Shown here: positions 1-64,000 of the stretch, piece after piece
How positions within the stretch are numbered: position 1 is the first letter of the stretch
How the letters are laid out: each line of letters starts with the position of its first letter
Assembly: GCF_019263745.1 (NCBI RefSeq)
Contig: NZ_CP077107.1
Span: 3,286,001-3,350,000, forward strand
Origin: Methanospirillum hungatei
GTDB taxonomy: Archaea > Halobacteriota > Methanomicrobia > Methanomicrobiales > Methanospirillaceae
Direction: 5' to 3'
DNA: 64,000 nt
Made by a program: the position numbers and the translations under genes
The notes under the pieces: model-generated
Database searches by the model: none
What the model saw: only the letters and a program-made list of their open reading frames with translations
What the model was told of the DNA's origin: nothing

Positions 1-194
1 GTTTGTGGATATGACAAGATTTTTGGCTGGATATTAATTCTACAATATCCTGACTATTCAAAAATTAGCGAAGTGGATACTATGTATAAGATATCAGCAA
101 AAAAATAGAAACCAAATTCAGGAGCAGATCATTTTTCCGGGCATAATTATCAGAAGAAGCACTTTATTGAGATAGTACAAACGGTTTTTAACCC

Positions 195-863
195 ATGTTA
201 CAAGGAAAATCCTCTCTCTGTACTATTCCTTTTTGTATGGTAATTATCATCGGAAATCCGGTCATCGGTGTAATTCCCGATGAAATTTCTTTTGATTCTA
301 TAGATATTACTGATTCACCACAGCAGATTATCTTATCCGGACATGTTACAAGTAAGGACTGTAAACAAGTCGGTGTTGAGATCTTTCCCCTTCTTTATTG
401 GGAGAAGGTAGGTGAATTAGCCCGTAATAGACAAGCAAAAGGATTCAAATTGTCATTACTTTCTGTAGTTCAGAATATCAATACTGCAAAGTCAGAGAGT
501 AATGGAGATACCTATGGTGGCGTTTTTCTGTATATTTTCAATCCGGATGGAACAATAACGTATCTTCCTGCTCCTCCATGTCCGGACCACCAGATACAAT
601 TTGCCAAGGTGATTGAAAAAACCGGGAAAAAGTGCTGGTCAAAATCAATCGATGAAAGGAAAAACCGCCATAGACTGAGTTCTGGAACATATGTTGTACT
701 GCTATGGGATGCAACGAACCAGCGTATCTATACTGATACCCATATCGAGAATATTTATGATGTTATACATGGGTTTATCTATCCAACTACAGGATCCGGG
801 CTTATCTGGGATCAGAAGAACAGGAAAAAACTCTTTTCAACACGGATTCTGGTTAAATATTAA
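195..863 (+). CDS. putative secreted protein of unknown function
   Basis: A 222-residue protein I do not recognise. The N-terminus has a hydrophobic stretch (about residues 9-26, with a second possible start at Met15), which reads as a signal peptide or membrane anchor. The rest is hydrophilic and rich in beta-prone segments, for example around residues 44-70 and 160-172. It could be a secreted beta-sandwich protein like those common in Methanospirillum-type archaea, but I see no diagnostic motif. It converges on the type I restriction operon and its stop lies about 10 bp past the end of a decayed gene on the other strand. No clear ribosome binding site precedes the ATG. Confidence 0.6.
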   Translation: MLQGKSSLCTIPFCMVIIIGNPVIGVIPDEISFDSIDITDSPQQIILSGHVTSKDCKQVGVEIFPLLYWEKVGELARNRQAKGFKLSLLSVVQNINTAKSESNGDTYGGVFLYIFNPDGTITYLPAPPCPDHQIQFAKVIEKTGKKCWSKSIDERKNRHRLSSGTYVVLLWDATNQRIYTDTHIENIYDVIHGFIYPTTGSGLIWDQKNRKKLFSTRILVKY

Positions 864-1164
864 ATAGATGAACAAAGTCTTCAGAAAGGTGGATTGCATC
901 TACACCGAAATCCCCGGATCCTTCAGTCATATAATCAAGGGTCTCCTCATCGGTCAGATCCAGGGGATGGTTTTGACGGTAAGAAAGACAAAGCTGAGTG
1001 ATTTCAAGCGGGTCTCATCAATAATCCCCAGCTCTTCTTTCGCCTGGTCCCGGATCTGTTCAGAGATCTTTTTGAGACGCGGATCGATGATTGAGATACA
1101 TGTATTTATTGCGTGATCCTCCCGTTGTATCGGTTTTTTCTGTGTTTTCTTTCGGTAGGTTCAA
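853..1164 (-). pseudogene. remnant of an AIPR-like gene downstream of hsdM
   Basis: Read on the minus strand, this stretch has protein-like sequence in successive frames. A first segment reads IDPRLKKISEQIRDQAKEEL (about 1000-1095). After a frame change a second segment reads LTDEETLDYMTEGSGDFG followed by VDAIHLSEDF (about 862-945) and then stops. The acidic-G-S-x-D-x-G-x-D-A-I pattern resembles the N-terminus of AIPR (abortive infection phage resistance) proteins, which often sit beside type I restriction genes. At least two frame changes and loss of everything beyond the N-terminus show it is dead. The family assignment is by eye. Confidence 0.45.
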
Positions 1165-1174
1165 TATGGCTCTT

Positions 1175-2686
1175 CTATTGCATATCTTTTTCTTTGTCTA
1201 TCCCATTCCCATTGACAATATCAGCAATTTCCCGGAAACTCTCTAATGCAGCCTCGATGTTCTCAACAATCTCATTTGCCAGAACATCCGGGTCCGGAAG
1301 ATTATCCAAATCTGCAAGGCTCTTGTCTTTGAGCCAGAAAATGTCAAGATTTGTCTTATCCCGTGCGATTATTTCGTCGTATGAGAATTTCCTGAACCGT
1401 CCCTCCGGATTTTCCTCGCTCCAGGTTTCCTGCCGTTTATGTCGGTTTTCCGGATGATAACAGCTGATGAACTCCTCAAGGTCAGAGAATTTCATCGGAT
1501 TCTTCTTCTGGGTATGATGGATATTGGTCCGGTAATCGTAGATCCAGACCTCTTTTGTCCAGGGATCTTTTGATGCCTCTCTTGCCTCAAAGAAGAGGAC
1601 GTTTGCTTTCACTCCATTTGCGTAAAAGATACCGGTTGGGAGCCGTAAGATGGTATGGAGGTCACAGGTCTCCATGATCTTCATTCTGACTGTCTCTCCG
1701 GCACCTCCTTCAAAAAGGACATTATCCGGAAGAACAACGGCTGCCTGTCCGCCGGTTTTGAGTATGGTATGAATATGCTGCAGAAAGTTGAGTTGTTTGT
1801 TACTGGTTGTGACCCAGAAATCCTGCCGGTTATAGGTGAGTTCGTCCTTCTCCTGTTTTCCTTCCTCGTTCGTAAAGGTCATGGAACTCTTTTTGCCGAA
1901 TGGGGGATTGGTGAGGACATAATCATACCGGTCCCCAGAATCGGCGATGAGTGCATCTGCAACGGAGATCATCGGCTCCCCGTCAATCTCTCCGATATTG
2001 TGGAGGAAGAGGTTCATGAGGGCGAGTCGTCTGGTTCCCGGCACGATCTCATTCCCTCCGAAGGTCTGGGTTTTTAAAAACCGGCTCTCCTCTCGGTTGA
2101 GCTGGTGTTTATGGGTCAGGTAATCATAGGCGGCAAGGAAGAATCCACCGGTCCCACAACAGGGATCTCCAATCGTCTTCATCGGTTCCGGACGAGTACA
2201 GGCTACCATCGCCTTAATAAGAGCTCTCGGGGTGAAATACTGACCGGCCCCGCTCTTGGTATCCTCTGCGTTCTTCTGCAGGAGGCCTTCGTATATCTCT
2301 CCCTTGGTATCGACCCCCATCATAACCCAGTCCTCCTTGTCGATCATGTCGATGACCTTATAGAGCATGGCCGGATCAGAGATCTTGTTCTGGGCTTTCA
2401 GGAATATCTGCCCGAGCATTCCCGGTTTCTTTCCAAGATCCTGCATCAGGTTCCGGTAATGAGTCTCGAGGTCAGCACCCCGCTTTCTTTTCAGCGTTTC
2501 CCACCGGTATTCTTCGGGGATACCGATATCACGGTTGTAGGGGGGTTTTCGGTATTCCTCTGCCATCTTGAGGAAGATGAGGAAGGTGAGCTGTTCGAGA
2601 TAGTCTCCGTAACTGACTCCTCCATCACGGAGAACGTGGCAGAAACTCCATACCTTCGAGATGATTGATGATGTGGTTTCAGTCAT
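1175..2686 (-). CDS. hsdM: type I restriction-modification system, methyltransferase subunit HsdM
   Basis: N6-adenine DNA methyltransferase subunit of a type I restriction-modification enzyme, 503 residues. Visible are the helical N-terminal domain (residues 5-135), the QYFTPR signature (149-154), the SAM-binding motif I DPCCGTGGFF (174-183) and the catalytic motif IV NPPF (260-263). It acts as an M2S trimer with HsdS for modification, and with HsdR for restriction. It is the last gene of a minus-strand operon and starts 4 bp after the hsdS stop. Length and motif order are normal, so the enzyme is probably active. A dead AIPR-like gene follows it. Confidence 0.96.
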   Translation of the reverse strand: MTETTSSIISKVWSFCHVLRDGGVSYGDYLEQLTFLIFLKMAEEYRKPPYNRDIGIPEEYRWETLKRKRGADLETHYRNLMQDLGKKPGMLGQIFLKAQNKISDPAMLYKVIDMIDKEDWVMMGVDTKGEIYEGLLQKNAEDTKSGAGQYFTPRALIKAMVACTRPEPMKTIGDPCCGTGGFFLAAYDYLTHKHQLNREESRFLKTQTFGGNEIVPGTRRLALMNLFLHNIGEIDGEPMISVADALIADSGDRYDYVLTNPPFGKKSSMTFTNEEGKQEKDELTYNRQDFWVTTSNKQLNFLQHIHTILKTGGQAAVVLPDNVLFEGGAGETVRMKIMETCDLHTILRLPTGIFYANGVKANVLFFEAREASKDPWTKEVWIYDYRTNIHHTQKKNPMKFSDLEEFISCYHPENRHKRQETWSEENPEGRFRKFSYDEIIARDKTNLDIFWLKDKSLADLDNLPDPDVLANEIVENIEAALESFREIADIVNGNGIDKEKDMQ

Positions 2687-2690
2687 AATT

Positions 2691-4019
2691 TCAGGTGGTC
2701 TTTGATTTTATTTTGGCAAGTAATGCTTCGGCTGGTTCCCATTCCGGATCGCTTCGGACAGCGGTGAGTTCCTGTTCATTGAGGAGTTTACCTTCAAAGG
2801 CTTGTTTTAGGATAGACTGGCGGAGAGCTTCGGCTTTTTCGAGAGAATCGGATATATCCTGCTCCAGTTTATCGCAAACAGACAGGCGAGTTTCAATCTC
2901 GGTGACGATGGCTTGTTGTTCCTGAATAGGTGGGACTGGTATATCTATGGCTAAAAATCCTTTTTGAGTCAAATTTACGCCACTATCACTAATACCTGTT
3001 TTGAGTTCCTCTATGATAAATTTGTATCGGGGCGAATTCATCGTAAATTCAAAAAATTCTGGAATAATGCAGTCTTTTTTTAACCTGATTCGGTATGCTT
3101 TATCACAATTAAGTAATCTTGGTTTTACTTTCTTAATTAAACAACACACACCAACTCTGACACGAGGGCCAGCACGAGTAATTAAAATATCACCAATTTT
3201 TAATTCGTGCTTTATTCTTGGACTTAAATCATCAGGTAATTTTTTATTTTCTTTTTCATCAAAATAACCCTCTTGAATAGATGTGGTTTTGATTACAGCC
3301 CATTCATTGGAATTAACTCTTGAATGGTTATGACATTTTGGGCTCCATCCTTGACTTAGATCCTCAACCACTTGTAAAATTGGAACAAATTTTTCAGTTA
3401 CAGATGTTTTAGCTAACAAAGCCTGCCGATATACCTTCAATTGCTCCTGTGCCTGTTTGAGATTGGCGATACCGTTGTCCAGTTCGCTGAAGAGTTGCTC
3501 GATTTTATTCACGATGGCACGTTGTTCGGGGAGTGGAGGGAGCGGAATTATTTGTGCAAATACGTCATTGTCTCTGACTGCTGGATATGAAGTTCCAGTT
3601 TGAAGTTCACATAATGGATTCAAAAAGCCTTCAAAGAGGGTATACGCAAACAAATAATTAGGGTGACAGAGATCCTCATTTGCTCTTAGTACAGTAAAGC
3701 CAGATGAACAAATTTGATTTGAATATATTGGATTCGTGACTTTTGCAATATTTTTTAGATACACACGAACGGTTGAGAATAAAATATCCTCAGTTTGAAT
3801 TATTTGTTGAGCTCGTAAAGGTGCTTCTCTCCAATTATGTTGATTATGTCCTGTAATTTTATTGGAGACATTATCAATCGAACTAATATCTAAATACAGA
3901 AAATTTGAGTCCGGTTCCAATTCCTTTCTTTTAACTTTGGACGCTTTTATACAAATATCTGATAGAGATACAGTTGCCCAATGATTTGGTGGTTTATCAC
4001 ACACTAATTGCTTATTCAA
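2691..4019 (-). CDS. hsdS: type I restriction-modification system, specificity subunit HsdS
   Basis: DNA-recognition subunit, 442 residues, with the usual two-half structure. Target recognition domain 1 covers about residues 10-158. The central conserved helix begins PLPPLPEQRAIVNKIEQL (159-176). Domain 2 covers about 215-365, and the C-terminal conserved helix begins near PVPPIQEQQAIV. The two helices space the two half-sites of a bipartite recognition sequence. Its ATG overlaps the hsdR stop by 4 bp (positions 4016-4019), so the two are probably translationally coupled. The recognition domains are more AT-rich than hsdR and hsdM, as is usual for these exchangeable parts. The target sequence cannot be read from the protein. 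Confidence 0.95.
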   Translation of the reverse strand: MNKQLVCDKPPNHWATVSLSDICIKASKVKRKELEPDSNFLYLDISSIDNVSNKITGHNQHNWREAPLRAQQIIQTEDILFSTVRVYLKNIAKVTNPIYSNQICSSGFTVLRANEDLCHPNYLFAYTLFEGFLNPLCELQTGTSYPAVRDNDVFAQIIPLPPLPEQRAIVNKIEQLFSELDNGIANLKQAQEQLKVYRQALLAKTSVTEKFVPILQVVEDLSQGWSPKCHNHSRVNSNEWAVIKTTSIQEGYFDEKENKKLPDDLSPRIKHELKIGDILITRAGPRVRVGVCCLIKKVKPRLLNCDKAYRIRLKKDCIIPEFFEFTMNSPRYKFIIEELKTGISDSGVNLTQKGFLAIDIPVPPIQEQQAIVTEIETRLSVCDKLEQDISDSLEKAEALRQSILKQAFEGKLLNEQELTAVRSDPEWEPAEALLAKIKSKTT

Positions 4020-6772
4020 ACCGTTAACGCCTCGTTTAGTTCACTCATAATCCCGGTCATACTATCACCAAAGAGCTGGTACATTCTCCCTCTCCCACCA
4101 AAAGCATCAAACGGGACATAATCTAAATCATCAATCTCAAGATGGTAACTATTAATCACAAACTCTTTGATCATTCGGAGCCACTCCATCTGTTCTTCAT
4201 TAAACTTTAACGCTCCGGCCTGCTTCTGAAACACCCAGTCCTGAAAGTTCTTATTCACGGTCATATCATACCCGGTCAAGACCTCATCTATCCCGGTAAC
4301 CCGCCGGATAAGGGAGACAAGGGCGGTCAGTTCACTCTTTGGAGATTTCCCGTTCACCTGCTCCAATTGCTCATACGCCTGCCAGACATGAAACGGTGCA
4401 AACTGCGGTTTTTCAGCCTTCAGGATGTTTAGCAGATCTTTTACCATCCTGGATGTGAGTTCCCGGCGGTTGTAGGGCTGATTATAGAATAATGAAAGAG
4501 CAGTGATCTCATCCTTGTGTGCCGCAAGAAATGCTGAAAAGTCTTTGATTATATGTTCTGCCCGCTCATGGGAATCAGTATCCCACTCTGCTTTCCTGAC
4601 CTCATCAATATTCACCGTATCAATGATCTGCTCATGCACCCTTCTAACATTCTCAATATACTCGTTCAGATCTCCGGAGAATGGCGTCCGGGCAATCTCG
4701 ATAAGTTCCTTCTGAGCCTTTTCTTTTGCCTTCTTCTCTGAAATTGACGGTTCCTGCTGCTTTATCTCCCCAGCTCTGGCCTCGATGATATCCGGATTAT
4801 ACGCCCTCAAAAGATCCTTCACCGTCTGATGAATCGTCTTCCCGTCGGCTTTCTCCGTGAATGTCTCCTTCTCATCGTCGGTTAATTGCTTATCCAGACG
4901 TGCCAGCCGGTTTGCCAGTGAGACATACAGATCCTCATCTGTTGACCCGAACGTCACCGCTGCCAGCAGATCCTTCAGAGGTTCGCTCTTCTTCCGTTCA
5001 AGTGGCCGGCTGTCAGTCTTCAGTGACTTTGTCACCCCGACAGCATCAACGATAACAAAATGAGTCTTGGCAGAAAGAACTGACGGAGTCACCTTCTTCA
5101 GGTCATCATACCCGATAGTCCGGGTTCCTCTCCCTTTCATCTGCTCAAAATAATTCCGGCTCTTCACATCCCGCATAAAGAGCAGACATTCAAGCGGTTT
5201 CACATCAGTCCCGGTTGAGATCATGTCAACCGTCACCGCTATCCGGGGATTGTAATCATTGCGGAATGCAGCCAGAACTGACTTCGGGTCCTCTTCGGTC
5301 TTGTAGGTAACCTTCTTGCAAAAGGCATTATCCTCTCCGAACTCCTCCCGGACAACCTGAATGATATCATCCGCATGACTGTCGGTCTTTGCAAAGATAA
5401 GAGTCTTGGGAATCTCGGTTCTGCCGGGGAAGATCTCGGGAAGTTTATTCCTGAACGTCCGGATAACATTCCTGATCTGACTGGGATTGACCACATCACG
5501 GTCAAGTTCCTTTGAAGAATACTGTACCTCCTCATCCAGTTGTTCCCATCGTTTCTTCCTCGTCAGTTTCTCCCGTTTATCAACAAACTCCTTTGCCTCA
5601 ATCCGTGCACCGTTCTTCGTAATCTCCGTCTCAATGGTATACACATCATGACCGACATTCACCCCATCGGCAATTGCTTCTTCATGAGTATATTCACTCA
5701 CCACGTTCTCGTTGAAAAACCCAAACGTCCGCTTATCTGGAGTTGCAGTCAGCCCGATAAGAAAAGCATCAAAATAATCCAGGACCTGCTGCCAGACATT
5801 GTATATCGAACGGTGACACTCATCAATAACAACAAAATCAAACGTCTCTATCGGAATCTGTGAATTATACACAACCGGAAGAGGCTGCTTTGGTTGCCAT
5901 CCCCGTTCCGCCGGATTCTCATTCTCAAGAGTCTCATCCAGTTCTTCGCCCTTTAATATTGAATAGAGGCGTTGGATGGTGGAGATACACACCTGGCTGT
6001 CAGATGCAATATACCGGGACCGGAGCCGCTGTACATTATAGAGCTCGGTGAACTTCCGGTTATCATCATTCGGAACATAGGCCATGAACTCCTGTTCAGC
6101 CTGCTCTCCAAGGTTCCGGGTATCCACCAGGAACAAAACCCGTTTTGCATTGGCAAATTTTAAAAGCCGGTAGATGAAGGTTATTGCAGTAAATGTCTTT
6201 CCTGAACCGGTTGCCATCTGGATAAGAGCACGGGGATAATACTTCCTGAACGAATCTTCAAGGTTTTGAATGGCCTGAATCTGACAGGCACGAAGCCCCT
6301 CCGGATTCAATACAGGGATATCATGAAACCGCCCACGGAGGGTCTTATCCTGACCCATCCATTCCCGAAACGTCTCCGGCCTTGGGAAGGAGAAGACCGT
6401 TCGTGACCGTGGCTTTGGGTCGCGGTGATCAGTAAACCTGGTCAGTTCCCCGGTGCTCTCATATACGAACGGAAGAGGATCATTATTCAGGTGCTTTAGT
6501 TTACTGGCCGCATATTCATATGATTGACCCTCGACGGTCGTTATCTTCTCCCCAAAATCTTCCTTCTTTGCCTCGATAACCCCAACAGGCACCCGATCAA
6601 CAAACAGAATATAATCAGCAGGACCAACATCAGTCGGGTATTCCCTGACCGCAATTCCGGTAGATTCCTTAAAGTCGATATGTTTTCGATCCTGAACCGC
6701 AAATCCGGATTCGATCAATTTCCGGTCGATGGTGTCCCGAGCTATCTGTTCAGGATTCTGGTTCACGGTCAT
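4016..6772 (-). CDS. hsdR: type I restriction-modification system, restriction/translocase subunit HsdR
   Basis: Motor and nuclease subunit, 918 residues, of the EcoEI-like type. The N-terminal PD-(D/E)xK nuclease is seen as D53 and E67-A-K69. The superfamily 2 translocase follows, with Walker A ATGSGKT (187-193) and motif II DECH (317-320). Later helicase motifs lie around residues 515-550, and a long helical C-terminus follows that contacts the methyltransferase core. It is the first gene of the operon hsdR-hsdS-hsdM. The Met at 6772 is the most upstream start before a 650-bp gap that should hold the promoter. No frameshift or missing key residue is seen. Confidence 0.96.
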   Translation of the reverse strand: MTVNQNPEQIARDTIDRKLIESGFAVQDRKHIDFKESTGIAVREYPTDVGPADYILFVDRVPVGVIEAKKEDFGEKITTVEGQSYEYAASKLKHLNNDPLPFVYESTGELTRFTDHRDPKPRSRTVFSFPRPETFREWMGQDKTLRGRFHDIPVLNPEGLRACQIQAIQNLEDSFRKYYPRALIQMATGSGKTFTAITFIYRLLKFANAKRVLFLVDTRNLGEQAEQEFMAYVPNDDNRKFTELYNVQRLRSRYIASDSQVCISTIQRLYSILKGEELDETLENENPAERGWQPKQPLPVVYNSQIPIETFDFVVIDECHRSIYNVWQQVLDYFDAFLIGLTATPDKRTFGFFNENVVSEYTHEEAIADGVNVGHDVYTIETEITKNGARIEAKEFVDKREKLTRKKRWEQLDEEVQYSSKELDRDVVNPSQIRNVIRTFRNKLPEIFPGRTEIPKTLIFAKTDSHADDIIQVVREEFGEDNAFCKKVTYKTEEDPKSVLAAFRNDYNPRIAVTVDMISTGTDVKPLECLLFMRDVKSRNYFEQMKGRGTRTIGYDDLKKVTPSVLSAKTHFVIVDAVGVTKSLKTDSRPLERKKSEPLKDLLAAVTFGSTDEDLYVSLANRLARLDKQLTDDEKETFTEKADGKTIHQTVKDLLRAYNPDIIEARAGEIKQQEPSISEKKAKEKAQKELIEIARTPFSGDLNEYIENVRRVHEQIIDTVNIDEVRKAEWDTDSHERAEHIIKDFSAFLAAHKDEITALSLFYNQPYNRRELTSRMVKDLLNILKAEKPQFAPFHVWQAYEQLEQVNGKSPKSELTALVSLIRRVTGIDEVLTGYDMTVNKNFQDWVFQKQAGALKFNEEQMEWLRMIKEFVINSYHLEIDDLDYVPFDAFGGRGRMYQLFGDSMTGIMSELNEALTV

Positions 6773-6974
6773 GGTATCTGCAAAGTTGTGAAATTGGTCT
6801 TATTATTGAAAACGTGAGGAATGATCTGATTGTATGATATAAGTTCTATAATGATAGACATAGAAAAATGTTTTTATTGATGAATGAATTTCCAGATACT
6901 GAACAGGTCATCATAATGGTATGTTTTTTATAGTTTGATATCGGGAAATTATAAAAAATGATCATTTTTATTCT

Positions 6975-7080
6975 GTCGCTTTCGTGTCACAAGAAGGTGC
7001 TAAAATTGGTTATGGTGAGAATATATCTGGTCTTACAGAATTGTGGCAACACTGTCTCCACAATTCATTATATAATAAAC
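6975..7080. repeat. diverged dispersed repeat, copy A
   Basis: This segment aligns by eye with 9938-10041. Shared blocks include TTC-T-TCAC before the core, a GTGC-AAAAT-GGTTAT block near 6997-7012, and TCCACAATTCATTATATA near 7057-7074. Between the blocks the sequence differs, but both copies hold a hairpin. It may be the scar of an old non-coding mobile element. Confidence 0.4.
7038..7066. repeat. perfect 9-bp inverted repeat, 11-nt loop
   Basis: GAATTGTGG (7038-7046) and CCACAATTC (7058-7066) form a perfect 9-bp stem around an 11-nt loop. It lies inside a diverged dispersed repeat, and the partner copy also carries a hairpin at the matching place (10002-10020) with a different stem. This could be an RNA hairpin or a binding site. 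I see no T-run, so a simple terminator is unlikely. Confidence 0.6.
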
Positions 7081-7425
7081 TATCTTGAGATAAGGCCGAA
7101 CCTAAATTGTTGAGTCGCTGACTCCATTATTCGATCTATTACCGTTTTTTCCAGAGTTTTAAACTGGAATACTCGTGTGCGAGAACACTGATGGAAAACA
7201 GGCAGGGTATCTGACCATCCGTACCGGAACCTTAGGAGGATTTGACACTATTGTCTCTCCTGTACTTGCCAATTCTGCTGGTGGCCGGATTTGTCGCTTA
7301 GAATTCGATATCCCCCAATTGTATGTGACAGGATATCATGTGTGTCTCTGTCTGTCATCGTCCATGGACATACATATGCAGTCCCTCTCTTAACCATCTA
7401 TTATCCAGATTCCTAAAAATTTTAA

Positions 7426-8760
7426 TCAGAGATGGTTTTTTTCTGATTCGAAAACCTCATCAATAAGCCGCCCGGCTTCACCGACCATATAGAGTGGTAT
7501 TGATAAAATATTGTCATGAAAACTGATTTCTCCTTCCCAGAAACGGATTCCGAAAGGTGGTTTTTTCTCGTCCATGAATATTCTAAGCGATCGTAATTTT
7601 CCTGTCGTACCTGATTTTACTTCAATAGGGTATATCCTTCCTTTTCTGGTAATACAGTAGTCAATTTCACTCGAACTCCCTTGTTTATCACGAGCCCAGA
7701 AATATAGTTCAGAACTGATAAATGGATCTTCGAGTGCCAATAATTCCTGGCCAATAAATTGTTCTGCTAAATTTCCTTTGTTTATTTGCATCATATCTTT
7801 TTGGCTTAAAATTTCAGTATTCAATCCACAAAGATGCTGCATAAGCCCGATATCAAGAAAAATATACTTCTGTCTGCTTGAAAGTGTCGCACCAAGGGGA
7901 AGTCCTGATGCATCGGTACTTGAGACCGGAGTTATCACCCGTGCAAGAGTGAGTAAGTGTAATGCCTTTTTTAAGTCACGGGATCTTGATTCCCTGTCAA
8001 TATTTACGTATTTTATCTGTTCCGATACCATCCGGGGGATAGCAGAAAAAACAGTCTGGAGATGAATTAATTCTGATGATTGGGCATACTTATAAAAATC
8101 ACGTTTATATGTCTCAATAAGTGAATCCTGAACATAGGAAGCCTCCAGAAAACTTTTTGTCTCATTGTGTGAGACGATGACTTCAGGCATTCCTCCAAGG
8201 ACAAAATATGTCCGTAAAAGTGAGAGGAGATGTTCATGAACTGCTGAAGAGATAGTATCAGAATATGAAACGGTATTGAGGAAAGATATGAGGTTTTCTT
8301 CACCCATTGCCTTCATGAATTCATAAAAGGAAAGGGGGAACATATTTAAAAATTGAATTCTTCCAACGGGCATCCGGATATCTTCGGTAAATGCAAATTC
8401 AAGGAGTGAACCCGCTCCTATTACAAAAAGATCCGGGCGTAATTCTTTAAAGTACCGAAGAGAAGTTATCGCATTTGGGCATTCCTGGATTTCATCCAGA
8501 AAAATGAGTGTATCTTTTGTGATTCTTACCCGGAATAAGATTTCTATCTGGCTAATTATAGAATCAGGATCTCTTGAGTCAAATATTGAGATTAACCCCG
8601 GATTTAAATCAAAATTCAGTGAAATAAAATTATTAAATTCAGTTTTACCAAATTGTTCAACACTATAACTTTTTCCAACCTGTCTTGCACCTCTGATAAG
8701 AAGAGGAGAACGGTGGTTTTTTTTCCAGGATGCCAGATGAGACGTTATAGTGCGAAACAT
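7426..8760 (-). CDS. ATP-binding protein, AAA_14/DUF4143 family
   Basis: A 444-residue member of the common archaeal ATPase family that joins an AAA_14-type P-loop ATPase to a C-terminal DUF4143 domain. Walker A is GARQVGKS (24-31) and Walker B is LIFLDE (85-90). The C-terminal domain has a PD-(D/E)xK-like pattern, E365-I-D and EVKS (380-383), as often seen in DUF4143. The biological role of the family is not settled; fusion to nuclease-like folds has led to suggestions of DNA processing or defence. It is monocistronic, with its own TATA box and palindromes upstream (8786-8833). A second distant member lies at 57476-58714. Confidence 0.88.
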   Translation of the reverse strand: MFRTITSHLASWKKNHRSPLLIRGARQVGKSYSVEQFGKTEFNNFISLNFDLNPGLISIFDSRDPDSIISQIEILFRVRITKDTLIFLDEIQECPNAITSLRYFKELRPDLFVIGAGSLLEFAFTEDIRMPVGRIQFLNMFPLSFYEFMKAMGEENLISFLNTVSYSDTISSAVHEHLLSLLRTYFVLGGMPEVIVSHNETKSFLEASYVQDSLIETYKRDFYKYAQSSELIHLQTVFSAIPRMVSEQIKYVNIDRESRSRDLKKALHLLTLARVITPVSSTDASGLPLGATLSSRQKYIFLDIGLMQHLCGLNTEILSQKDMMQINKGNLAEQFIGQELLALEDPFISSELYFWARDKQGSSSEIDYCITRKGRIYPIEVKSGTTGKLRSLRIFMDEKKPPFGIRFWEGEISFHDNILSIPLYMVGEAGRLIDEVFESEKNHL

Positions 8761-8785
8761 TATCCTTTGATATAGATGATTTGGG

Positions 8786-8794
8786 TTTATATAA
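8786..8794 (-). promoter_or_regulatory. putative TATA box of the DUF4143 ATPase gene
   Basis: On the minus strand the sequence reads GTTATATAAACCC, about 25-35 bp before the ATG at 8760. This fits an archaeal TATA element at the right distance for a very short leader. AAAGGA just before the ATG could be a weak ribosome binding site. Confidence 0.5.
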
Positions 8795-8810
8795 CTTGGC
8801 TAAAATAGGG

Positions 8811-8833
8811 GGTAATTTTTACCAAAGTTTGGT
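8811..8833. promoter_or_regulatory. two overlapping palindromes, putative operator
   Basis: GGTAATTTTTACC (8811-8823, stem GGTAA/TTACC) overlaps ACCAAAGTTTGGT (8821-8833, a perfect palindrome around one base). They sit about 20 bp upstream of the presumed TATA box of the ATPase gene. That is where an archaeal activator or repressor would bind. No regulator can be named. Confidence 0.4.
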
Positions 8834-8909
8834 AATTTTCATAGGTATTAATTAACTCCTCTGGTTAAAAAGAGGGGTAATTTCCAGGCTAAAAAAAATG
8901 AGCAAATTA

Positions 8910-8930
8910 CTCCCTCAGTTCAGGAGGGAG
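8910..8930. repeat. 7-bp GC-rich hairpin
   Basis: CTCCCTC (8910-8916) pairs perfectly with GAGGGAG (8924-8930) across a 7-nt loop. It lies in the 400-bp gap between the ATPase promoter region and the VapC gene. Function unknown. Confidence 0.5.
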
Positions 8931-8976
8931 AATGTCCCATCTCTGTTGTACATAGGTCACTTTGGAGACGATTCAT

Positions 8977-9064
8977 CAATATCGCAGTATTGAGGTATCT
9001 TTATTCAATTTAACGCCCGTGTAGCAGTTGTAACAGTTATAGCAGTTCTATGGAAAAGAGACCC
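8977..9064 (+). repeat. 88-bp dispersed repeat, copy 1
   Basis: This segment is nearly identical to 10093-10180, with only a few differences over 88 bp. It begins with a short inverted repeat CAATATCGCAGTATTG. It contains three 9-nt units of the form GTAGCAGTT / GTAACAGTT / (G/A)TAGCAGTT, and ends ATGGAAAAGAGACCC. Copies 1 and 2 bracket the VapBC pair in direct orientation. A third, shorter copy is inverted at 20658-20701. Confidence 0.85.
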
Positions 9065-9163
9065 ACTAAAAAAAGAAGTGAATTTGGTGGGGATTTCTGA
9101 ACATATATTTTCCTGCATACATTACATGATGAAAGGAACTGGATCTACAAATATTGCGATAAT

Positions 9164-9526
9164 CTATTCAAATGGATTAAGTAACTCTAGGTTCTCGATC
9201 CATTGAAAGTCGCTAATATTTCTGGTAACTAATGTAATATCATGAGTAAGTGCCGTGCCTGCAATGAGTGCATCCCCCAATGTCATTTTTCTTATTTGCC
9301 TGAGTTTTACTGCATAATTTAATACATTTTGAGAAATCGGTAACATTTTCGCATTTTTGAAAAAAACTTCGAGATATTCCTTCTCAATTTCACTTAATTT
9401 ATGATATCCGAGTACCTCGACATAACTGACAACGGAGACAAAGGGTGAATTTTTCTCAATTAATTTTCGGATAATTTCCTTATCGGGATGCATGGCATAA
9501 ATGATTATATTACTATCAATCAGCAT
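9164..9526 (-). CDS. vapC: VapC-type PIN-domain toxin
   Basis: A 120-residue PIN-domain ribonuclease, expected to cleave RNA when freed from its antitoxin. The acidic metal-binding residues are D4, E37, D85 and D106, each in the usual context (LIDSNIIIY, YVEVLGY, LGDALIAG, TRNISDF). The start overlaps the end of the upstream antitoxin gene by 11 bp, typical of a VapBC operon. The length is normal and the gene looks intact. The pair lies between two copies of the 88-bp repeat, which hints at acquisition as a unit. Confidence 0.9.
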   Translation of the reverse strand: MLIDSNIIIYAMHPDKEIIRKLIEKNSPFVSVVSYVEVLGYHKLSEIEKEYLEVFFKNAKMLPISQNVLNYAVKLRQIRKMTLGDALIAGTALTHDITLVTRNISDFQWIENLELLNPFE

Positions 9527-9791
9527 CTTGTCTTCCTGGTAACTCTCTCTCCTGCCTCATTTCCCGTATGAACTCAACTGGATCATCAACATCGCCAAAT
9601 GCATTTATTTTAACTAACTTGTTCAAAGCTGAAACCATACATTTGCCTCTTTCGACATTATTGTCTGGTTTGGGTTCATCTAAAATAGTAATATACACTG
9701 AAACTGGACTATCTGAGTTTATAATCTCATGTATGTCGGTATCCCATTCAACATAATTATTTCTTATAATCGCCTTATATGTCCTTAACAT
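9516..9791 (-). CDS. putative VapB-type antitoxin
   Basis: A 91-residue protein directly upstream of, and overlapping, the PIN-domain toxin gene, so by position its antitoxin. The N-terminal part (residues 1-38, starting MLRTYKAIIRNNYVEW) resembles small beta-rich antitoxin domains. The acidic/basic C-terminus (DDPVEFIREMRQERE) is the likely toxin-binding helix. I cannot assign a subfamily. It would also be expected to bind and repress its own promoter. Confidence 0.7.
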   Translation of the reverse strand: MLRTYKAIIRNNYVEWDTDIHEIINSDSPVSVYITILDEPKPDNNVERGKCMVSALNKLVKINAFGDVDDPVEFIREMRQERELPGRQDAD

Positions 9792-9937
9792 CCCAGTTCC
9801 TTCTTATCTATTATATGTAATGGGAACTCATCAGCTTATCGCTCACAATTCCTCTGTAGGTTTGATTGAATAGCAAGTATCGCACTTATGCAAGACTTCC
9901 AGGAAAAATGTGTAAATCTGGGTATCCTTTTTATCTT

Positions 9938-10041
9938 ATCCCATTCATATCACCAAAAAGTGCAAAAATCGGTTATAGCAAGTATTCCGTGAAACATGAT
10001 AGTGGAGTCACTGACTCCACAATTCATCATATAAAATGACC
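9938..10041. repeat. diverged dispersed repeat, copy B
   Basis: Partner of the repeat at 6975-7080. It shares the TTC-T-TCAC block, GTGC-AAAAT-GGTTAT (9960-9976) and CTCCACAATTCATCATATAA (near 10014-10032). It is followed closely by copy 2 of the 88-bp repeat. Confidence 0.4.
10002..10020. repeat. perfect 8-bp inverted repeat, 3-nt loop
   Basis: GTGGAGTC (10002-10009) and GACTCCAC (10013-10020) form a perfect stem around ACT. It lies at the same relative place as the 7038-7066 hairpin in the related repeat. Confidence 0.7.
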
Positions 10042-10092
10042 GATCATTCGAAAGCCCCCATATCATTATTCAATGGAACTATCTTCTTTCAC

Positions 10093-10180
10093 CAATATCG
10101 CAGTATTGAGGTATCTTTATCAAATTTAACGCCCGTGTAGCAGTTGTAACAGTTGTAGCAGTTCTATGGAAAAGAGACCC
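10093..10180 (+). repeat. 88-bp dispersed repeat, copy 2
   Basis: Direct copy of 8977-9064, with the same inverted repeat at the start, the three 9-nt units and the same GAGACCC end. Very little divergence implies recent duplication or conservation by function. Confidence 0.85.
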
Positions 10181-10242
10181 TGAAAAATTCAGGAGTTAGG
10201 AGTTCGATGAAGTGCTGGATAATGATGAATATGGAAAAAATA

Positions 10243-10767
10243 TTAAAATATTTTTAACGATGTTGCCATGTCATTCATGAGTGATTGATATGCCTTCTCC
10301 AAGAGTTCCGATGGATATACCATCCAGAGATAGACGATTGACTTTTTTGATCCTGCAACAATGAGAGTGAGTCTTTCTCCCGTTGTGTTATTTTCCCATT
10401 GAGAGAGTGAGAAATACGGACGTTTATCATCAGAACCAAACTTTGTCTCACCTTGCTGAACATAATCAGGATAATCATTCATTAAAGAAAATAGCAGTTC
10501 ATTAAGGACATCCTTGTCAGGAATCTGATAGAAGGGATTGTCTGCAACCATCACAAGCGAATACATCCCCGGGCTTTTTTTATCTGTCATCAAGTACGCC
10601 TTCATCCCTTTGTTACCTGTCTGGATCTCCTGCCAGTTCCAGTGTGATGGGAAGTTTATATCAATCCTTGAATCGGCTCGAAAAGGAGTCCATTCCTGCT
10701 CCTCCGCTGCCATGACCGGGATATTGAGCGATATCATCATGATGAACAATAAAATGAGTCCTTTCAT
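10243..10767 (-). CDS. secreted protein of unknown function
   Basis: A 174-residue protein with a clear signal peptide: Met-Lys, a hydrophobic core at residues 3-18 and an Ala-Ala site near 20-21. The mature part (25-174) looks like a single alpha/beta domain, with a motif near residues 33-45 (IDINFPSHWNWQE) similar in feel to PsbP/DcrB-like folds that bind ligands outside the cell. That likeness is only an impression. The gene stands alone and the IS66-type element is inserted about 65 bp upstream of its start, possibly within its promoter region. No function can be assigned. Confidence 0.7.
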   Translation of the reverse strand: MKGLILLFIMMISLNIPVMAAEEQEWTPFRADSRIDINFPSHWNWQEIQTGNKGMKAYLMTDKKSPGMYSLVMVADNPFYQIPDKDVLNELLFSLMNDYPDYVQQGETKFGSDDKRPYFSLSQWENNTTGERLTLIVAGSKKSIVYLWMVYPSELLEKAYQSLMNDMATSLKIF

Positions 10768-10824
10768 ACGGCTTTATCATATTTTGTAGTATAAAAAATT
10801 TACTTTAATGCAAATTCTAATTAT

Positions 10825-10832
10825 AAAAGATG
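10825..10832. repeat. target-site duplication, left
   Basis: AAAAGATG, identical to 12462-12469, directly abutting the left terminal inverted repeat of the IS66-type element. Confidence 0.93.
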
Positions 10833-12461
10833 GTAACTATTCAGCCGGTCTCAGCGCCCTTATCCCGTCCATCTGAAAACCTACTCTAATATTAGTCCTC
10901 TTCTTCTAAAAATTCATTTTTACCGAAAGATCTTTTTATAATGACTATTAACGTTAAATTATCAAATGGACTTTCCAGAAGAACTCAAAGCCAAAATACT
11001 TGAATGTCCTCCTGAAGTAATTGCATATATTGTTCACCTACATGAAAGAATTGATCAATTAGAATCCAGAGTCAAAGAACTCGAATCCAGGCTAAACCTC
11101 AATAGTCGAAATAGCGGAAAACCACCATCTTCTGATGGGTATGCTAAAAAGAATCGAAATAAATCAGATTCTCGAAAGAAATATCCGGGAGGTCAACCCG
11201 GCCATAAAGGGACAACCTTAAGGCAGAGTCCTCATCCAGATCATATCGAATATCATAAACCTCATGAATGCTCCAAATGTGGACATAGCCTTGTTTCTGG
11301 AAAAATACTCGGCATTGAAAAAAGACAGGTTTTTGATCTTCCCCCTCCTCCCACAATCGAGATAACAGAACATCAGTCTTTCACTATCTGCTGTCCTCAT
11401 TGTGGTTTAAAAACATCAGGGGATTTTCCCGAAGATGTTACACATCCAGTTCAATATGGATCCAGAGTCAAATCTTATCTGACCTATTTTTCTCATCATC
11501 AATTAATCCCTTATGAACGAGTAACTGAAATCTGCTCAGTTCTTTTCGGTTTTTCTGTTAGTCCTGGAACAATCGTAAATTTAACTCACAATCTAGCGAA
11601 GAAATTACAATCATTTAAGGATGATATTGTAAACGTTCTTCAAAATGAGCCCGTAATCCATAATGATGAAACTGGAGTCAGAGTAGAAGGAAAACTTCAT
11701 TGGCTTCATGTGACCTGTACTCCTAACCTAACTCATTATTCCCTTCAGAGAAAAAGAGGTAAAGAAGGAATGGATAATATTGGAATCCTTCCTGAATTTC
11801 ATGGGATTAGTGTTCATGATTTCTGGGGTCCTTATCTTTCCTATTCCTGCGAACACAGTTTTTGTTGTGCTCATATTATCCGAGAACTCATCCGGGTTGA
11901 AGAAGAAACCTCTCAAAAATGGCCTTATGATCTTATTGAGTTATTATTAGGGGCAAAAGAAAACAAAGAGATATTTCATGGAGTTGGGGTTCCTATTCCT
12001 CCAATCATTCGTACCAGTCTGATGGAGTCATACGATGAATTGATACAGATAGGACTGGATGAAAATCCTCCACCGGTTGTAGATGAAGTAAAAAGGGGCA
12101 GGAAGAAAAAGGGATTTGTACGAAACTTACTCGAAAGGCTAAAAGAGTGGAGAGAGAGTGTGTTGAGATTTATAAATGATCCTCTCGTTCCATTCGACAA
12201 TAATCAGGCCGAGAGAGATATTCGTATGATGAAGGTAAAAATGAAAATATCAGGTGGATTTAGAAGCTTCGATACAGCCAGTGCGATTGCTCTGATCAGA
12301 AGTTACATCTCAACTATAAGAAAAAATGGAATTAATGTTATTGAAGGAATTGTTTCAGCATTTCATAATTTTCCATGGTCACCAAATAGAACCAAAGATA
12401 TTAGTGGAGAGTCGTTACTCTCTCAAAATCTTGCATTAGCCTAAGCCGACTGAATAGTTAC
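10833..12461 (+). mobile_element. complete IS66-family insertion sequence (ISBst12-like, single gene)
   Basis: A 1629-bp element with terminal inverted repeats. The left end begins GTAACTATTCAGCCGG (10833). The right end, read inward on the minus strand from 12461, begins GTAACTATTCAGTCGG. Both are flanked by a perfect 8-bp direct repeat AAAAGATG (10825-10832 and 12462-12469). IS66 elements make 8-bp target duplications, which matches. It has one transposase gene and no tnpA/tnpB accessory genes, as in the ISBst12 subgroup. Intact ends, gene and target duplication point to a recent insertion. Confidence 0.95.
10966..12444 (+). CDS. IS66-family transposase (TnpC type)
   Basis: A 492-residue DDE transposase. 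The N-terminus has a coiled coil (residues 20-47, HERIDQLESRVKELESRL) and the basic NSRNSGKPPSSDGY segment typical of IS66 (46-60). A zinc-binding part has CSKCG (101-105) and CCPHCG. The catalytic region includes HNDETGVRVEGKLHWLH (near 233-249) and the C-terminal NNQAERDIRMMKVKMKISGG block, which carries the catalytic Glu. It fills most of the element and has no frameshift. Its ATG is the first in frame, about 130 bp inside the left end. It probably moves the element by cut-and-paste. Confidence 0.96.
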   Translation: MDFPEELKAKILECPPEVIAYIVHLHERIDQLESRVKELESRLNLNSRNSGKPPSSDGYAKKNRNKSDSRKKYPGGQPGHKGTTLRQSPHPDHIEYHKPHECSKCGHSLVSGKILGIEKRQVFDLPPPPTIEITEHQSFTICCPHCGLKTSGDFPEDVTHPVQYGSRVKSYLTYFSHHQLIPYERVTEICSVLFGFSVSPGTIVNLTHNLAKKLQSFKDDIVNVLQNEPVIHNDETGVRVEGKLHWLHVTCTPNLTHYSLQRKRGKEGMDNIGILPEFHGISVHDFWGPYLSYSCEHSFCCAHIIRELIRVEEETSQKWPYDLIELLLGAKENKEIFHGVGVPIPPIIRTSLMESYDELIQIGLDENPPPVVDEVKRGRKKKGFVRNLLERLKEWRESVLRFINDPLVPFDNNQAERDIRMMKVKMKISGGFRSFDTASAIALIRSYISTIRKNGINVIEGIVSAFHNFPWSPNRTKDISGESLLSQNLALA

Positions 12462-12469
12462 AAAAGATG
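12462..12469. repeat. target-site duplication, right
   Basis: AAAAGATG, identical to 10825-10832, directly abutting the right terminal inverted repeat. Confidence 0.93.
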
Positions 12470-12539
12470 ATATATAGTTGGATCGGAACGAACATACTGT
12501 GATCGTTACCCTTATGTAGGAAATGTACGAATTCACTTC

Positions 12540-14072
12540 ATGGATCCATATTCATCTCTTCACAACTCCGGTTCCTTCATAGCACTTATCTGTATAACTC
12601 TCATCCTATGTTCTCTGGCGAATGTTCCCACTTCAGCAGCAACCTGTTTTCATAATTCACCACATATCTGCAAGGATTACATTGACCTTGATGGGAATGG
12701 GGTATGTGATCATGACACTGACAACAAAAAATACCCTCCCTTGACAACAACTCCGAAGCCGACACAAATTCCAGATGTTTATGTGAATGAATCAAAAGCA
12801 TCTGATGAGATTACCATTGATGAAGAGGCAAATCAATTGTATGATCCCAAAACCAAGACTGTTTTTTATCTCAATAACTTTGGGTACATAACCACAGAGA
12901 CACAATATTCTGAAGAAGAATTAAATGAACGATGGAACGAGATAATGAAAGATTTGGGACGGGATACTGCTCATGAAGAACAACTGGAGACTTCTGATAG
13001 CACAACCACTCAAAGAGAAGACGATGCTCTTGACACGGTTATGAGTTCAATCGATGATACGTATGACTCGACAACACAAAGCACTGAAAACGGAGATGTA
13101 TTCGGGAACGCCCCTTTGCAAGAAGGAAATGTGAAGGAGCCTTCAGATACCACGAAAGAAGAAGACGAGGATACTTCTCTTGAGATGATCCTAAAACCGA
13201 GTGATGAGAATGAGAAAGAAGAATACACAATCGAAGATGAAAACCCCTTGACCGGCAGTTCTTCTCTAGACCTTGCCGGAGCTCTGACTGGTGTGATGAC
13301 AAAAGATACATCAGAGGAATCTTCGGAAGAACAGACCGCTTCAGATAAAGAAAAAGTTGACGAGAATGGAGAAAATAAACAAAAAGAGTCACTTGATTTA
13401 GATAATCAGGCCTTCTTTATCCGGCAGGAATGGAAAATCGATGCGTCAAGTGAAGATATAATCTCTGTTCTCTTGGATGATCCAGAATTGGCCGAAAAAA
13501 TTCAGGACCAGATCAATAGGCATATTGACATTTATGAGACAGAATATCCGTATATTGATATCGATTCAATAGGCACATACGATGATGAAACATTATCTGA
13601 ACTTCTCATTGATACCATAAAAGAGATTGGCACAAATATATTAAAGATCCCAAGCAGCCCTCTTGATTTCCCTGAAAAAGTAGCAAAAGCAATACGTGAC
13701 GATGTAATGGGTACGAATACTCTTATCAGTTCAAAAGGAAAGGAATTCCTGGAAGAAACGAAAAAATTAGAGATGCAAGGTGTGCCTTATGAGGAAGCAT
13801 GTGATACCGTATGGAATCGGATGGAGAAAAAATTCAACGCGACTGAACGATATCAATTTCAAATATTACAGGATTTAATTCCAAGAGAGAAAGATGTCAA
13901 TATTATGCAATATCTAAAGAATTCATACAAAGATGTGTATGAACAGGTACGAAGAAAGGATGAGGATTTAGTTACCTATGAATATGAACAGAATGCAAAA
14001 ATCAGGGCAAAATTAGAGTTTATATTGAAAGAAAGGATCAATAATTTGCAAGAAGAAAGAGGGGAAAAATAA
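12540..14072 (+). CDS. secreted, highly acidic protein of unknown function
   Basis: A 510-residue protein with a signal peptide (hydrophobic core at residues 13-31, likely cut near Ala33-Ala34). A cysteine-containing segment with a calcium-loop-like stretch DYIDLDGNGVCDHD (46-59) follows. Residues 60-290 are low-complexity and very rich in Asp, Glu, Ser and Thr, so probably disordered. The C-terminal part, about 295-510, is mostly helical and charged. The overall look is of an extracellular or envelope protein with a long flexible acidic linker. I do not recognise the helical domain. It lies directly past the IS66 element, which does not interrupt it. Confidence 0.65.
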   Translation: MDPYSSLHNSGSFIALICITLILCSLANVPTSAATCFHNSPHICKDYIDLDGNGVCDHDTDNKKYPPLTTTPKPTQIPDVYVNESKASDEITIDEEANQLYDPKTKTVFYLNNFGYITTETQYSEEELNERWNEIMKDLGRDTAHEEQLETSDSTTTQREDDALDTVMSSIDDTYDSTTQSTENGDVFGNAPLQEGNVKEPSDTTKEEDEDTSLEMILKPSDENEKEEYTIEDENPLTGSSSLDLAGALTGVMTKDTSEESSEEQTASDKEKVDENGENKQKESLDLDNQAFFIRQEWKIDASSEDIISVLLDDPELAEKIQDQINRHIDIYETEYPYIDIDSIGTYDDETLSELLIDTIKEIGTNILKIPSSPLDFPEKVAKAIRDDVMGTNTLISSKGKEFLEETKKLEMQGVPYEEACDTVWNRMEKKFNATERYQFQILQDLIPREKDVNIMQYLKNSYKDVYEQVRRKDEDLVTYEYEQNAKIRAKLEFILKERINNLQEERGEK

Positions 14073-14297
14073 TCTTTGAACACCGTGGCAAAAAATACTC
14101 AATAACTCGGTTATTGGATACGTTGGATGTTATTGAATGTTTCAAGCAGCCTGGAAACGTTCTACGAGTGGGGGAGATGGTTGAAAAACAAGATCAATTA
14201 TTTAACACTCCTGGGGTTACTCCACCTACATCGGTATGAGTGGGCGGGAATATAGGATCCATTGATTATTCATGAGTGAGATATCTTTCACCTCATC

Positions 14298-14783
14298 ATG
14301 CTCATGCAGGAACCAACCCCGGAAATGGTCCAGTCATGGAAAGAAACGTATAATACCTTCAGACCAGGACTCAAACCGAATAGGAAACCAATCCAAGACG
14401 TCATTGCATACCTAAAAGAGAACTATCCGGTCATAGAACGGAACGAAGAAAGCCTGCTTCAGGTCGTTATTGATAATGTAATCCTGAACGAATATTCCGC
14501 ACAAAAGATTTCAACCGGGAAAAATCCTCTGCCACAGGTCTTCCAGATAGAAAACACCGGAACCGGAAAACGTCTCTATGAAAATCAGGATGATGTGTTC
14601 AAGGGATGTGATATTATTGTTGGCTTTGAACTCGAATCAGGATATTTCATGGTCGAAGGAAGTAGTCAGATCTGGGATGAGTTATTTGTATATCGCGGTC
14701 TTGATGAAGAAGATCTGAATAATTATTATCTGGTTGCTGAATACGTGTCATGTGTCCAAAAATCAGGGATTCCGGGTATCTAG
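14298..14783 (+). CDS. conserved-looking protein of unknown function
   Basis: A 161-residue soluble protein without signal peptide or recognised motif. The start may be Met1 or Met3, since two ATGs are close. The region at residues 20-75 looks helical and the rest mixed alpha/beta. Codon use resembles its neighbours, which supports a real gene. It stands between a secreted protein gene and a convergent methyltransferase gene (9-bp gap), so context says little. Confidence 0.6.
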   Translation: MLMQEPTPEMVQSWKETYNTFRPGLKPNRKPIQDVIAYLKENYPVIERNEESLLQVVIDNVILNEYSAQKISTGKNPLPQVFQIENTGTGKRLYENQDDVFKGCDIIVGFELESGYFMVEGSSQIWDELFVYRGLDEEDLNNYYLVAEYVSCVQKSGIPGI

Positions 14784-14792
14784 TACCCGAAT

Positions 14793-15632
14793 TTACTTTT
14801 TTCCTACATAGAACGTAACCATCTCATGCATACCTGACCCATCATCAGGTAACAGGTTTTCAAATGATTGAACCGAATGAAAACCGTAATCACTCAGAAT
14901 TGATGATAAACCTTCAGACTCATAATAATGTGTCCAGAAACGATAAACCACAGGATCATCCGATTCCGGGCAGACAATATGCTGCTGAAGGATTACCTGT
15001 TTCTCTTCGTAGTGAAACGTTTCAGATAAAGCAAGATACGGTTCATCTTTCCAGAATCCCTTCTCGGCAACCTCCCATGATTTTCCCGGCACGTTCATTT
15101 TGTCAGGAGATTTCGTGTTGAGCGTATCAAAAATGAATAAACCTCCTGGTTTGAGAGCCCGATAGACATTTTTCAGGAGTTTTTCTCTTTCCGCAGGGAT
15201 CAACACATCAAAGTCACAATAAATCATCATCACCAGGTCAAACCGGTTATCAAAGGTAAGGTTAAGATAATTCTGACAGATGTATTCTATATCCAGGCAT
15301 TTCGCTGCTGCTTCCTTCTTTGCATAATCAATAGAACGCCTTGAAAAATCCACTCCGGTAACATGGTGGCCTCGTTCTGCCAGCAGTTCGCAATATAATC
15401 CAGGACCACATCCAAGATCAAGAATTGAGTTTTCGGACCCATTGATGTTTCCCAAAATCCAATCAACGGTCCTCATGATGGTTGATCGTTTTCTACTTGC
15501 TGAATCGGTTTCCTGGCTCAGGTGAATCTGCAGGAGTTGGCTTGAAATATACTCGTCCTCCCACATACATGCTGTGCCTTTTTCATACAGGGCCACCGGC
15601 CCGGATATATCGAGAATTTTAGATATCTGCAT
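14793..15632 (-). CDS. class I SAM-dependent methyltransferase
   Basis: A 279-residue Rossmann-fold methyltransferase. Motif I is LDLGCGPGLY (71-80), the acidic residue that binds the SAM ribose is in VTGVDFSRRS (D95), and motif IV is around FDLVMMIYCDFDVL (131-144). The N-terminal 65 residues are an extra helical part. The substrate cannot be told; small-molecule methylation is the usual role of this type. On the minus strand a TATA-like TAGTATATAAAAGG lies just before the ATG, together with GGAG, so the leader would be very short. The gene is monocistronic. Confidence 0.85.
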   Translation of the reverse strand: MQISKILDISGPVALYEKGTACMWEDEYISSQLLQIHLSQETDSASRKRSTIMRTVDWILGNINGSENSILDLGCGPGLYCELLAERGHHVTGVDFSRRSIDYAKKEAAAKCLDIEYICQNYLNLTFDNRFDLVMMIYCDFDVLIPAEREKLLKNVYRALKPGGLFIFDTLNTKSPDKMNVPGKSWEVAEKGFWKDEPYLALSETFHYEEKQVILQQHIVCPESDDPVVYRFWTHYYESEGLSSILSDYGFHSVQSFENLLPDDGSGMHEMVTFYVGKK

Positions 15633-15879
15633 ACTATACTCTCCTTTTATATACTAATCAAAATCTATACAAAACCTCCCTGGTTTTTTTCAGCCTTAAC
15701 TAAGAACCTGTGCTATTATTGAGCACATCAAGATGCCTGAATCATTCAGAGAGAAAATAAACGAAGAATTATGCGTTCAAAGTCTATTAATACTCTATCT
15801 CGCAAAATATAACTTTTGTGTAAAAAATGATCCAATGAAGAGACTGTAATGTGACCATTATTAATGAACTGGTTAGATT

Positions 15880-17694
15880 TTAAGAGATATTGTGTTGAGT
15901 ACTAAAATTTATTCTCCAAAACCCAGCTGGGATCTCAATCTCAAATCTTGATCCTTTCCCCGGCTCTCCGGTCTCTTTGATGGTGAGCTTGGTTATTCCC
16001 AGAATTTCTTTGGCTAAAAATAATCCAATGCCGGTATTTTTTCCATAGCCATGATTAAAAATAACTTCTTTCTCATCTTCTTGAATACCAACACCATTAT
16101 CACAATACATAAGTGAACAGGAATCAGAATGAGTATCAACCCATATCTTAATTTCTGTAACTCTCTCCCCATGTTTGATACTATTATCAAAACATGTGTA
16201 TAGTACTTTTTCAAACATGGGATCAGCAAAAAGTTCAAAATCAGATATATCGTGAATAATTTTAATCTCCGAGAGATTCAACTGACCAATCACCTTATCT
16301 ATTATTTCTGAAACCGAATTCCATATGGGTTCATATTTTCCAACATCCTGATATAATTGAGCAAACTCAATATGATTCAGAATAGAAAGACATGCATTAT
16401 TTTCCATTTGATTCCGACGAATTTGCTCAGGATCTGTTAATTCTTTCTTATCAAAGTAAAGAAATCCCAATATGGTTCTTAACTGGTTCCTGATATCATG
16501 CCGAGTCATCGAATTTAATAGGGTTAATTTTTTCATCGTAAGATGAAGTGCCCCTTCAACTTTTTTTCGTTCAGTAATTTCATCCTGGAGCTTTGTATTT
16601 ATTAATTGTAATTCTATATTTGATTTTTCAAGCATATCCAGTGCATGTTCAAGTTCTGTAATATCATGCAGGATGAGCACATTTCCAAGTACATTCCCCT
16701 CTTTATCCGATATCGTTGACTTTTTAATAGCATAGATTAGGGCCAATTCCCCTTTCTTGAGAGAAAAAAAAGAAACATTTCCATCTGATTCAGATAATAT
16801 GGAAATGAAATCAGGATAATTTGAAAAAACTTCAGAAATATGAGCCCCTATTGAAGATCTGTGATTGAGATCAAAAGCCTGGGCCATTGATGGGTTGATA
16901 TCTATCACACGGTTGTCAACAGAGATAATGAGAAAAAGATCACTGATCTGCTCAAGTACAAGATTCCTCGCCATCGGCAGAAAATCAAGAGCATTGTATC
17001 GAAAAATTGCTATGCTCATCAAAATGCTGAATAACAAAAGCGGAAACGGAAGATTGAAAACCCAAAGGGGGATAAAACCAGCCGTATAGAGCATATTCCA
17101 TATACAAAAGATAATGAAACCTGCTAAAAGATACTGGATTCCCTTTTTGCGAGTATCGGTGTGAGAATAGAAGGAAATAACCAGTAATACCAGCGATCCA
17201 AACATGAAGATTACATTATTGATTGTATGTACATATCCCCAGATTCCGTACTGGTATACTAAAGTAGGTACAATCCCTGAAGTATCAAAATAAAAATCTG
17301 ACATCATCAGGCTCTGGTATCCGGGCATCCACAGCAAAAGGATAGTAATAGAGGGCACGATAAACATCAGGGGTGTTAGTTTGCATCGCCAGATATCCTT
17401 ATACCCAATGTATTGCCAGGTAACAATAAAGAAAAAAACAGATGCATAAGCATAACTAAAATATCCAATTTTTTCAAGTAGTATCCATGTGTCAAGTGAA
17501 TTGGTAAATGAAAATAATGAAAGAATTACAGTTGCAATAATGAATAAAACAAGGAGGATTTGAAAGGGAAGAATAGCCGGATTATTCCGTACATTTCTAC
17601 TCCAAATCAGAATCAGGGAGAGTATTGCCGTTATTATCAGATAGATCAGTGAGAAGGTAATCAGGAAAAAATCAGGCTGACTCCCAAAAACCAT
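15880..17694 (-). CDS. membrane histidine kinase, 7TM sensor - PAS - HATPase
   Basis: A 604-residue sensor kinase. The first 232 residues form about seven membrane helices of the HisKA_7TM-like sensor type. A PAS domain (about 245-350) and a short coiled coil (350-390) follow. An unusual H-box, SMTRHDIRNQL, has the presumed phospho-acceptor at H399. The ATPase domain contains an N-box (FDNSIKHGE) and G boxes (DNGVGI, GYGKNTGIGLFLAKEIL). No response regulator gene is adjacent. The H-box and ATPase are very like those of the kinases at 40711-42564 and 48884-51790. Confidence 0.9.
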   Translation of the reverse strand: MVFGSQPDFFLITFSLIYLIITAILSLILIWSRNVRNNPAILPFQILLVLFIIATVILSLFSFTNSLDTWILLEKIGYFSYAYASVFFFIVTWQYIGYKDIWRCKLTPLMFIVPSITILLLWMPGYQSLMMSDFYFDTSGIVPTLVYQYGIWGYVHTINNVIFMFGSLVLLVISFYSHTDTRKKGIQYLLAGFIIFCIWNMLYTAGFIPLWVFNLPFPLLLFSILMSIAIFRYNALDFLPMARNLVLEQISDLFLIISVDNRVIDINPSMAQAFDLNHRSSIGAHISEVFSNYPDFISILSESDGNVSFFSLKKGELALIYAIKKSTISDKEGNVLGNVLILHDITELEHALDMLEKSNIELQLINTKLQDEITERKKVEGALHLTMKKLTLLNSMTRHDIRNQLRTILGFLYFDKKELTDPEQIRRNQMENNACLSILNHIEFAQLYQDVGKYEPIWNSVSEIIDKVIGQLNLSEIKIIHDISDFELFADPMFEKVLYTCFDNSIKHGERVTEIKIWVDTHSDSCSLMYCDNGVGIQEDEKEVIFNHGYGKNTGIGLFLAKEILGITKLTIKETGEPGKGSRFEIEIPAGFWRINFSTQHNIS

Positions 17695-18038
17695 GAGTTT
17701 TCATTGGTTTTTTGGTAGCATAATCATTATGATAATTAAATGTACTATGATTGAAAACATTTTCTTTTTCCGATCCCATAGAAGAAGGGGATAATGTCCT
17801 GAAAGGTTAGAATCAGAATTTCATCCAGGTTTTCATGATTGAGGCATTTCCACCCTAAACATACGCAATGAACCTTGTTCATCCTCTGCAACATAGAATC
17901 CAATCAATGGGGAGGGGAAGCAATTCTAGAAAAGCGTAATAAATGACCCGATTCATATTGTCCATTCATGTATGCAGAATAAGTTATTATCGGTATATAT
18001 TTGCATAAAAGTTCCAAACATACAGAACAGGATAACCT
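17695..18038. other. intergenic region between divergent genes
   Basis: About 340 bp between the divergent kinase gene and the metallo-hydrolase gene. It should hold both promoters. I see no gene, repeat or strong hairpin in it. Confidence 0.5.
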
Positions 18039-18911
18039 ATGCAGATTACACCCTCTGTCGATGCATTATACCACTCGTTTAGAATTCCGATTGCACCCGG
18101 ATTGTTCCTTGACCGGTTTGTGTACAGTTTCATCATCTTTGGGAAGAACATAACCCTCATTGATACCGGTGTAGCCGGATGCGAAAGACAGATCTTTGAT
18201 ACCATTCAGGCACATGGCCGTGATCCTTCGGAGATTGCTCTTATCATCCTGACCCATGCTCATCCGGATCATATCGGTGCAGCAATGACGATTCAAAAGA
18301 ATACTGGGTGCATCATCGCTGCCCATCGCTCAGAAAAACCATGGATTGAAGATGTTGAGCTCCAAAACCGGGAACGGCCTGTCCCTGGATTCTCTACTCT
18401 GGTAAGCGGACCGGTCAGGGTAGATCGTGAACTCAGTGACGGGGACATCATTGTCCTTGATGAAAGAACGGATCTGACCATACAGGTACTGCATACTCCC
18501 GGACACTCACCTGGTTCAGTCTCACTATTCATGCCTGGTGAAGGGCTGCTCTTTTCCGGAGATGTGATACCGGTTCCAGGAGATCTCCCCGTGTATGATG
18601 ATGCCCTGACATCCGCAACATCCATTCTTAAGATCAGAAAACATGACGGAATCAGGGTATTGCTTTCTGCCTGGGACGAACCCCGGGCGAATGAAGAGGC
18701 ATATCTACAGATAGAAAAGGGACTTCTCTATCTCCAACACATCCATGACGCAGTGAGGGCTTGTACTGATACTGAATCTGCTGACCTCATGGATATTACC
18801 AGGAAAACAGTAGAATTTCTGGGGCTACCTCCTCAGGCGGTAAATCCCCTTCTTGCCAGAACATTCTCGGCAAATCTACGGATAAGTGAGAGAGAAAAAC
18901 TGATTGAATAA
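18039..18911 (+). CDS. metallo-beta-lactamase-fold hydrolase
   Basis: A 290-residue hydrolase of the glyoxalase II-like branch. The dinuclear metal signature is T-H73-A-H75-P-D77-H78. A further histidine lies in VLHTPGHSPGSVSL (about 151-164) and a bridging aspartate in LLFSGDVIPV (about 172-181). The C-terminal 80 residues are helical, as in hydrolases whose substrates are held by a helical lid. The substrate is unknown; thioesters and lactones are typical. The gene is monocistronic and convergent with the decarboxylase gene. Confidence 0.88.
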   Translation: MQITPSVDALYHSFRIPIAPGLFLDRFVYSFIIFGKNITLIDTGVAGCERQIFDTIQAHGRDPSEIALIILTHAHPDHIGAAMTIQKNTGCIIAAHRSEKPWIEDVELQNRERPVPGFSTLVSGPVRVDRELSDGDIIVLDERTDLTIQVLHTPGHSPGSVSLFMPGEGLLFSGDVIPVPGDLPVYDDALTSATSILKIRKHDGIRVLLSAWDEPRANEEAYLQIEKGLLYLQHIHDAVRACTDTESADLMDITRKTVEFLGLPPQAVNPLLARTFSANLRISEREKLIE

Positions 18912-18979
18912 TCCTTGCTCTGTCAGGGTCCCGCGAAACAGTGAATCCTGGATAGAGCGGAGTGGTAATCATTATATTC

Positions 18980-20632
18980 TCACTGTTTAACACCCTGTGA
19001 AAATTTCTGGCATAACCGCCGAAGCTGGGGAGAGATATCATCTGGATCAAGGATAACATCAAGGATTGCCAGTTCTTTTGAAGCATATGCCTCCTTGAGA
19101 GCATCCACAAACTCCTGTTCGGTTCGGATAAGATACCCCTTCCCACACCCGGTTATCTCCGGAATCTTATGATACTTCCACCTGGCCACATCATTAAATG
19201 AACCGTCGATCATCGGCCGTTCTGTACCAAACCCACTATTATTCAGGATAATCACAATGGGATTCATATGATACCGGCAGGCGGTAGAGACTTCCATTCC
19301 TGTCATCTGAAATGCCCCGTCTCCTGATAGAACCAGCGGTCTCAGATCAGGACATGCAGCCTGAACTCCGATACTTGCCGGAACCGAAAATCCGAGTGTC
19401 GAATAATAAACCGGGCATAAAAATCCCCCTGATCTCTGAATAGTTATATCAAGAGACATCATAACCGCATCCCCTACTTCGGTGATGAGGATCGTCCTAT
19501 CGTCGATTAGAGAATTAATTGAAGGAACAAGGCTTTTGGTAGTGATTTTTGTATCCGAGGGGGTGAAGGATGGGAGTCGCTGTCTGACCGGAACAGGAAC
19601 CCCGCTTATTGTATGATAACAGAGTTCTTTTTCAAGTAGGTCAGGCAGCAGCATGAGACCAGGAAGAGAAAATTTCTGGTTCCCGATTGAGCATTCCTCA
19701 TCTGACAACGTGACCATCAAATCCGGGCTGATAACTGCAGTATTTGCACCCATATCCACATCGGTCAGGAGCATACCAAGAAGAATGACACAATCACTGG
19801 ATTCAACATACGCCCTGACCGCATCATCTCCGATAATCCCTGCATAAACTCCGAGAAAATGTGGATTTCTCTCATCAAGAACAGATTTTCCAAGAATTGT
19901 AGTGACAACCGGGATATTGGTCTTTTCAGCAAAGGATTCAAGGGCTGAAACAAGGTTATGTCGTAAAATTCCGATTCCGGCCATGATAACCGGCTGCTTT
20001 GCTGAATTTATGGTATGAACAAGGGCATCTCCCGCTTCGGTCTGAAGAGATGAATCAGGATTCATGGCCTGCTCCTTATGACGAGAAGCTGGTGTCACAA
20101 CCATATCCACCACATCACGGGGAAGTTCGATAAATCCCGGTCGTTTTAATGTAAGGACGGTTTGAATAACACGGTCAATCTCCTTGCATGCTTCAGCCGG
20201 ATTCTCAAGACCGGTGGATGCCACAGTTATTCGTTCAAACATCCGGAGTGAATCATCATACTCGTTTGGCTTATGATGAAGAAGGGGATATTTCTCCCGT
20301 TCCTTGTACCCGGGAGCACCGGCAATAACCAGCAAGGGGGATTTTTCAGCAAAGGCACATGCTGTCGCGTTAAGCACTTTTAATCCTCCCACCGTATACG
20401 TGACGCATACCACCCCGAATCCGGAAACCCTGGCATATGCATCAGCGGCAAATGCTGCACCCTCCTCATCTGACGTATTGATGAGCTCGAGCGGGCTATT
20501 ATTCAGTTTCGCATAAAAATTCAGGATATAATCGCCGGGAACACCAAATACATGCCTGGCACCGGATTCGTATATCTTTTGAATGAGATATTCACCAATA
20601 TTGAGATGTTTTTCATCCATATGAGAATACAT
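18980..20632 (-). CDS. thiamine-diphosphate 2-oxo-acid decarboxylase (pyruvate/indolepyruvate decarboxylase type)
   Basis: A 550-residue ThDP enzyme with the three-domain order of this superfamily: Pyr domain (about 10-180), central domain (195-340) and PP domain (375-550). Residues visible are the catalytic Glu E57 (SDEEGAAFAADAYAR), a double histidine H119-H120 as in pyruvate and indolepyruvate decarboxylases, and the ThDP/Mg motif GDGAFQMTG to NNSGFGTE (437-471). The GVPGDYILNF start is also typical of this branch. It probably makes an aldehyde and CO2 from a 2-oxo acid; which acid is not clear. An alternative start is Met5. Such an enzyme is uncommon in methanogens. Confidence 0.88.
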   Translation of the reverse strand: MYSHMDEKHLNIGEYLIQKIYESGARHVFGVPGDYILNFYAKLNNSPLELINTSDEEGAAFAADAYARVSGFGVVCVTYTVGGLKVLNATACAFAEKSPLLVIAGAPGYKEREKYPLLHHKPNEYDDSLRMFERITVASTGLENPAEACKEIDRVIQTVLTLKRPGFIELPRDVVDMVVTPASRHKEQAMNPDSSLQTEAGDALVHTINSAKQPVIMAGIGILRHNLVSALESFAEKTNIPVVTTILGKSVLDERNPHFLGVYAGIIGDDAVRAYVESSDCVILLGMLLTDVDMGANTAVISPDLMVTLSDEECSIGNQKFSLPGLMLLPDLLEKELCYHTISGVPVPVRQRLPSFTPSDTKITTKSLVPSINSLIDDRTILITEVGDAVMMSLDITIQRSGGFLCPVYYSTLGFSVPASIGVQAACPDLRPLVLSGDGAFQMTGMEVSTACRYHMNPIVIILNNSGFGTERPMIDGSFNDVARWKYHKIPEITGCGKGYLIRTEQEFVDALKEAYASKELAILDVILDPDDISPQLRRLCQKFSQGVKQ

Positions 20633-20657
20633 TCACTTCTATGATAAAAAATAAGCA

Positions 20658-20701
20658 GGTCTCTTTTCCATAGAGCTGCTACAACTGTTACAACTGCTAC
20701 A
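20658..20701 (-). repeat. dispersed repeat, partial copy 3 (inverted)
   Basis: On the minus strand this 44-bp stretch matches the right half of the 88-bp repeats: the three 9-nt GTAGCAGTT-like units and the ATGGAAAAGAGACC end. The left half is missing. It begins within the last codons of the unknown gene at 20697-21623, so the stop codon of that gene is part of the repeat. Confidence 0.75.
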
Positions 20702-21623
20702 AAGCCTCTATTTCCTCAAAACCATGATATTTTTTGAATGTACGAGGATCCAGGCAAAATGACTTCTGTGATCTCTTCTCTTCAGGACTGAGCGAATGCC
20801 TATCCTGCATCATCTCACGTGCCCGTATCATATTCCATAATAACCGGTCCGGATATTTCAGGGAGGTATGATTCATGATATCACGTGAATATTTTCTCAG
20901 GAATGCAGCGATTTCATTTGGGTATCTCCCTTCGGACCGGCTGTAATCAATGATAAGTCCTATGGTCCCGACAAAAAAAAGAAAGTCAAAATCTTTCCAT
21001 TCGGTTTTGAGCATCTGCGATCCCAGGATTAACTCAAGGTACGGACTGATATGTGCTGCATCATCAAGTTGATACAGGAAAAAGGAAGGAGAATGGGTAA
21101 CTACATATCGGTAAAAGTGAACGGCCTGGTACACGTCTTTTGTAAGTTCTTCGTACGGGTTTTCATGGAGTGGTTCACTGTTTAAAAACCCCCAGTATTC
21201 AGAGAATTGGGTGCCTCTATACCCTGCTTGTTCGTTCGGGTGGTTTGTTCGTGCCATAAATCCGGCCATTTTGAGTACCAGATCCTGGACATATGAAGAT
21301 GAAAAGAAAGACACCCGATCCTTCTCCGGCATCAGGGCAATGATGTCAATGACATGCCCAAGAAGACGTGCTGAGGTAAAATCAATATTCCAGTAATTCA
21401 CGCCACTTTTCGTATCTTTCAGGAGAATCCCTTCTTCCTTTGCTGCAGCGAGTTGTATTTTTGTACTCTTTGGTTCCTTAATACCAAGGTCACTGGCAAT
21501 ACTCTCCCGAATCATAGGTTCAGGGATCCATTCGGATTGTTTTAAGATAATTTCTATAATTTTCCGTTTTGTAACACCAGGATTATTTCCCTGACCTCGC
21601 GTTCTCCCTTCAGTCATGATCAA
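20697..21623 (-). CDS. unknown protein with N-terminal winged-helix-like domain
   Basis: A 308-residue protein. Residues 15-80 (TKRKIIEIILKQSEWIPEP to about LLKDTKSG) look like a winged helix-turn-helix in which a C-terminal basic strand forms the wing. The remaining 230 residues are mostly helical with conserved-looking aromatic residues, and match nothing I know. It may be a transcription regulator with a sensor domain. The last codons and stop lie in a copy of the dispersed repeat, so the original C-terminus may have been changed. It is divergent from the primase operon start (268-bp gap) and could regulate it. Confidence 0.6.
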   Translation of the reverse strand: MIMTEGRTRGQGNNPGVTKRKIIEIILKQSEWIPEPMIRESIASDLGIKEPKSTKIQLAAAKEEGILLKDTKSGVNYWNIDFTSARLLGHVIDIIALMPEKDRVSFFSSSYVQDLVLKMAGFMARTNHPNEQAGYRGTQFSEYWGFLNSEPLHENPYEELTKDVYQAVHFYRYVVTHSPSFFLYQLDDAAHISPYLELILGSQMLKTEWKDFDFLFFVGTIGLIIDYSRSEGRYPNEIAAFLRKYSRDIMNHTSLKYPDRLLWNMIRAREMMQDRHSLSPEEKRSQKSFCLDPRTFKKYHGFEEIEAL

Positions 21624-21891
21624 TGCGTATGAAATTATTACTATGAATATATTGCTATGAATTGATATATGGTATTATAATACCAAACCTTATGTATGAG
21701 CACAGATAACGGGAGTAGTGATAAATGAAAACAGCAGTGTGCGTTTTCAAATTTATTAAATAAGAGTTAAAAAAATGATTTATTGTTGTATCGTTCATTC
21801 AAAACGCGAAGGAATATCTTTGAAAGGGATCTGTTACATCCTTGACATCTCTGTCATTCTTGATGATTCAGGAACCAGAGGAGGACTCTAA

Positions 21892-22869
21892 TTGAATAAA
21901 ACTACAACCGTTATTTCTTCTGGATCCTCCATACCCTGGCAGATGCAGCGGGAAGACCTGCTCTATGTCCTGGTTCCTGCCGGGGAAAAGGGTCCGACTC
22001 TGAAAGGATGGAACCAGGTATCACAGGGAAGACGTCATGATGATCCCTTTTTGGCTGTACACCTGCAGCATGGAGGAAATTATGGGTATTATCCGGCTCC
22101 CGGTTCAGATATCCTCTCTCTTGATGTGGATAATGCAGAGGCATTTCATGCAGCAGGTGGAAAGGATCTGGTCAGGGAGACGTTCCGGTATTCAGCATGG
22201 CCTGACTGGCACAAGTACCGGGCAATGATCTCCTGTCCGGATATCCCGGTCCATTACCGGGGGCATAAACTCTCGATCAGAAACGAACAGAACCAGACCA
22301 TTGTTGAGCTCTTTTTCCCGGCTGATAACGAGAAAACAGGTGGCCAGTGTATCGGCCCTTCCAGCCTTCATCCGAATGGAAACCGGTATGAGATCCATGA
22401 TCCAGATGCTTCCATAATGACCGTCAGGTGGTCTGATATCGAAACAATCACGAAAACGATCAGCCCCGATATCACCTCTCATACGATTCCAGAACCTGGG
22501 CAGAGGATTGGAGTACATGGCACAGGAAAAACTATTACCCAGCGTTATGGCCTCTCTGTTATGGATAATCTCCCACAGGATGCCAGGATAGCAGGGACCG
22601 AGATCCGGGGAGTACATCCGGTTCATGGAAGTACATCACCGGGAGGAAATGTTGCTATGAACCCCGCAAAGGGCCTTGTCTACTGTTTTCGGTGTGCTTC
22701 TGGCTATGATGCTGCCGGTTGGGATGCCATATGCCGGGGGATCATGCCCTGTGGCGGGATCTACGATTCGGATGTGATGAAACAGCATCTGGATGTACTG
22801 AACAAGGAAAAGCCAGAAGTCAGGTTTTTGGAGAGAATAGCCTGGAAAAAAGCCCGGAGGAGATCATGA
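21892..22869 (+). CDS. DNA primase/polymerase-like protein with zinc finger
   Basis: A 325-residue protein resembling the bifunctional primase-polymerase (AEP, prim-pol) of plasmids and viruses. The metal-binding acidic pair is in ILSLDVDNAE (D78, D80), followed by the QCIGPSSLHPNGNRYEI motif (152-168) with H160. A C-terminal CHC2-like zinc finger has the likely ligands H242, H245, C265 and C268 (GVHPVHGSTSPGG, VYCFRCASG). It starts at a TTG preceded by the strong ribosome site GAGGAGG. The stop overlaps the next gene's ATG (ATGA). It probably primes replication of an integrated element. Confidence 0.75.
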   Translation: MNKTTTVISSGSSIPWQMQREDLLYVLVPAGEKGPTLKGWNQVSQGRRHDDPFLAVHLQHGGNYGYYPAPGSDILSLDVDNAEAFHAAGGKDLVRETFRYSAWPDWHKYRAMISCPDIPVHYRGHKLSIRNEQNQTIVELFFPADNEKTGGQCIGPSSLHPNGNRYEIHDPDASIMTVRWSDIETITKTISPDITSHTIPEPGQRIGVHGTGKTITQRYGLSVMDNLPQDARIAGTEIRGVHPVHGSTSPGGNVAMNPAKGLVYCFRCASGYDAAGWDAICRGIMPCGGIYDSDVMKQHLDVLNKEKPEVRFLERIAWKKARRRS

Positions 22870-24950
22870 CCGAAGTAATGACCATCCATTCTCCTTTTAC
22901 TGATGTGATGAGAAGAGCATTAGTAATGGCTGGGGACCGATCCTTTTCAAAGGTAAAGGAATCTGGTGCATACCAGTTCTCCAATGAACCAGATGAAGAG
23001 GGTGATATTACCCAGGAATTCTGGGATATTGCCGTCTATCTGCTCTCCAAGCGAAAACCCTCCGACGCGGTTATCAAAATCCTGCAAAAGCGAAATAAGA
23101 AACTGAAGGAATATCAGCAACTAGACTATGAGGCTCTCTCGGAGATCAAGGAACTGGCATATTCGTATATTAAAACTGTGAAAACGTTTGATTCTTCTGA
23201 CGAAGAGGAGATAATCAGGCATATTCCTTTTTTTGAGAAAGATGGAAAAATCTACCTTACCTGTATCAGTCCGGACGATCGGTATTCATATGCCCACCTA
23301 CAGGACGGCAAAGTGGTATTCTCCGAAGAAGAGAGAGATCCGTTTGATATAGCCACAAGACCTCCTGAGCTTCCTGTTCATCAGGACCGAGGAACAACTT
23401 CATATATTGTCGGAATACCACGGACCGATCTCCTCGAAAAGGCCGAACTGCTTTCACCTGGAGTTTTGTATACCCGAATTCGAGATCATTTGTTCAGATA
23501 CCTGGATGCTGAAGAACATGATTATGAGTTGTTTGTCTACTACATCCTGTATACCTGGTATTATTCTAAGTGCAGCACGACGCCTTATCTGCGGTTCCTT
23601 GGTGATACCGGTAAAGGAAAGAGTCGGTTTCTGAAAGTCATCTCTGACCTTTGCTTTTACCCAATCAGGGCATCAGGAGCGTCTTCACTCTCCGGCATCA
23701 TGCGGTTTAAGGAGAAATGGATGGGAACGCTCCTTATCGATGAATCAGATCTGAAAGGTGATCAGTCAGATCCACTCATCAAATACCTGAATCTTGGATT
23801 TGAAAAGGACAATTACTTCATCCTGACGAACAAAAACGATCTCACCCAGATTCATCTGTTTGATCCATTTGGTCCGAAAGTCATCGCAATGAGACAGCCA
23901 TTCCAGGATGCTGCAACCGAGGGGCGGTGTCTTTCCTTTTCCCCGGATGAGACCACACGGGAGGATATTCCTCCTGAACTTCCATCCCGGTATGCACAAG
24001 AGGTGGCAGAAATCAGGGCTCTTATTGCCAGGTTTGTCCTTGAACACTGGGCCCTTGTTTCAGAAGAATGTATGCTCTCCTGTATCGGGAAAGGGATTGA
24101 AGGGCGGCTTAAACAAATGGCACGACCACTCTCTGTTATCCTTACTCTCTTTCCAGACGGTCAGGAACGGTTTTTACGATATCTCAATTACCGGCAGCAG
24201 GAGATCAAGCGGACACGGGCTGAATCGTATGAGGGTATGATGTTCAATTATGTCCTGTCCCTTGCTATTGGTGATGAGGATCTGATAAGCGATCCAGAAT
24301 TTGGAAAATATTACTATGAAGGACGAATTCAGGTTATTACCTCCAAAATGATCACCGAAGGCCTGAAATGTAGCACGAGAAGTGTCTCCCGGGCTCTCGG
24401 GGGTATCGGTATGGAGAGCAAACAGAAAAGGGTTCAGACTACACATGGAACGAAAAATATCCGGGCAATGCAGATCCCGACCAGACGGAAATGGCTGGAG
24501 ATCATGCAACGGTATTATTACGATGAGTCCGGGGGGACAATCCCAGAATGCCCGGAATGTTTGAGAGGTTCTGAGTATCAGGTTCTTCAGGCCGAAATTA
24601 CTGGTATTGAATCGTTTACCGGGCCGAATGGTTGTGATGCTGAAAAAACCTGTCACCCTGGAGATGTTATGGTGCAGCCGGTTCATGAAGCAACATCGCC
24701 AAATCGGTCAGAGTTTCCCACTTTCCTGGAATTTGCCGCATTTCATGGTATGAGTCCTGACCTTCCTGTCCATGCATATGTTCCCATTCCGGATGAGGAC
24801 CGAACTGAATTATACTGCAGGTGCAAGGGATGTACCGTTTCAAACCGGTCATCACCGATGTATTGGATCCCAGACCGGCCTTATAATCAGGTCTGTCAGA
24901 AACACCTTGATGAAATGAAATATCTGTATGAAATGGAGAATCAGTTATGA
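22866..24950 (+). CDS. putative replicative helicase/ATPase of a mobile element
   Basis: A 694-residue protein, taking the ATG at 22866 that overlaps the primase stop; a longer frame upstream is unlikely. Walker A is GDTGKGKS (246-253) and Walker B is TLLIDES (about 288-294). The helical region before the P-loop and the order after a primase gene suggest a primase-associated helicase such as those of plasmids and proviruses. Beyond residue 550 there are two cysteine-rich segments, CPECL and YCRCKGC followed by VCQKH, which may bind zinc and DNA. The family beyond P-loop ATPase is not certain. Confidence 0.72.
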   Translation: MTEVMTIHSPFTDVMRRALVMAGDRSFSKVKESGAYQFSNEPDEEGDITQEFWDIAVYLLSKRKPSDAVIKILQKRNKKLKEYQQLDYEALSEIKELAYSYIKTVKTFDSSDEEEIIRHIPFFEKDGKIYLTCISPDDRYSYAHLQDGKVVFSEEERDPFDIATRPPELPVHQDRGTTSYIVGIPRTDLLEKAELLSPGVLYTRIRDHLFRYLDAEEHDYELFVYYILYTWYYSKCSTTPYLRFLGDTGKGKSRFLKVISDLCFYPIRASGASSLSGIMRFKEKWMGTLLIDESDLKGDQSDPLIKYLNLGFEKDNYFILTNKNDLTQIHLFDPFGPKVIAMRQPFQDAATEGRCLSFSPDETTREDIPPELPSRYAQEVAEIRALIARFVLEHWALVSEECMLSCIGKGIEGRLKQMARPLSVILTLFPDGQERFLRYLNYRQQEIKRTRAESYEGMMFNYVLSLAIGDEDLISDPEFGKYYYEGRIQVITSKMITEGLKCSTRSVSRALGGIGMESKQKRVQTTHGTKNIRAMQIPTRRKWLEIMQRYYYDESGGTIPECPECLRGSEYQVLQAEITGIESFTGPNGCDAEKTCHPGDVMVQPVHEATSPNRSEFPTFLEFAAFHGMSPDLPVHAYVPIPDEDRTELYCRCKGCTVSNRSSPMYWIPDRPYNQVCQKHLDEMKYLYEMENQL

Positions 24951-25291
24951 TTACATGGTATGAAAATCCCCTGAATTATTCGTATGTCCGAAAAACACTC
25001 TACATCAGTCTCTCTCCAAGGTTTCCAGTAAAAACCCTGGGAAGGAAATTTCAGCAGTTTGGAAAACTCATCGGACATGAACTGGTTGACCGGAGGGATT
25101 CAAACACGAAAGGGGTGTATTTGTACCATCATCAGTTTTTCTGGCTGAAGGAACATGACCGGGATCTCTCACCGGACGGGGTGTACAAGGGACCCCGGAA
25201 ATTTGGTGGTCGGATGCCAGTAGAGGCAGTTGATCCGGTCAGGCTGGTGGAGAGTAATCCGGATAGTGATGAAGAGGAGGGGATAAGATGA
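24947..25291 (+). CDS. small protein of the primase-helicase operon
   Basis: A 114-residue basic protein whose ATG overlaps the helicase stop (ATGA), so it belongs to the same operon. It has no recognised domain. Residues 17-60 (ISLSPRFPVKTLGRKFQQFG and on) are basic and could bind DNA. The C-terminus is acidic. By position it may be a replication accessory or copy-control protein. Confidence 0.65.
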   Translation: MITWYENPLNYSYVRKTLYISLSPRFPVKTLGRKFQQFGKLIGHELVDRRDSNTKGVYLYHHQFFWLKEHDRDLSPDGVYKGPRKFGGRMPVEAVDPVRLVESNPDSDEEEGIR

Positions 25292-25330
25292 TGATAAGAT
25301 CCTGTAAGATGTATAAATTTTAAAAAAAGT

Positions 25331-25744
25331 TTAACTCCAGGTATGTTCCATCCAAATTCTTTTCATCAATGGAATTGATTCAAAATCTGAATCTTCAGAA
25401 ATCAAGTTTTTCACACCAGTATTATAGGCTGTAGCATAGTGTATGGCATCACGTGGCTTTAATTTATAGTGGGAGAAAAAATATCCGGCTGATTTAATAA
25501 TATTTTCATCAACCGGGATGAATGATAATCCATTCAAGTCAAAGAGAAAGGATGAATATTCTTCAGCAACTTTCCGATTAATTTTTCTTAATAGTGCATA
25601 GGTAAATTCATCCCAGGTAAGGGATGATGTAATTGCAGAAATATCATTATTTTCAACTCTTTGAAGGACATCACGAGACCATATCCCTTTATCTGAATTA
25701 TCTATCGCAGCATAAATGAAGATATTTGCATCGATGTAATACAT
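25331..25744 (-). CDS. vapC: VapC-type PIN-domain toxin
   Basis: A 137-residue PIN-domain ribonuclease. Acidic active-site residues are D5 (YYIDANIFIYA), E46 (LTWDEFTYA), D99 (LKPRDAIHYATA) and D120 (SEDSDFES). Length is normal. The gene lies 3 bp after its AbrB-type antitoxin gene on the minus strand, and its end faces the end of the primase operon across 39 bp. It looks intact and is expected to be a functional toxin. The partner and position suggest it helps keep the element or region in the genome. Confidence 0.9.
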   Translation of the reverse strand: MYYIDANIFIYAAIDNSDKGIWSRDVLQRVENNDISAITSSLTWDEFTYALLRKINRKVAEEYSSFLFDLNGLSFIPVDENIIKSAGYFFSHYKLKPRDAIHYATAYNTGVKNLISEDSDFESIPLMKRIWMEHTWS

Positions 25745-25747
25745 GCC

Positions 25748-26011
25748 TTATAGACCTAATCGTTCCTGTAATTCTAAATCATATTGTTTATCAGATTGAT
25801 AATCATTGATCTGGACTTTTTCAGCAAGAGCTTTAAATTTTGACACAACTGTCAATTTTTCAGGCACGATTATTATTTTCCCCTGGATAACTGATATCAT
25901 AACATGATCACCTGGTGAAAACTCCGCTTTTTTCCATATTTCCCGTGGAATGATTATATCCTCATTTTCCGAAATTACCGTTTCCATGTCTATCGTAAAT
26001 ATTGTAATCAT
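25748..26011 (-). CDS. vapB: AbrB/SpoVT-type antitoxin (VapB)
   Basis: An 87-residue protein with a swapped-hairpin AbrB fold at residues 10-52 (ETVISENEDIIIPREIWKKA, then SPGDHVMISVIQGKIIIVP). This is the DNA-binding domain of many VapB antitoxins. The C-terminal helix (residues 55-87) should hold the toxin. It lies 3 bp upstream of the PIN toxin gene. It probably represses its own operon. Confidence 0.85.
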   Translation of the reverse strand: MITIFTIDMETVISENEDIIIPREIWKKAEFSPGDHVMISVIQGKIIIVPEKLTVVSKFKALAEKVQINDYQSDKQYDLELQERLGL

Positions 26012-26068
26012 TCAAACCAAATATGTATTTCTGGTTTATTTGTGAGATCCGAAAAATGAAACCGGCTG

Positions 26069-26209
26069 TCAGCACACTCCTTTTTGGGGGTGTAATAATT
26101 CTTTATTATCATCAATGAGTGTAGTTTCATTGAATGTATCTGTCATGAGGGCTATGATATCTTTACTTTCATGAAAATACTTGGCACAATGATAGACAAA
26201 CGATCTCAT
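26069..26209 (-). CDS. possible small protein (46 residues)
   Basis: A 46-residue open frame starting 11 bp after the stop of the acetyltransferase gene. It reads MRSFVYHCAKYFHESKDI and ends HPQKGVC. Its amino-acid make-up is protein-like, with a mix of aromatic and charged residues and no low complexity. There is no clear ribosome binding site, and the family is unknown. It could equally be the surviving tail of a decayed gene. Confidence 0.25.
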   Translation of the reverse strand: MRSFVYHCAKYFHESKDIIALMTDTFNETTLIDDNKELLHPQKGVC

Positions 26210-26219
26210 CTACTTCTTA

Positions 26220-26690
26220 TCAAAGGATCATTTTCAGAATAACCTGGTCTTTGAGTTGTATTCCATTTTCAAATATGGGCTCTGGATAGTTTTGGATAAA
26301 ATAATCTGGTATTACCCTGTCTGGCTGAAACCCTGCTTTTTGATACAGGTATAACTGCTTATGACCGCAATCAGCAGTCGCGATGATAAGTTCTGAACAT
26401 CCCTGTTCCCGAACCTTATGTATGATATCCAGTAAGAATCGGTACCCGACACCTTTATTTTGCCAATCTTCTCGTACTGCGATGTTTTTTATCTCCATTG
26501 CCGAATCGCTGATCCTGGCCACGGCACAAACGGCTATCATTTCACCTTCATGCTCCAGAACATAGATCACTGACTGGTGAATATATGTATCAATAGCCTC
26601 TTTTGTCTCATCTGCAAGTAAAAGGAGTGAATACGGAATATTTTCGTTTGGTGTGAGTGTCCGAAGTGTCAGATCTGTACTGTCATTCAT
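26220..26690 (-). CDS. GNAT-family N-acetyltransferase
   Basis: A 156-residue acetyltransferase of the GNAT fold. The acetyl-CoA loop is in IAVREDWQNKGVGYRFLLDII (residues 71-91; Q/R-x-x-G-x-G). The later motif LYLYQKAGFQPDR (112-124) is also typical. The substrate is not known; single-domain members act on amino acids, peptides or small amines. It starts 14 bp after the stop of a second acetyltransferase gene on the same strand, so the two probably form an operon. Confidence 0.88.
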   Translation of the reverse strand: MNDSTDLTLRTLTPNENIPYSLLLLADETKEAIDTYIHQSVIYVLEHEGEMIAVCAVARISDSAMEIKNIAVREDWQNKGVGYRFLLDIIHKVREQGCSELIIATADCGHKQLYLYQKAGFQPDRVIPDYFIQNYPEPIFENGIQLKDQVILKMIL

Positions 26691-26704
26691 GTTCTCTGCA
26701 ATAA

Positions 26705-27484
26705 TCAGGAGATGAGTTTTTTCATAATATTTTCAAACCGGCCGTTGCTGATGGGATGATGGCTTATCACCGTCCCATTGTAGAGAATACAGAACGTGCC
26801 AAAGGCACAGGGGGAATGCTGTACTGCTGTTGGTGTATCAAGATCAATCAGAACCGGATTCAGATTGTATTTTTCTTTCGCGGTTTTGATGATGGCGTTC
26901 ACATTTTTCACCGAGTATGGGCATTGGGCTGACCTGATAATCGTAAGACCTTCCGGGTATTCTGCTGCCCGCCCGTCCAGACCTGATTGAAATTTCGGCT
27001 CTGGTGCATCGGTGTCAAACCGGTATGCAAGCAGTTCAAAGTCCGGTGGGGCTGTATCAACCACTGAGAATCCAAGTTTCAGAAAGATATCCTTGGTTGC
27101 CATGAACGATCCCTTCCGGGTGACAACAGCAACCCCTGTATATGATCCCTCTCGAGCCTCTTTCATACATTCACGGATGAGTCGTTCTCCATATCCTTTG
27201 CCCTTGTATTCCTTCTTAAAGCCGACAAAAACACACTGGATGAAGAGATACCCGTTTGCGTCAACGGGCCGGTGAGCAATTTTTCCTGGCATATACTCTA
27301 TCATACCCTGGTACCCATCGGTTTTAGAGAATAGTCCTTTTATCCGGAGTCCTTCCGGATAGTATTTTGAGTACCATGCAATTTTTCTGACAAGTTCTTC
27401 GTGTTTGTGTACGTCTTTGTATCCACAAACGCCGTAATTGCCGATAGTTTCAGGAGTAAAATTGATGATTTCGATTTCTTCCAT
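26705..27484 (-). CDS. GNAT acetyltransferase with C-terminal YoaP-like domain
   Basis: A 259-residue protein with two parts. Residues 1-165 are a GNAT acetyltransferase with a CoA-binding loop in YKGKGYGERLIRECM (about 95-109). Residues 180-259 resemble the YoaP domain, a thioredoxin-like fold with LTIIRSAQCPYSVKN at its start and a Cys in place of the usual CxxC. Methanogens often have this arrangement. The substrate is unknown. It is the first gene of a two-gene operon with the shorter acetyltransferase. Confidence 0.82.
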   Translation of the reverse strand: MEEIEIINFTPETIGNYGVCGYKDVHKHEELVRKIAWYSKYYPEGLRIKGLFSKTDGYQGMIEYMPGKIAHRPVDANGYLFIQCVFVGFKKEYKGKGYGERLIRECMKEAREGSYTGVAVVTRKGSFMATKDIFLKLGFSVVDTAPPDFELLAYRFDTDAPEPKFQSGLDGRAAEYPEGLTIIRSAQCPYSVKNVNAIIKTAKEKYNLNPVLIDLDTPTAVQHSPCAFGTFCILYNGTVISHHPISNGRFENIMKKLIS

Positions 27485-27691
27485 TAGAGATCCTCGGGAA
27501 TAATAATTATTGGATATATAGGTTTTCTGTCGTGATGATATGTGTTACTTAAGTTACTTTAAAATCAGGTGTTGTGTGGATGTGATTAATAGTGCCCCCT
27601 ACACATCGAGAAAGACAGCATAGCACTTTTGTATGAGCAATGTAATGTTCTGACATTAGTATCAAAAGTTTAGGAGTATTATTGATAATCA

Positions 27692-28237
27692 ATGGAAGAT
27701 CTGACACTCGAATATATCAATAAAAAATTGAATGAATTCAATTATCTCGTCCTTTTTAAGAACACTTTCCCTTTCTTTCTATTATTGTTTTATTTTATCT
27801 TCCCTATCAATCTCTACATAATTGGCGATTATCAAGGTTTTGGTTACCAAACTGTTTTTTTTAGATATAATTTTTCAAATATGGGAGTTAGTCTGATCAC
27901 ATGGATCAGAGATATAGAATACATTTTTTTAGGGCTCCTTACTCCCAAAACAAATTTCTCGATTGCATTATGGGGCTTAGGAGTAGTAATTTCAACAATA
28001 GGATTAATAATGTCTTTTTGTACCCTTTTTTATCAAAATAAAAACATAGTCCAAAGAACAGGGATATTTCTTATGATTGGAGGATTTTTGTTCCTTTTCT
28101 CTATAATTAGTCAATACTCATTATTTTTGTCAAGTTCATCTGGAATTGCGTTTCCTGTTGGAATACCAGTTATCTTTTTATTTTCGGTTTTGCTTTTAAA
28201 AATAGATATTACCGATAAAGTGGTAAAAAGAAATTAG
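27692..28237 (+). CDS. membrane protein of unknown function (4 TM)
   Basis: A 181-residue protein with about four membrane helices (residues 21-48, 88-110, 119-143 and 150-172) and a short hydrophilic N-terminus. I do not recognise the family. The 3' end overlaps the 3' end of the large membrane protein gene on the other strand by 29 bp. High AT content matches that neighbour and differs from the acetyltransferase genes, so both may have come together from elsewhere. Confidence 0.55.
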   Translation: MEDLTLEYINKKLNEFNYLVLFKNTFPFFLLLFYFIFPINLYIIGDYQGFGYQTVFFRYNFSNMGVSLITWIRDIEYIFLGLLTPKTNFSIALWGLGVVISTIGLIMSFCTLFYQNKNIVQRTGIFLMIGGFLFLFSIISQYSLFLSSSSGIAFPVGIPVIFLFSVLLLKIDITDKVVKRN

Positions 28238-29996
28238 AATAAATGTAACTTGATAATGGCAACCAGAAATCATAACCCCATGGTCTTCGAAATGCGTAAT
28301 ATAATAATTCATTCATTTGCCACATAAATGGAACAATAATCAACATTCCTATTAATACGAGAAATAATGTTTTTGGAATATTTTTTTTGTCAATTAAGAC
28401 AACTGCACACATGATTAAACAACATAATCCGATTGAAATAATCGAAAGAATGTCATTATCAAAGTAAATATTTCTCTTTGGTAAAGAAAATAATAAGATC
28501 GCAGCGAGAACGAAACCCCACACAATCCAGATTTTTAATGAATTTAGAATTGTTTTCCCGGTTATCTCTTTGGGAATAAATGGATGAATTATGAGAAGAC
28601 TAAATAGACTTAACGGAAGATATGCTGGAGACAGATATCGAACATCCGGTGCAATTCCATGACTCATGTTTAAACCATCGTTGCTAATGATCATGTATAT
28701 CCCAACGATACATAAAGCAAGAAAACCAGAAAAAAATGCAAATACTTTATTTTGTTCTTGAATATTGTATTTCGTGCTGCTATAGCGATAAAATAATAGC
28801 ATAAATATACCGATTATTGGAAGAGGGTTCACTGTTAAAAAACCCATACTGCCTGAATCCGGATTGAGAAATACTTTTAATAATAAAATTGGCAGGAGAT
28901 AGTTAATATGCAAAAGATTGAAGAAATAAATGACAATATTTTGATCAAATGGTGATTTTTCATCCAAATTTAAATTATCTATATTATAATCAGTAATATC
29001 TGTTGCTAAAATAAAAGCTGGAGTAAGAGGGTTTTGAGTGGCAATATAATTGTTAATGAAAAATGGAATTAAACTTGCGAGTAGAAGAATCGAAAATATC
29101 AGAAAAAATTTTATTAAATCTGATTTTGAACATTTCTGATAAATAAATTCGTAATATATACTATATCCTATTAAAGATATGAGCGTTCCGACTCCTATTT
29201 CCGGTCTGGCCCAGAAAATGATGCCGGTGAGTAAAATACTTAAATAAAAATAATGGATTTCCTTTTTTACATAATGTGATGAGATTGAGTAAAGAAAAAT
29301 CCCGAGTAAAAATGTTACCAGAATGTGATCTTTTGCGTCGGTTGACCAAAATAAGTAACTTGAACAGAAGTATATGCATATAGTAAAAATACACGAGTAA
29401 TAATTGCTATAATGAAGATTTTTGAATATTTTGAATATGAAGATACCCATGAGTGCCAAAAGAATATGGTTTGTTAAGATCACCGCAGGGATTTCAAAAT
29501 ATGACGGGCTAGAATGCGATAAAGGTTGATATAAATATAAATTTATAAAAAAAAAGATAAACAAAGAAAGAAAAATCGCTGGAATGATTTTTTTATATCG
29601 TTTTGATACATCTAACATGTTTTTCGTTATACAGCCCAGAAAAATTATGAATAGAATTGACAAAAAAGCCCACAAATAAATAATAAAATAATCATAAAAT
29701 TCTCCAAAAAGAGTAATTATTGATAAGGCAGGCAAAGAACACACCGGAAGCAAAAGGGAATACATTAGGATTCCATTTCGGGCCTTAAAATAATTGTATT
29801 GCGTCCCATTTTCCATTAGTCCATATTTTCCCTCGCTAAAAAGGATTTGGTTGCCTGATGATAGTTGATGGAGTTGTTCAACAGTCAGGACTGTATCATT
29901 TAGCAAAAGATTGGGAATCCCAATAGATATTATAAAAATAAAAATGCTGATGAAAATCAAAAATGACCAATAATAATCATTTTTCTGGTTACTCAT
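28209..29996 (-). CDS. large multi-spanning membrane protein, possibly GT-C glycosyltransferase-like
   Basis: A 595-residue, very hydrophobic protein with roughly twelve membrane helices. The first helix (about 10-30) is followed by an outside loop (about 31-72), then repeated TM pairs to the end. This layout is like that of GT-C glycosyltransferases that use lipid-linked sugars, but I see no sure catalytic motif in the first loop. It lies 22 bp downstream of the pilin gene on the same strand and is likely co-transcribed with it. Pilin or surface glycosylation would fit, but this is inference. Confidence 0.55.
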   Translation of the reverse strand: MSNQKNDYYWSFLIFISIFIFIISIGIPNLLLNDTVLTVEQLHQLSSGNQILFSEGKYGLMENGTQYNYFKARNGILMYSLLLPVCSLPALSIITLFGEFYDYFIIYLWAFLSILFIIFLGCITKNMLDVSKRYKKIIPAIFLSLFIFFFINLYLYQPLSHSSPSYFEIPAVILTNHILLALMGIFIFKIFKNLHYSNYYSCIFTICIYFCSSYLFWSTDAKDHILVTFLLGIFLYSISSHYVKKEIHYFYLSILLTGIIFWARPEIGVGTLISLIGYSIYYEFIYQKCSKSDLIKFFLIFSILLLASLIPFFINNYIATQNPLTPAFILATDITDYNIDNLNLDEKSPFDQNIVIYFFNLLHINYLLPILLLKVFLNPDSGSMGFLTVNPLPIIGIFMLLFYRYSSTKYNIQEQNKVFAFFSGFLALCIVGIYMIISNDGLNMSHGIAPDVRYLSPAYLPLSLFSLLIIHPFIPKEITGKTILNSLKIWIVWGFVLAAILLFSLPKRNIYFDNDILSIISIGLCCLIMCAVVLIDKKNIPKTLFLVLIGMLIIVPFMWQMNELLYYAFRRPWGYDFWLPLSSYIYSNFFLPLYR

Positions 29997-30018
29997 AAAA
30001 AAGGATAAAATTGATAAA

Positions 30019-30396
30019 TTATACGTATGTGTCTAAAACAACTTGTGAAGTTCCATCTGCAAATGTAGCAACAGCAGTTACATGGTCTTTTCCAGTTGAA
30101 CCCCCAGTATATCTCACAGATTTACCAACTGTGCTTCCTAATGAACTTGTCCCTTGGTTATCTAACCAAGTAATAATAATATCTTCAACTTCATCAGCGT
30201 CCTGGCCACCATGATATGTCACAACAATATCACTTGTTGTTGGTGAATCTGCTACTACTGCAACATTTTTTGTCTTACTAACGTTCCCTGCCATTCCGAA
30301 TACGAACGCTGCAATTACTGCAGCAAGGATAACGGTGATCGCCACCATCAGGATAACACCAATAACCGGTGATACTGCATCATCTTTTTTGTACAT
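30019..30396 (-). CDS. archaeal type IV pilin-like protein
   Basis: A 125-residue protein with a class III signal peptide: a short charged N-terminus MYKKDDAVSPVIGV, then a hydrophobic helix (about residues 9-35) that would form the filament core after cleavage by the prepilin peptidase. This is the archaeal Pilin_N (former DUF1628) pattern. The rest, 36-125, is a small Ser/Thr/Gly-rich beta domain. A strong ribosome site GGAGGTG precedes the ATG. It is followed by the large membrane protein gene. It probably forms an adhesion or conductive surface filament. Confidence 0.92.
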   Translation of the reverse strand: MYKKDDAVSPVIGVILMVAITVILAAVIAAFVFGMAGNVSKTKNVAVVADSPTTSDIVVTYHGGQDADEVEDIIITWLDNQGTSSLGSTVGKSVRYTGGSTGKDHVTAVATFADGTSQVVLDTYV

Positions 30397-31430
30397 ATCA
30401 CACCTCCTGAGTGCGTATGAATTCTATGTATCAATACCATAAGAAAGTTTTTGTATCCGTGTCATACCATTTTTTCAGAAGGTAATAATTTCGTTTTATT
30501 TTCATTAATTCAATCCATCTATCGAATAAAACACTCATAGTACACTGCCCAATTTAGGCAACACAATATCTCCTCAATTCATGCAAATATTTGAAAATAA
30601 ATAGGAAAAATCTGCTGATACAAAATCCTTCTGGTAAACCGGTGGGTCATAAAAAAAATAATATTTCAGACGCTTTTTCCTTTTGGAAAGGAAAAATTAT
30701 GGTTTTATGAAATTCTAAAAAAGTATACGTAACTTTGTCGCTCCTGGATGAAATGAAAGGTCTGACAAAGATTGTCACGCTGCGTTCAGGTTCTGTTATA
30801 CTGGATGGTCTGAAAGAGCTAAACCCACAAGCAAGCTATTGCAGAGCACCGGAAAAGGAAATCTATCAAGCCTGAAGAGATTTTGGGAAAAGTATGGGAT
30901 TGAATGACTTTTTCTATCCGGTCCGGGATATCAATTACGGAATGGTGATCCATGACCGGTTCTGTAATCCCGGTTACTTCCGGGTAACTTTCACTGACTG
31001 AAAGAAAAAATGTTTTCGTGAAGGCCTCTAAAATGGCCGATCTCCTTTTCTTTGATATTCTCTATGGCCATCATATTAAAATGTGATAGGGTGGTCTCTA
31101 AGTGAATAGTATGTTCCTTAACTTTTCCGAGGTCAGGCTCCGGTCTTTCAGTCGGCACCACTTCCGGTTGTGAACGCTTCGGCAAGAATGTTTCTCCGTC
31201 CGCTCTTCATCGTCATCGTTCCTCTTCCTCCTGTGCATGTTCCTCCGGCATATCATCGCTTCTCTCCTCCCCTGAAGCCAGAGTGGTACGATCATTCGTT
31301 GAATCTTTCATCCCGCGAACAGGTCGCAGTCTGCCAGGTTAACGAATGCTCTGTACTATTGTTATACTTCCCAACAGCGCCTAAAAAAGAAAGTAAATGG
31401 GAACAAAAGATTTTGAATTTTAATATCCGG
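30397..31430. other. gene-poor region with decayed sequence
   Basis: About 1 kb without an intact gene. It holds the pilin promoter region, a likely antitoxin remnant (30735-30903) and a short unproven minus-strand frame at 30991-31185 that has protein-like composition but no RBS. The region looks like a site of gene decay at the edge of a toxin-antitoxin cluster. Confidence 0.5.
30735..30903 (+). pseudogene. possible antitoxin gene remnant
   Basis: One frame reads LLDEMKGLTKIVTLRSGSVI (30741-30800). After a frame change it reads AIAEHRKRKSIKPEEILGKV (about 30832-30891) and ends WD-stop. The segment looks like a small helical antitoxin with a C-terminal toxin-binding tail, broken by at least one frameshift. 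A short ATG-started frame overlaps at 30904, where a toxin gene would begin, but it is closed by stops. Confidence 0.35.
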
Positions 31431-31787
31431 TTATTCCCGGTCTGAATAATTATCAATTATTTTCCTGATCTTTTCCCGAAGATCCGGTATGTCCCGAGTT
31501 ATGGTATTCCATATAGTGACCTGTTGCATACCCCAATATTGGTGAATGAGTTTGTCACGCATTCCTACCATTCGTTTCCATGGAATCTCCGGATGTTCTT
31601 CTCGAAAATCTTCAGGAATTGACCGTGAAGCTTCACCGAGTACTAAAAGATTGTAAATGATAGCCTCAAGATCCTTATCCGTGCTCACATTTTGTGAACT
31701 CTCTTTTTCCTGGTTATACCGGATTATTTTCTCTGTAGCATTAAGTATGTCTGTTAAAAAAATACGAAGATCACGTTTTTCAGACAT
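31431..31787 (-). CDS. hepT: HepT-family toxin (DUF86)
   Basis: A 118-residue helical protein of the HEPN/DUF86 type. The family signature R-x4-H-x-Y is at R77-DKLI-H82-Q-Y84 (MRDKLIHQYW). It is thought to be an RNase, or a target of the partner nucleotidyltransferase, which silences it by adding AMP to the tyrosine. The start overlaps the end of the nucleotidyltransferase gene by 8 bp, as in MntA/HepT operons. It looks complete. Confidence 0.9.
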   Translation of the reverse strand: MSEKRDLRIFLTDILNATEKIIRYNQEKESSQNVSTDKDLEAIIYNLLVLGEASRSIPEDFREEHPEIPWKRMVGMRDKLIHQYWGMQQVTIWNTITRDIPDLREKIRKIIDNYSDRE

Positions 31788-32073
31788 ACTGTACTTCCGA
31801 GAGGATTTTTGAGCGGAGCAGAGGTTTTATCCCTTCAATATCTACAAGGTCTACGGGAGCCTGCAATACTTCTTCCAATTTTTCTTCAAGCTCCAGAAAT
31901 CCAAAGATACTTGGGGCAGTTTCAAACTCGACAAGGATATCTATATCACTATCCGGTGACTGATCCCCTCGGATTACTGAACCGAATAAACCAAATCTTC
32001 TGACATGATATTGACTGGCTAATTGCGGTTTTATGGTATTCAGTGTTTCAAGAACCGTCATTGCCTGAGTCAT
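31780..32073 (-). CDS. mntA: MntA-family nucleotidyltransferase antitoxin
   Basis: A 97-residue minimal nucleotidyltransferase. The active-site motif GSVIRGDQSPDSDIDILV (31-48) includes G31-S32, D43 and D45. In this family it neutralises HepT by AMP transfer. It overlaps the HepT gene by 8 bp on the minus strand. Met5 is an alternative start. Intact. Confidence 0.9.
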   Translation of the reverse strand: MTQAMTVLETLNTIKPQLASQYHVRRFGLFGSVIRGDQSPDSDIDILVEFETAPSIFGFLELEEKLEEVLQAPVDLVDIEGIKPLLRSKILSEVQYV

Positions 32074-32108
32074 AGTATATCATACGTTGGAATAATCAAT
32101 AATTATAT

Positions 32109-32312
32109 TTACTTCGGTTCGGTACGATTTTTGATTCGGGCAACAACAGCATCAAACTCTTCATCCATGTTCTGGTATTTTTCTTCACTATAATTCCCCG
32201 TTCCCTGTTCAAAACTATTGATGTAACGTATTGCGTTTCCCGGACCAAGTGCTTTAATCAATGCGGCTAACCCCTCATCACGAATCTGATTAATCGTTTT
32301 AATTTCTGTCAT
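32109..32312 (-). CDS. small protein near toxin-antitoxin genes
   Basis: A 67-residue acidic protein, MTEIKTINQIRDEGLAALIK at the start, without recognised domain. A ribosome site GGAGGTG precedes the ATG, which supports expression. It lies between the broken RelE gene and the MntA/HepT pair on the same strand. Proteins of this size and make-up are often annotated as uncharacterised antitoxin-like proteins, but its role is unproven. Confidence 0.6.
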   Translation of the reverse strand: MTEIKTINQIRDEGLAALIKALGPGNAIRYINSFEQGTGNYSEEKYQNMDEEFDAVVARIKNRTEPK

Positions 32313-32402
32313 TTTGCACCTCCATTACCCATAGTACTAGGTTATATACTGGTATCTGGTATGATGGCCTATTACTCTTATGAGGTAGGACTATTCGGGT
32401 AA

Positions 32403-32656
32403 TTATCGGTCATATACATTTTTCCGAAGACCGATTTTTAAAACCTCAATTATCCGGTCTCTATCATTAAGGTCGTGTATAATCCGGTAATTGCCCACTC
32501 GTTGATGATAATACGGGTACCCCTCACACGATTCCAGAAAATGATGTGGGTCTTCTACAATCGAATCTATTTTATTAAGAATCCGGGTCATTTGATGCTT
32601 GGATAATTTCCCAGCTGTTTAAGAACCTTTTCAGAATAGATGATGGAATAACTCAT
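32403..32656 (-). pseudogene. RelE/ParE-family toxin with a frameshift
   Basis: Read from the ATG at 32656 it starts MSYSIIYSEKVLKQLG and stops early (32591 region). In the adjacent frame it continues KLSKHQMTRILNKIDSIVED to the end, including YYHQRVGNYRIIHDLND (near 32445-32515), a clear RelE motif. The break lies in a short A-run near 32611-32614; one extra A restores an 84-85 residue toxin of normal length. The ATG overlaps the antitoxin stop (ATGA). It is a true pseudogene unless this is a sequencing error. Confidence 0.75.
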
Positions 32657-32799
32657 TGAAGGCCGAGCGCTTTTCGTGCCTGTTCTGGGGTATAGACCCG
32701 ACCAGCCTGAATGTCATCTTTTGCTTCGGCTATATCTTTCAGGTCTTCTTCAGAGAGAATGCCATCGGAATTACATTTTTTTCTTATTAACGCTGGCAT
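32653..32799 (-). CDS. RelB-like antitoxin, 48 residues
   Basis: A short protein, MPALIRKKCNSDGILSEEDL then KDIAEAKDDIQAGRVYTPEQ and ARKALGLQ. The C-terminal pattern, with a helix and a final A-R-x-A-L-G-L, is typical of antitoxins paired with ParE/RelE toxins. The stop overlaps the toxin ATG by 4 bp. With the toxin broken, the antitoxin may remain as a free antitoxin or be drifting. Confidence 0.6.
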   Translation of the reverse strand: MPALIRKKCNSDGILSEEDLKDIAEAKDDIQAGRVYTPEQARKALGLQ

Positions 32800-32960
32800 G
32801 AATACTACACTTCTTCATTCAGAGAATATCAACACTTGTATTATACCTACTAAAATGTTTCTTTTTTGAGATATGTCACCAATCCTCATTGTATTGAGAA
32901 GAGGATTGGTATTTATTCGATGGGCATTATATTACTCAACAAATAATATAGGGGTGCTCA

Positions 32961-33269
32961 ATGGGTGGAGGCGATATCTATCTGCAATTCTCCAGGGGGG
33001 ATGAGGAGATTGCAGAATTATTTACTGATATCCGGGTGAAGCGTCATGCTGCCCGTGTCCTGGTCCTGTTGCTACGGGATATCGATCTGAAATCACGGGA
33101 GATGGAACGGGTCTGTGATCTTCGGCATCCGGAAGTGAGTATTGCTCTTAGTGATCTGATTGACCGGAAATGGGTAAAGAAGGTCAGTAAGAAGGCCGAG
33201 AATAAAGGGCGACCTGTTTTAATATATCATTTGCAAATCGAAGATACAGTTCCTTTTTATCCTTGTTAA
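32961..33269 (+). CDS. winged-helix transcriptional regulator, C-terminus truncated
   Basis: A 102-residue protein. Residues 20-90 form a winged helix-turn-helix (RVLVLLLRDIDLKSREMERV, then HPEVSIALSDLIDRKWVKK and GRPVLIYHL), like a family of archaeal regulators in which GRPVxxYxL closes the wing. The normal protein continues with a helical tail; here it ends QIEDTVPFYPC, and those last residues are the antisense of a truncated PIN gene. So the 3' end has been lost by a deletion that joined two genes. It may still bind DNA. Confidence 0.7.
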   Translation: MGGGDIYLQFSRGDEEIAELFTDIRVKRHAARVLVLLLRDIDLKSREMERVCDLRHPEVSIALSDLIDRKWVKKVSKKAENKGRPVLIYHLQIEDTVPFYPC

Positions 33270-33411
33270 AGAGAAATAACCCGATTGAGTGAAAGGAGAA
33301 ATCACTGATGGAGCAGGTAATACCAGGAGTTTGTAAAAAATACATTACTGAATTGGCATGTTCCCTCTTTAGTAATAATTCCAGGAGAATATTGGTATCA
33401 AGGAGGCACAT
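33184..33411 (-). pseudogene. VapC-like PIN toxin, C-terminal half deleted
   Basis: It starts like a normal PIN toxin, MCLLDTNILLELLLK (D5), and continues through ISDFSFHSIGLFLF. It then runs into the antisense of the regulator gene near 33235 and stops at residue 75. The last conserved acidic residues of the PIN active site are gone, so it cannot be active as it stands. The junction faces the truncated regulator gene, which implies one deletion event. Confidence 0.75.
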
Positions 33412-33620
33412 CAGGCCTTCAGGGTGTGGATTTTATGCTGAATTTCAACAGTAGAGAGAGAGGGTTCTTCGTCTTTTAGATCTCCGACCCAGTCAAATGA
33501 AAATTTCTTTTCTGATTGCGGGTACTCTTTGTTAAGTTCTTCAATATATTGGAGAGCTCGTTCCCGGAGATCCTGTGGAAGATTATGAATGACTGATTCC
33601 ACCTGATCAATGGTTATCAT
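33411..33620 (-). CDS. DUF2281-like antitoxin
   Basis: A 69-residue protein with an N-terminal helical segment typical of VapB-type antitoxins beside PIN toxins (VIHNLPQDLRERALQYIEEL, residues 10-29) and a C-terminal tail FDWVGDLKDEEPSLSTVEIQ. Its last base is the first base of the truncated toxin gene. It looks complete and is an orphaned antitoxin. Confidence 0.72.
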   Translation of the reverse strand: MITIDQVESVIHNLPQDLRERALQYIEELNKEYPQSEKKFSFDWVGDLKDEEPSLSTVEIQHKIHTLKA

Positions 33621-33782
33621 ACTTTCATAGAATTATTGAAGATATGAGGTAATAAGGTATCTGTAACGTGAATGTCATTGAATTTATGAGAATATATGCT
33701 GCCGGAATATCTTTTAACACTTGGTTCCTTTATAGAATATATACAGGAAATATCATATTTTACCTCTGTATATCCATTATTA

Positions 33783-34130
33783 TTTCAATATCGAAAAAAG
33801 CAGCTGAAGATAAAATGACTTTTGATCGAAGATTAAATGCCTTGTAGCAGGAATTGAAAATGGATAATCGTGTTCCTGAACATGAAAACTCTACCAGAAG
33901 TACTTTATCTGCAAATCAACACCGAAGAGAGGAACGAAATCATTAGAAAATGAAGAAGTTATCACAAAAGTGAAACGAGATTATGGATTTTTTTCTCTGA
34001 TTACGAATGGGACTCTGGATGCGGTTACCGCTCTTGAAATCTACCGTAATAAGGATGTTGTGGAAAAGGCATTCGGAAATCTCAAGGAGCGATTAAACAT
34101 ACATCGAAATTTAGTCTCATCGGAAAAGAG
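33783..34130 (+). pseudogene. transposase remnant (IS1634/IS4-type DDE)
   Basis: Fragments in two frames: SKKAAEDKMTFDRRLNAL followed by an in-frame stop, then QELKMDNRVPEHE. After a frame change come KLYQKYFICKSTPKRGTKSL and KRDYGFFSLITNGTLD up to ALEIYRNKDVVEKAFGNLKE (near 34041-34096). The last block, with E at the catalytic third acid, is a hallmark of IS1634-type transposases. Both ends are missing. The sequence stops near 34128, where a zinc-finger antitoxin fragment begins. Confidence 0.8.
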
Positions 34131-34281
34131 TTATCAGGGATATTCCAGCATATGTATGTGAACGGTGTCATGAAGCATATTTCACTCCGGATATTTCACG
34201 AAAAATGGATACCATCATTGAAGAAGCACGAAAGGGTAGTTTATGTATGAAAGCTCTCGCTGCAGGCGAAGTCAGTATGTA
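34131..34281 (+). pseudogene. YgiT/MqsA-type zinc-finger antitoxin fragment
   Basis: The frame from 34131 reads VIRDIPAYVCERCHEAYF then TPDISRKMDTIIEEARKG and ends GEVSM-stop. This is the second half of a YgiT-type antitoxin, whose zinc finger normally has two CxxC pairs; only the second (C-E-R-C) is left. It directly abuts the transposase remnant, so the upstream half was lost by insertion or deletion. It has no start codon of its own. Confidence 0.75.
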
Positions 34282-34556
34282 GGTTTAACCGGAGTCAGCA
34301 AGAGACAGGTATCATACATTCCCTTCCGAATGATCCCGGGTATGTCCCGGTAATAACAGGAATCACAGAGGCCATCATGTTCTTCGACATTATACCAGGA
34401 TATTTCATGTTTCTTTTTTAAAAAGATTAGAAAAAAAAGGAAAATGCTTTTCATTTTTTAAAAAAGTTATCGTTAAGACCTTTAAAATATCAGCTGATAA
34501 AAAAAAAGTTTGATTTGTACCCGGTTTAAGTTAGGGCTTTGGAAAAAGTTTTCTGA

Positions 34557-34629
<73 letters not shown>

Positions 34630-34640
34630 GAATGCTTGCG

Positions 34641-34675
34641 CCTATACATGTAGGAAAGCTCAGTATTTAATATTT
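34641..34675 (-). promoter_or_regulatory. tRNA-Thr promoter (TATA-like box and initiator)
   Basis: On the minus strand an AT-rich box ATATTAAATACTG is followed about 20 bp later by CATGTATAGG, 11 bp before the tRNA. The same decamer lies at almost the same distance before tRNA-Asp (51881-51890), and a related ATATGTGTAGG before tRNA-Gln. Confidence 0.55.
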
Positions 34676-34767
34676 TTGAAATTAGTTCCTGTGAAAATCT
34701 GATACGAAAAACCCCGGGATATTCTCTATCATCAGGTATTTCTCTCAATATTTAGAAATTTCTAGAG

Positions 34768-35406
34768 ATGATCTGTGGAGTGGATGAAGCCGGAAAAGGA
34801 TCGGTACTTGGTCCGATGGTAATCGCCGCGGTGGGATGCATGCAGATGGATGACCTCACGGCTCTTGGAGTTGCAGACTCTAAAAAACTTACAAAAGATT
34901 CTCGAGAACGACTAAATGCTTCAATACGGGAACAATTTCCCTATTCGATAGTAATTCGGACTGCTGAAGACATTGATACACTCCGCCAGACCATGACCAT
35001 GAATGAGATAGTTGCCCGGGCACACGCAGAGGCGTTGGATGCTCTGTCCTGCACTGAGGCATATGTCGATGCATGTGATGTGAATGAAAAGCGGTATGGA
35101 GAGACCGTGAGATCCTTTTCCACATCCGACACAACAATTATCGCCCGTCATAAAGCTGATGCATTATATTCTCCTGTATCTGCAGCTTCTATTGTTGCCA
35201 AAGTAGAACGTGATCACATTATCACAGAGCTTGCACAAATCCACGGCACAATTGGTAGTGGATATCCTTCTGATCCGGTTACTATTGCATATCTTCAGGA
35301 ATACATTTCAACGCATAAGCGACCTCCGGTGATTGCGCGTTCAAGTTGGGAGACCGTAAAACAGATGATACATCGTAAAAACCAGTGTTCCCTTTTAGAT
35401 TTCTGA
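34768..35406 (+). CDS. rnhB: ribonuclease HII
   Basis: A 212-residue RNase HII, which cuts the RNA strand at RNA-DNA junctions during replication and repair. The N-terminal signature CGVDEAGKGSVLGPMVIA has D6 and E7; further acids lie in AYVDACDVN (D101-D104 region) and HKADALY. Length and order are normal for archaea. It lies between tRNA-Thr and the S2P gene. The ATG is the first in frame after the TATA-rich stretch at 34735-34760. Confidence 0.95.
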   Translation: MICGVDEAGKGSVLGPMVIAAVGCMQMDDLTALGVADSKKLTKDSRERLNASIREQFPYSIVIRTAEDIDTLRQTMTMNEIVARAHAEALDALSCTEAYVDACDVNEKRYGETVRSFSTSDTTIIARHKADALYSPVSAASIVAKVERDHIITELAQIHGTIGSGYPSDPVTIAYLQEYISTHKRPPVIARSSWETVKQMIHRKNQCSLLDF

Positions 35407-35455
35407 CAAACCGTACACAACCTTTTCTTCCTGTCAGGGCCACCTGTAAACACTC

Positions 35456-36748
35456 ATGGAATGGTTTCTTATCCTGCTCGGCTGCATTGCCATTTATGTC
35501 CTCTTCCTTGCATATATCAGGACATACAACCCGTATCCCCGCTATATCACGCTCTATGGTCCGATAATCGGGCTGAAAACTGAAAACGTTGGATTTTTTG
35601 ATTATTTTAGACGATACTCCGGCTTTTTACGAATATATGGAACTATCGGAGTGGCAATGGTTATCATCGTATCAATTGCGATGGTCATAATGCTCCTTTT
35701 GTCGGTAAATCTCACGCTGGAGCTAAAACCTGAACCAACATCACTTCATAAACCCCAGAATATTTTTTTAATTCCTGGCGTGAATGAATTTGTTCCCTCA
35801 ACCTTTGCCGTCTGGTTTGCTTTTATCCTCACTCTTGTCGTCCATGAATTTGGTCATGCAATTTTGTGTAGGGTAGAACAGATAGCAGTAAAAAGTATGG
35901 GTGTATTATTCCTGATAATTCCCATCGGAGCATTTGTTGAACCAGATGAAGAAGGGGTGAAAAAAGCATCTCCCTGGCCTAGAATGAGGATGTATGGTGC
36001 TGGAATTATTAATAACATCATTATCGGGCTGATAAGTTTCGGCCTCATGGTAAGTCTGATAGGACTAGCTGTTCCAACCCAGGAACCTGTTGTCGTTGGA
36101 CTGTATCAGAACTACTCTGCTGCCCAGGCAGATGTTCCAACCCCTTCAATAATCAGGACCGTAAATGGAGAGGCTGTGCAGACATCAAAAGACGTGTCAG
36201 ATATTTTAAATACGACACGACCAGGAGATGCGGTTCTTGTTGGATTTGATCATAAAGGAGAAGTTCGGGACTACTCCCTAAATGTGTCCCCCTGGCCTGA
36301 AGCATTAGGAGAACACGAATCCGGGTTCATGGGAGTGTATTATTACAATGGTCAGGGAATTATCGATACCGTCAGGAGTATGTTCTCTCCGATTGGTATT
36401 TTCATGTTACTCTCAGTTCCTTTCAATCCGACCATGGAAGGGCAATACTTACGAATACTTGGATTTGACGTATCAGATACTGAATATTATTCCGCTCCGT
36501 TCCCTGGATACTGGGAACTCATTCATCTCCTCTTCTGGAGTGGATTTATCAACTTTGCAGCCGGATTATTCAATGCTCTTCCAATGATCCCCCTCGATGG
36601 AGGGTTCATATTTAAGGAAGGAACAGAGCGTATACTAGCCAGACGCGGTCTTTCAAAATATGCAGATCATATCGTTGGTTTTGTAAGCACCGGGATGATA
36701 GTTCTCATGGTTGCTATCTTCGCTCTTCCATATCTTTTTCATCTGTAA
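35456..36748 (+). CDS. site-2 protease family membrane metalloprotease (M50)
   Basis: A 430-residue intramembrane zinc protease. Zinc ligands are in VVHEFGHAI (H130, E131, H134), and the second metal-binding motif NALPMIPLDGG has D381. About six membrane helices are visible: the first pair at 1-20 and 62-84, then 117-137, 175-205, 355-375 and 405-425. A PDZ-like segment lies at about 215-280 (PSIIRTVNGEAVQTSKDVSD). It would cut membrane-bound substrates such as regulators. It starts 50 bp after the RNase HII gene on the same strand, so co-transcription is possible. Confidence 0.93.
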   Translation: MEWFLILLGCIAIYVLFLAYIRTYNPYPRYITLYGPIIGLKTENVGFFDYFRRYSGFLRIYGTIGVAMVIIVSIAMVIMLLLSVNLTLELKPEPTSLHKPQNIFLIPGVNEFVPSTFAVWFAFILTLVVHEFGHAILCRVEQIAVKSMGVLFLIIPIGAFVEPDEEGVKKASPWPRMRMYGAGIINNIIIGLISFGLMVSLIGLAVPTQEPVVVGLYQNYSAAQADVPTPSIIRTVNGEAVQTSKDVSDILNTTRPGDAVLVGFDHKGEVRDYSLNVSPWPEALGEHESGFMGVYYYNGQGIIDTVRSMFSPIGIFMLLSVPFNPTMEGQYLRILGFDVSDTEYYSAPFPGYWELIHLLFWSGFINFAAGLFNALPMIPLDGGFIFKEGTERILARRGLSKYADHIVGFVSTGMIVLMVAIFALPYLFHL

Positions 36749-36847
36749 TTGAAGAGAATCTATCTCTTTTTTAATCCTCAGAGATAATTCAGACCTGGAT
36801 TCTGATGATAAGAAGATTTATGATATTCGATCGTGAACGTGTACACT

Positions 36848-37363
36848 ATGAGTAAGCAGTTATTTAATCGCTTTATCATAATTTCTGTCATCTTCTCCGG
36901 CGTAATTATTGGATTTGCCTCTGCTGGTTCATCAGTAGGTTCAAATCCAGGTTATGGTTCTCTGCCGACATCATTTGAATGGGAAGGAGATAAACTCCTG
37001 AATGGTGAAGATGCCGGGAGCATGTTTGAGAATACCGAATCGAAAGCATCTAAAATTCTGGACGAAGCAGAAGCTGCCGGGATGGTACTGTATTCAACCG
37101 GTGCATCAGTGAACAATTCTACATCCTCAAACCAGACTGTGACAAATCAGACGAATACTACAGAAATCAATGATCTCCTGTCCGGTTATGCATCTGTAGG
37201 AGATATTATCAAGGCAAAAGACTGGGCTGCCCTTGACCGATACACTACCGGAATTCAGGCAAATAAAGAAATTGAGGATTCATCATTGTCTTTAGAAAAC
37301 AGGAATAACAACTGGGAAGCATTATTCACAGAGCCTCAGGTCGTTTCCTGTGGTCCATGCTAA
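36848..37363 (+). CDS. secreted protein ending in CGPC
   Basis: About 171 residues from the ATG at 36848; a GTG 15 bp upstream is also in frame. A signal peptide covers residues 1-26 (hydrophobic core then ASAG). The middle is rich in Asn, Ser and Thr (near residues 90-115) with possible N-glycosylation sites. The last residues are VVSCGPC, a thioredoxin-like CxxC pair at the very end. No family is known to me. It follows the S2P gene by about 100 bp on the same strand. A redox, metal or heme anchor role at the tail is possible. Confidence 0.6.
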   Translation: MSKQLFNRFIIISVIFSGVIIGFASAGSSVGSNPGYGSLPTSFEWEGDKLLNGEDAGSMFENTESKASKILDEAEAAGMVLYSTGASVNNSTSSNQTVTNQTNTTEINDLLSGYASVGDIIKAKDWAALDRYTTGIQANKEIEDSSLSLENRNNNWEALFTEPQVVSCGPC

Positions 37364-37368
37364 AAAAA

Positions 37369-37899
37369 TTATTCTATTTTTTCCGGCCTGTAATACACCA
37401 GGCATGCTGCTATTATATCATGGAATCCTTGCGAATGTTTGGTATATGCTATTGCAATAAATCCTGATAAAAACAGGATTCCTGAAACAAATTTCGCAAA
37501 ATGCCGAAGGGATGCTCGTGCAAATGTAATCCGGTTTCCATGCAGGTCGGTAACTACTGCCCGACACGTCATCTTTCCAAGAGTTGCCTGGTTTTTAGAT
37601 GATTCGAGCAAAGCACAATAGAGCCAGGGAATCAGAACTATGGTGACCAGAAGAAATGTTGCCACCTGTCCTGGGAAGGGTGAGGTAACCAGAACGCCTT
37701 CCATAGTTCTTACCTCTTCATGTCGTAGCATCATGAGAAGCATTCGATAGCCTTCCGTCAGTCCTAAATAATATGCACCAAACCCTGCAATGATAGTAAG
37801 AATTACAACGTCAATTATTCCCGCAACAATCCTCCTGCCTAGTCCTGCAAAATATTTTGGAGCACCTGAATTATGGTGATTCTGATTATTATCTGACAC
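37369..37899 (-). CDS. RDD-family membrane protein
   Basis: A 176-residue protein with the RDD pattern: GRRIVAGIIDVVILTIIAGF (about 21-40) at the first membrane helix and NQATLGKMTCRAVVTDLHGN before the last region. About three or four membrane helices (30-50, 82-105, 135-155). RDD proteins have been linked to transport or to Na+/H+ exchange, but the role here is unknown. It converges with the CGPC protein gene. Confidence 0.85.
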   Translation of the reverse strand: MSDNNQNHHNSGAPKYFAGLGRRIVAGIIDVVILTIIAGFGAYYLGLTEGYRMLLMMLRHEEVRTMEGVLVTSPFPGQVATFLLVTIVLIPWLYCALLESSKNQATLGKMTCRAVVTDLHGNRITFARASLRHFAKFVSGILFLSGFIAIAYTKHSQGFHDIIAACLVYYRPEKIE

Positions 37900-37980
37900 A
37901 ATACAATATATCTCCTAACAAGCAATGAACTTGTCGAAAATGAGAAAAATATTGTATCTGAAAAAGAAAAGTAAAAAAAT

Positions 37981-38475
37981 CTAAATTTTTACCGGTTCAC
38001 TAAAAGAGAGTACTGCTGTAGTGGTATTATTGACTTTTCGTACCGGGTTTTTATCTTTCCCCTCTTTGAGCCATGGTTTTGTCTGCATGAGTTCATCAGA
38101 TAATGATTGGAGTTCTGGTTCAACTTCCAGGGTTGCAAAAGAATCGTCAATATGACAGGCAGGACAATAACTTTTTGTTTCAATGGATGAATCACTTGAA
38201 GAATCTGATTCTGTTGATGTAACACCATTCATAGCATCAAAATATTTTTTCTGGTTTCCGTATACCATCTCCCACCAGCAACAGTACATGGCTGCTGAAA
38301 TTGGATTGGTTGGATCATATTCGAATTGCCAGTATCCCTGACTTTCAATAGATTTCAAATATTCTCCGGTCGCAGGTTTTGATTTGTCATTGGGATCCGG
38401 GATACTCCAGTCAGCTGTGGCAAAACCAGAGAAGAAAAATAAAGTAATCAGAATGAATGATATTCGCATATTCAT
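37981..38475 (-). CDS. secreted cysteine-containing protein of unknown function
   Basis: A 164-residue protein with a signal peptide (hydrophobic residues 4-20). The mature part has PATGEYLKSIESQGYWQFEY, a Cys-Cys-Trp-Trp cluster (MYCCWWEM, about 66-73), a Ser/Asp-rich linker and a CPAC pair (about 105-108). The CxxC suggests redox or metal binding. Not recognised. It is in the same orientation as the RDD gene, 80 bp upstream. Confidence 0.6.
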   Translation of the reverse strand: MNMRISFILITLFFFSGFATADWSIPDPNDKSKPATGEYLKSIESQGYWQFEYDPTNPISAAMYCCWWEMVYGNQKKYFDAMNGVTSTESDSSSDSSIETKSYCPACHIDDSFATLEVEPELQSLSDELMQTKPWLKEGKDKNPVRKVNNTTTAVLSFSEPVKI

Positions 38476-38516
38476 GGGTATTCATATTTTCTTACAGCTC
38501 AATAAATGTTCTGTAA

Positions 38517-38789
38517 TCATCTTCTGATTGTAAAACCCTGTTCGTTCGTAACTGAAATATCACGAACCTGTAAAGAATGAACGTTAATAAATATCGTCTT
38601 TGACGATCTGATGGATTCAATAAAACGGTTCAGGAGATCATCTGGTCCTTCTGCTTCAATCTCAACAGTTCCGTCAGCCAGATTTCGTACCCATCCGGCG
38701 ATGTGCCTGTCCTGTGCAATTTTCTGTACATATGCTCTGAAACCGACTCCCTGAACGCTCCCTGATGCGATCATATTTACCCGTTTCAT
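38517..38789 (-). CDS. acyP: acylphosphatase
   Basis: A 90-residue acylphosphatase, which hydrolyses carboxyl-phosphate bonds. The phosphate-binding signature SVQGVGFRAYVQ has the catalytic Arg near R22 and GWVRNLADGTVEIEAEG has the catalytic Asn near N40. Normal length and complete. Confidence 0.95.
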   Translation of the reverse strand: MKRVNMIASGSVQGVGFRAYVQKIAQDRHIAGWVRNLADGTVEIEAEGPDDLLNRFIESIRSSKTIFINVHSLQVRDISVTNEQGFTIRR

Positions 38790-38900
38790 AAAAAAGAGAT
38801 ATGGTTACAATCCTTTGTATTAGTATCCTGACAAAGAACTCATTTTATATGTAGAATAACATGGTACATATTCTGAACGAGCAGTTTGGTTCTGCATATC

Positions 38901-40532
38901 ATGGTGAAAGTTCTTCTTGTTCATAACGGAAGTAATCCGGCACATTGTGTGAAAAAATTGCTTGCCGATTCACTTCAGGTTGAGCTGTATGAGGTTCGTT
39001 CTGTACCTGAAGGGAAAGATAGACATCAGGGAATTATGCCTGATATTATTCTTATACCATTGCCGGAATGGTCTGATCCGATGATTCACACCATAACCCA
39101 ATGGCAACACCGTTGTACATCAGAAGGGCTTCATCCAGGCTTTCTGCTTTTTACAGTCCAGAATGACTCTCTGACTTTTTTTGATATTACCTATGGGAGC
39201 ATGCCAATCCGTCTTAACCAGTCAGATACCGGCCATCAGGTTATTTCTTCGATTCGGCAGGTTGTCGGGAGATCAAGAGTTGAACGTTCACTTCGTGAGG
39301 ATTATGATCATCATAACCGGATAATCTGTCATATGCCTCTTTCATGTCTGGATGTGGATGAAGGCCTTATTAGTCGGACAACTCCTCATTTCACACAATT
39401 ATCCGGATTTGATGAGTCCGAGATTCTAGGAAAATCACCTGAATATTTTATCTCGTCCGATTCTGCCTCACAGCCGGGTGATATTCTTCTTCATCTATAT
39501 CATCAGAAATGTATTGAAGGCGCTATTACGGGTAAAAATGGGGAACATGTCCCTTGCAGACTCACTCTCCATTCAAAAGAGTCAGGACTCCCGGGAGATG
39601 GACTCTGGTTTATCGAGGATCGCCGTGAATATGCAGTCATCAGTTCAGCTCTTCGGGAAACAGAGTATGAATGCCGCGAACAACTCTATCTCGCTGAGAC
39701 TCTGGTCATCAGACTTGGTCCGGATGGGACAATTTCATTTGTAAATCCGGCTGCTGTCAGGTGTTTTGGCTATGAACCTGATGAACTAACCGGCAAAAGT
39801 GTAGGGATTTTGTTCCCTTCTGGAACATTACAGGATGTGACAAACCCGGTATCTCTGTTCCTTGAAGTGTCAGATGAATCATCTTCAGCAATTCATATTT
39901 TTGAACATTGTAAAAAGAATGGAAATCATCTCTGGATAGCATGGACCAGCCGGGGGCTCTATAGTTCGGATAATGAACTGACCGGCATCATCTGCATCGG
40001 CACAGATATGACTGAGCAGGCATCCAACGGTGAAGAGAGAATATCCACCCGCGTGTGGCGTGACCGGATTCTTTCCTATACAGACATCTCTCCAGAGGTC
40101 TTTGATGCAGTCCTTCAGGCATGTATGGAAATTGGAAGAGAGGGCCGTGAAGGCAAGACAATTGGAACCTCATTTCTCGTCGGGGACTCAGAAGAAGTGC
40201 TGAAACGATCCCGACAACTTATCCTTAATCCATTTTCCGGCCACCCCCCTGAAATGCGGATGGTATCTGTGCCTGATGTAAGAGAGATGCTCAAAGAATA
40301 TGCGCTTTTGGACGGAGCATTTGTTGTCACCGGTGATGGAATACTGGAAGCAGCAGGGAGGTACATCACTCTGGATACCTCTGCTGTGTCTTTACCAAAA
40401 GGGATGGGAACACGTCATTCATCTGTAGCTGCTTTAACGGGAGTTACTGATGCCATTGGATTTGTAGTGTCGGAAAGTGGTGGAAAAGTTTCCATAATGA
40501 AAAAAGGTAAAATTGTGAAGGTTATTGCCTGA
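38901..40532 (+). CDS. PAS-domain protein with C-terminal diadenylate cyclase (DAC) domain
   Basis: About 543 residues from the ATG at 38901; a TTG 15 bp earlier is in frame. Residue numbers below count from that TTG. The N-terminus (1-125) looks like a response-regulator receiver fold without a clear phospho-acceptor. Two PAS domains follow at about 150-265 and 275-380. The C-terminus (about 405-548) matches DAC domains, which join two ATP into c-di-AMP: LDGAFVVTGDG (D476-G-A) and GMGTRHSSVAALTGVTDAIG (R510-H-S, where cyclases have RHR). The end, FVVSESGGKVSIMKKGK, resembles CdaA. Most archaeal c-di-AMP synthases lack PAS sensors. Confidence 0.8.
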   Translation: MVKVLLVHNGSNPAHCVKKLLADSLQVELYEVRSVPEGKDRHQGIMPDIILIPLPEWSDPMIHTITQWQHRCTSEGLHPGFLLFTVQNDSLTFFDITYGSMPIRLNQSDTGHQVISSIRQVVGRSRVERSLREDYDHHNRIICHMPLSCLDVDEGLISRTTPHFTQLSGFDESEILGKSPEYFISSDSASQPGDILLHLYHQKCIEGAITGKNGEHVPCRLTLHSKESGLPGDGLWFIEDRREYAVISSALRETEYECREQLYLAETLVIRLGPDGTISFVNPAAVRCFGYEPDELTGKSVGILFPSGTLQDVTNPVSLFLEVSDESSSAIHIFEHCKKNGNHLWIAWTSRGLYSSDNELTGIICIGTDMTEQASNGEERISTRVWRDRILSYTDISPEVFDAVLQACMEIGREGREGKTIGTSFLVGDSEEVLKRSRQLILNPFSGHPPEMRMVSVPDVREMLKEYALLDGAFVVTGDGILEAAGRYITLDTSAVSLPKGMGTRHSSVAALTGVTDAIGFVVSESGGKVSIMKKGKIVKVIA

Positions 40533-40533
40533 T

Positions 40534-40686
40534 TTAGATCGGCCTGAAAAGAGGCTTTGCTGCAAGACAGACCGGACAAACCCATCCTTCTGGTAAAGAT
40601 TGAAAATCTGTGCCTGCCGGAGCATCCTTATCACCGAGAACAGGATCATAAACATGCCCACATATGCTGCATTTCATTTTCTGCAT
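40534..40686 (-). CDS. rubredoxin
   Basis: A 50-residue rubredoxin on the minus strand. The four iron ligands are in two CxxC pairs, KCSICG (C6, C9) and WVCPVC (C37, C40). The aromatic and loop residues of the family are there too: YDP (13-15), GD, and the P-A-G-T-D-F stretch (23-28). It carries single electrons, for example to oxygen- or peroxide-detoxifying enzymes. Its end and that of the PAS-DAC gene face each other with 1 bp between them. It precedes the kinase gene at 40711 on the other side, in the same orientation. Confidence 0.96.
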
Positions 40687-40710
40687 ACCAGTTAGTAATC
40701 TTTTTAATGA

Positions 40711-42564
40711 TTAAATCGTTTTGTTTAGCGGTTCACGTCTCCATAGTCCCTTCGGAATCGAGATTTCAAATCGTACTCCTTCTCCGAATATTCCAGTTTC
40801 ATGAATATTTAATCCGGAAATTGTCAGAATCTCCTTAGCTAAGAAAAGACCATACCCGGTATTGTTTCCAAAACCCCGGTTGAAAATTTTATCTTTATTT
40901 TCGTTTATTATCCCACATCCGTTATCTTCATAAACAATGATGACCCCGGAATTTTTTATCGCACATGATAATTTCACCACAGTAACTCGTTTCCCATGAC
41001 GTTGTGAATTATCCAGCAAACAAAAAAATACTTTTTCAATTAATGGATCCACAAGGATATGGATATTTTCCAGTTCAGGGTCGATATCCACAGTCTGTAT
41101 AGCGATTCCCCTTTTTGCTTGATGAACGATTGATGGAAGATGATGCCATTGAGGAGTATGAGTTCCTATCTCCTGGTAGTCCCGGGTAAAGATAATTTGA
41201 GAATGAATTGTTTCGATGGTCTGGTTCATCCTGTTCAGCATAGCCCTGATATCTGGATTATCTGAATAATCTGACAAAAGATCTGTAAGTCCACTCATAA
41301 TCGTCAACTGATTGAGAATGTCATGTCTGGTGATATTGGATAATAAGTGGAGTTTTTTGTTCGCTCTCTCGTTTGCCAGAGTTATTTCCTTTCGAAAGGT
41401 AATATCCCGCTTGTTTTCTCTTCTTCCAAGCCATGTTCCATCATCCCTGAAGACTGATTGACAATTATGACTAATCCATCTTGTCTCTCCTTTTTTTGTT
41501 ATTATCCGATAATCCATGTGGAAAATTCCATCATTCTCATGTGGAACATGGGAATAGTGATGATTCACTATCTCTTTGTCATCGGGATGAGTAATTCTGG
41601 TAATCAGGTCTGGTTCATTGTAAAATTCATCTGCTGAATACCCGGAAATTCTCTCACAGGAAGGAGAAATATAGAGATACGTCCCTCCCGGACTTAACCA
41701 GGATTCCCAGTCATATGTATAATTAGCGATAGTCCGGTATTTTTCTTCATTTTCAAGAATGATTCGTTCAAGTTCTTTTCTGTCGGTCACCTCAAGAATG
41801 ACCCCCATAATTCCTTTAATCTCCCCATTATCTGAAAGAAAGGCAGAATTAGAGAAAAGAGCATCTAATTTTTCTCCTTGAGCATTTGTGATAACATACT
41901 CATATTGTTGAACATAGGGATTTTTCAGAATCAGATCATCCATATATCGGTAATGATCTGCCAGATCCTTCGGGTAGAGATCATACACAGACCGTCCGAT
42001 AATTGAGGATTTTTGAATACCAATCAGTGCTTCAAAGGCGCTGTTACATTGCTGATAAATACCGGATGTATCCCTGAAAAATACGGGTGCAGGAATAGCA
42101 TTCATTATTGTCTGAACATGCCATGCATATTCTGTGTGGTGGTGAATTTTTTCCGAATGCATCTGTCCAGAGTCACAGTGTTTTTCTCTCGTCCTTTTGA
42201 CTGCCTGCACAATATAGGTAGCTAGTTTCGAGAGAATTTGAGGAGTAAGATCCTGTTTTCGAAGAAAGAAGTCTGCTCCTTCATTCAAGGCATCGATAAT
42301 AATCTCTTCAGTTCCTTTATTTGTAAAAAAAATAAATGGAATTTGATTTCCTCTTTGGCGGTTCTGTTTTAAAAATGATATGCTATCCAAATCAGGAATA
42401 TCATACTCTGATACAATAACATCATAGGAGCATTGAGAAAGGAGATTCGTTGCGCTTTTTACACTGTCAGTGATTCTAACTTGAAATCCATTCTGTTCTT
42501 TAAGATATGAAGACGTTCTTTCATTTATTGTCTGTTCATTGTCTAGAAGAAGGATTCTGATCAC
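40711..42564 (-). CDS. receiver - PAS - PAS - histidine kinase hybrid
   Basis: A 617-residue soluble protein. A receiver-like domain (1-120) has D8-N-E at the acidic pocket, but Glu at the usual phospho-acceptor place (YDVIVSEYDIP, E53). PAS domains follow at about 150-262 and 275-392. The H-box SNITRHDILNQL has H414, and the ATPase has LLDNSQRHGK, YEDNGCGI and GFGNNTGYGLFLAKEIL. The Glu may mimic permanent phosphorylation. The 3' half is nearly the same in pattern as the other two kinases in the window. It is divergent from the FBPase gene, about 120 bp away. Confidence 0.9.
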   Translation of the reverse strand: MIRILLLDNEQTINERTSSYLKEQNGFQVRITDSVKSATNLLSQCSYDVIVSEYDIPDLDSISFLKQNRQRGNQIPFIFFTNKGTEEIIIDALNEGADFFLRKQDLTPQILSKLATYIVQAVKRTREKHCDSGQMHSEKIHHHTEYAWHVQTIMNAIPAPVFFRDTSGIYQQCNSAFEALIGIQKSSIIGRSVYDLYPKDLADHYRYMDDLILKNPYVQQYEYVITNAQGEKLDALFSNSAFLSDNGEIKGIMGVILEVTDRKELERIILENEEKYRTIANYTYDWESWLSPGGTYLYISPSCERISGYSADEFYNEPDLITRITHPDDKEIVNHHYSHVPHENDGIFHMDYRIITKKGETRWISHNCQSVFRDDGTWLGRRENKRDITFRKEITLANERANKKLHLLSNITRHDILNQLTIMSGLTDLLSDYSDNPDIRAMLNRMNQTIETIHSQIIFTRDYQEIGTHTPQWHHLPSIVHQAKRGIAIQTVDIDPELENIHILVDPLIEKVFFCLLDNSQRHGKRVTVVKLSCAIKNSGVIIVYEDNGCGIINENKDKIFNRGFGNNTGYGLFLAKEILTISGLNIHETGIFGEGVRFEISIPKGLWRREPLNKTI

Positions 42565-42684
42565 GGAGTACTTCCCCTGAATGGGTTGTTTTTACTCATC
42601 ATAAGGGATCCGGTATGTGATTGATTCTCTAACTGATGCAAAATCGTATGTATATCATGAGTGGATATTTCTTTACGATTTTGT

Positions 42685-43587
42685 ATGGTGTTTCTTCGAA
42701 AATATTTGGAAGCCTGTGGGTGTGAACCTGATCTGATTGCACTCATCAGATTAATATCGCGGCAGATGGATGCTATCCGGAAGGCATTTCTTGAAAATCA
42801 GATGTATGAACATACCCTGAATGCGTCAGGTGAACTGCAGGCTCAGATGGACACCTGGGCAGATGAGCATCTTATCAAGGTAGTTGGCGAGTCAGGGCTT
42901 GTGCGGGAGATGGCATCTGAAGAACAGGAAGATATCATTCGGTTTGAAAATTCCCGTTGCGAATATTGTATGGTTATGGATCCTCTTGATGGATCGTCTC
43001 TTATTTCTACAAACCTGGCTGTCGGGACCATAGTTGGCATTTATGAAAAAGGTGGGGTTTTACAACCCGGTTCAAAATTGCGTGCTGCCTTTTACACATT
43101 ATTCGGACCATTAACTGTTTTGGTGGTATCAGTTGGAAAGGGTGTACAGAGCTTTGCCTGGGATCCTGAAAGTGAGCACTACCTCCTGCTCAAAGATAGT
43201 TTTTCTGTTCCGGAAGGAAAGCAGTTTGGAACAGGCGGAGTGAGAAATGACTGGCTTCCTGCTCACACAAAGGTAATTGAGTATTTTGATGATCAAGGAT
43301 TTAAAATGCGGTACTCAGGTTCATTTGTAGCAGATTGCCATCAGTTGCTGGTATATGGGGGAATATATACCTATCCCGGCTCACAAAAAAGCCCGAATGG
43401 AAAACTCAGACTACTATTTGAGGCGAACCCTCTCGGATTTATCATAACTCAGGCGGGGGGGAGCATCACGGATGGAACGAGAAATATTATGGATATCGTT
43501 CCAGAGAAGCCTCATCAGAAGACTCCTATATATATTGGCAGTAAAGGCATTATTAAAAAGATTGAAGAGATTTATTCTCATTCATAG
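42685..43587 (+). CDS. fbp: fructose-1,6-bisphosphatase
   Basis: About 300 residues from Met at 42685; a GTG at 42661 is also in frame. It removes the 1-phosphate in gluconeogenesis. Family signatures: VMDPLDGSSLISTNLAVGTI (metal ligands D and E with the D-P-L-D-G-S-S loop, near residues 95-114), RYSGSFVADCHQLLVYGGIY near the sugar-binding region, and GKLRLLFEANPLGFIITQAGG with the third metal-binding Glu. The type is the class I enzyme, found in many Methanomicrobiales. Full length, no defects. Confidence 0.95.
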   Translation: MVFLRKYLEACGCEPDLIALIRLISRQMDAIRKAFLENQMYEHTLNASGELQAQMDTWADEHLIKVVGESGLVREMASEEQEDIIRFENSRCEYCMVMDPLDGSSLISTNLAVGTIVGIYEKGGVLQPGSKLRAAFYTLFGPLTVLVVSVGKGVQSFAWDPESEHYLLLKDSFSVPEGKQFGTGGVRNDWLPAHTKVIEYFDDQGFKMRYSGSFVADCHQLLVYGGIYTYPGSQKSPNGKLRLLFEANPLGFIITQAGGSITDGTRNIMDIVPEKPHQKTPIYIGSKGIIKKIEEIYSHS

Positions 43588-43647
43588 ATCCTTTCATTTT
43601 TGAATTGCAGGAATCTTTAATATGGCTGCAAGCCTTATATAAGGCAG

Positions 43648-43887
43648 ATGGTTAGCAGCATTGTCCTCCCAATCAAGAAGGTATATTCTCTTGTTGACAC
43701 TTTGATTTCAGTAGAAATGAAAGAGGATGAAGGAAGGACATTTCAGGGCCGGCTTGTGGCAGTTGATGAGTACCTGAATCTGCATCTTGAAGAAAGCATC
43801 GAGACTTCAGGGAAAAATAAAGGCCGTGAGCTTGGAACACTCGTAATACGGGGAAATAATATTCTGTCTATCGCACCGGTAGCCTAA
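43648..43887 (+). CDS. Sm-like (LSm) RNA-binding protein
   Basis: A 79-residue protein with Sm1 (about residues 15-45, TLISVEMKEDEGRTFQGRLV then EYLNLHLEES) and Sm2 (LGTLVIRGNNILSI, about 62-75) motifs, split by a GKNKGRE loop. It should form a ring of six or seven that binds U-rich RNA. It is followed by a winged-helix gene 8 bp downstream, so the two are probably co-transcribed. Confidence 0.9.
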   Translation: MVSSIVLPIKKVYSLVDTLISVEMKEDEGRTFQGRLVAVDEYLNLHLEESIETSGKNKGRELGTLVIRGNNILSIAPVA

Positions 43888-43895
43888 AGGTTGAC

Positions 43896-44267
43896 ATGAC
43901 CGGAACAGACGAGGATGCATTTCGGATCATTGCCGCTTCACCTGAGGGTGTACTTCAGAGTGAACTCTGGAAGATCCTTGGAGTAGACAGCAGGAAATGT
44001 TCTCGAATAGTAAAAAAACTTCTGGATACAAACAGAGTAGAGCGTATTGAATACCGGCAGGATGGGATTAAAACTTTCAGATTAATTGCCAGAAAAGGAC
44101 CAGCAGATCCATACTGTCTCTTAGCCGGTGATGAACTGATTCCCTGCATTGCCTGTGATGAGGATTGTGTCGTTGACGAATGTAATGATCTTCTTGACTG
44201 GATGTATCAGCTTGCAATCAGCGATGCAGAGGAATCAACCTCTGAATCCCAACCTTCAGAAGAATAA
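43896..44267 (+). CDS. winged-helix protein with C-terminal cysteine motif
   Basis: A 123-residue protein. Residues 1-65 form a winged helix-turn-helix (AASPEGVLQSELWKILGVDS, RKCSRIVKKLLDTNRVERIE). The C-terminal part has four cysteines, CIACDEDCVVDEC (residues 88-100), that could hold zinc or an Fe-S cluster. Gene and neighbour (Sm-like) are conserved-looking. It is a probable archaeal regulator or RNA-linked factor of the B-block/TFIIIC-like fold group. Translation is probably coupled to the LSm gene. Confidence 0.75.
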   Translation: MTGTDEDAFRIIAASPEGVLQSELWKILGVDSRKCSRIVKKLLDTNRVERIEYRQDGIKTFRLIARKGPADPYCLLAGDELIPCIACDEDCVVDECNDLLDWMYQLAISDAEESTSESQPSEE

Positions 44268-44283
44268 AATTATTCTGGAAAAA

Positions 44284-46473
44284 TTATTGTGAAACTGCCT
44301 CAATGGCATTATCATCGATGAATGCATTGCATTCCACACAGGAAAGTGTGGAAATGTAATATTTATGCATATATTCTTTGACCATTCTTCTTGAAGAGAA
44401 CCGGGGTGCATTACTTTTTATTGATTCTTTCATCATCGCAACCCACTTATGTGGGATTCCATCAAGACCGGTATCATAATAGAGTGGCACAATTTCATTC
44501 TCTAAAAGACTATACATTTCAGATGCATCTTCCCAGTTTCGGTCACCGTTTGCGTGGTCTCGTCCAAAAATCCAGCCATTTTTACCGTTGTATCCTTCAA
44601 TCCACCACCCGTCTGCAATTGAGAAATTTAAAACTCCGTTAACCGCTGCTTTCATGCCACTCGTACCACTCGCTTCCAGTGGAGGGACCGGATTGTTCAT
44701 CCAGACATCCACACCCTGAACCAGGTACTTTGCTATCTGTTCGCCATAATCTTCAACAAACGCGATTCGACCACCAAATTCAGGCTGTTGTGCATATTGG
44801 TATATTCGCTGAAGAATCCGCTTTCCTTCATCATCTGCTGGATGTGCTTTTCCGGCAAAAATAATCTGAACTGGTTTCCAGGGATTATTGAGAATCTTTT
44901 TGAGCCGATCCAGATCCTGGAAGATAAGGTCTGCCCGTTTATAGGTAGAAAACCTTCGTGCAAATCCGATGGTCAGGGTATTTGGATCAATTAATGCTCC
45001 TCCTGCAACAACATTTGCACAATCAGCCTGATATTTCATCCAGTCCCGTCTTTTAAATTGCAATATCCGGTTAATGAGTTTTATCTTCAGGGCATAATGA
45101 AGATCCCACAGTTTTGCATCTGGTACTTGATCGATGAGTGCCCACACGTATTCTTTATCATGGTGTTCAAACCAGTCCGGACAGATGGGGGAAATATACC
45201 GGTTTATGAGACTCACAAGACGGGGATTTATCCATGTCGGAATATGAACTCCGTTGGTGACTGAACCTATTGGAACTTCATCAAGTTTATTTTCAGGCCA
45301 GAGGAAATGCCACATTCTTCTTGCAACTTCACCGTGTTTCTTGCTAACCCCGTTCCCATGAGCAGACATCCGCAGACAGAATGCAGCCATGTTAAAGGTA
45401 TCCGGAGGATCTTCAATATGGTGGCCTTTTTGCAGAAATTCCTCCCTGCTCATATGCATTCCTGCATAATAGGCATTTAGATACTTGTCAATCATCCAGT
45501 TTGGGAATCTGTCATGTCCTGCCGGGACAGGAGTATGGGTAGTAAAGAGTGAGGTGCTATATACATGTTGAAGAGCCTCTTTTGGAGACAACCCTTCCTC
45601 AATTTTCTGCCGGTATCGTTCAATAAGAGCAAATGCTGCATGTCCTTCGTTCAGATGAATTGCAGAGTACTTTACTCCTAATGATTTGAGTGCATGGGTT
45701 CCTCCAATTCCAAGGACAACCTCTTGCAAGAGTCTCATTTCATTAACACTACTATAAAGCCTGCTGCTGATATTTCGTAAGTGTGGTGGGTTTTGTTCAA
45801 TCTCTGTATCAATAAGGTAGAGAATAACCCTCCCGATATCCACTCTCCAGAGTGCAAAATGAATCTGCGGCGCTATAAAGGGGACCTGCAGGATGAGTTG
45901 TGTCCCGTCCCGTCCGAGAACTCTTTTTACCGGAGCGTTATCTCTGTCAAGTTTCTCCTCTACATCTTCCTGCCACCCGTCGTTTCGAATCCTTTGGTGC
46001 AGATATCCATCAGAGTACATAAACCCGATAGCAACGAGTGGAATACCAATGTCACTGCATTCTTTCAAATGGTCTCCTGCTAAAAATCCAAGGCCGCCGG
46101 CATAGAGTGGCAGTGAGTGCTGCAGACCATATTCTGCGGAAAAATAGGCAATTTTATGTTGCTGATGTTCCGGGTAATATTCATCAAACCACTGGTTTTT
46201 CGCCAGCATATATCGCTGAAACTTCGCAATAACTGCATCATAGTGGTTTGTATATTCGATATTCGAAGCCGCAGCTTCAAGTGCTTCGGCTGGAAGTTCC
46301 TGAAGCATTTTTACCGGATTGTGTATTGATTCTTTCCAGCCCTGACGGTTCAGATTTTTAAAAAGTAACCAGGCTTCCGGGTGCCATGAAGACCAGAGAT
46401 TATATGAGAGATCAATCAATCCTGCCAAACGATCAGGAATGTGATCAAAATCTATCCAACGAATACCTATCAT
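44284..46473 (-). CDS. glgP: alpha-glucan phosphorylase
   Basis: About 729 residues from the Met at 46473 (MIGIRWIDFDHIPDRL); a frame open to 46563 would add 30 residues without family similarity. It removes glucose-1-phosphate from storage glucans using PLP. The PLP-binding block is ASGTSGMKAAVNGVLNFS (Lys in K-A-A-V-N), with the substrate motif AYFSAEYGLQHSLPLYAGGLG near the N-terminus. It is of the shorter archaeal/bacterial type. FBPase and PGK nearby fit gluconeogenesis-linked glycogen turnover. Confidence 0.94.
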   Translation of the reverse strand: MIGIRWIDFDHIPDRLAGLIDLSYNLWSSWHPEAWLLFKNLNRQGWKESIHNPVKMLQELPAEALEAAASNIEYTNHYDAVIAKFQRYMLAKNQWFDEYYPEHQQHKIAYFSAEYGLQHSLPLYAGGLGFLAGDHLKECSDIGIPLVAIGFMYSDGYLHQRIRNDGWQEDVEEKLDRDNAPVKRVLGRDGTQLILQVPFIAPQIHFALWRVDIGRVILYLIDTEIEQNPPHLRNISSRLYSSVNEMRLLQEVVLGIGGTHALKSLGVKYSAIHLNEGHAAFALIERYRQKIEEGLSPKEALQHVYSTSLFTTHTPVPAGHDRFPNWMIDKYLNAYYAGMHMSREEFLQKGHHIEDPPDTFNMAAFCLRMSAHGNGVSKKHGEVARRMWHFLWPENKLDEVPIGSVTNGVHIPTWINPRLVSLINRYISPICPDWFEHHDKEYVWALIDQVPDAKLWDLHYALKIKLINRILQFKRRDWMKYQADCANVVAGGALIDPNTLTIGFARRFSTYKRADLIFQDLDRLKKILNNPWKPVQIIFAGKAHPADDEGKRILQRIYQYAQQPEFGGRIAFVEDYGEQIAKYLVQGVDVWMNNPVPPLEASGTSGMKAAVNGVLNFSIADGWWIEGYNGKNGWIFGRDHANGDRNWEDASEMYSLLENEIVPLYYDTGLDGIPHKWVAMMKESIKSNAPRFSSRRMVKEYMHKYYISTLSCVECNAFIDDNAIEAVSQ

Positions 46474-46619
46474 ATGAATTGCCCTGCACTCTTGCTGATA
46501 GGTGATTATCCTCAGACATCGTATATAGTTAATGGCCGTGTGTGATGAATTTTTTATGGACACCTGATGCCGGAGTCATGAATTAGCAATCATAAAACCA
46601 AAAAGAAGTGAAAATAAAA

Positions 46620-46692
46620 TACTCCCGAACGGATTCGAACCGTCGTCATCGGAACCAAAATCCGATATGATTGACCTCTACACTACGGGAGT
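46620..46692 (-). tRNA. tRNA-Gln (TTG)
   Basis: 73 nt on the minus strand. The acceptor stem is ACTCCCG/CGGGAGT, the anticodon stem TCGGA/TCCGA with loop TTTTGGT gives anticodon TTG, and the T-arm is CGG TTCGAAT CCG. Discriminator A. No intron and no encoded CCA. Confidence 0.96.
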
Positions 46693-46715
46693 ATTGAAAA
46701 GCTGTGTGAGCCTTG

Positions 46716-46749
46716 CCTACACATATTCGTGTTGATAGGATATAGAAAT
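46716..46749 (-). promoter_or_regulatory. tRNA-Gln promoter (TATA-like box and initiator)
   Basis: On the minus strand AATTTCTATATCC (46737-46749) is followed by ATATGTGTAGG close to position 46715-46725, a variant of the CATGTATAGG before the Thr and Asp tRNAs. Confidence 0.45.
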
Positions 46750-46940
46750 TCCCGCTCACAAAAAATGAACCGATGGTGATAAAGAAATAACTCGATTCTA
46801 CTCACCCTAAAATTTTCAGTTTATACTCTATTTTATGACAAAATCTGGTTTATTACGGAAAATGAATAGTTCTTTCATTAAGCGTATCACAAGATCACTT
46901 CAAAGCTCGCGCTATTTATCTTTCCTGGAAGACATCAGGA

Positions 46941-47912
46941 TTATCCATGTTCATCATAATGATCCGGCTCAGATGATTTTCGCTGATAATTCTCAGTATT
47001 TCTTCTTCCCGAAGATGCAAGCGGGAAAAATTCCCGATATACCTGGCGCCGTTCATCAACATCTGTATGCAGATATACTTCTGTGGTCTTGATCGATGCA
47101 TGGCCGAGATTTTCCTGCACAACACGAAGATTACGGGATCTTCTGTACAATTCACTTGCATAACTGTGTCGGATTTTGTGCGGAGTTATCCCCTGGGGGG
47201 CATATTTTTTAAAAATTAACTGAACCGTTCTTGGTGAGATATGTTTTCCTGATTGTCCTGGAAAAAGGGGGCCTGAAAGACGAGTTCCTACGATGTTGGC
47301 TATTTCATCCAACGTGTCCTCATCAACAAATACCATACGGACTTTTCCACCCTTACCCATGACACGGATCATCTGGTCATCAAAATCAACATCTTCAACA
47401 TTCATCGTGCACAGTTCTGATACGCGAACCCCGGTTGCATAAATAATTCTGATCATCAGCCGGTCCCGATCATCAGGAATTGATTGCAGTAAACGCATTA
47501 CCTGACTGTGTTTTAAGTATTTGAGTTCTTTTTCTTTCACTTTTGGACGATCTACCCGTGGTACAGGGTTTATATCGATGACTTCCTGCATAAGAAGAAA
47601 CCGGTAAAAGGATGAAAGTGATGATAGGATTCGGTTATATGTTGTAGCATGGTACTGATGATCACGGGAGAGGAATTCAAGGTACCCTGAGATCTCAGAT
47701 GCAGTGACCAGTACATCTGTATCAAGTCTGAGTAGTTCTTTATGGCTCCACTTTTTTGAGAGGTCACCACGATGCGATCGAGAGAGCCAGATATACTGCC
47801 CGAACCGTCTGAGGGTAATGTTGTAACTGCTTAGAGTTTTTTGCGAATAATTCCTCATTTTCAGATATTGGATAAACCGGGGAATCCATTCTGAAAAATA
47901 CCCATTAATCAC
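46941..47912 (-). CDS. xerA: tyrosine recombinase (XerA-like)
   Basis: A 323-residue site-specific recombinase. An N-terminal SAM-like core-binding domain (residues 5-115) is followed by the catalytic domain. Catalytic residues are R163 (YATGVRVSEL), K187 (MGKGGK region), H245-x-x-R248 (PHKIRHSYA), H271 (LGHASIKTT) and Y280 (EVYLHTD). This set is complete. Its size and similarity pattern fit chromosome-dimer-resolving XerA more than phage integrases. The nearby tRNA-Gln could be a coincidence; no attachment repeat was seen. Confidence 0.88.
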   Translation of the reverse strand: MINGYFSEWIPRFIQYLKMRNYSQKTLSSYNITLRRFGQYIWLSRSHRGDLSKKWSHKELLRLDTDVLVTASEISGYLEFLSRDHQYHATTYNRILSSLSSFYRFLLMQEVIDINPVPRVDRPKVKEKELKYLKHSQVMRLLQSIPDDRDRLMIRIIYATGVRVSELCTMNVEDVDFDDQMIRVMGKGGKVRMVFVDEDTLDEIANIVGTRLSGPLFPGQSGKHISPRTVQLIFKKYAPQGITPHKIRHSYASELYRRSRNLRVVQENLGHASIKTTEVYLHTDVDERRQVYREFFPLASSGRRNTENYQRKSSEPDHYDEHG

Positions 47913-48075
47913 TACTATATCGTATATATCTCAATAATTAAAACTATTTCGTAGAATACCTATTCTGCGAAACTTAGATCTCGATATTTCTTTATAGCGA
48001 CTATTCCAACAATGATATCAGATATATCCCGGTGTCACCCTGCTACCCTGAGAAAAGTGTTGAGGTCAAGCATAA

Positions 48076-48831
48076 ATGCCTGAAAATTCTGTCCTTATAG
48101 TCGAGGACGATGAGATAATTACCCGTGTCTTACTATCGATGCTTCGTGACGGGGGGTTTGTCCTTCACACTCCGGTAAATTCCGGTGAACAGGTCATCGA
48201 ACAGGTAGCTGCTGAAAGGCCTGATATCGTATTGATGGATATTGACCTGCCCGGAGCAATATCCGGAATAGAAGCAGCGACTGAACTTTTTAACATCTTT
48301 ACAATACCCGTGATATTTGTAACCGGACATGATGAGAGAAAAATATTGGAAAAGGCGATTGGGGCATTGCCATTTGGTTTTCTGATAAAACCAGTAAATC
48401 CAAATCTTTTGTACAGCGCCATCAAGGTGAGTACACATCTCTGCGAAAAAATGCGTCAGACAACTGAGGGTAGAAAAGCCGGTCTTACTCCTTCAATGGA
48501 TGTTCAGATCTCAACTTCCTCTCATCCGATCCTTATCATAAATTCTGGTTTAAAAATAATCTGGATGAATCAGGCTGCAGAAGAATGTATCGGGGAGAGC
48601 AGTTCTTCACTCTTTTTAAAAGATGTCCGGGAAGGATTATCATTACGAGGATCTGGTTTAGAAATCTCTCCTGATTTTTTCAGGTCAATAGATGAGTCCA
48701 GGGTACAGGTTCCGTTGTGTCCATCTTCAGAAGAAAGGCAATATATAATTACATCCCGACCGATTATGAATATGTTTGGTACGTATTCCGGTTCATTTGT
48801 GACGATAACAACACCTTCGCAGCAGGGATAA
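48076..48831 (+). CDS. response regulator, receiver plus PAS-like domain
   Basis: A 251-residue protein. The receiver (1-120) has D11-D12 and the phospho-acceptor D55 (IVLMDIDLPG), T83 and K104. Residues 140-245 look like a PAS domain (HPILIINSGLKIIWMNQAAE, then CIGESSSSLFLKD). There is no output domain of the DNA-binding type. It lies 52 bp upstream of the CHASE4 kinase gene on the same strand and is very probably its partner. Confidence 0.9.
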   Translation: MPENSVLIVEDDEIITRVLLSMLRDGGFVLHTPVNSGEQVIEQVAAERPDIVLMDIDLPGAISGIEAATELFNIFTIPVIFVTGHDERKILEKAIGALPFGFLIKPVNPNLLYSAIKVSTHLCEKMRQTTEGRKAGLTPSMDVQISTSSHPILIINSGLKIIWMNQAAEECIGESSSSLFLKDVREGLSLRGSGLEISPDFFRSIDESRVQVPLCPSSEERQYIITSRPIMNMFGTYSGSFVTITTPSQQG

Positions 48832-48839
48832 ACCCATAC

Positions 48840-48860
48840 ACCCCCACATGTACAGGGGGT
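48840..48860. repeat. 6-bp hairpin before the CHASE4 kinase gene
   Basis: ACCCCC (48840-48845) and GGGGGT (48855-48860) pair around a 9-nt loop that has the palindrome ACATGT. It lies in the 52-bp gap between the response regulator and the kinase gene, before the ribosome site AAGGGGAG. It may set the ratio of the two products. Confidence 0.45.
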
Positions 48861-48883
48861 AATCCGAAGGGGAGTTTTGTATT

Positions 48884-51790
48884 ATGGATCTTCGGACAAA
48901 AGCATTCCTCATTATCGGACTCACCTTGATTTGTGGTATCCTTCTCATTACACTATTTTCATTTTCTCTTTTGAATGAAAGTTATACCAGATTTGAAGAA
49001 GATGATGTCACACAAAAAGTGATCCAGGCTCAGAAGGTACTGGAATATGAAAAGGCACAGATCCTCTCCCTGGCTGGTGACTGGTCCAGATGGGATGAAT
49101 CATACAATTTTGTTCTTGATAGGAATGAAGACTATATTATCCGTAACCTGAACTATGCATCGGTGGAGAATCTGGGCATTGATTTTGCGCTCTTCTTAAA
49201 GGATAATTCTTCAGTAAAGTATGGTACGCAAGTCAATAAAACTACTGAATCGATGGAACAACTCTCAAACGAAACGATAGCACAAATACTTGCAATACCT
49301 GGCTTCTTTTCTTTTGATTCTATTTTAGATGGTCACTCGGGAATGATTATTTTCCCAAAAGGTCCGGCACTCGTTACTTCAGAGCCAATTATTACCAGTA
49401 CATACCAAGGACCCGCTGCAGGTATTCTGGTCTTTGGTATGTATTTGTATGAAGAAAAAATTCAGCAACTTTCTGATATATCTGATCTTTCTATACAGGT
49501 AACTCCTGTATCTTCACAAAATATTGAACCATATGATTACCCTTCAGTTCAAACAAAAAAGAATATTTATGTTAATCCAATCTCTGAAGATTTAATCCAA
49601 GGTTTTACCTACTTGCCAACTCTTGATTCTCAAGGATATCTGGAACTGCTTGTATCTTCACCGCGAAATATTGTAAAGCAGGGGAAAGAGACGATTTTTG
49701 CGTATATTATTATTCTCATGGGCCTTGGTCTCTCGATTATTTTTGTCTCACTCCTCACGGTAGACCAACTCGTTCTAAAACGGCTCCATACCTTGATAGA
49801 GAACATTAAATCCCGAAACCTGAAACGTGAAAATCTATCCGATATTCTCCTTGACGGCAACGATGAATTTTCAGATCTTGCAAAAGAGATTCATCCGGTA
49901 TTCATGGAGTTAGGCCGATCAAGAAGAGAGTTAGAAGAACATGTCAGACTCCTTACAGAAAGTGAAAAGAAGTATCGCGAACTAGCAGACTTGCTCCCTG
50001 AGTTTGTGTTTGAATCAGATCTGGATGGGAATATCTCATTTATGAATCAGATGGGAATGTCAATTTCAGGGCTTAACCAGAATGTACACCTGTCCGATCT
50101 TCATATCCTGCGAATTATTGATGAGGCGGATCATTCCCGGTTCCGTTCGGCCCTTGAAAAGATTAAGACTGGAATTCCTATTAGTGGAGTTGAATATACG
50201 GGGGTAAAAAATACAGGTGAGCGCTTTCCCTTGATTATGTACGCATCTCCCATAATGTCTGGTTCGGTGATTACTGGTCTTCGAGGGTTTGCCATTGACA
50301 TATCTGAGAGAAAAGAGATTGAAACCTCACTTCGGAAATTAGCAAATATTGTCGAGCATACCAGCACCGGGATTGTAACCGGACGAAGTCATGAAGTGGA
50401 CTATGTTAATTCAGCATATTCGATAATGCATGGTATGGAGCCATCTGATTTGCTGAGAAAAAATCCCTTCATTGTTGTTACTGGATATCCGGAAAAGCAA
50501 TTTACCCCATATCTGGAGAGTGCACTTCATTCTGGTCATGCAACCTTTGAACTGGATCATATCAGAAAAGATGGAACGCGATTTCCTGTCCTCCATGATC
50601 TCACCATTCTTTCCGGAGAAAGTTCTGAAAATGCGATATGGTCTTTGAATGTCCAAAATATTACAGAGCAGCGTCTTGCATGGAAAGCTCTTGTGGAAAG
50701 TGAAGCTCTCAGGGAATCTGCAAGACAATTGCGAGACGTTATCTCGCGTCTTCCTGATGCGACATTTGTCATTGATAAAGACGGGTGGGTTATTTTCTGG
50801 AATCAGGCGATGGAGGCCCTGACAGGCATTTCTGAATCAGATATCATCGGTCGTGGCAGATATGAATATGCTATCCCTTTTTATGCGGAAAAACGTCCCA
50901 TGCTCCTGAATGCTGTTCTTAACAAAGAAGGAACTCTGATGGAACATTTCCCGGATGCCAGCAAGTCGGGCGATTCTTTATTCATTGAAGAATCATTTCC
51001 TCAAATGGGAAAAGGGGGAAAATTCTTTTCTTCAATGGCAGGGCCGCTCTATGATTCCAGGAAAAATGTGATTGGCGCTATTCAAAGTATGCGTGATATT
51101 ACTCCACGGATAATGGCTGAAAAAGCGCTCATGCGGACAAATGAAAAACTCAATCTGTTATCCAGCATTACCCGTCATGATATTCGTAACAGGGTGTCTG
51201 TAATTCTCGGATTGATTCCTTTGCTCAAAGGAGATGAGAAAGATCCTGAAACTCTTGAGATTATTAGTATTGTGGAAAGTGCAGCAAAGCTCATCCATGA
51301 TCAGATAGAATTTACCCGGGTATATCAAAACCTCGGTGTTCATTCTCCGGAATGGAAAGATGTTGGAGATCTGGTCTTCAAAGTAACCGATGTAGGTATT
51401 CCAGAACGGATACAGATAGAGAATAATCTGTCAGGTCTGTTCGTGTATGCAGATCCTTTACTGGAACGGGTGTTTTATAATTTAGTGGATAATGCCATCC
51501 GGCATGGAGGCACGGATCTTTCTGTCATCCGGTTTTACTGGCAACATAGGGATACTTCAATCTGTATTTATTGTCAGGATGATGGCCTTGGAATCCCAGG
51601 AGATCTCAAAGAAAAAATATTTGAGCGCGGATATGGGAGTAATACCGGGCTTGGATTATTTTTAGTCAGAGAAATATTGTCAATTACAGGCATCACAATT
51701 GTTGAGACTGGACTTGAGGGTAAAGGGGCACGATTTGAGGTAGTTGTGCCTTATGGTGGATATTCGGTAAAAAATCGAAAAGAAGAATGA
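48884..51790 (+). CDS. membrane histidine kinase, CHASE4 - HAMP - PAS - HATPase
   Basis: A 968-residue sensor kinase. TM1 (about 7-28) and TM2 (about 270-292) frame an outside CHASE4 domain, marked by AGDWSRWDESYNFVLDRN (64-81). A HAMP-like region (295-355) and three PAS domains (about 365-475, 485-600, 625-740) follow. The H-box SSITRHDIRNRV has H765, and the ATPase has LVDNAIRHGG and GYGSNTGLGLFLVREIL. The likely partner is the response regulator upstream. Full length, no defects. Confidence 0.92.
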   Translation: MDLRTKAFLIIGLTLICGILLITLFSFSLLNESYTRFEEDDVTQKVIQAQKVLEYEKAQILSLAGDWSRWDESYNFVLDRNEDYIIRNLNYASVENLGIDFALFLKDNSSVKYGTQVNKTTESMEQLSNETIAQILAIPGFFSFDSILDGHSGMIIFPKGPALVTSEPIITSTYQGPAAGILVFGMYLYEEKIQQLSDISDLSIQVTPVSSQNIEPYDYPSVQTKKNIYVNPISEDLIQGFTYLPTLDSQGYLELLVSSPRNIVKQGKETIFAYIIILMGLGLSIIFVSLLTVDQLVLKRLHTLIENIKSRNLKRENLSDILLDGNDEFSDLAKEIHPVFMELGRSRRELEEHVRLLTESEKKYRELADLLPEFVFESDLDGNISFMNQMGMSISGLNQNVHLSDLHILRIIDEADHSRFRSALEKIKTGIPISGVEYTGVKNTGERFPLIMYASPIMSGSVITGLRGFAIDISERKEIETSLRKLANIVEHTSTGIVTGRSHEVDYVNSAYSIMHGMEPSDLLRKNPFIVVTGYPEKQFTPYLESALHSGHATFELDHIRKDGTRFPVLHDLTILSGESSENAIWSLNVQNITEQRLAWKALVESEALRESARQLRDVISRLPDATFVIDKDGWVIFWNQAMEALTGISESDIIGRGRYEYAIPFYAEKRPMLLNAVLNKEGTLMEHFPDASKSGDSLFIEESFPQMGKGGKFFSSMAGPLYDSRKNVIGAIQSMRDITPRIMAEKALMRTNEKLNLLSSITRHDIRNRVSVILGLIPLLKGDEKDPETLEIISIVESAAKLIHDQIEFTRVYQNLGVHSPEWKDVGDLVFKVTDVGIPERIQIENNLSGLFVYADPLLERVFYNLVDNAIRHGGTDLSVIRFYWQHRDTSICIYCQDDGLGIPGDLKEKIFERGYGSNTGLGLFLVREILSITGITIVETGLEGKGARFEVVVPYGGYSVKNRKEE

Positions 51791-51795
51791 GAATA

Positions 51796-51868
51796 CGCCC
51801 AGATCGGAATTCGAATCCGAGTCGTCGGCGTGACAGGCCGACATGATAGGCCACTACACTATCTGGGC
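51796..51868 (-). tRNA. tRNA-Asp (GTC)
   Basis: 73 nt on the minus strand. The acceptor stem is GCCCAGA/TCTGGGC, the anticodon stem GTCGGC/GCCGAC with loop CTGTCAC gives anticodon GTC, and the T-arm is CGGA TTCGAAT TCCG. Discriminator G. CATGTATAGG lies 12 bp upstream and a TATA box TTTTTATAAC another 12-20 bp on. Confidence 0.97.
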
Positions 51869-51880
51869 TTTGGGACAACC

Positions 51881-51910
51881 CCTATACATGTTGTCTGTCT
51901 GTTATAAAAA
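51881..51910 (-). promoter_or_regulatory. tRNA-Asp promoter (TATA box and initiator)
   Basis: On the minus strand TTTTTTATAACAG (about 51899-51910) is followed by CATGTATAGG (51881-51890), 12 bp before the tRNA. The decamer is identical to that before tRNA-Thr. Confidence 0.6.
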
Positions 51911-51976
51911 ACCCATTGTTTCATTCGACACACGATCTTACCGTGGCCTTATCTGTAAGGCAATTCTAACGGTACT

Positions 51977-52594
51977 TTGATGTCAACACCATTCCGTTCA
52001 CGGGATCCTACCAAGTATCACAAGTTCAGGAAGGTTGATGGCGCATCCTATTCTCAGGTAAATCAGTTTCTTCGAAAAAGAACTTTTATCACTGCCAGAG
52101 AATGGGCAATATCAAGATTGTGTGCCGATTTTCAGACATCATCCGGTGCAGAGATGACGTACATCGGAAAAAACCTCCCCGAATTGGTTCCGTTTATGAC
52201 CGGAACATACACCCCTCAGGCAGTAAATCAGGCACGAAGTTCTTTTAAAAAGAAAGTGAGTAAAGCAGGAGCAACATTCCTCTATGGGGCAATGTGCGGG
52301 TTTTATACTCCAGAAGAACTTGATGATTTATTGTTTGAAGTAAGTGAAGTAGCCCGGTTCCTCATGGAAATAGAGAGTACCTCTATTGAAGTGGACAATG
52401 AAATTGAAGTAGAAGACCGGGTAACTGAAGTAATGCGGCATGTCGCCCTGGCTTCATCACGTCTCCTCAAGATTCGTGAAGAACAGTTACGGGAAAAACA
52501 GGAAAAGCGAAAGAAAAAAGACGCAGATACTGATGAGCCAGTAGAAGAGCTCAGTACTCAGCCTGTGAAACCTCAAGAAGATGCATATGACTGA
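51977..52594 (+). CDS. conserved euryarchaeal protein (DUF5806-like)
   Basis: A 205-residue protein that looks like a conserved family of unknown role found in methanogens and haloarchaea; I name DUF5806 from memory. The core (residues 10-160) includes FLRKRTFITAREWAISRLCA and PELVPFMTGTYTPQAVNQAR. The last 40 residues are low-complexity and charged (KEKRKKKDADTDEP). The 3' end overlaps the GlmM gene, so translation is probably coupled. It could be a DNA- or RNA-associated protein. Confidence 0.75.
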   Translation: MMSTPFRSRDPTKYHKFRKVDGASYSQVNQFLRKRTFITAREWAISRLCADFQTSSGAEMTYIGKNLPELVPFMTGTYTPQAVNQARSSFKKKVSKAGATFLYGAMCGFYTPEELDDLLFEVSEVARFLMEIESTSIEVDNEIEVEDRVTEVMRHVALASSRLLKIREEQLREKQEKRKKKDADTDEPVEELSTQPVKPQEDAYD

Positions 52595-53942
52595 AAAGAA
52601 AAAGCAGTTATTTGGGACGAATGGAGTCCGGGGAATCGTTGGTGAACTCATAACTCCTGAACTTGTCATGAAGATTGGAATGGCTGTTGGAACCATGCGT
52701 CCTGGTACAATTGCCGTCGGAATGGACACACGGACTTCCGGACCTGCATTAATTAATGCAATGAAGGCAGGACTCATGGCAACCGGCTGTGATGTCATTG
52801 ACTGTGGTATTCTCCCGACTCCGGCTCTTCAGTACATTGTTATGAATCGGTATGATGCAGGAGTCGTCATTACTGCATCCCATAATCCCGGTGCTTATAA
52901 TGGGGTTAAGGTTATAGAAAAAGACGGGACTGAAATGGATGATGATGGTTCCATAGAGATAGAAGAACGTGTTTTTTCCTATAATTTTGATCTAAAGGAA
53001 TGGAAAGATGTTGGAGTAGTAATTCCTGAAGGGGATCTTGTTCAGAAATATGTAAAAGGAGTTGTAAGTAAGGTTCCAACAAATATTGGTGAAGGCATGA
53101 AGGTCGTCATAGACCCGGGATGTGGTGCAGCATACCGGACAACGGCTGAGATATTGCAATCTATTGGTTGTCAGGTCTTTACCTTAAATGCGTACCCTGA
53201 TGGAAATTTCCCGGCCCGGGATCCTGAACCATCCATTGAAGGACTGGCTCCGCTTGCTGATATGGTTGTTGGAACCGGAGCAGCATTTGGTGTTGCCCAC
53301 GACGGTGATGCGGATCGTGCTGTCTTTATAGATGATAAAGGGCGTTTTGTCGAAGAAAATAAAGAATTTGCACTTATTGCAGAATACATGTGCTCTCAAA
53401 GGAAAGGAATTCTGGTTACACCGGTGAGCACATCCAGATTAATAGAAACTGTGGTTTCCCCTTATGGATGCACCGTTGATTATACTGCGGTTGGTAGCAT
53501 CTATGTCGCACGTCGGATGAGAGCACTTCTTGCCGAAGGTAAACCGGTTTCTTTTGGAGGTGAAGGAAATGGTGGTCTCATTTATCCTGATCATCAGTTC
53601 TGCCGGGATGGTGGGATGACTGCTGCGATGATGGTTACTCTTCTTACCTCAAAAAAACAGCCTCTCTCCTCTCTCGTTGATGCACTCCCCCCTTCTATTA
53701 TGCTTAAGCATAAATTTCATACCGGAAATGCAGAAAAAATTCTCGCTGCAGTGCAAAAAAAATTCTCAAGTGATTCCCTGAATCTGGTCGATGGGATCCG
53801 GATAGATAGAAAAGATGCCTGGGCTTTAATTCGACCTTCAGGCACTGAACCTCTGGTCCGGTTGTATGTGGAATCGCCTGAACAAGCCACAGCGAAGGCA
53901 TTTGAGCAGGAGATATTATCCTGCATATCCTCTTTTATTTAA
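52587..53942 (+). CDS. glmM: phosphoglucosamine mutase / phosphomannomutase family
   Basis: About 451 residues from the ATG at 52587 (an ATG 6 bp earlier is in frame; numbers here count from it). An alpha-phosphohexomutase. The active-site serine is S100 in ITASHNPGAYNG, the metal loop is HDGDADRAVF, the sugar-binding loop is GGEGNGGLIYPDHQFCRDGG, and the phosphate-binding loop is RPSGTEPLVRLYVE. The start FGTNGVRGI points to the GlmM side, which gives glucosamine-1-phosphate for UDP-GlcNAc, but archaeal members can also use mannose or glucose phosphates. Confidence 0.92.
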   Translation: MTEKKKQLFGTNGVRGIVGELITPELVMKIGMAVGTMRPGTIAVGMDTRTSGPALINAMKAGLMATGCDVIDCGILPTPALQYIVMNRYDAGVVITASHNPGAYNGVKVIEKDGTEMDDDGSIEIEERVFSYNFDLKEWKDVGVVIPEGDLVQKYVKGVVSKVPTNIGEGMKVVIDPGCGAAYRTTAEILQSIGCQVFTLNAYPDGNFPARDPEPSIEGLAPLADMVVGTGAAFGVAHDGDADRAVFIDDKGRFVEENKEFALIAEYMCSQRKGILVTPVSTSRLIETVVSPYGCTVDYTAVGSIYVARRMRALLAEGKPVSFGGEGNGGLIYPDHQFCRDGGMTAAMMVTLLTSKKQPLSSLVDALPPSIMLKHKFHTGNAEKILAAVQKKFSSDSLNLVDGIRIDRKDAWALIRPSGTEPLVRLYVESPEQATAKAFEQEILSCISSFI

Positions 53943-54124
53943 TCCATTTTTATAAATATTGTTTAATAAATTAACGCAAATTAATGCGGTATATTTAAAT
54001 ATTAAACTTTATGATGCTATATATTAGAAGAGGTAAAATAATCTAATAATTATTAAAATAGAATTATTTAGTATGGCATATTTTGATGATGCCACTCAAA
54101 TGAAAAATAGAACCAAAAATCGAG

Positions 54125-55084
54125 TTAAAAATGAATTTTCAGGGTAGGTGATCGGAGAATCGTAAATTGGGTTTCTCCCTGTAATGCCTGAAGAAGATTT
54201 TGAATCTGTGAATCTATCAGATTTTGTTCAATTGATTCTGAAAAAAGAGTTATTAACTTTGTAATTATTTCCTCATGAAGGATACATCGATCCCGAGTGA
54301 GCTCAAACCCTTTGGATGGAAACTCGTCAGATGCGAGAAATTCAATGGCCGGCTTATCAATCATCCCTGGTTTCCAGCAATTCATAAGATCCTGGATGAG
54401 GGCCTGGTCTCCTCGATTTAAAAATCCCGAAGATGGATTTAAATGCCCACCTATAACTGCCCGCATACATGCAGAGGATAACATTCCATACCCAAAAGAA
54501 AGGATTGCATTAACAGGATCACGATACGGGCGGATTGTTCTTCGTTTAAAGTTATATGTCGGACTAATTATTCTGCTAATGATCTCGTAATACATATCCC
54601 GAACCAGTTGATCAATCCGACGAAGTTCATCAATGAGCACCATATTTCCCAGTTCATTTAAATATCCCGATAAAATATCCAGTTCTCCCGAATAGAGAAT
54701 GTCGGTGCCGAATTTTTCGGTATGTTCTTCGATGGCAAAAATTCTCGATTTCATTGATCCAAAAGCACATGTTAATGCATACGAATACGGTGCTGTCGTC
54801 TCCTGAAGATTCTGTATTTCTTTAAATGAAGTATAATCATAGGGGGCAATATATCCTACCGGTTTACCGTCTGATTCACAAAATGAAATAAAAGTTCCCT
54901 CTTTCATGAGGGTTGAAATCGTTGAGGTCTGAATAGTATGCCCACCGATTAGCAGGAAATGAGATATATTACGAATAGGGATCTCAGTTACATTCCCTCT
55001 ATGAGAAATTATGATCTCAGTACGGTTTGATTTTATATGGGCTCCATACCCTCCCACTACTTTCCAGTTTACATTCATTGGCAC
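54125..55084 (-). CDS. solo Cas1-like protein with altered active site
   Basis: A 319-residue homologue of Cas1, the integrase of CRISPR adaptation and casposons. The N-terminal beta domain is residues 1-85 (TEIPIRNISHFLLIGGHTIQ), and the C-terminal helical domain is 100-300, with FKRRTIRPYRDPVNAILSFG (179-198) and GHLNPSSGFLNRGDQ (213-227). By alignment the catalytic Glu is replaced by D158 (IDQLVRDMYYE), the His by N223 (GFLN where GFLH is usual), and the Asp kept as D232 (QDLM). No cas2, other cas gene or CRISPR repeat is near. It may be a repurposed or inactive Cas1. Confidence 0.82.
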   Translation of the reverse strand: MPMNVNWKVVGGYGAHIKSNRTEIIISHRGNVTEIPIRNISHFLLIGGHTIQTSTISTLMKEGTFISFCESDGKPVGYIAPYDYTSFKEIQNLQETTAPYSYALTCAFGSMKSRIFAIEEHTEKFGTDILYSGELDILSGYLNELGNMVLIDELRRIDQLVRDMYYEIISRIISPTYNFKRRTIRPYRDPVNAILSFGYGMLSSACMRAVIGGHLNPSSGFLNRGDQALIQDLMNCWKPGMIDKPAIEFLASDEFPSKGFELTRDRCILHEEIITKLITLFSESIEQNLIDSQIQNLLQALQGETQFTILRSPTLKIHF

Positions 55085-55101
55085 TCAAAGGTTACGTTAA
55101 A

Positions 55102-56031
55102 TTATGACTCTGGGTAGTTCTCAATCCAATATCCGTCTGAATCCTGAAGATATGTAGATCCAGAATTTTCTATCAAATTTTCTGGGTTCATTCGAACATC
55201 TGTCTGGATAGAATGTTTCTCCCCTTTTATTGACAGACCAGTTAATGCAAAATGGTCTAATCCATAACCACTAGCCTTGACAGGTGTTCCATCCGGACTG
55301 ATCAGGCCATATAAAAGAATGAGTCTTCTTCCTGATGAATCAGTAAGCCATATGAATCTTTTTCCTGGAATAGTAGTTTTTGAATCTGATGTAATCGAGA
55401 AACCAAGTGTTTTAGTATAATATTGTGCAGACTTTTCCGGATAAGTTGCATGAAGTGTGATAGAATCAATTGATGTGATGCAGGATCCATGAAAAGTATC
55501 TTCTGTTCCAGGTTTCAGTTCAATTACCCGTCCGTCTGGATCCTGAACATATATTGAGTGGATAAGATTGTCTTCGGTAAACAGGGTTCCATCATAATTT
55601 TGATCACCCCATTGAAATGTGGCTTCTGCTTGGGCAAGATCCCATGCAAGTATTTCTGCATTTACTGATGGTGAAAGAGTACATGAAAATCCAAATATTG
55701 TCTTACCATCGACTGATTTCGTCATTCCGGTTTCAGGATATCTTTTTTGAACCAATAAAATATTGTATTTACTTCCTGATGATGCAAGAAGGGCAATATC
55801 AGTATACTGATCATGTAAAGCTCGCGGCGAAATTCCCTTAATAATCCCTTTTAATAATCCTTGTCCACCTGAAACCGCTTTTCCTACGAATCGACCGCTC
55901 GCTGATAATGTTCCGAGGTTTACTGGACCGAAAACCTCCATCTGCAGTATATTCTGGTAAAAACGAATACTTTGCTCAAGGCTTGTTACCTGTAATGCAA
56001 TATGGTCAAGTGATATCATATTATTATTCAT
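55102..56031 (-). CDS. tandem VOC (glyoxalase/dioxygenase-like) protein
   Basis: A 309-residue protein with two vicinal-oxygen-chelate domains, about residues 4-160 (starting SLDHIALQVTSLEQSIRFYQ) and 185-305 (SIDSITLHATYPEKSAQYYT). This is the layout of CatE-like dioxygenases and paired glyoxalase-fold proteins. Metal ligands likely include H8, H196 and E135/E178 region acids. The substrate is unknown. It lies 17 bp upstream of the Cas1-like gene on the same strand, so the two may be co-transcribed. Confidence 0.85.
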   Translation of the reverse strand: MNNNMISLDHIALQVTSLEQSIRFYQNILQMEVFGPVNLGTLSASGRFVGKAVSGGQGLLKGIIKGISPRALHDQYTDIALLASSGSKYNILLVQKRYPETGMTKSVDGKTIFGFSCTLSPSVNAEILAWDLAQAEATFQWGDQNYDGTLFTEDNLIHSIYVQDPDGRVIELKPGTEDTFHGSCITSIDSITLHATYPEKSAQYYTKTLGFSITSDSKTTIPGKRFIWLTDSSGRRLILLYGLISPDGTPVKASGYGLDHFALTGLSIKGEKHSIQTDVRMNPENLIENSGSTYLQDSDGYWIENYPES

Positions 56032-56096
56032 AGATTAGGTATTCTACTAAGGTGGTCAACAACAGAGAAAAATAAGTTTGCTTTTTTACTTGATAA

Positions 56097-57323
56097 TCAG
56101 GCAAACCTTTCAGAACTTTTTTCAAGAGCAGCAATGGCCGGAAGTTTTTTTCCGGTTAAAAATTCGATACAGGCACCACCACCTGTGGATATATGGGTAA
56201 ATCTAGAATCATATCCCATTTTTTCAATGACCGCAGCTGTATGCCCACCCCCGACGACAGAAAATTCTGCTTCAGCAGCAGCTTTAATTATTTCATAGGT
56301 TCCGAATGAGTAATCAGATTCTTCAAATAATCCGGCAGGACCGTTCAGGACTACGGTACGGGATGAGCGGATGAGATCAAGACATGGGATCAATCCTTCA
56401 GAGCCGAGATCTAATATCGGGCAATCCGCGGGAATATCCCGAACATGCATTTCAACACGAACGCCATCTTTCTTTATCGCTACATGTTCAGGAACAACGA
56501 TCTTATCATTAAACTGTGATAAAATTGAACGTGCAATTTCAATCTGTCCGGTATATCCTAATTGCTCAATGAGGTCCATTGATGGTTTTCCAATATCAAA
56601 ATCTTTGGCAGCGAGGAAGATATTTGCAACCACGCCAACTGCAAGAACATAATCAGCGATACCATTTAAAAGGACATGACGGGCAACATCAATAGAATCG
56701 TCAACCTTCGTTCCCCCTAAGATAAATGTCACCGGACGAGGAGCGCCTTGGAATACGCGTGATAGATTTTCAACTTCACGTTCCATTAAAAGGCCGGCAA
56801 TTGCAGGGAGGACTTCAGGAAGACCGACAATTGTAGGCTGAGATCGGTGAGCGGTTCCGAATGCATCATTGATGAAGATATCTCCCATCCTGGCCAGATT
56901 TCTAATCAGCACCGTCTTTGCTGATTCCTCTCCGGATAGTTTGAGGTTTTCTTCAGCATTAAACCGTACATTTTCCAGCATAATGACATCGCCGATGTTT
57001 GCCTTTTTTATGGATTCCTGTGCATATGATCCAAAGATATCATCAATAAATCTGACCGGTTTTCCAAGTAATTCTGAAAGCCTCTGAGCATGGGCATACA
57101 GGGAGGTAAAATCCTTTTTTCCTGGTCTGCTTTGATGGGTGATGATAACCGTTTTTGCTTTATCAAGTGCCTTTATGGTATAGAGATGTTCCCGAAAGCG
57201 CTTGTCATCAAGGATTACTCCTGCCTGAGGATCAATAGGAGAATTAAAATCAACCCTCAGAAGGACCGTTTTTCCAGAAACATCAACATCCGATAATCCC
57301 TTAATTTTTGAATATATGCCCAT
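56097..57323 (-). CDS. pgk: phosphoglycerate kinase
   Basis: About 408 residues from the Met at 57323; a frame open to 57359 would add 12. It makes 3-phosphoglycerate and ATP, or the reverse in gluconeogenesis. N-domain signature VLLRVDFNSPID, basic patch HQSRPGKK, and the C-domain nucleotide loop VVNGPAGLFE and SVVGGGHTAAVI. The archaeal form is slightly longer than the bacterial one. No defects. Confidence 0.96.
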   Translation of the reverse strand: MGIYSKIKGLSDVDVSGKTVLLRVDFNSPIDPQAGVILDDKRFREHLYTIKALDKAKTVIITHQSRPGKKDFTSLYAHAQRLSELLGKPVRFIDDIFGSYAQESIKKANIGDVIMLENVRFNAEENLKLSGEESAKTVLIRNLARMGDIFINDAFGTAHRSQPTIVGLPEVLPAIAGLLMEREVENLSRVFQGAPRPVTFILGGTKVDDSIDVARHVLLNGIADYVLAVGVVANIFLAAKDFDIGKPSMDLIEQLGYTGQIEIARSILSQFNDKIVVPEHVAIKKDGVRVEMHVRDIPADCPILDLGSEGLIPCLDLIRSSRTVVLNGPAGLFEESDYSFGTYEIIKAAAEAEFSVVGGGHTAAVIEKMGYDSRFTHISTGGGACIEFLTGKKLPAIAALEKSSERFA

Positions 57324-57475
57324 AGATATCTCCGGTTTAGTATCTCTCGGAAAAATCACAGCTTATTTTCAGCTGGAAGTACATAAAATCCTGTCATGAT
57401 CTGATTTAATTAAATCGATTATTTTGTTTCAGTGTGTGTGATGAAACTGGAAAAAGAGATGAATAGATATTTACA

Positions 57476-58714
57476 TCAAACCTCCCAATTCAACACCCAT
57501 TTCCACATTGGCATAATCTGAATCACCCCTTCAGAAACCCGAACTGCTCCCTCCTGGCTCATAGTAATTACCATCCCCCAGTCAAGGCCATACTGCTTCA
57601 TAGCTTCCTGCAAACCATCATATTCCCGCTCCCTGTTCATATCAGTTAATTCTGAGCAGACTTGATACAGAGCATTCACCTTGCCATTCTGGATGATAAC
57701 AAAATCACATTCCTTAGCAGAAAAATGGTAATAGACATCAAAACCACGGCGTTTTAACTCTGTCAGTACCAGATTCTCAAGGAGTTTTTCATGATCCCCG
57801 GAAACCCTGAAGGCCACCTGATTTCTCATGCCGGAATCGACCGCATAGATCTTTTTCCCGGTTCCATACTGTTTCTTCAGGGATGGATCATACCGGTGAA
57901 CTTCAGTTATCAGATGGGTATCTGTCAGAATATGGATGTAATCCCTGACTGTCATAGGACTTTTCATTCCGAGCAATGAGGCCAGGGATCTGTAATGGAC
58001 TTCGGTTCCAATGTTTGTGAGAAGAAACCGTGCCAATCTGATAAATCCGGCACCGTCCCTGATATTCCACCTGGCGATACAGTCCTGGTACAGGATCGTT
58101 TCATATATACTTCTGGTATGCTCGGCATCCCACATTCTTACGTATTCCGGAAATCCTCCTTCTTCCAGATAACGGTCCAGGTGCGACAGGATGGCAATCT
58201 GGTTTTCAGACTCCGTGCTTATCTCTATCGCATGCCAGGTGAGGTACTCGGCAAATGAAAATGGATAGAGCTCAATATTGGCCCAAATCTCCTGTGGTGA
58301 TTTATCTGAATGAGATGTTATGGTGCCGTGTGAAACAGTGCTGAAAATTTTATACCCAGCATTATGTAATTGTCTGATTGTCTCTCCGCATCCGGGCAGG
58401 TTCTGGATTTCATCAAGAAGGAGGATCTTGATTCCTGGTTTTCGTTTTTCCAGAAGAAGTAACCTGGTAGTCAAGTCTGATAATCCATGAAAGCGTATGT
58501 CGGCAAGGTTCAGATAATGATAGGCTTGAAAATGAGATGCAATCTGCCGAAGCAGGGTTGTTTTTCCACATCTCCGGACACCGGAAATAGTGATCACCTG
58601 GTTATGGTAAAGGTATTTGGAGAGGTTGATGGACCGGGGTGTTCCGGGATCTTTCCGTGCAAATGATTTCACCTGATCCTGAATGATACGATCAAGCTGA
58701 TGAATAGTAATCAT
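57476..58714 (-). CDS. ATP-binding protein, AAA_14/DUF4143 family (second copy)
   Basis: A 412-residue protein of the same family as the one at 7426-8760 but clearly different. Walker A is GVRRCGKTT (45-53), Walker B ILLLDEIQ (D101-E102), and the DUF4143 end has the pattern ECDFVIIQNGKVNALYQV. Role unsettled, as for the first copy. It stands alone beside the PGK gene and the AT-rich gap. Confidence 0.85.
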   Translation of the reverse strand: MITIHQLDRIIQDQVKSFARKDPGTPRSINLSKYLYHNQVITISGVRRCGKTTLLRQIASHFQAYHYLNLADIRFHGLSDLTTRLLLLEKRKPGIKILLLDEIQNLPGCGETIRQLHNAGYKIFSTVSHGTITSHSDKSPQEIWANIELYPFSFAEYLTWHAIEISTESENQIAILSHLDRYLEEGGFPEYVRMWDAEHTRSIYETILYQDCIARWNIRDGAGFIRLARFLLTNIGTEVHYRSLASLLGMKSPMTVRDYIHILTDTHLITEVHRYDPSLKKQYGTGKKIYAVDSGMRNQVAFRVSGDHEKLLENLVLTELKRRGFDVYYHFSAKECDFVIIQNGKVNALYQVCSELTDMNREREYDGLQEAMKQYGLDWGMVITMSQEGAVRVSEGVIQIMPMWKWVLNWEV

Positions 58715-59500
58715 ATGTATAATAGTGTTATTTATTTTTTGATAATTTGTATTTTAGTAAAATACGTTAAACGATATTTGTTTTTTGAATATAACTCAAT
58801 CTTCGTGATGTTGATGTAAGTAAAAATGAGTTCATTATCGAATTTTCGAGATTAGCATATAAATGGGCGTAGTTATCTCGTTTGATTGCCCTACTTCTCT
58901 ATGGTTACAGAAATTAATAAGAATTGAGGTATCGTATTTTGATTAATTGTAGGGCTATAATATCCGAGTGAATAAAATATGAATATATCTTAAATTTTTG
59001 AGATACTGGTGATGGCGAGCATTTGTGGGTTTTCTCACAAGAAATCTAATCTTAAGTATTAAAAAAAATATTGTCTGGATGAATTCATTTAAGTTTAAAA
59101 ATAAATAAGTAAATCCGATATTTATTAGTAATAGTGGAAAATTACCCGCCTATATCAAACATTGTTTTTTAAAATGCTGGGGTTTATATACAGCAAATCA
59201 AGTCATATTCATCTGGACAGAGAGCATCTCTCAAATTTGCGGATTTGCTCTTTTTTTTAAGTAATGTCGATTTTATGGGAATATTAAGTAATTTTAACAA
59301 ATTTTATGCGGTTTTTAATTCCTCCTTACACCTTCCTTATCTTATTTATTCGATATGGTCTGAAATTGTAGAGCATTTGGGTTTATCCTGGATTTTTCAC
59401 ATTTTAAAAGAGAATTAAGGGTTACACTACTGAATGTGAAATGATTTTCAGTTGTGATGAGCGAAGAGGAAAAATAGCATTAATCCGAAAAAAAAAGAAT
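58715..59500. other. AT-rich intergenic region
   Basis: About 785 bp with no gene that I can support. It is AT-rich, with many stops in all frames. It separates the ATPase gene from the end of the giant surface protein gene. No repeat or strong hairpin was found by eye. Confidence 0.55.
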
Positions 59501-62500
59501 TTATTCTATTACTCTTATCATCTCATTCATCATACTCGTTCCTCCAGAATTATTGTTATATGCACGTAATGAGACTGAGTAAATTCCTGGACGGGTATAT
59601 TTGTGTATTGGATTCCTGAATGATGAAGTTTGGCCATCTCCAAATTGCCAATACCACATAGTAGGCTCACCCAATGATTCATCGAAAAACTCAACTCTTA
59701 ATGGGAGTTTTCCGGTACATGGGGTGGCATTGAACATTACATGAACCTGATGAGGGTTGGCATCACCTACCGTCTGTATAGAGTGATCTGTAGTGATGTT
59801 CGTAAAGGTATAAGATTTATTTGCTCCTTTTGATTGTTCGTCAACAATTACATCAAGTAACTCAGCGCCGGGTTTTGATTGGGTAATAAATGTCTGATTC
59901 GATTCTTCTGGGTAGGTTTTATTACCGGAAGGATAACTGATTGTCCATTTATCGCTTGTTGAATTGATATAAAATCCGGCTGTTGTAGGTGTTGGTGTTA
60001 CTGTTGGAGTCGGGTTAACATTAGTTATTGTAAACCCGTTGATCAATGTCCCCATTTGTCCATCCAGATTTGTTACGGTAACATTCCACAAACCCGGTGC
60101 TGCATCGGTAATTGGAAGAGTGCAGGTTATATGTGATGGACTGTTAACGGACACAGTATTTGCTATAATCTCTGAATTTCCAGTTCTTGAAAGTTTAACA
60201 AGTGCTCCGGTTTGAAAACCACTTCCCTCAAGGTTACGGATATTAATTGGATTGCCATTTACCCCTGAAGATGGTGTTATGCTCGTAATTATGGGTGAGG
60301 CAGTTCCAATATTCACAACTTCAAGAGCATTACTGCTATAACTGGCTACATAAGCATAATTTCTGGATACTGCCACACTCCAGGGTTTATCTAGGAGAGC
60401 CCCTCTAGTTCCATTTACTATGCTTCCGGCATGGACTGGATTTTCAGGATCGAAAATATCGATGATTTCAAGGGCATCGCTAAATGGACTTGCAATATGT
60501 GCATAATTGCCGAAAATATATACACTTATAGGGTTGTATAAAAGAGATCCACCTTCACCATCAGAAATACTTCCTTTATGAATAGGATTTGCGGGATTTT
60601 TAATATCAATGATCTCAAGAGCATTGCTACCTGAACTGACAACATAAGCATAATTATTAGAGACAAAGACATATTGAGGATTATTTATTCGGGCCCCTCC
60701 TTCTCCATCACTAATGCAGCCTTTATGAACAGGATTAGCTGGATTGGATACATCGATTATTTCAAGGGCATTACTGGACGAACTGGCAACATATGCGTAA
60801 TTTCCAGATACAAAAACAGAGAATGCACCATTCAGTTTTGCCCCCTCTTCCCCGTCGGTTATACTACTTGAATGGACAGGTTTTTCTGGATTCGAGATAT
60901 TAACAATTTCTAGGGCGTTACTACCCTTACTTGCTACATATGCATTATTCCCTGAAACATACACGCTATAGGGCTCATTTAATTTTGCTCCTCCTTCTCC
61001 ATCTTTAATGTAGCCTTTATGGACAGGGTTTGTAGGATTAGAAACATCGATTATTTCAAGGGCATTACTTCCGGTACTTATTACATATGCATAAATTTCA
61101 GATATAAAGACATTATATGGATTATCCAGTAGAGCTCCATTCGTTCCATTTACAATAGATCCTGTATGGACTGGATTTTCCGGGATTGAAATATCAATGA
61201 TTTCCAGGGCATTACTAGAACTGACAACATATGCATAATTGTCTTTCACAAATACCCCATGTGGGCCGAACAGTTTAGCTCCTCCCTGACCGTCAACAAT
61301 ACTCCCTGCATGGACCGGATTTAATGTTCCTGTTTTTGTGATTGTAAATCCGTTGATCAATGTTCCCATTTGTCCATCTGGATTCATTACTGTAACATTC
61401 CATAATCCTGGTGATGCTCCGGTTATTGGGATTGTGCAGGTAATTTTGGTTGACGAAGGGTATTGGACATTCGTTGCGGTGATATTTGAATAACCGGAAC
61501 GTGAAAGATTCACAATTGCACCTGAATGGAAATTATTTCCCGATAAATTTGTAATGGTGGCTGATTCAGAATTGATTCCTGATGAAGGTATTATTTCATT
61601 TATTGGAATTAAATCATTTGACGTAATTCCGTTAAGTTTCATTTCTCCATTAAATCCATAAGGTTGTAATCCTATTGGTGATACTGTAACAGTATATTCC
61701 CCAACTTCATCAGGATCAATAAAGCATGTGAGATTATTCGAGTCCGATTGATAATAAGCAGTACCTGGAGTTAATTTTATAGATTTTCCAGATTTGTATG
61801 TTATGGTAATATTTACTTTTTCTGACAATAGATTTGAATCTTTTAACGAATTAATATCATAATTACCATCTCCAGTACAACAAATTGTGAGCAATGTTGC
61901 CCCTATTACTGGGAACCTAAAAACAGTATAGGCATTAGCTGTAATTTTAGCAGTTTCCCATGTTTTTATTATTAAATTCGGTTTTACTCCTGTTGGTTCA
62001 TTTGGGAGAATATTTGTAGATGACTTTAGCGGGTTTTGATAATAACCTACAACGTGATTGATGGTTTCCTGTTGATGACAGATTTTTTGATGGTTGTAAG
62101 AAGATGCTTCCTCATGGTCCCAATATATTCCCATTATTGGTAATGTATCAAATTGTTCTCCTACGTTATGGAAATATGATTGTGTGTTTGCAACAATTCC
62201 ATCTCCAAGAAATGTCCATGAATAGGCATCATTTATTTTTTGTCTGGTCACAGCAAAAAGTAAATTATTAAAAAAAATCGAAGCATCCGGATTATATCCT
62301 ACAATTACACGATATATTGTATTTTTATTTAGTTGATTCTTATTTATATTATTATTTAGTTCCTTTACTGTTTCACTATTTGTAGATAATTGGGTTAAAG
62401 CTGAACCAGGGTCAAATATACCAATAAGGTTTAAAATGGCCCGAAAAATAAATAATCCATCTTCATCATCTGCTAAGGCCGAACCTCCTGTGACTGGGGC

Positions 62501-64000
62501 AATGCCTATCCATTGCCTGACATTTGCATCTCCATTCTCGAGATTTTCCATTTCCCATCGACTTACCAATGCCCCCATTGAATGGCAAATAATATCAATA
62601 GGACCATAATAATGTATTTCATCTCTTTTATTTTCAATAAATGCTTTAAACTGATGTGCAATTACTCTTGGGTCACCCCTATTATTATCTGAATAATCAA
62701 AAGCCCAAGTTTCAATTCCTTCTTTATTTAATCTCTTAATCATTTCAGTCCAACAAGAAGGGTCACTATTAAAGCCATGAACCAAAACAACCGGTGTTTT
62801 ACTAAAATTCGCTTCAATAGTATGATCTGTTTTTACTTTAGTAAAGGTAAATGGCGATGTGTTATTTGCAAATTTCCCATCTATTGTAAAATTGGCAGTT
62901 TGATAACTTTTATCCGGGATAAAAGTAAAGGTTACATTCTCACCATGCTCTACGTAGACGCTTCCAGATGGTTCGATTTTTCCACCATCCCCAGCAGATG
63001 CTTCAATGATATGAGATGAAGTATTTACTTTAACAAGTGGAGCAGTATCATATACACCTAAAGAAACCTCATAAGGTGTTGTTGTATACCCTTTGGGATT
63101 AGGTGGCTGGAGGTCTGACCATCCTTTTCCCTTTGGGATGCTCCAATAATTTCCAGCAATATAAGGGCCACCCATGATGTTTGTTCCGGGTAGTGGACCT
63201 GCGGGATTCGTCCAATTGGATAGGTCATTATTACTAAAAATATCGGTATTGACTTCATTACCAAAGTAATTGTTATAGATCAATCCGTCCGTTATCCCAT
63301 CCAAAAATATACCACTTTTTTCATTACCAGTTATGTTATTACCTACAATATTAGGAAAACCACCATTAATATAAAGACCACAATTACGATTATCAGAGAT
63401 ATTATTGCCTATAATATTAATAGAATCGCCGTCATGATAACCACCATAGATTCCATAAAAATTATTACGAGTAATATTGTTATTCTGAAGTGTAGAATTA
63501 AATCCTACATTCGTCCCAACCTCATTATTTTTTATTTTATTATTTTTTATCGATGTTTTTACTCCGCCATCACTTATACCATTAAAATTATCAAAGACAT
63601 TATTTGCAATTACACTTACATTGCTAACAATAGTGCCTCCATAATAATCCGTTATAACAATGCCATAATCACTATTGTAAATAGTATTATTATCCACTAT
63701 AGAATTTGATCCAAATACATTGATAGCAAAATTAGTTTCATAGTTCGAATTATCATGTAAAATATTATCTGAAATCAATGAATTAGGACCTGAAGAGACT
63801 ATCCCATTGTAAGTAGAATTTGTTACTGTATTTCCAAATATTTTTGCATGAGCACCCGATGATCTAATGCTAAAGTCCCATCCACCGCTAACAGTGTTTT
63901 CGGAAATTGTTGAATCATTACCCCCTGAATAAATCGGATATGTAAATCCAGCGATTAATTTATTCCTTGAAATTGATGCATTATTACCTCCAGATAATAT
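59501..64000 (-). CDS. giant mosaic surface protein (beta-helix, lipase-like, IPT/TIG, seven-bladed propeller, PKD), partial
   Basis: The frame is open to the window edge, so only the last 1499 residues are seen. By window position, in order: parallel beta-helix (NosD-like) repeats at 63150-64000; an InlB-like repeat domain at 62810-63030; an alpha/beta hydrolase at about 62000-62800 with oxyanion VLVHGF and nucleophile ICHSMG (near 62581); an IPT/TIG domain at 61330-61640; seven LVIVD-type repeats (about 47 residues, SNALEIIDI) at 60303-61325; a second TIG at 60020-60300; another InlB-like repeat at 59770-59960; and a C-terminal PKD domain (WQFGDGQTSS) at 59510-59760. Secreted or anchored. 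Confidence 0.85.
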   Translation of the reverse strand: MLSGGNNASISRNKLIAGFTYPIYSGGNDSTISENTVSGGWDFSIRSSGAHAKIFGNTVTNSTYNGIVSSGPNSLISDNILHDNSNYETNFAINVFGSNSIVDNNTIYNSDYGIVITDYYGGTIVSNVSVIANNVFDNFNGISDGGVKTSIKNNKIKNNEVGTNVGFNSTLQNNNITRNNFYGIYGGYHDGDSINIIGNNISDNRNCGLYINGGFPNIVGNNITGNEKSGIFLDGITDGLIYNNYFGNEVNTDIFSNNDLSNWTNPAGPLPGTNIMGGPYIAGNYWSIPKGKGWSDLQPPNPKGYTTTPYEVSLGVYDTAPLVKVNTSSHIIEASAGDGGKIEPSGSVYVEHGENVTFTFIPDKSYQTANFTIDGKFANNTSPFTFTKVKTDHTIEANFSKTPVVLVHGFNSDPSCWTEMIKRLNKEGIETWAFDYSDNNRGDPRVIAHQFKAFIENKRDEIHYYGPIDIICHSMGALVSRWEMENLENGDANVRQWIGIAPVTGGSALADDEDGLFIFRAILNLIGIFDPGSALTQLSTNSETVKELNNNINKNQLNKNTIYRVIVGYNPDASIFFNNLLFAVTRQKINDAYSWTFLGDGIVANTQSYFHNVGEQFDTLPIMGIYWDHEEASSYNHQKICHQQETINHVVGYYQNPLKSSTNILPNEPTGVKPNLIIKTWETAKITANAYTVFRFPVIGATLLTICCTGDGNYDINSLKDSNLLSEKVNITITYKSGKSIKLTPGTAYYQSDSNNLTCFIDPDEVGEYTVTVSPIGLQPYGFNGEMKLNGITSNDLIPINEIIPSSGINSESATITNLSGNNFHSGAIVNLSRSGYSNITATNVQYPSSTKITCTIPITGASPGLWNVTVMNPDGQMGTLINGFTITKTGTLNPVHAGSIVDGQGGAKLFGPHGVFVKDNYAYVVSSSNALEIIDISIPENPVHTGSIVNGTNGALLDNPYNVFISEIYAYVISTGSNALEIIDVSNPTNPVHKGYIKDGEGGAKLNEPYSVYVSGNNAYVASKGSNALEIVNISNPEKPVHSSSITDGEEGAKLNGAFSVFVSGNYAYVASSSSNALEIIDVSNPANPVHKGCISDGEGGARINNPQYVFVSNNYAYVVSSGSNALEIIDIKNPANPIHKGSISDGEGGSLLYNPISVYIFGNYAHIASPFSDALEIIDIFDPENPVHAGSIVNGTRGALLDKPWSVAVSRNYAYVASYSSNALEVVNIGTASPIITSITPSSGVNGNPINIRNLEGSGFQTGALVKLSRTGNSEIIANTVSVNSPSHITCTLPITDAAPGLWNVTVTNLDGQMGTLINGFTITNVNPTPTVTPTPTTAGFYINSTSDKWTISYPSGNKTYPEESNQTFITQSKPGAELLDVIVDEQSKGANKSYTFTNITTDHSIQTVGDANPHQVHVMFNATPCTGKLPLRVEFFDESLGEPTMWYWQFGDGQTSSFRNPIHKYTRPGIYSVSLRAYNNNSGGTSMMNEMIRVIE
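60303..61325 (-). repeat. seven LVIVD-type protein repeats (about 141 bp each)
   Basis: Seven units in the surface protein, each with a YAYV(V/A)S...SNALE(I/V)(I/V)(D/N)I core followed by NPVH-G-I-DG. They should fold into a seven-bladed beta-propeller. Units 2-5 are most alike, which suggests recent duplication. Confidence 0.85.

What the first reader, a model, noticed from the sequence alone, without database searches (positions are those of the whole stretch)
54125..55084. Solo Cas1 homologue with a changed catalytic triad
The protein has the two-domain pattern of Cas1, but no cas2, other cas genes or CRISPR repeats are in the window. Lined up by eye, the Glu is D158 and the His is N223 (GFLN for GFLH), while D232 is kept. 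Cas1 proteins outside CRISPR loci are known in archaea (casposases and other solo Cas1). A solo Cas1 with Glu-to-Asp and His-to-Asn changes would be a repurposed, perhaps structural, member. The VOC gene 17 bp upstream may be in the same operon.
Basis: partly seen in the sequence, partly recalled or inferred. Interest (0 to 1): 0.8.

Follow-up and report, generated by a model that had tools for sequence, protein, structure and literature searches.

The report
Inactive solo Cas1, methanogen core gene
This gene encodes a relative of the CRISPR integrase Cas1 that has lost its cutting site and sits outside any CRISPR system; the family was described in 2013-2014, but here it proves to be an almost universal, vertically inherited core gene of one order of methanogens, with its own strictly conserved residues, so it probably has an unrelated and still unknown housekeeping job.

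Summary
ORF 54125-55084(-) is Cas1 (Pfam E 3.6e-51). Alignments put D158, N223 and D232 at the catalytic Glu, His and Asp columns. No CRISPR element is nearby; the same genome carries two ordinary cas4-cas1-cas2 loci elsewhere. The family is already known: Cas1-solo group 1 of Methanomicrobiales, reported in 2014 to lack a full active site. New here: 148 of 150 genomes of the order have it, nearly always as one copy. It has conserved chromosomal context, and 22 of 59 genomes have it without any CRISPR Cas1. D/N/D is private to this species. Across 103 relatives the Glu column is mostly His or Ser and the His column varies freely; only the Asp is kept. Instead, Q94, E134, R156, E167, R171, R266 and C267 are 100% invariant and absent from, or rare in, CRISPR Cas1. 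On the old catalytic helix, conservation has moved to the opposite face. The C-terminal domain has turned acidic. The VOC neighbour is conserved only within Methanospirillum. Best reading: a non-catalytic Cas1-fold protein exapted for a non-CRISPR cellular role, working through a new conserved site. Its biochemical role remains unknown.

The parts
54125..55084 (-). Cas1-solo group 1 protein, 319 aa (317 aa if the ATG at 55078 is the start)
   Evidence: Pfam PF01867 E 3.6e-51; AF2 model pLDDT 94.3, Foldseek to Cas1/casposase structures E down to 4e-16
54611..54613 (-). codon for D158, at the column of the catalytic Glu of Cas1
   Evidence: alignment with 31 CRISPR Cas1, all Glu
54416..54418 (-). 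codon for N223, at the column of the catalytic His of Cas1
   Evidence: alignment with 31 CRISPR Cas1, all His
54389..54391 (-). codon for D232, the retained catalytic-site Asp
   Evidence: Asp in 102 of 103 group-1 rows and 31 of 31 CRISPR Cas1
54284..54289 (-). codons for R266-C267, a group-1-specific invariant pair
   Evidence: 100% in group 1; R 0% and C about 3% in CRISPR Cas1
55102..56031 (-). VOC/glyoxalase-like gene directly upstream; Methanospirillum-specific neighbour
   Evidence: Pfam PF00903; adjacent in 4 of 4 Methanospirillum loci (gap 17-29 bp), in none of the other loci
56097..57359 (-). phosphoglycerate kinase upstream of VOC, context only
   Evidence: Pfam PF00162 E 7.5e-118; also upstream in the other Methanospirillum loci
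52581..53942 (+). phosphoglucomutase/phosphomannomutase family gene, convergent with cas1-solo; conserved context
   Evidence: Pfam; present near cas1-solo in 56 of 101 loci
51977..52594 (+). DUF5806 gene, conserved context
   Evidence: Pfam PF19122; present near cas1-solo in 54 of 101 loci

Best explanation
The gene is a vertically inherited, single-copy core gene of Methanomicrobiales that derives from Cas1 but no longer works as an integrase. Shown: fold and homology, lack of CRISPR and casposon linkage, decay of the Glu/His active site across the clade, strong purifying selection, near-universality, and a new set of strictly invariant residues. Inferred: it still forms the Cas1 fold and probably the Cas1-type dimer, does not cut or join DNA by the Cas1 mechanism, and acts by binding a partner (nucleic-acid structure, protein or small ligand) at a site built from Q94, E134, R156, E167, R171 and R266-C267, some of which lie on the face of the old catalytic helix opposite the lost Glu. 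Its role is cellular, not CRISPR adaptation. I put about 0.85 on 'exapted, not a Cas1 integrase' and about 0.4 on 'binding function at the new conserved site' as against a new chemistry or purely structural conservation.
For: Catalytic columns: CRISPR Cas1 of the order are EHDE in 31 of 31; in 103 group-1 rows the Glu column is His 59, Ser 18, Glu 5, the His column is His 54 with Arg, Ser, Asn, Tyr and others, and Asp is kept in 102. Entropy of the Glu and His columns is in the 57th and 65th percentile of the protein, i.e. no special constraint. Invariant in all 73 non-redundant members: G47 Q94 G133 E134 R156 Y165 Y166 E167 R171 D243 R266 C267; 21 positions are at least 95% in group 1 and below 25% in CRISPR Cas1. 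Conservation moment on helix 151-172 points to -174 degrees from residue 158 in group 1 and to +41 degrees in CRISPR Cas1. C-domain median net charge -6 against +2. dN/dS median 0.15, maximum 0.29, over 124 pairs. 148 of 150 genomes of the order; outside the order no hit above 80 bits, inside none of the listed full solo genes below about 92 bits. 22 of 59 genomes have the solo gene and no other Cas1. Group 1 separates from CRISPR Cas1 with SH-aLRT 99.
Against: One member (L068, G121) has a full E/H/D/E set, so a residual or regained activity cannot be excluded there. Asp232 is kept nearly everywhere, and H/H/D occurs in 30 rows, which could still bind a metal. The helical moments are only modestly significant (shuffle p 0.03 and 0.07). 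No operon partner common to the order points to a function.
Confidence: 0.8

Rival explanations
1. The protein is an accessory or dominant-negative partner of CRISPR adaptation, for example forming mixed dimers with the active Cas1 of the two CRISPR loci.
For: The genome has two complete cas4-cas1-cas2 loci with arrays, and the N-terminal domain that dimerises in Cas1 is kept.
Against: 22 of 59 genomes of the order carry the solo gene and no CRISPR Cas1, including single-contig genomes G017, G031, G034 and G043; the gene is vertical and core while CRISPR loci come and go; own CRISPR Cas1s are only distantly similar (about 26% over 140 residues for the one listed).
Confidence: 0.07
2. It remains a nuclease with an altered metal site (for example His/His/Asp in many relatives) acting in DNA repair, as has been proposed for some Cas1 proteins.
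For: D232 is kept in 102 of 103; 30 rows have H/H/D; one has the full E/H/D/E set.
Against: Glu and His columns vary as freely as an average column and change several times on the tree (at least 4 and 13 changes); the C-domain has lost many basic residues conserved in CRISPR Cas1 and is acidic.
Confidence: 0.1
3. It is a casposase or a casposon remnant.
For: Foldseek places the casposase 6opm among the best fold matches (TM 0.80); casposons occur in related archaea.
Against: Nearest family B polymerase matches are at the contig ends, about 51 kb away, no credible terminal inverted repeats, active site incomplete, conserved location over the order.
Confidence: 0.02
4. The gene is decaying and has no function; the active-site changes are drift.
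For: Active-site columns are unconstrained.
Against: dN/dS 0.04-0.29 over 124 pairs, full-length in almost every genome, twelve invariant residues over the whole order.
Confidence: 0.01

Closest known systems
Cas1-solo group 1 (Makarova et al. 2013; Krupovic et al. 2014, PMC4046053)
   Same: Cas1 family, outside CRISPR loci, confined to Methanomicrobiales, incomplete active site, vertical inheritance.
   Different: Nothing in kind. Added here: near-universality, synteny, group-specific invariants, acidic C-domain, one member (L068) with an intact E/H/D/E set, against the 2014 statement that none had it.
CRISPR Cas1 integrase (own genome C1:958215 and C1:2652980; PDB 4n06, 4xtk, 7ei1)
   Same: Two-domain fold, retained catalytic Asp232 column and several core residues (Y165, R182, N192, D243).
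   Different: No cas2, cas4 or array nearby; Glu and His columns lost; acidic C-domain; invariant R156, E167, R171, R266, C267.
Casposase (Cas1-solo group 2; PDB 6opm)
   Same: Cas1 fold outside CRISPR loci.
   Different: No PolB, no terminal inverted repeats, incomplete active site, fixed location, core gene.
TTV1 nucleocapsid protein derived from an inactivated Cas4 (cited in PMC5704561)
   Same: Precedent for a Cas nuclease turned into a non-catalytic structural protein.
   Different: A viral gene of a different Cas family; no evidence of a structural role for the protein here.

Membership tests
Cas1-solo group 1 | significant Cas1 homology | tested here: met
   PF01867 E 3.6e-51
Cas1-solo group 1 | not linked to CRISPR or other cas genes | tested here: met
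   no repeats in the window; the only two cas2 genes are elsewhere
Cas1-solo group 1 | found only in Methanomicrobiales | tested here: met
   148 of 150 genomes in the order; in 296 genomes of the phylum nothing outside the order above about 80 bits
Cas1-solo group 1 | clade separate from CRISPR Cas1 | tested here: met
   one clade, SH-aLRT 99, against 10 CRISPR Cas1 of the order; casposases were not in the tree
Cas1-solo group 1 | incomplete set of the four active-site residues | tested here: met
   D/N/D/N here; one relative (L068) is E/H/D/E
Casposase | family B DNA polymerase in the same element | tested here: not met
   nearest PolB matches at the contig ends, about 51 kb away
[quoted passage not shown]
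   only short imperfect inverted repeats of chance type in 46000-64000
Casposase | complete active site | tested here: not met
   D/N/D/N
CRISPR Cas1 integrase | catalytic Glu, His, Asp | tested here: not met
   only D232 kept
CRISPR Cas1 integrase | partner Cas2 | tested here: not met
   no cas2 beyond the two CRISPR loci
CRISPR Cas1 integrase | DNA cleavage and integration activity | not testable with these tools
   needs purified protein

The most novel reading that the evidence does not exclude
The Cas1 fold has been turned into a housekeeping protein with a different activity: the order-wide invariant set Q94, E134, R156, E167, R171, R266 and C267 forms a new ligand-binding or catalytic site on the back of the former catalytic helix, making this a second, non-integrase functional class within the Cas1 superfamily.
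Probability: 0.25. Interest if true: 0.8.

Novelty: already known. Interest (0 to 1): 0.42.

Why it matters
Cas genes are usually thought of as mobile defence parts. A Cas1 descendant fixed as a near-universal single-copy gene of a whole order, under strong selection with its integrase centre gone, is a clear case of an immune integrase taken over for a cellular task. The family was noted in 2014 and set aside as inactive. The invariant residues listed here, absent from or rare in CRISPR Cas1, turn the open question of its role into direct mutagenesis and pull-down tests.

Tried and rejected
A Pfam scan of a whole locus as one frame failed. The 2013 paper that defined Cas1-solo is not held, so it is known here only through PMC4046053 and PMC9939771. 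Further literature searches found no later work on group 1 function. The idea that D/N/D is a shared functional triad was rejected: no other of 103 rows has it. A dedicated solo Cas2 was looked for and not found. An order-wide operon partner was looked for and not found: the gene is mostly flanked by opposite-strand genes (upstream minus 71, plus 29; downstream minus 78, plus 22). Co-directional upstream genes are the VOC gene in Methanospirillum and a peptidase M54 (archaemetzincin-like) gene in family f6 only. The 3D clustering of the invariant residues could not be measured because model coordinates are not exposed.

Full report
WHAT IS THERE. The ORF at 54125-55084 on the minus strand encodes 319 residues from a GTG, or 317 from an ATG two codons on. 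It matches Pfam Cas_Cas1 over its whole length (E 3.6e-51) and the NCBIfam cas1 equivalog. AlphaFold2 with a 73-row alignment gives a confident model (pLDDT 94.3, pTM 0.90), whose best PDB matches are Cas1 of Archaeoglobus, Thermotoga and Aquifex, and the casposase 6opm (E 4e-16 to 1e-14). So the Cas1 assignment is secure.

ACTIVE SITE. Aligned with 31 CRISPR Cas1 proteins of the same order, all of which are E/H/D/E at the four active-site columns, the protein reads D158/N223/D232/N235. The particular D/N/D pattern is found in no other group-1 member. The nearest relatives, all Methanospirillum or near it, are E/N/D (L034, L035) or E/S/D (L036). Across 103 group-1 rows (two loci, L037 and L088, are the same gene) the Glu column is His 59, Ser 18, Glu 5 and others. 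The His column is His in 54 and otherwise Arg, Ser, Asn, Tyr, Thr and more. Asp232 is kept in 102. In column entropy the Glu and His positions are ordinary (57th and 65th percentile), whereas in CRISPR Cas1 they are invariant. One member, L068, has the full E/H/D/E set.

WHAT REPLACED IT. Twelve residues are invariant in all 73 non-redundant members: G47, Q94, G133, E134, R156, Y165, Y166, E167, R171, D243, R266, C267. Twenty-one positions are conserved at 95% or more in group 1 and below 25% in CRISPR Cas1, among them R156 (Gly in CRISPR Cas1), E167, R171, R266, C267, H42 and H49. On helix 151-172, which carries the old catalytic Glu, the conservation moment points 41 degrees from residue 158 in CRISPR Cas1 and 174 degrees away in group 1 (shuffle p 0.07 and 0.03). 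The C-terminal domain has a median net charge of -6 against +2 in CRISPR Cas1, and many basic positions conserved in CRISPR Cas1 are lost (184, 226, 253, 274, 275, 283-285, 293), while new arginines appear at 156, 171, 181 and 266. Selection is strong: median dN/dS 0.15 over 124 pairs.

DISTRIBUTION AND CONTEXT. 148 of 150 genomes of the order have a relative, usually one. The two without are a 62% complete genome and a 96% complete draft in 190 contigs; a profile search does not find it there either. In 296 genomes of the phylum, everything outside the order scores at most about 80 bits, as CRISPR Cas1 does. Group 1 is one clade against the CRISPR Cas1 of the order (SH-aLRT 99; long branches meet there, so the join itself is uncertain). 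In 59 genomes of the order with any Cas1, 22 have only the solo gene. The own genome has two complete CRISPR adaptation modules with arrays. The location is conserved: an acylphosphatase gene lies convergent and directly downstream in 71 of 101 loci; phosphoglucomutase (56), DUF5806 (54) and a gene that reads as phenylacetate-CoA ligase (56; named from its sequence, not scanned) recur nearby. Most neighbours lie on the opposite strand, so the gene is usually its own transcription unit. The VOC gene is adjacent in 4 of 4 Methanospirillum loci and in no other. That the window is Methanospirillum is inferred: G149, of the same genus, has the gene on a 91537-base contig, the length of the M. stamsii contig that holds L035.

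INTERPRETATION. Krupovic et al. 2014 (PMC4046053) report that group 1 Cas1-solo occurs only in Methanomicrobiales, shows no horizontal transfer and that none of its members has the full active site; PMC5704561 reports that solo cas1 genes in general evolve more vertically than CRISPR-linked ones. The present gene belongs there. The data favour exaptation: the integrase centre drifts, DNA-binding charge is lost, but the protein is kept by strong selection with its own invariant set and regardless of CRISPR. I infer a non-catalytic (in the Cas1 sense) Cas1-fold protein that binds a partner or ligand through the new conserved site; the ligand is unknown. A CRISPR-accessory role is unlikely because so many genomes lack CRISPR Cas1. 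A casposon is excluded by the absence of PolB and terminal repeats nearby.

VERDICT. Observation confirmed; interpretation partly supported; family already known; function open. The added value is the demonstration of core-gene status and the list of group-specific invariant residues.

Noticed in passing
L068:7969-8895 (-), genome G121: A group-1 Cas1-solo with a complete E/H/D/E active-site set, against the published statement that no group-1 member has it; it also carries the group-specific invariant residues.
   Followed up: partly
L126-L131, L133, L134, L136, L137 (family f6): In family f6 a peptidase M54 (archaemetzincin-like) gene lies directly upstream of cas1-solo on the same strand, overlapping it by 1-4 bases in genus g24.
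   Followed up: partly
59501-63778 (-): A 1425-aa multidomain surface-type protein: NosD/beta-helix, alpha/beta hydrolase (lipase-like), LVIVD repeats with a 147-nt period, and PKD domain in one chain.
   Followed up: no
L167:6596-7716 and L168:10332-11986: Two CRISPR arrays of the same genome with different repeats, next to cas4-cas1-cas2 modules.
   Followed up: partly
51977-52594 (+): DUF5806 gene, of unknown function, recurs beside cas1-solo and phosphoglucomutase in about half of the loci of the order.
   Followed up: no
genome G032, contigs C339 and C73: A second, partial group-1 Cas1-solo copy (residues 170-309) in an 88% complete, 4% contaminated assembly; probably contamination or a split copy.
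   Followed up: no
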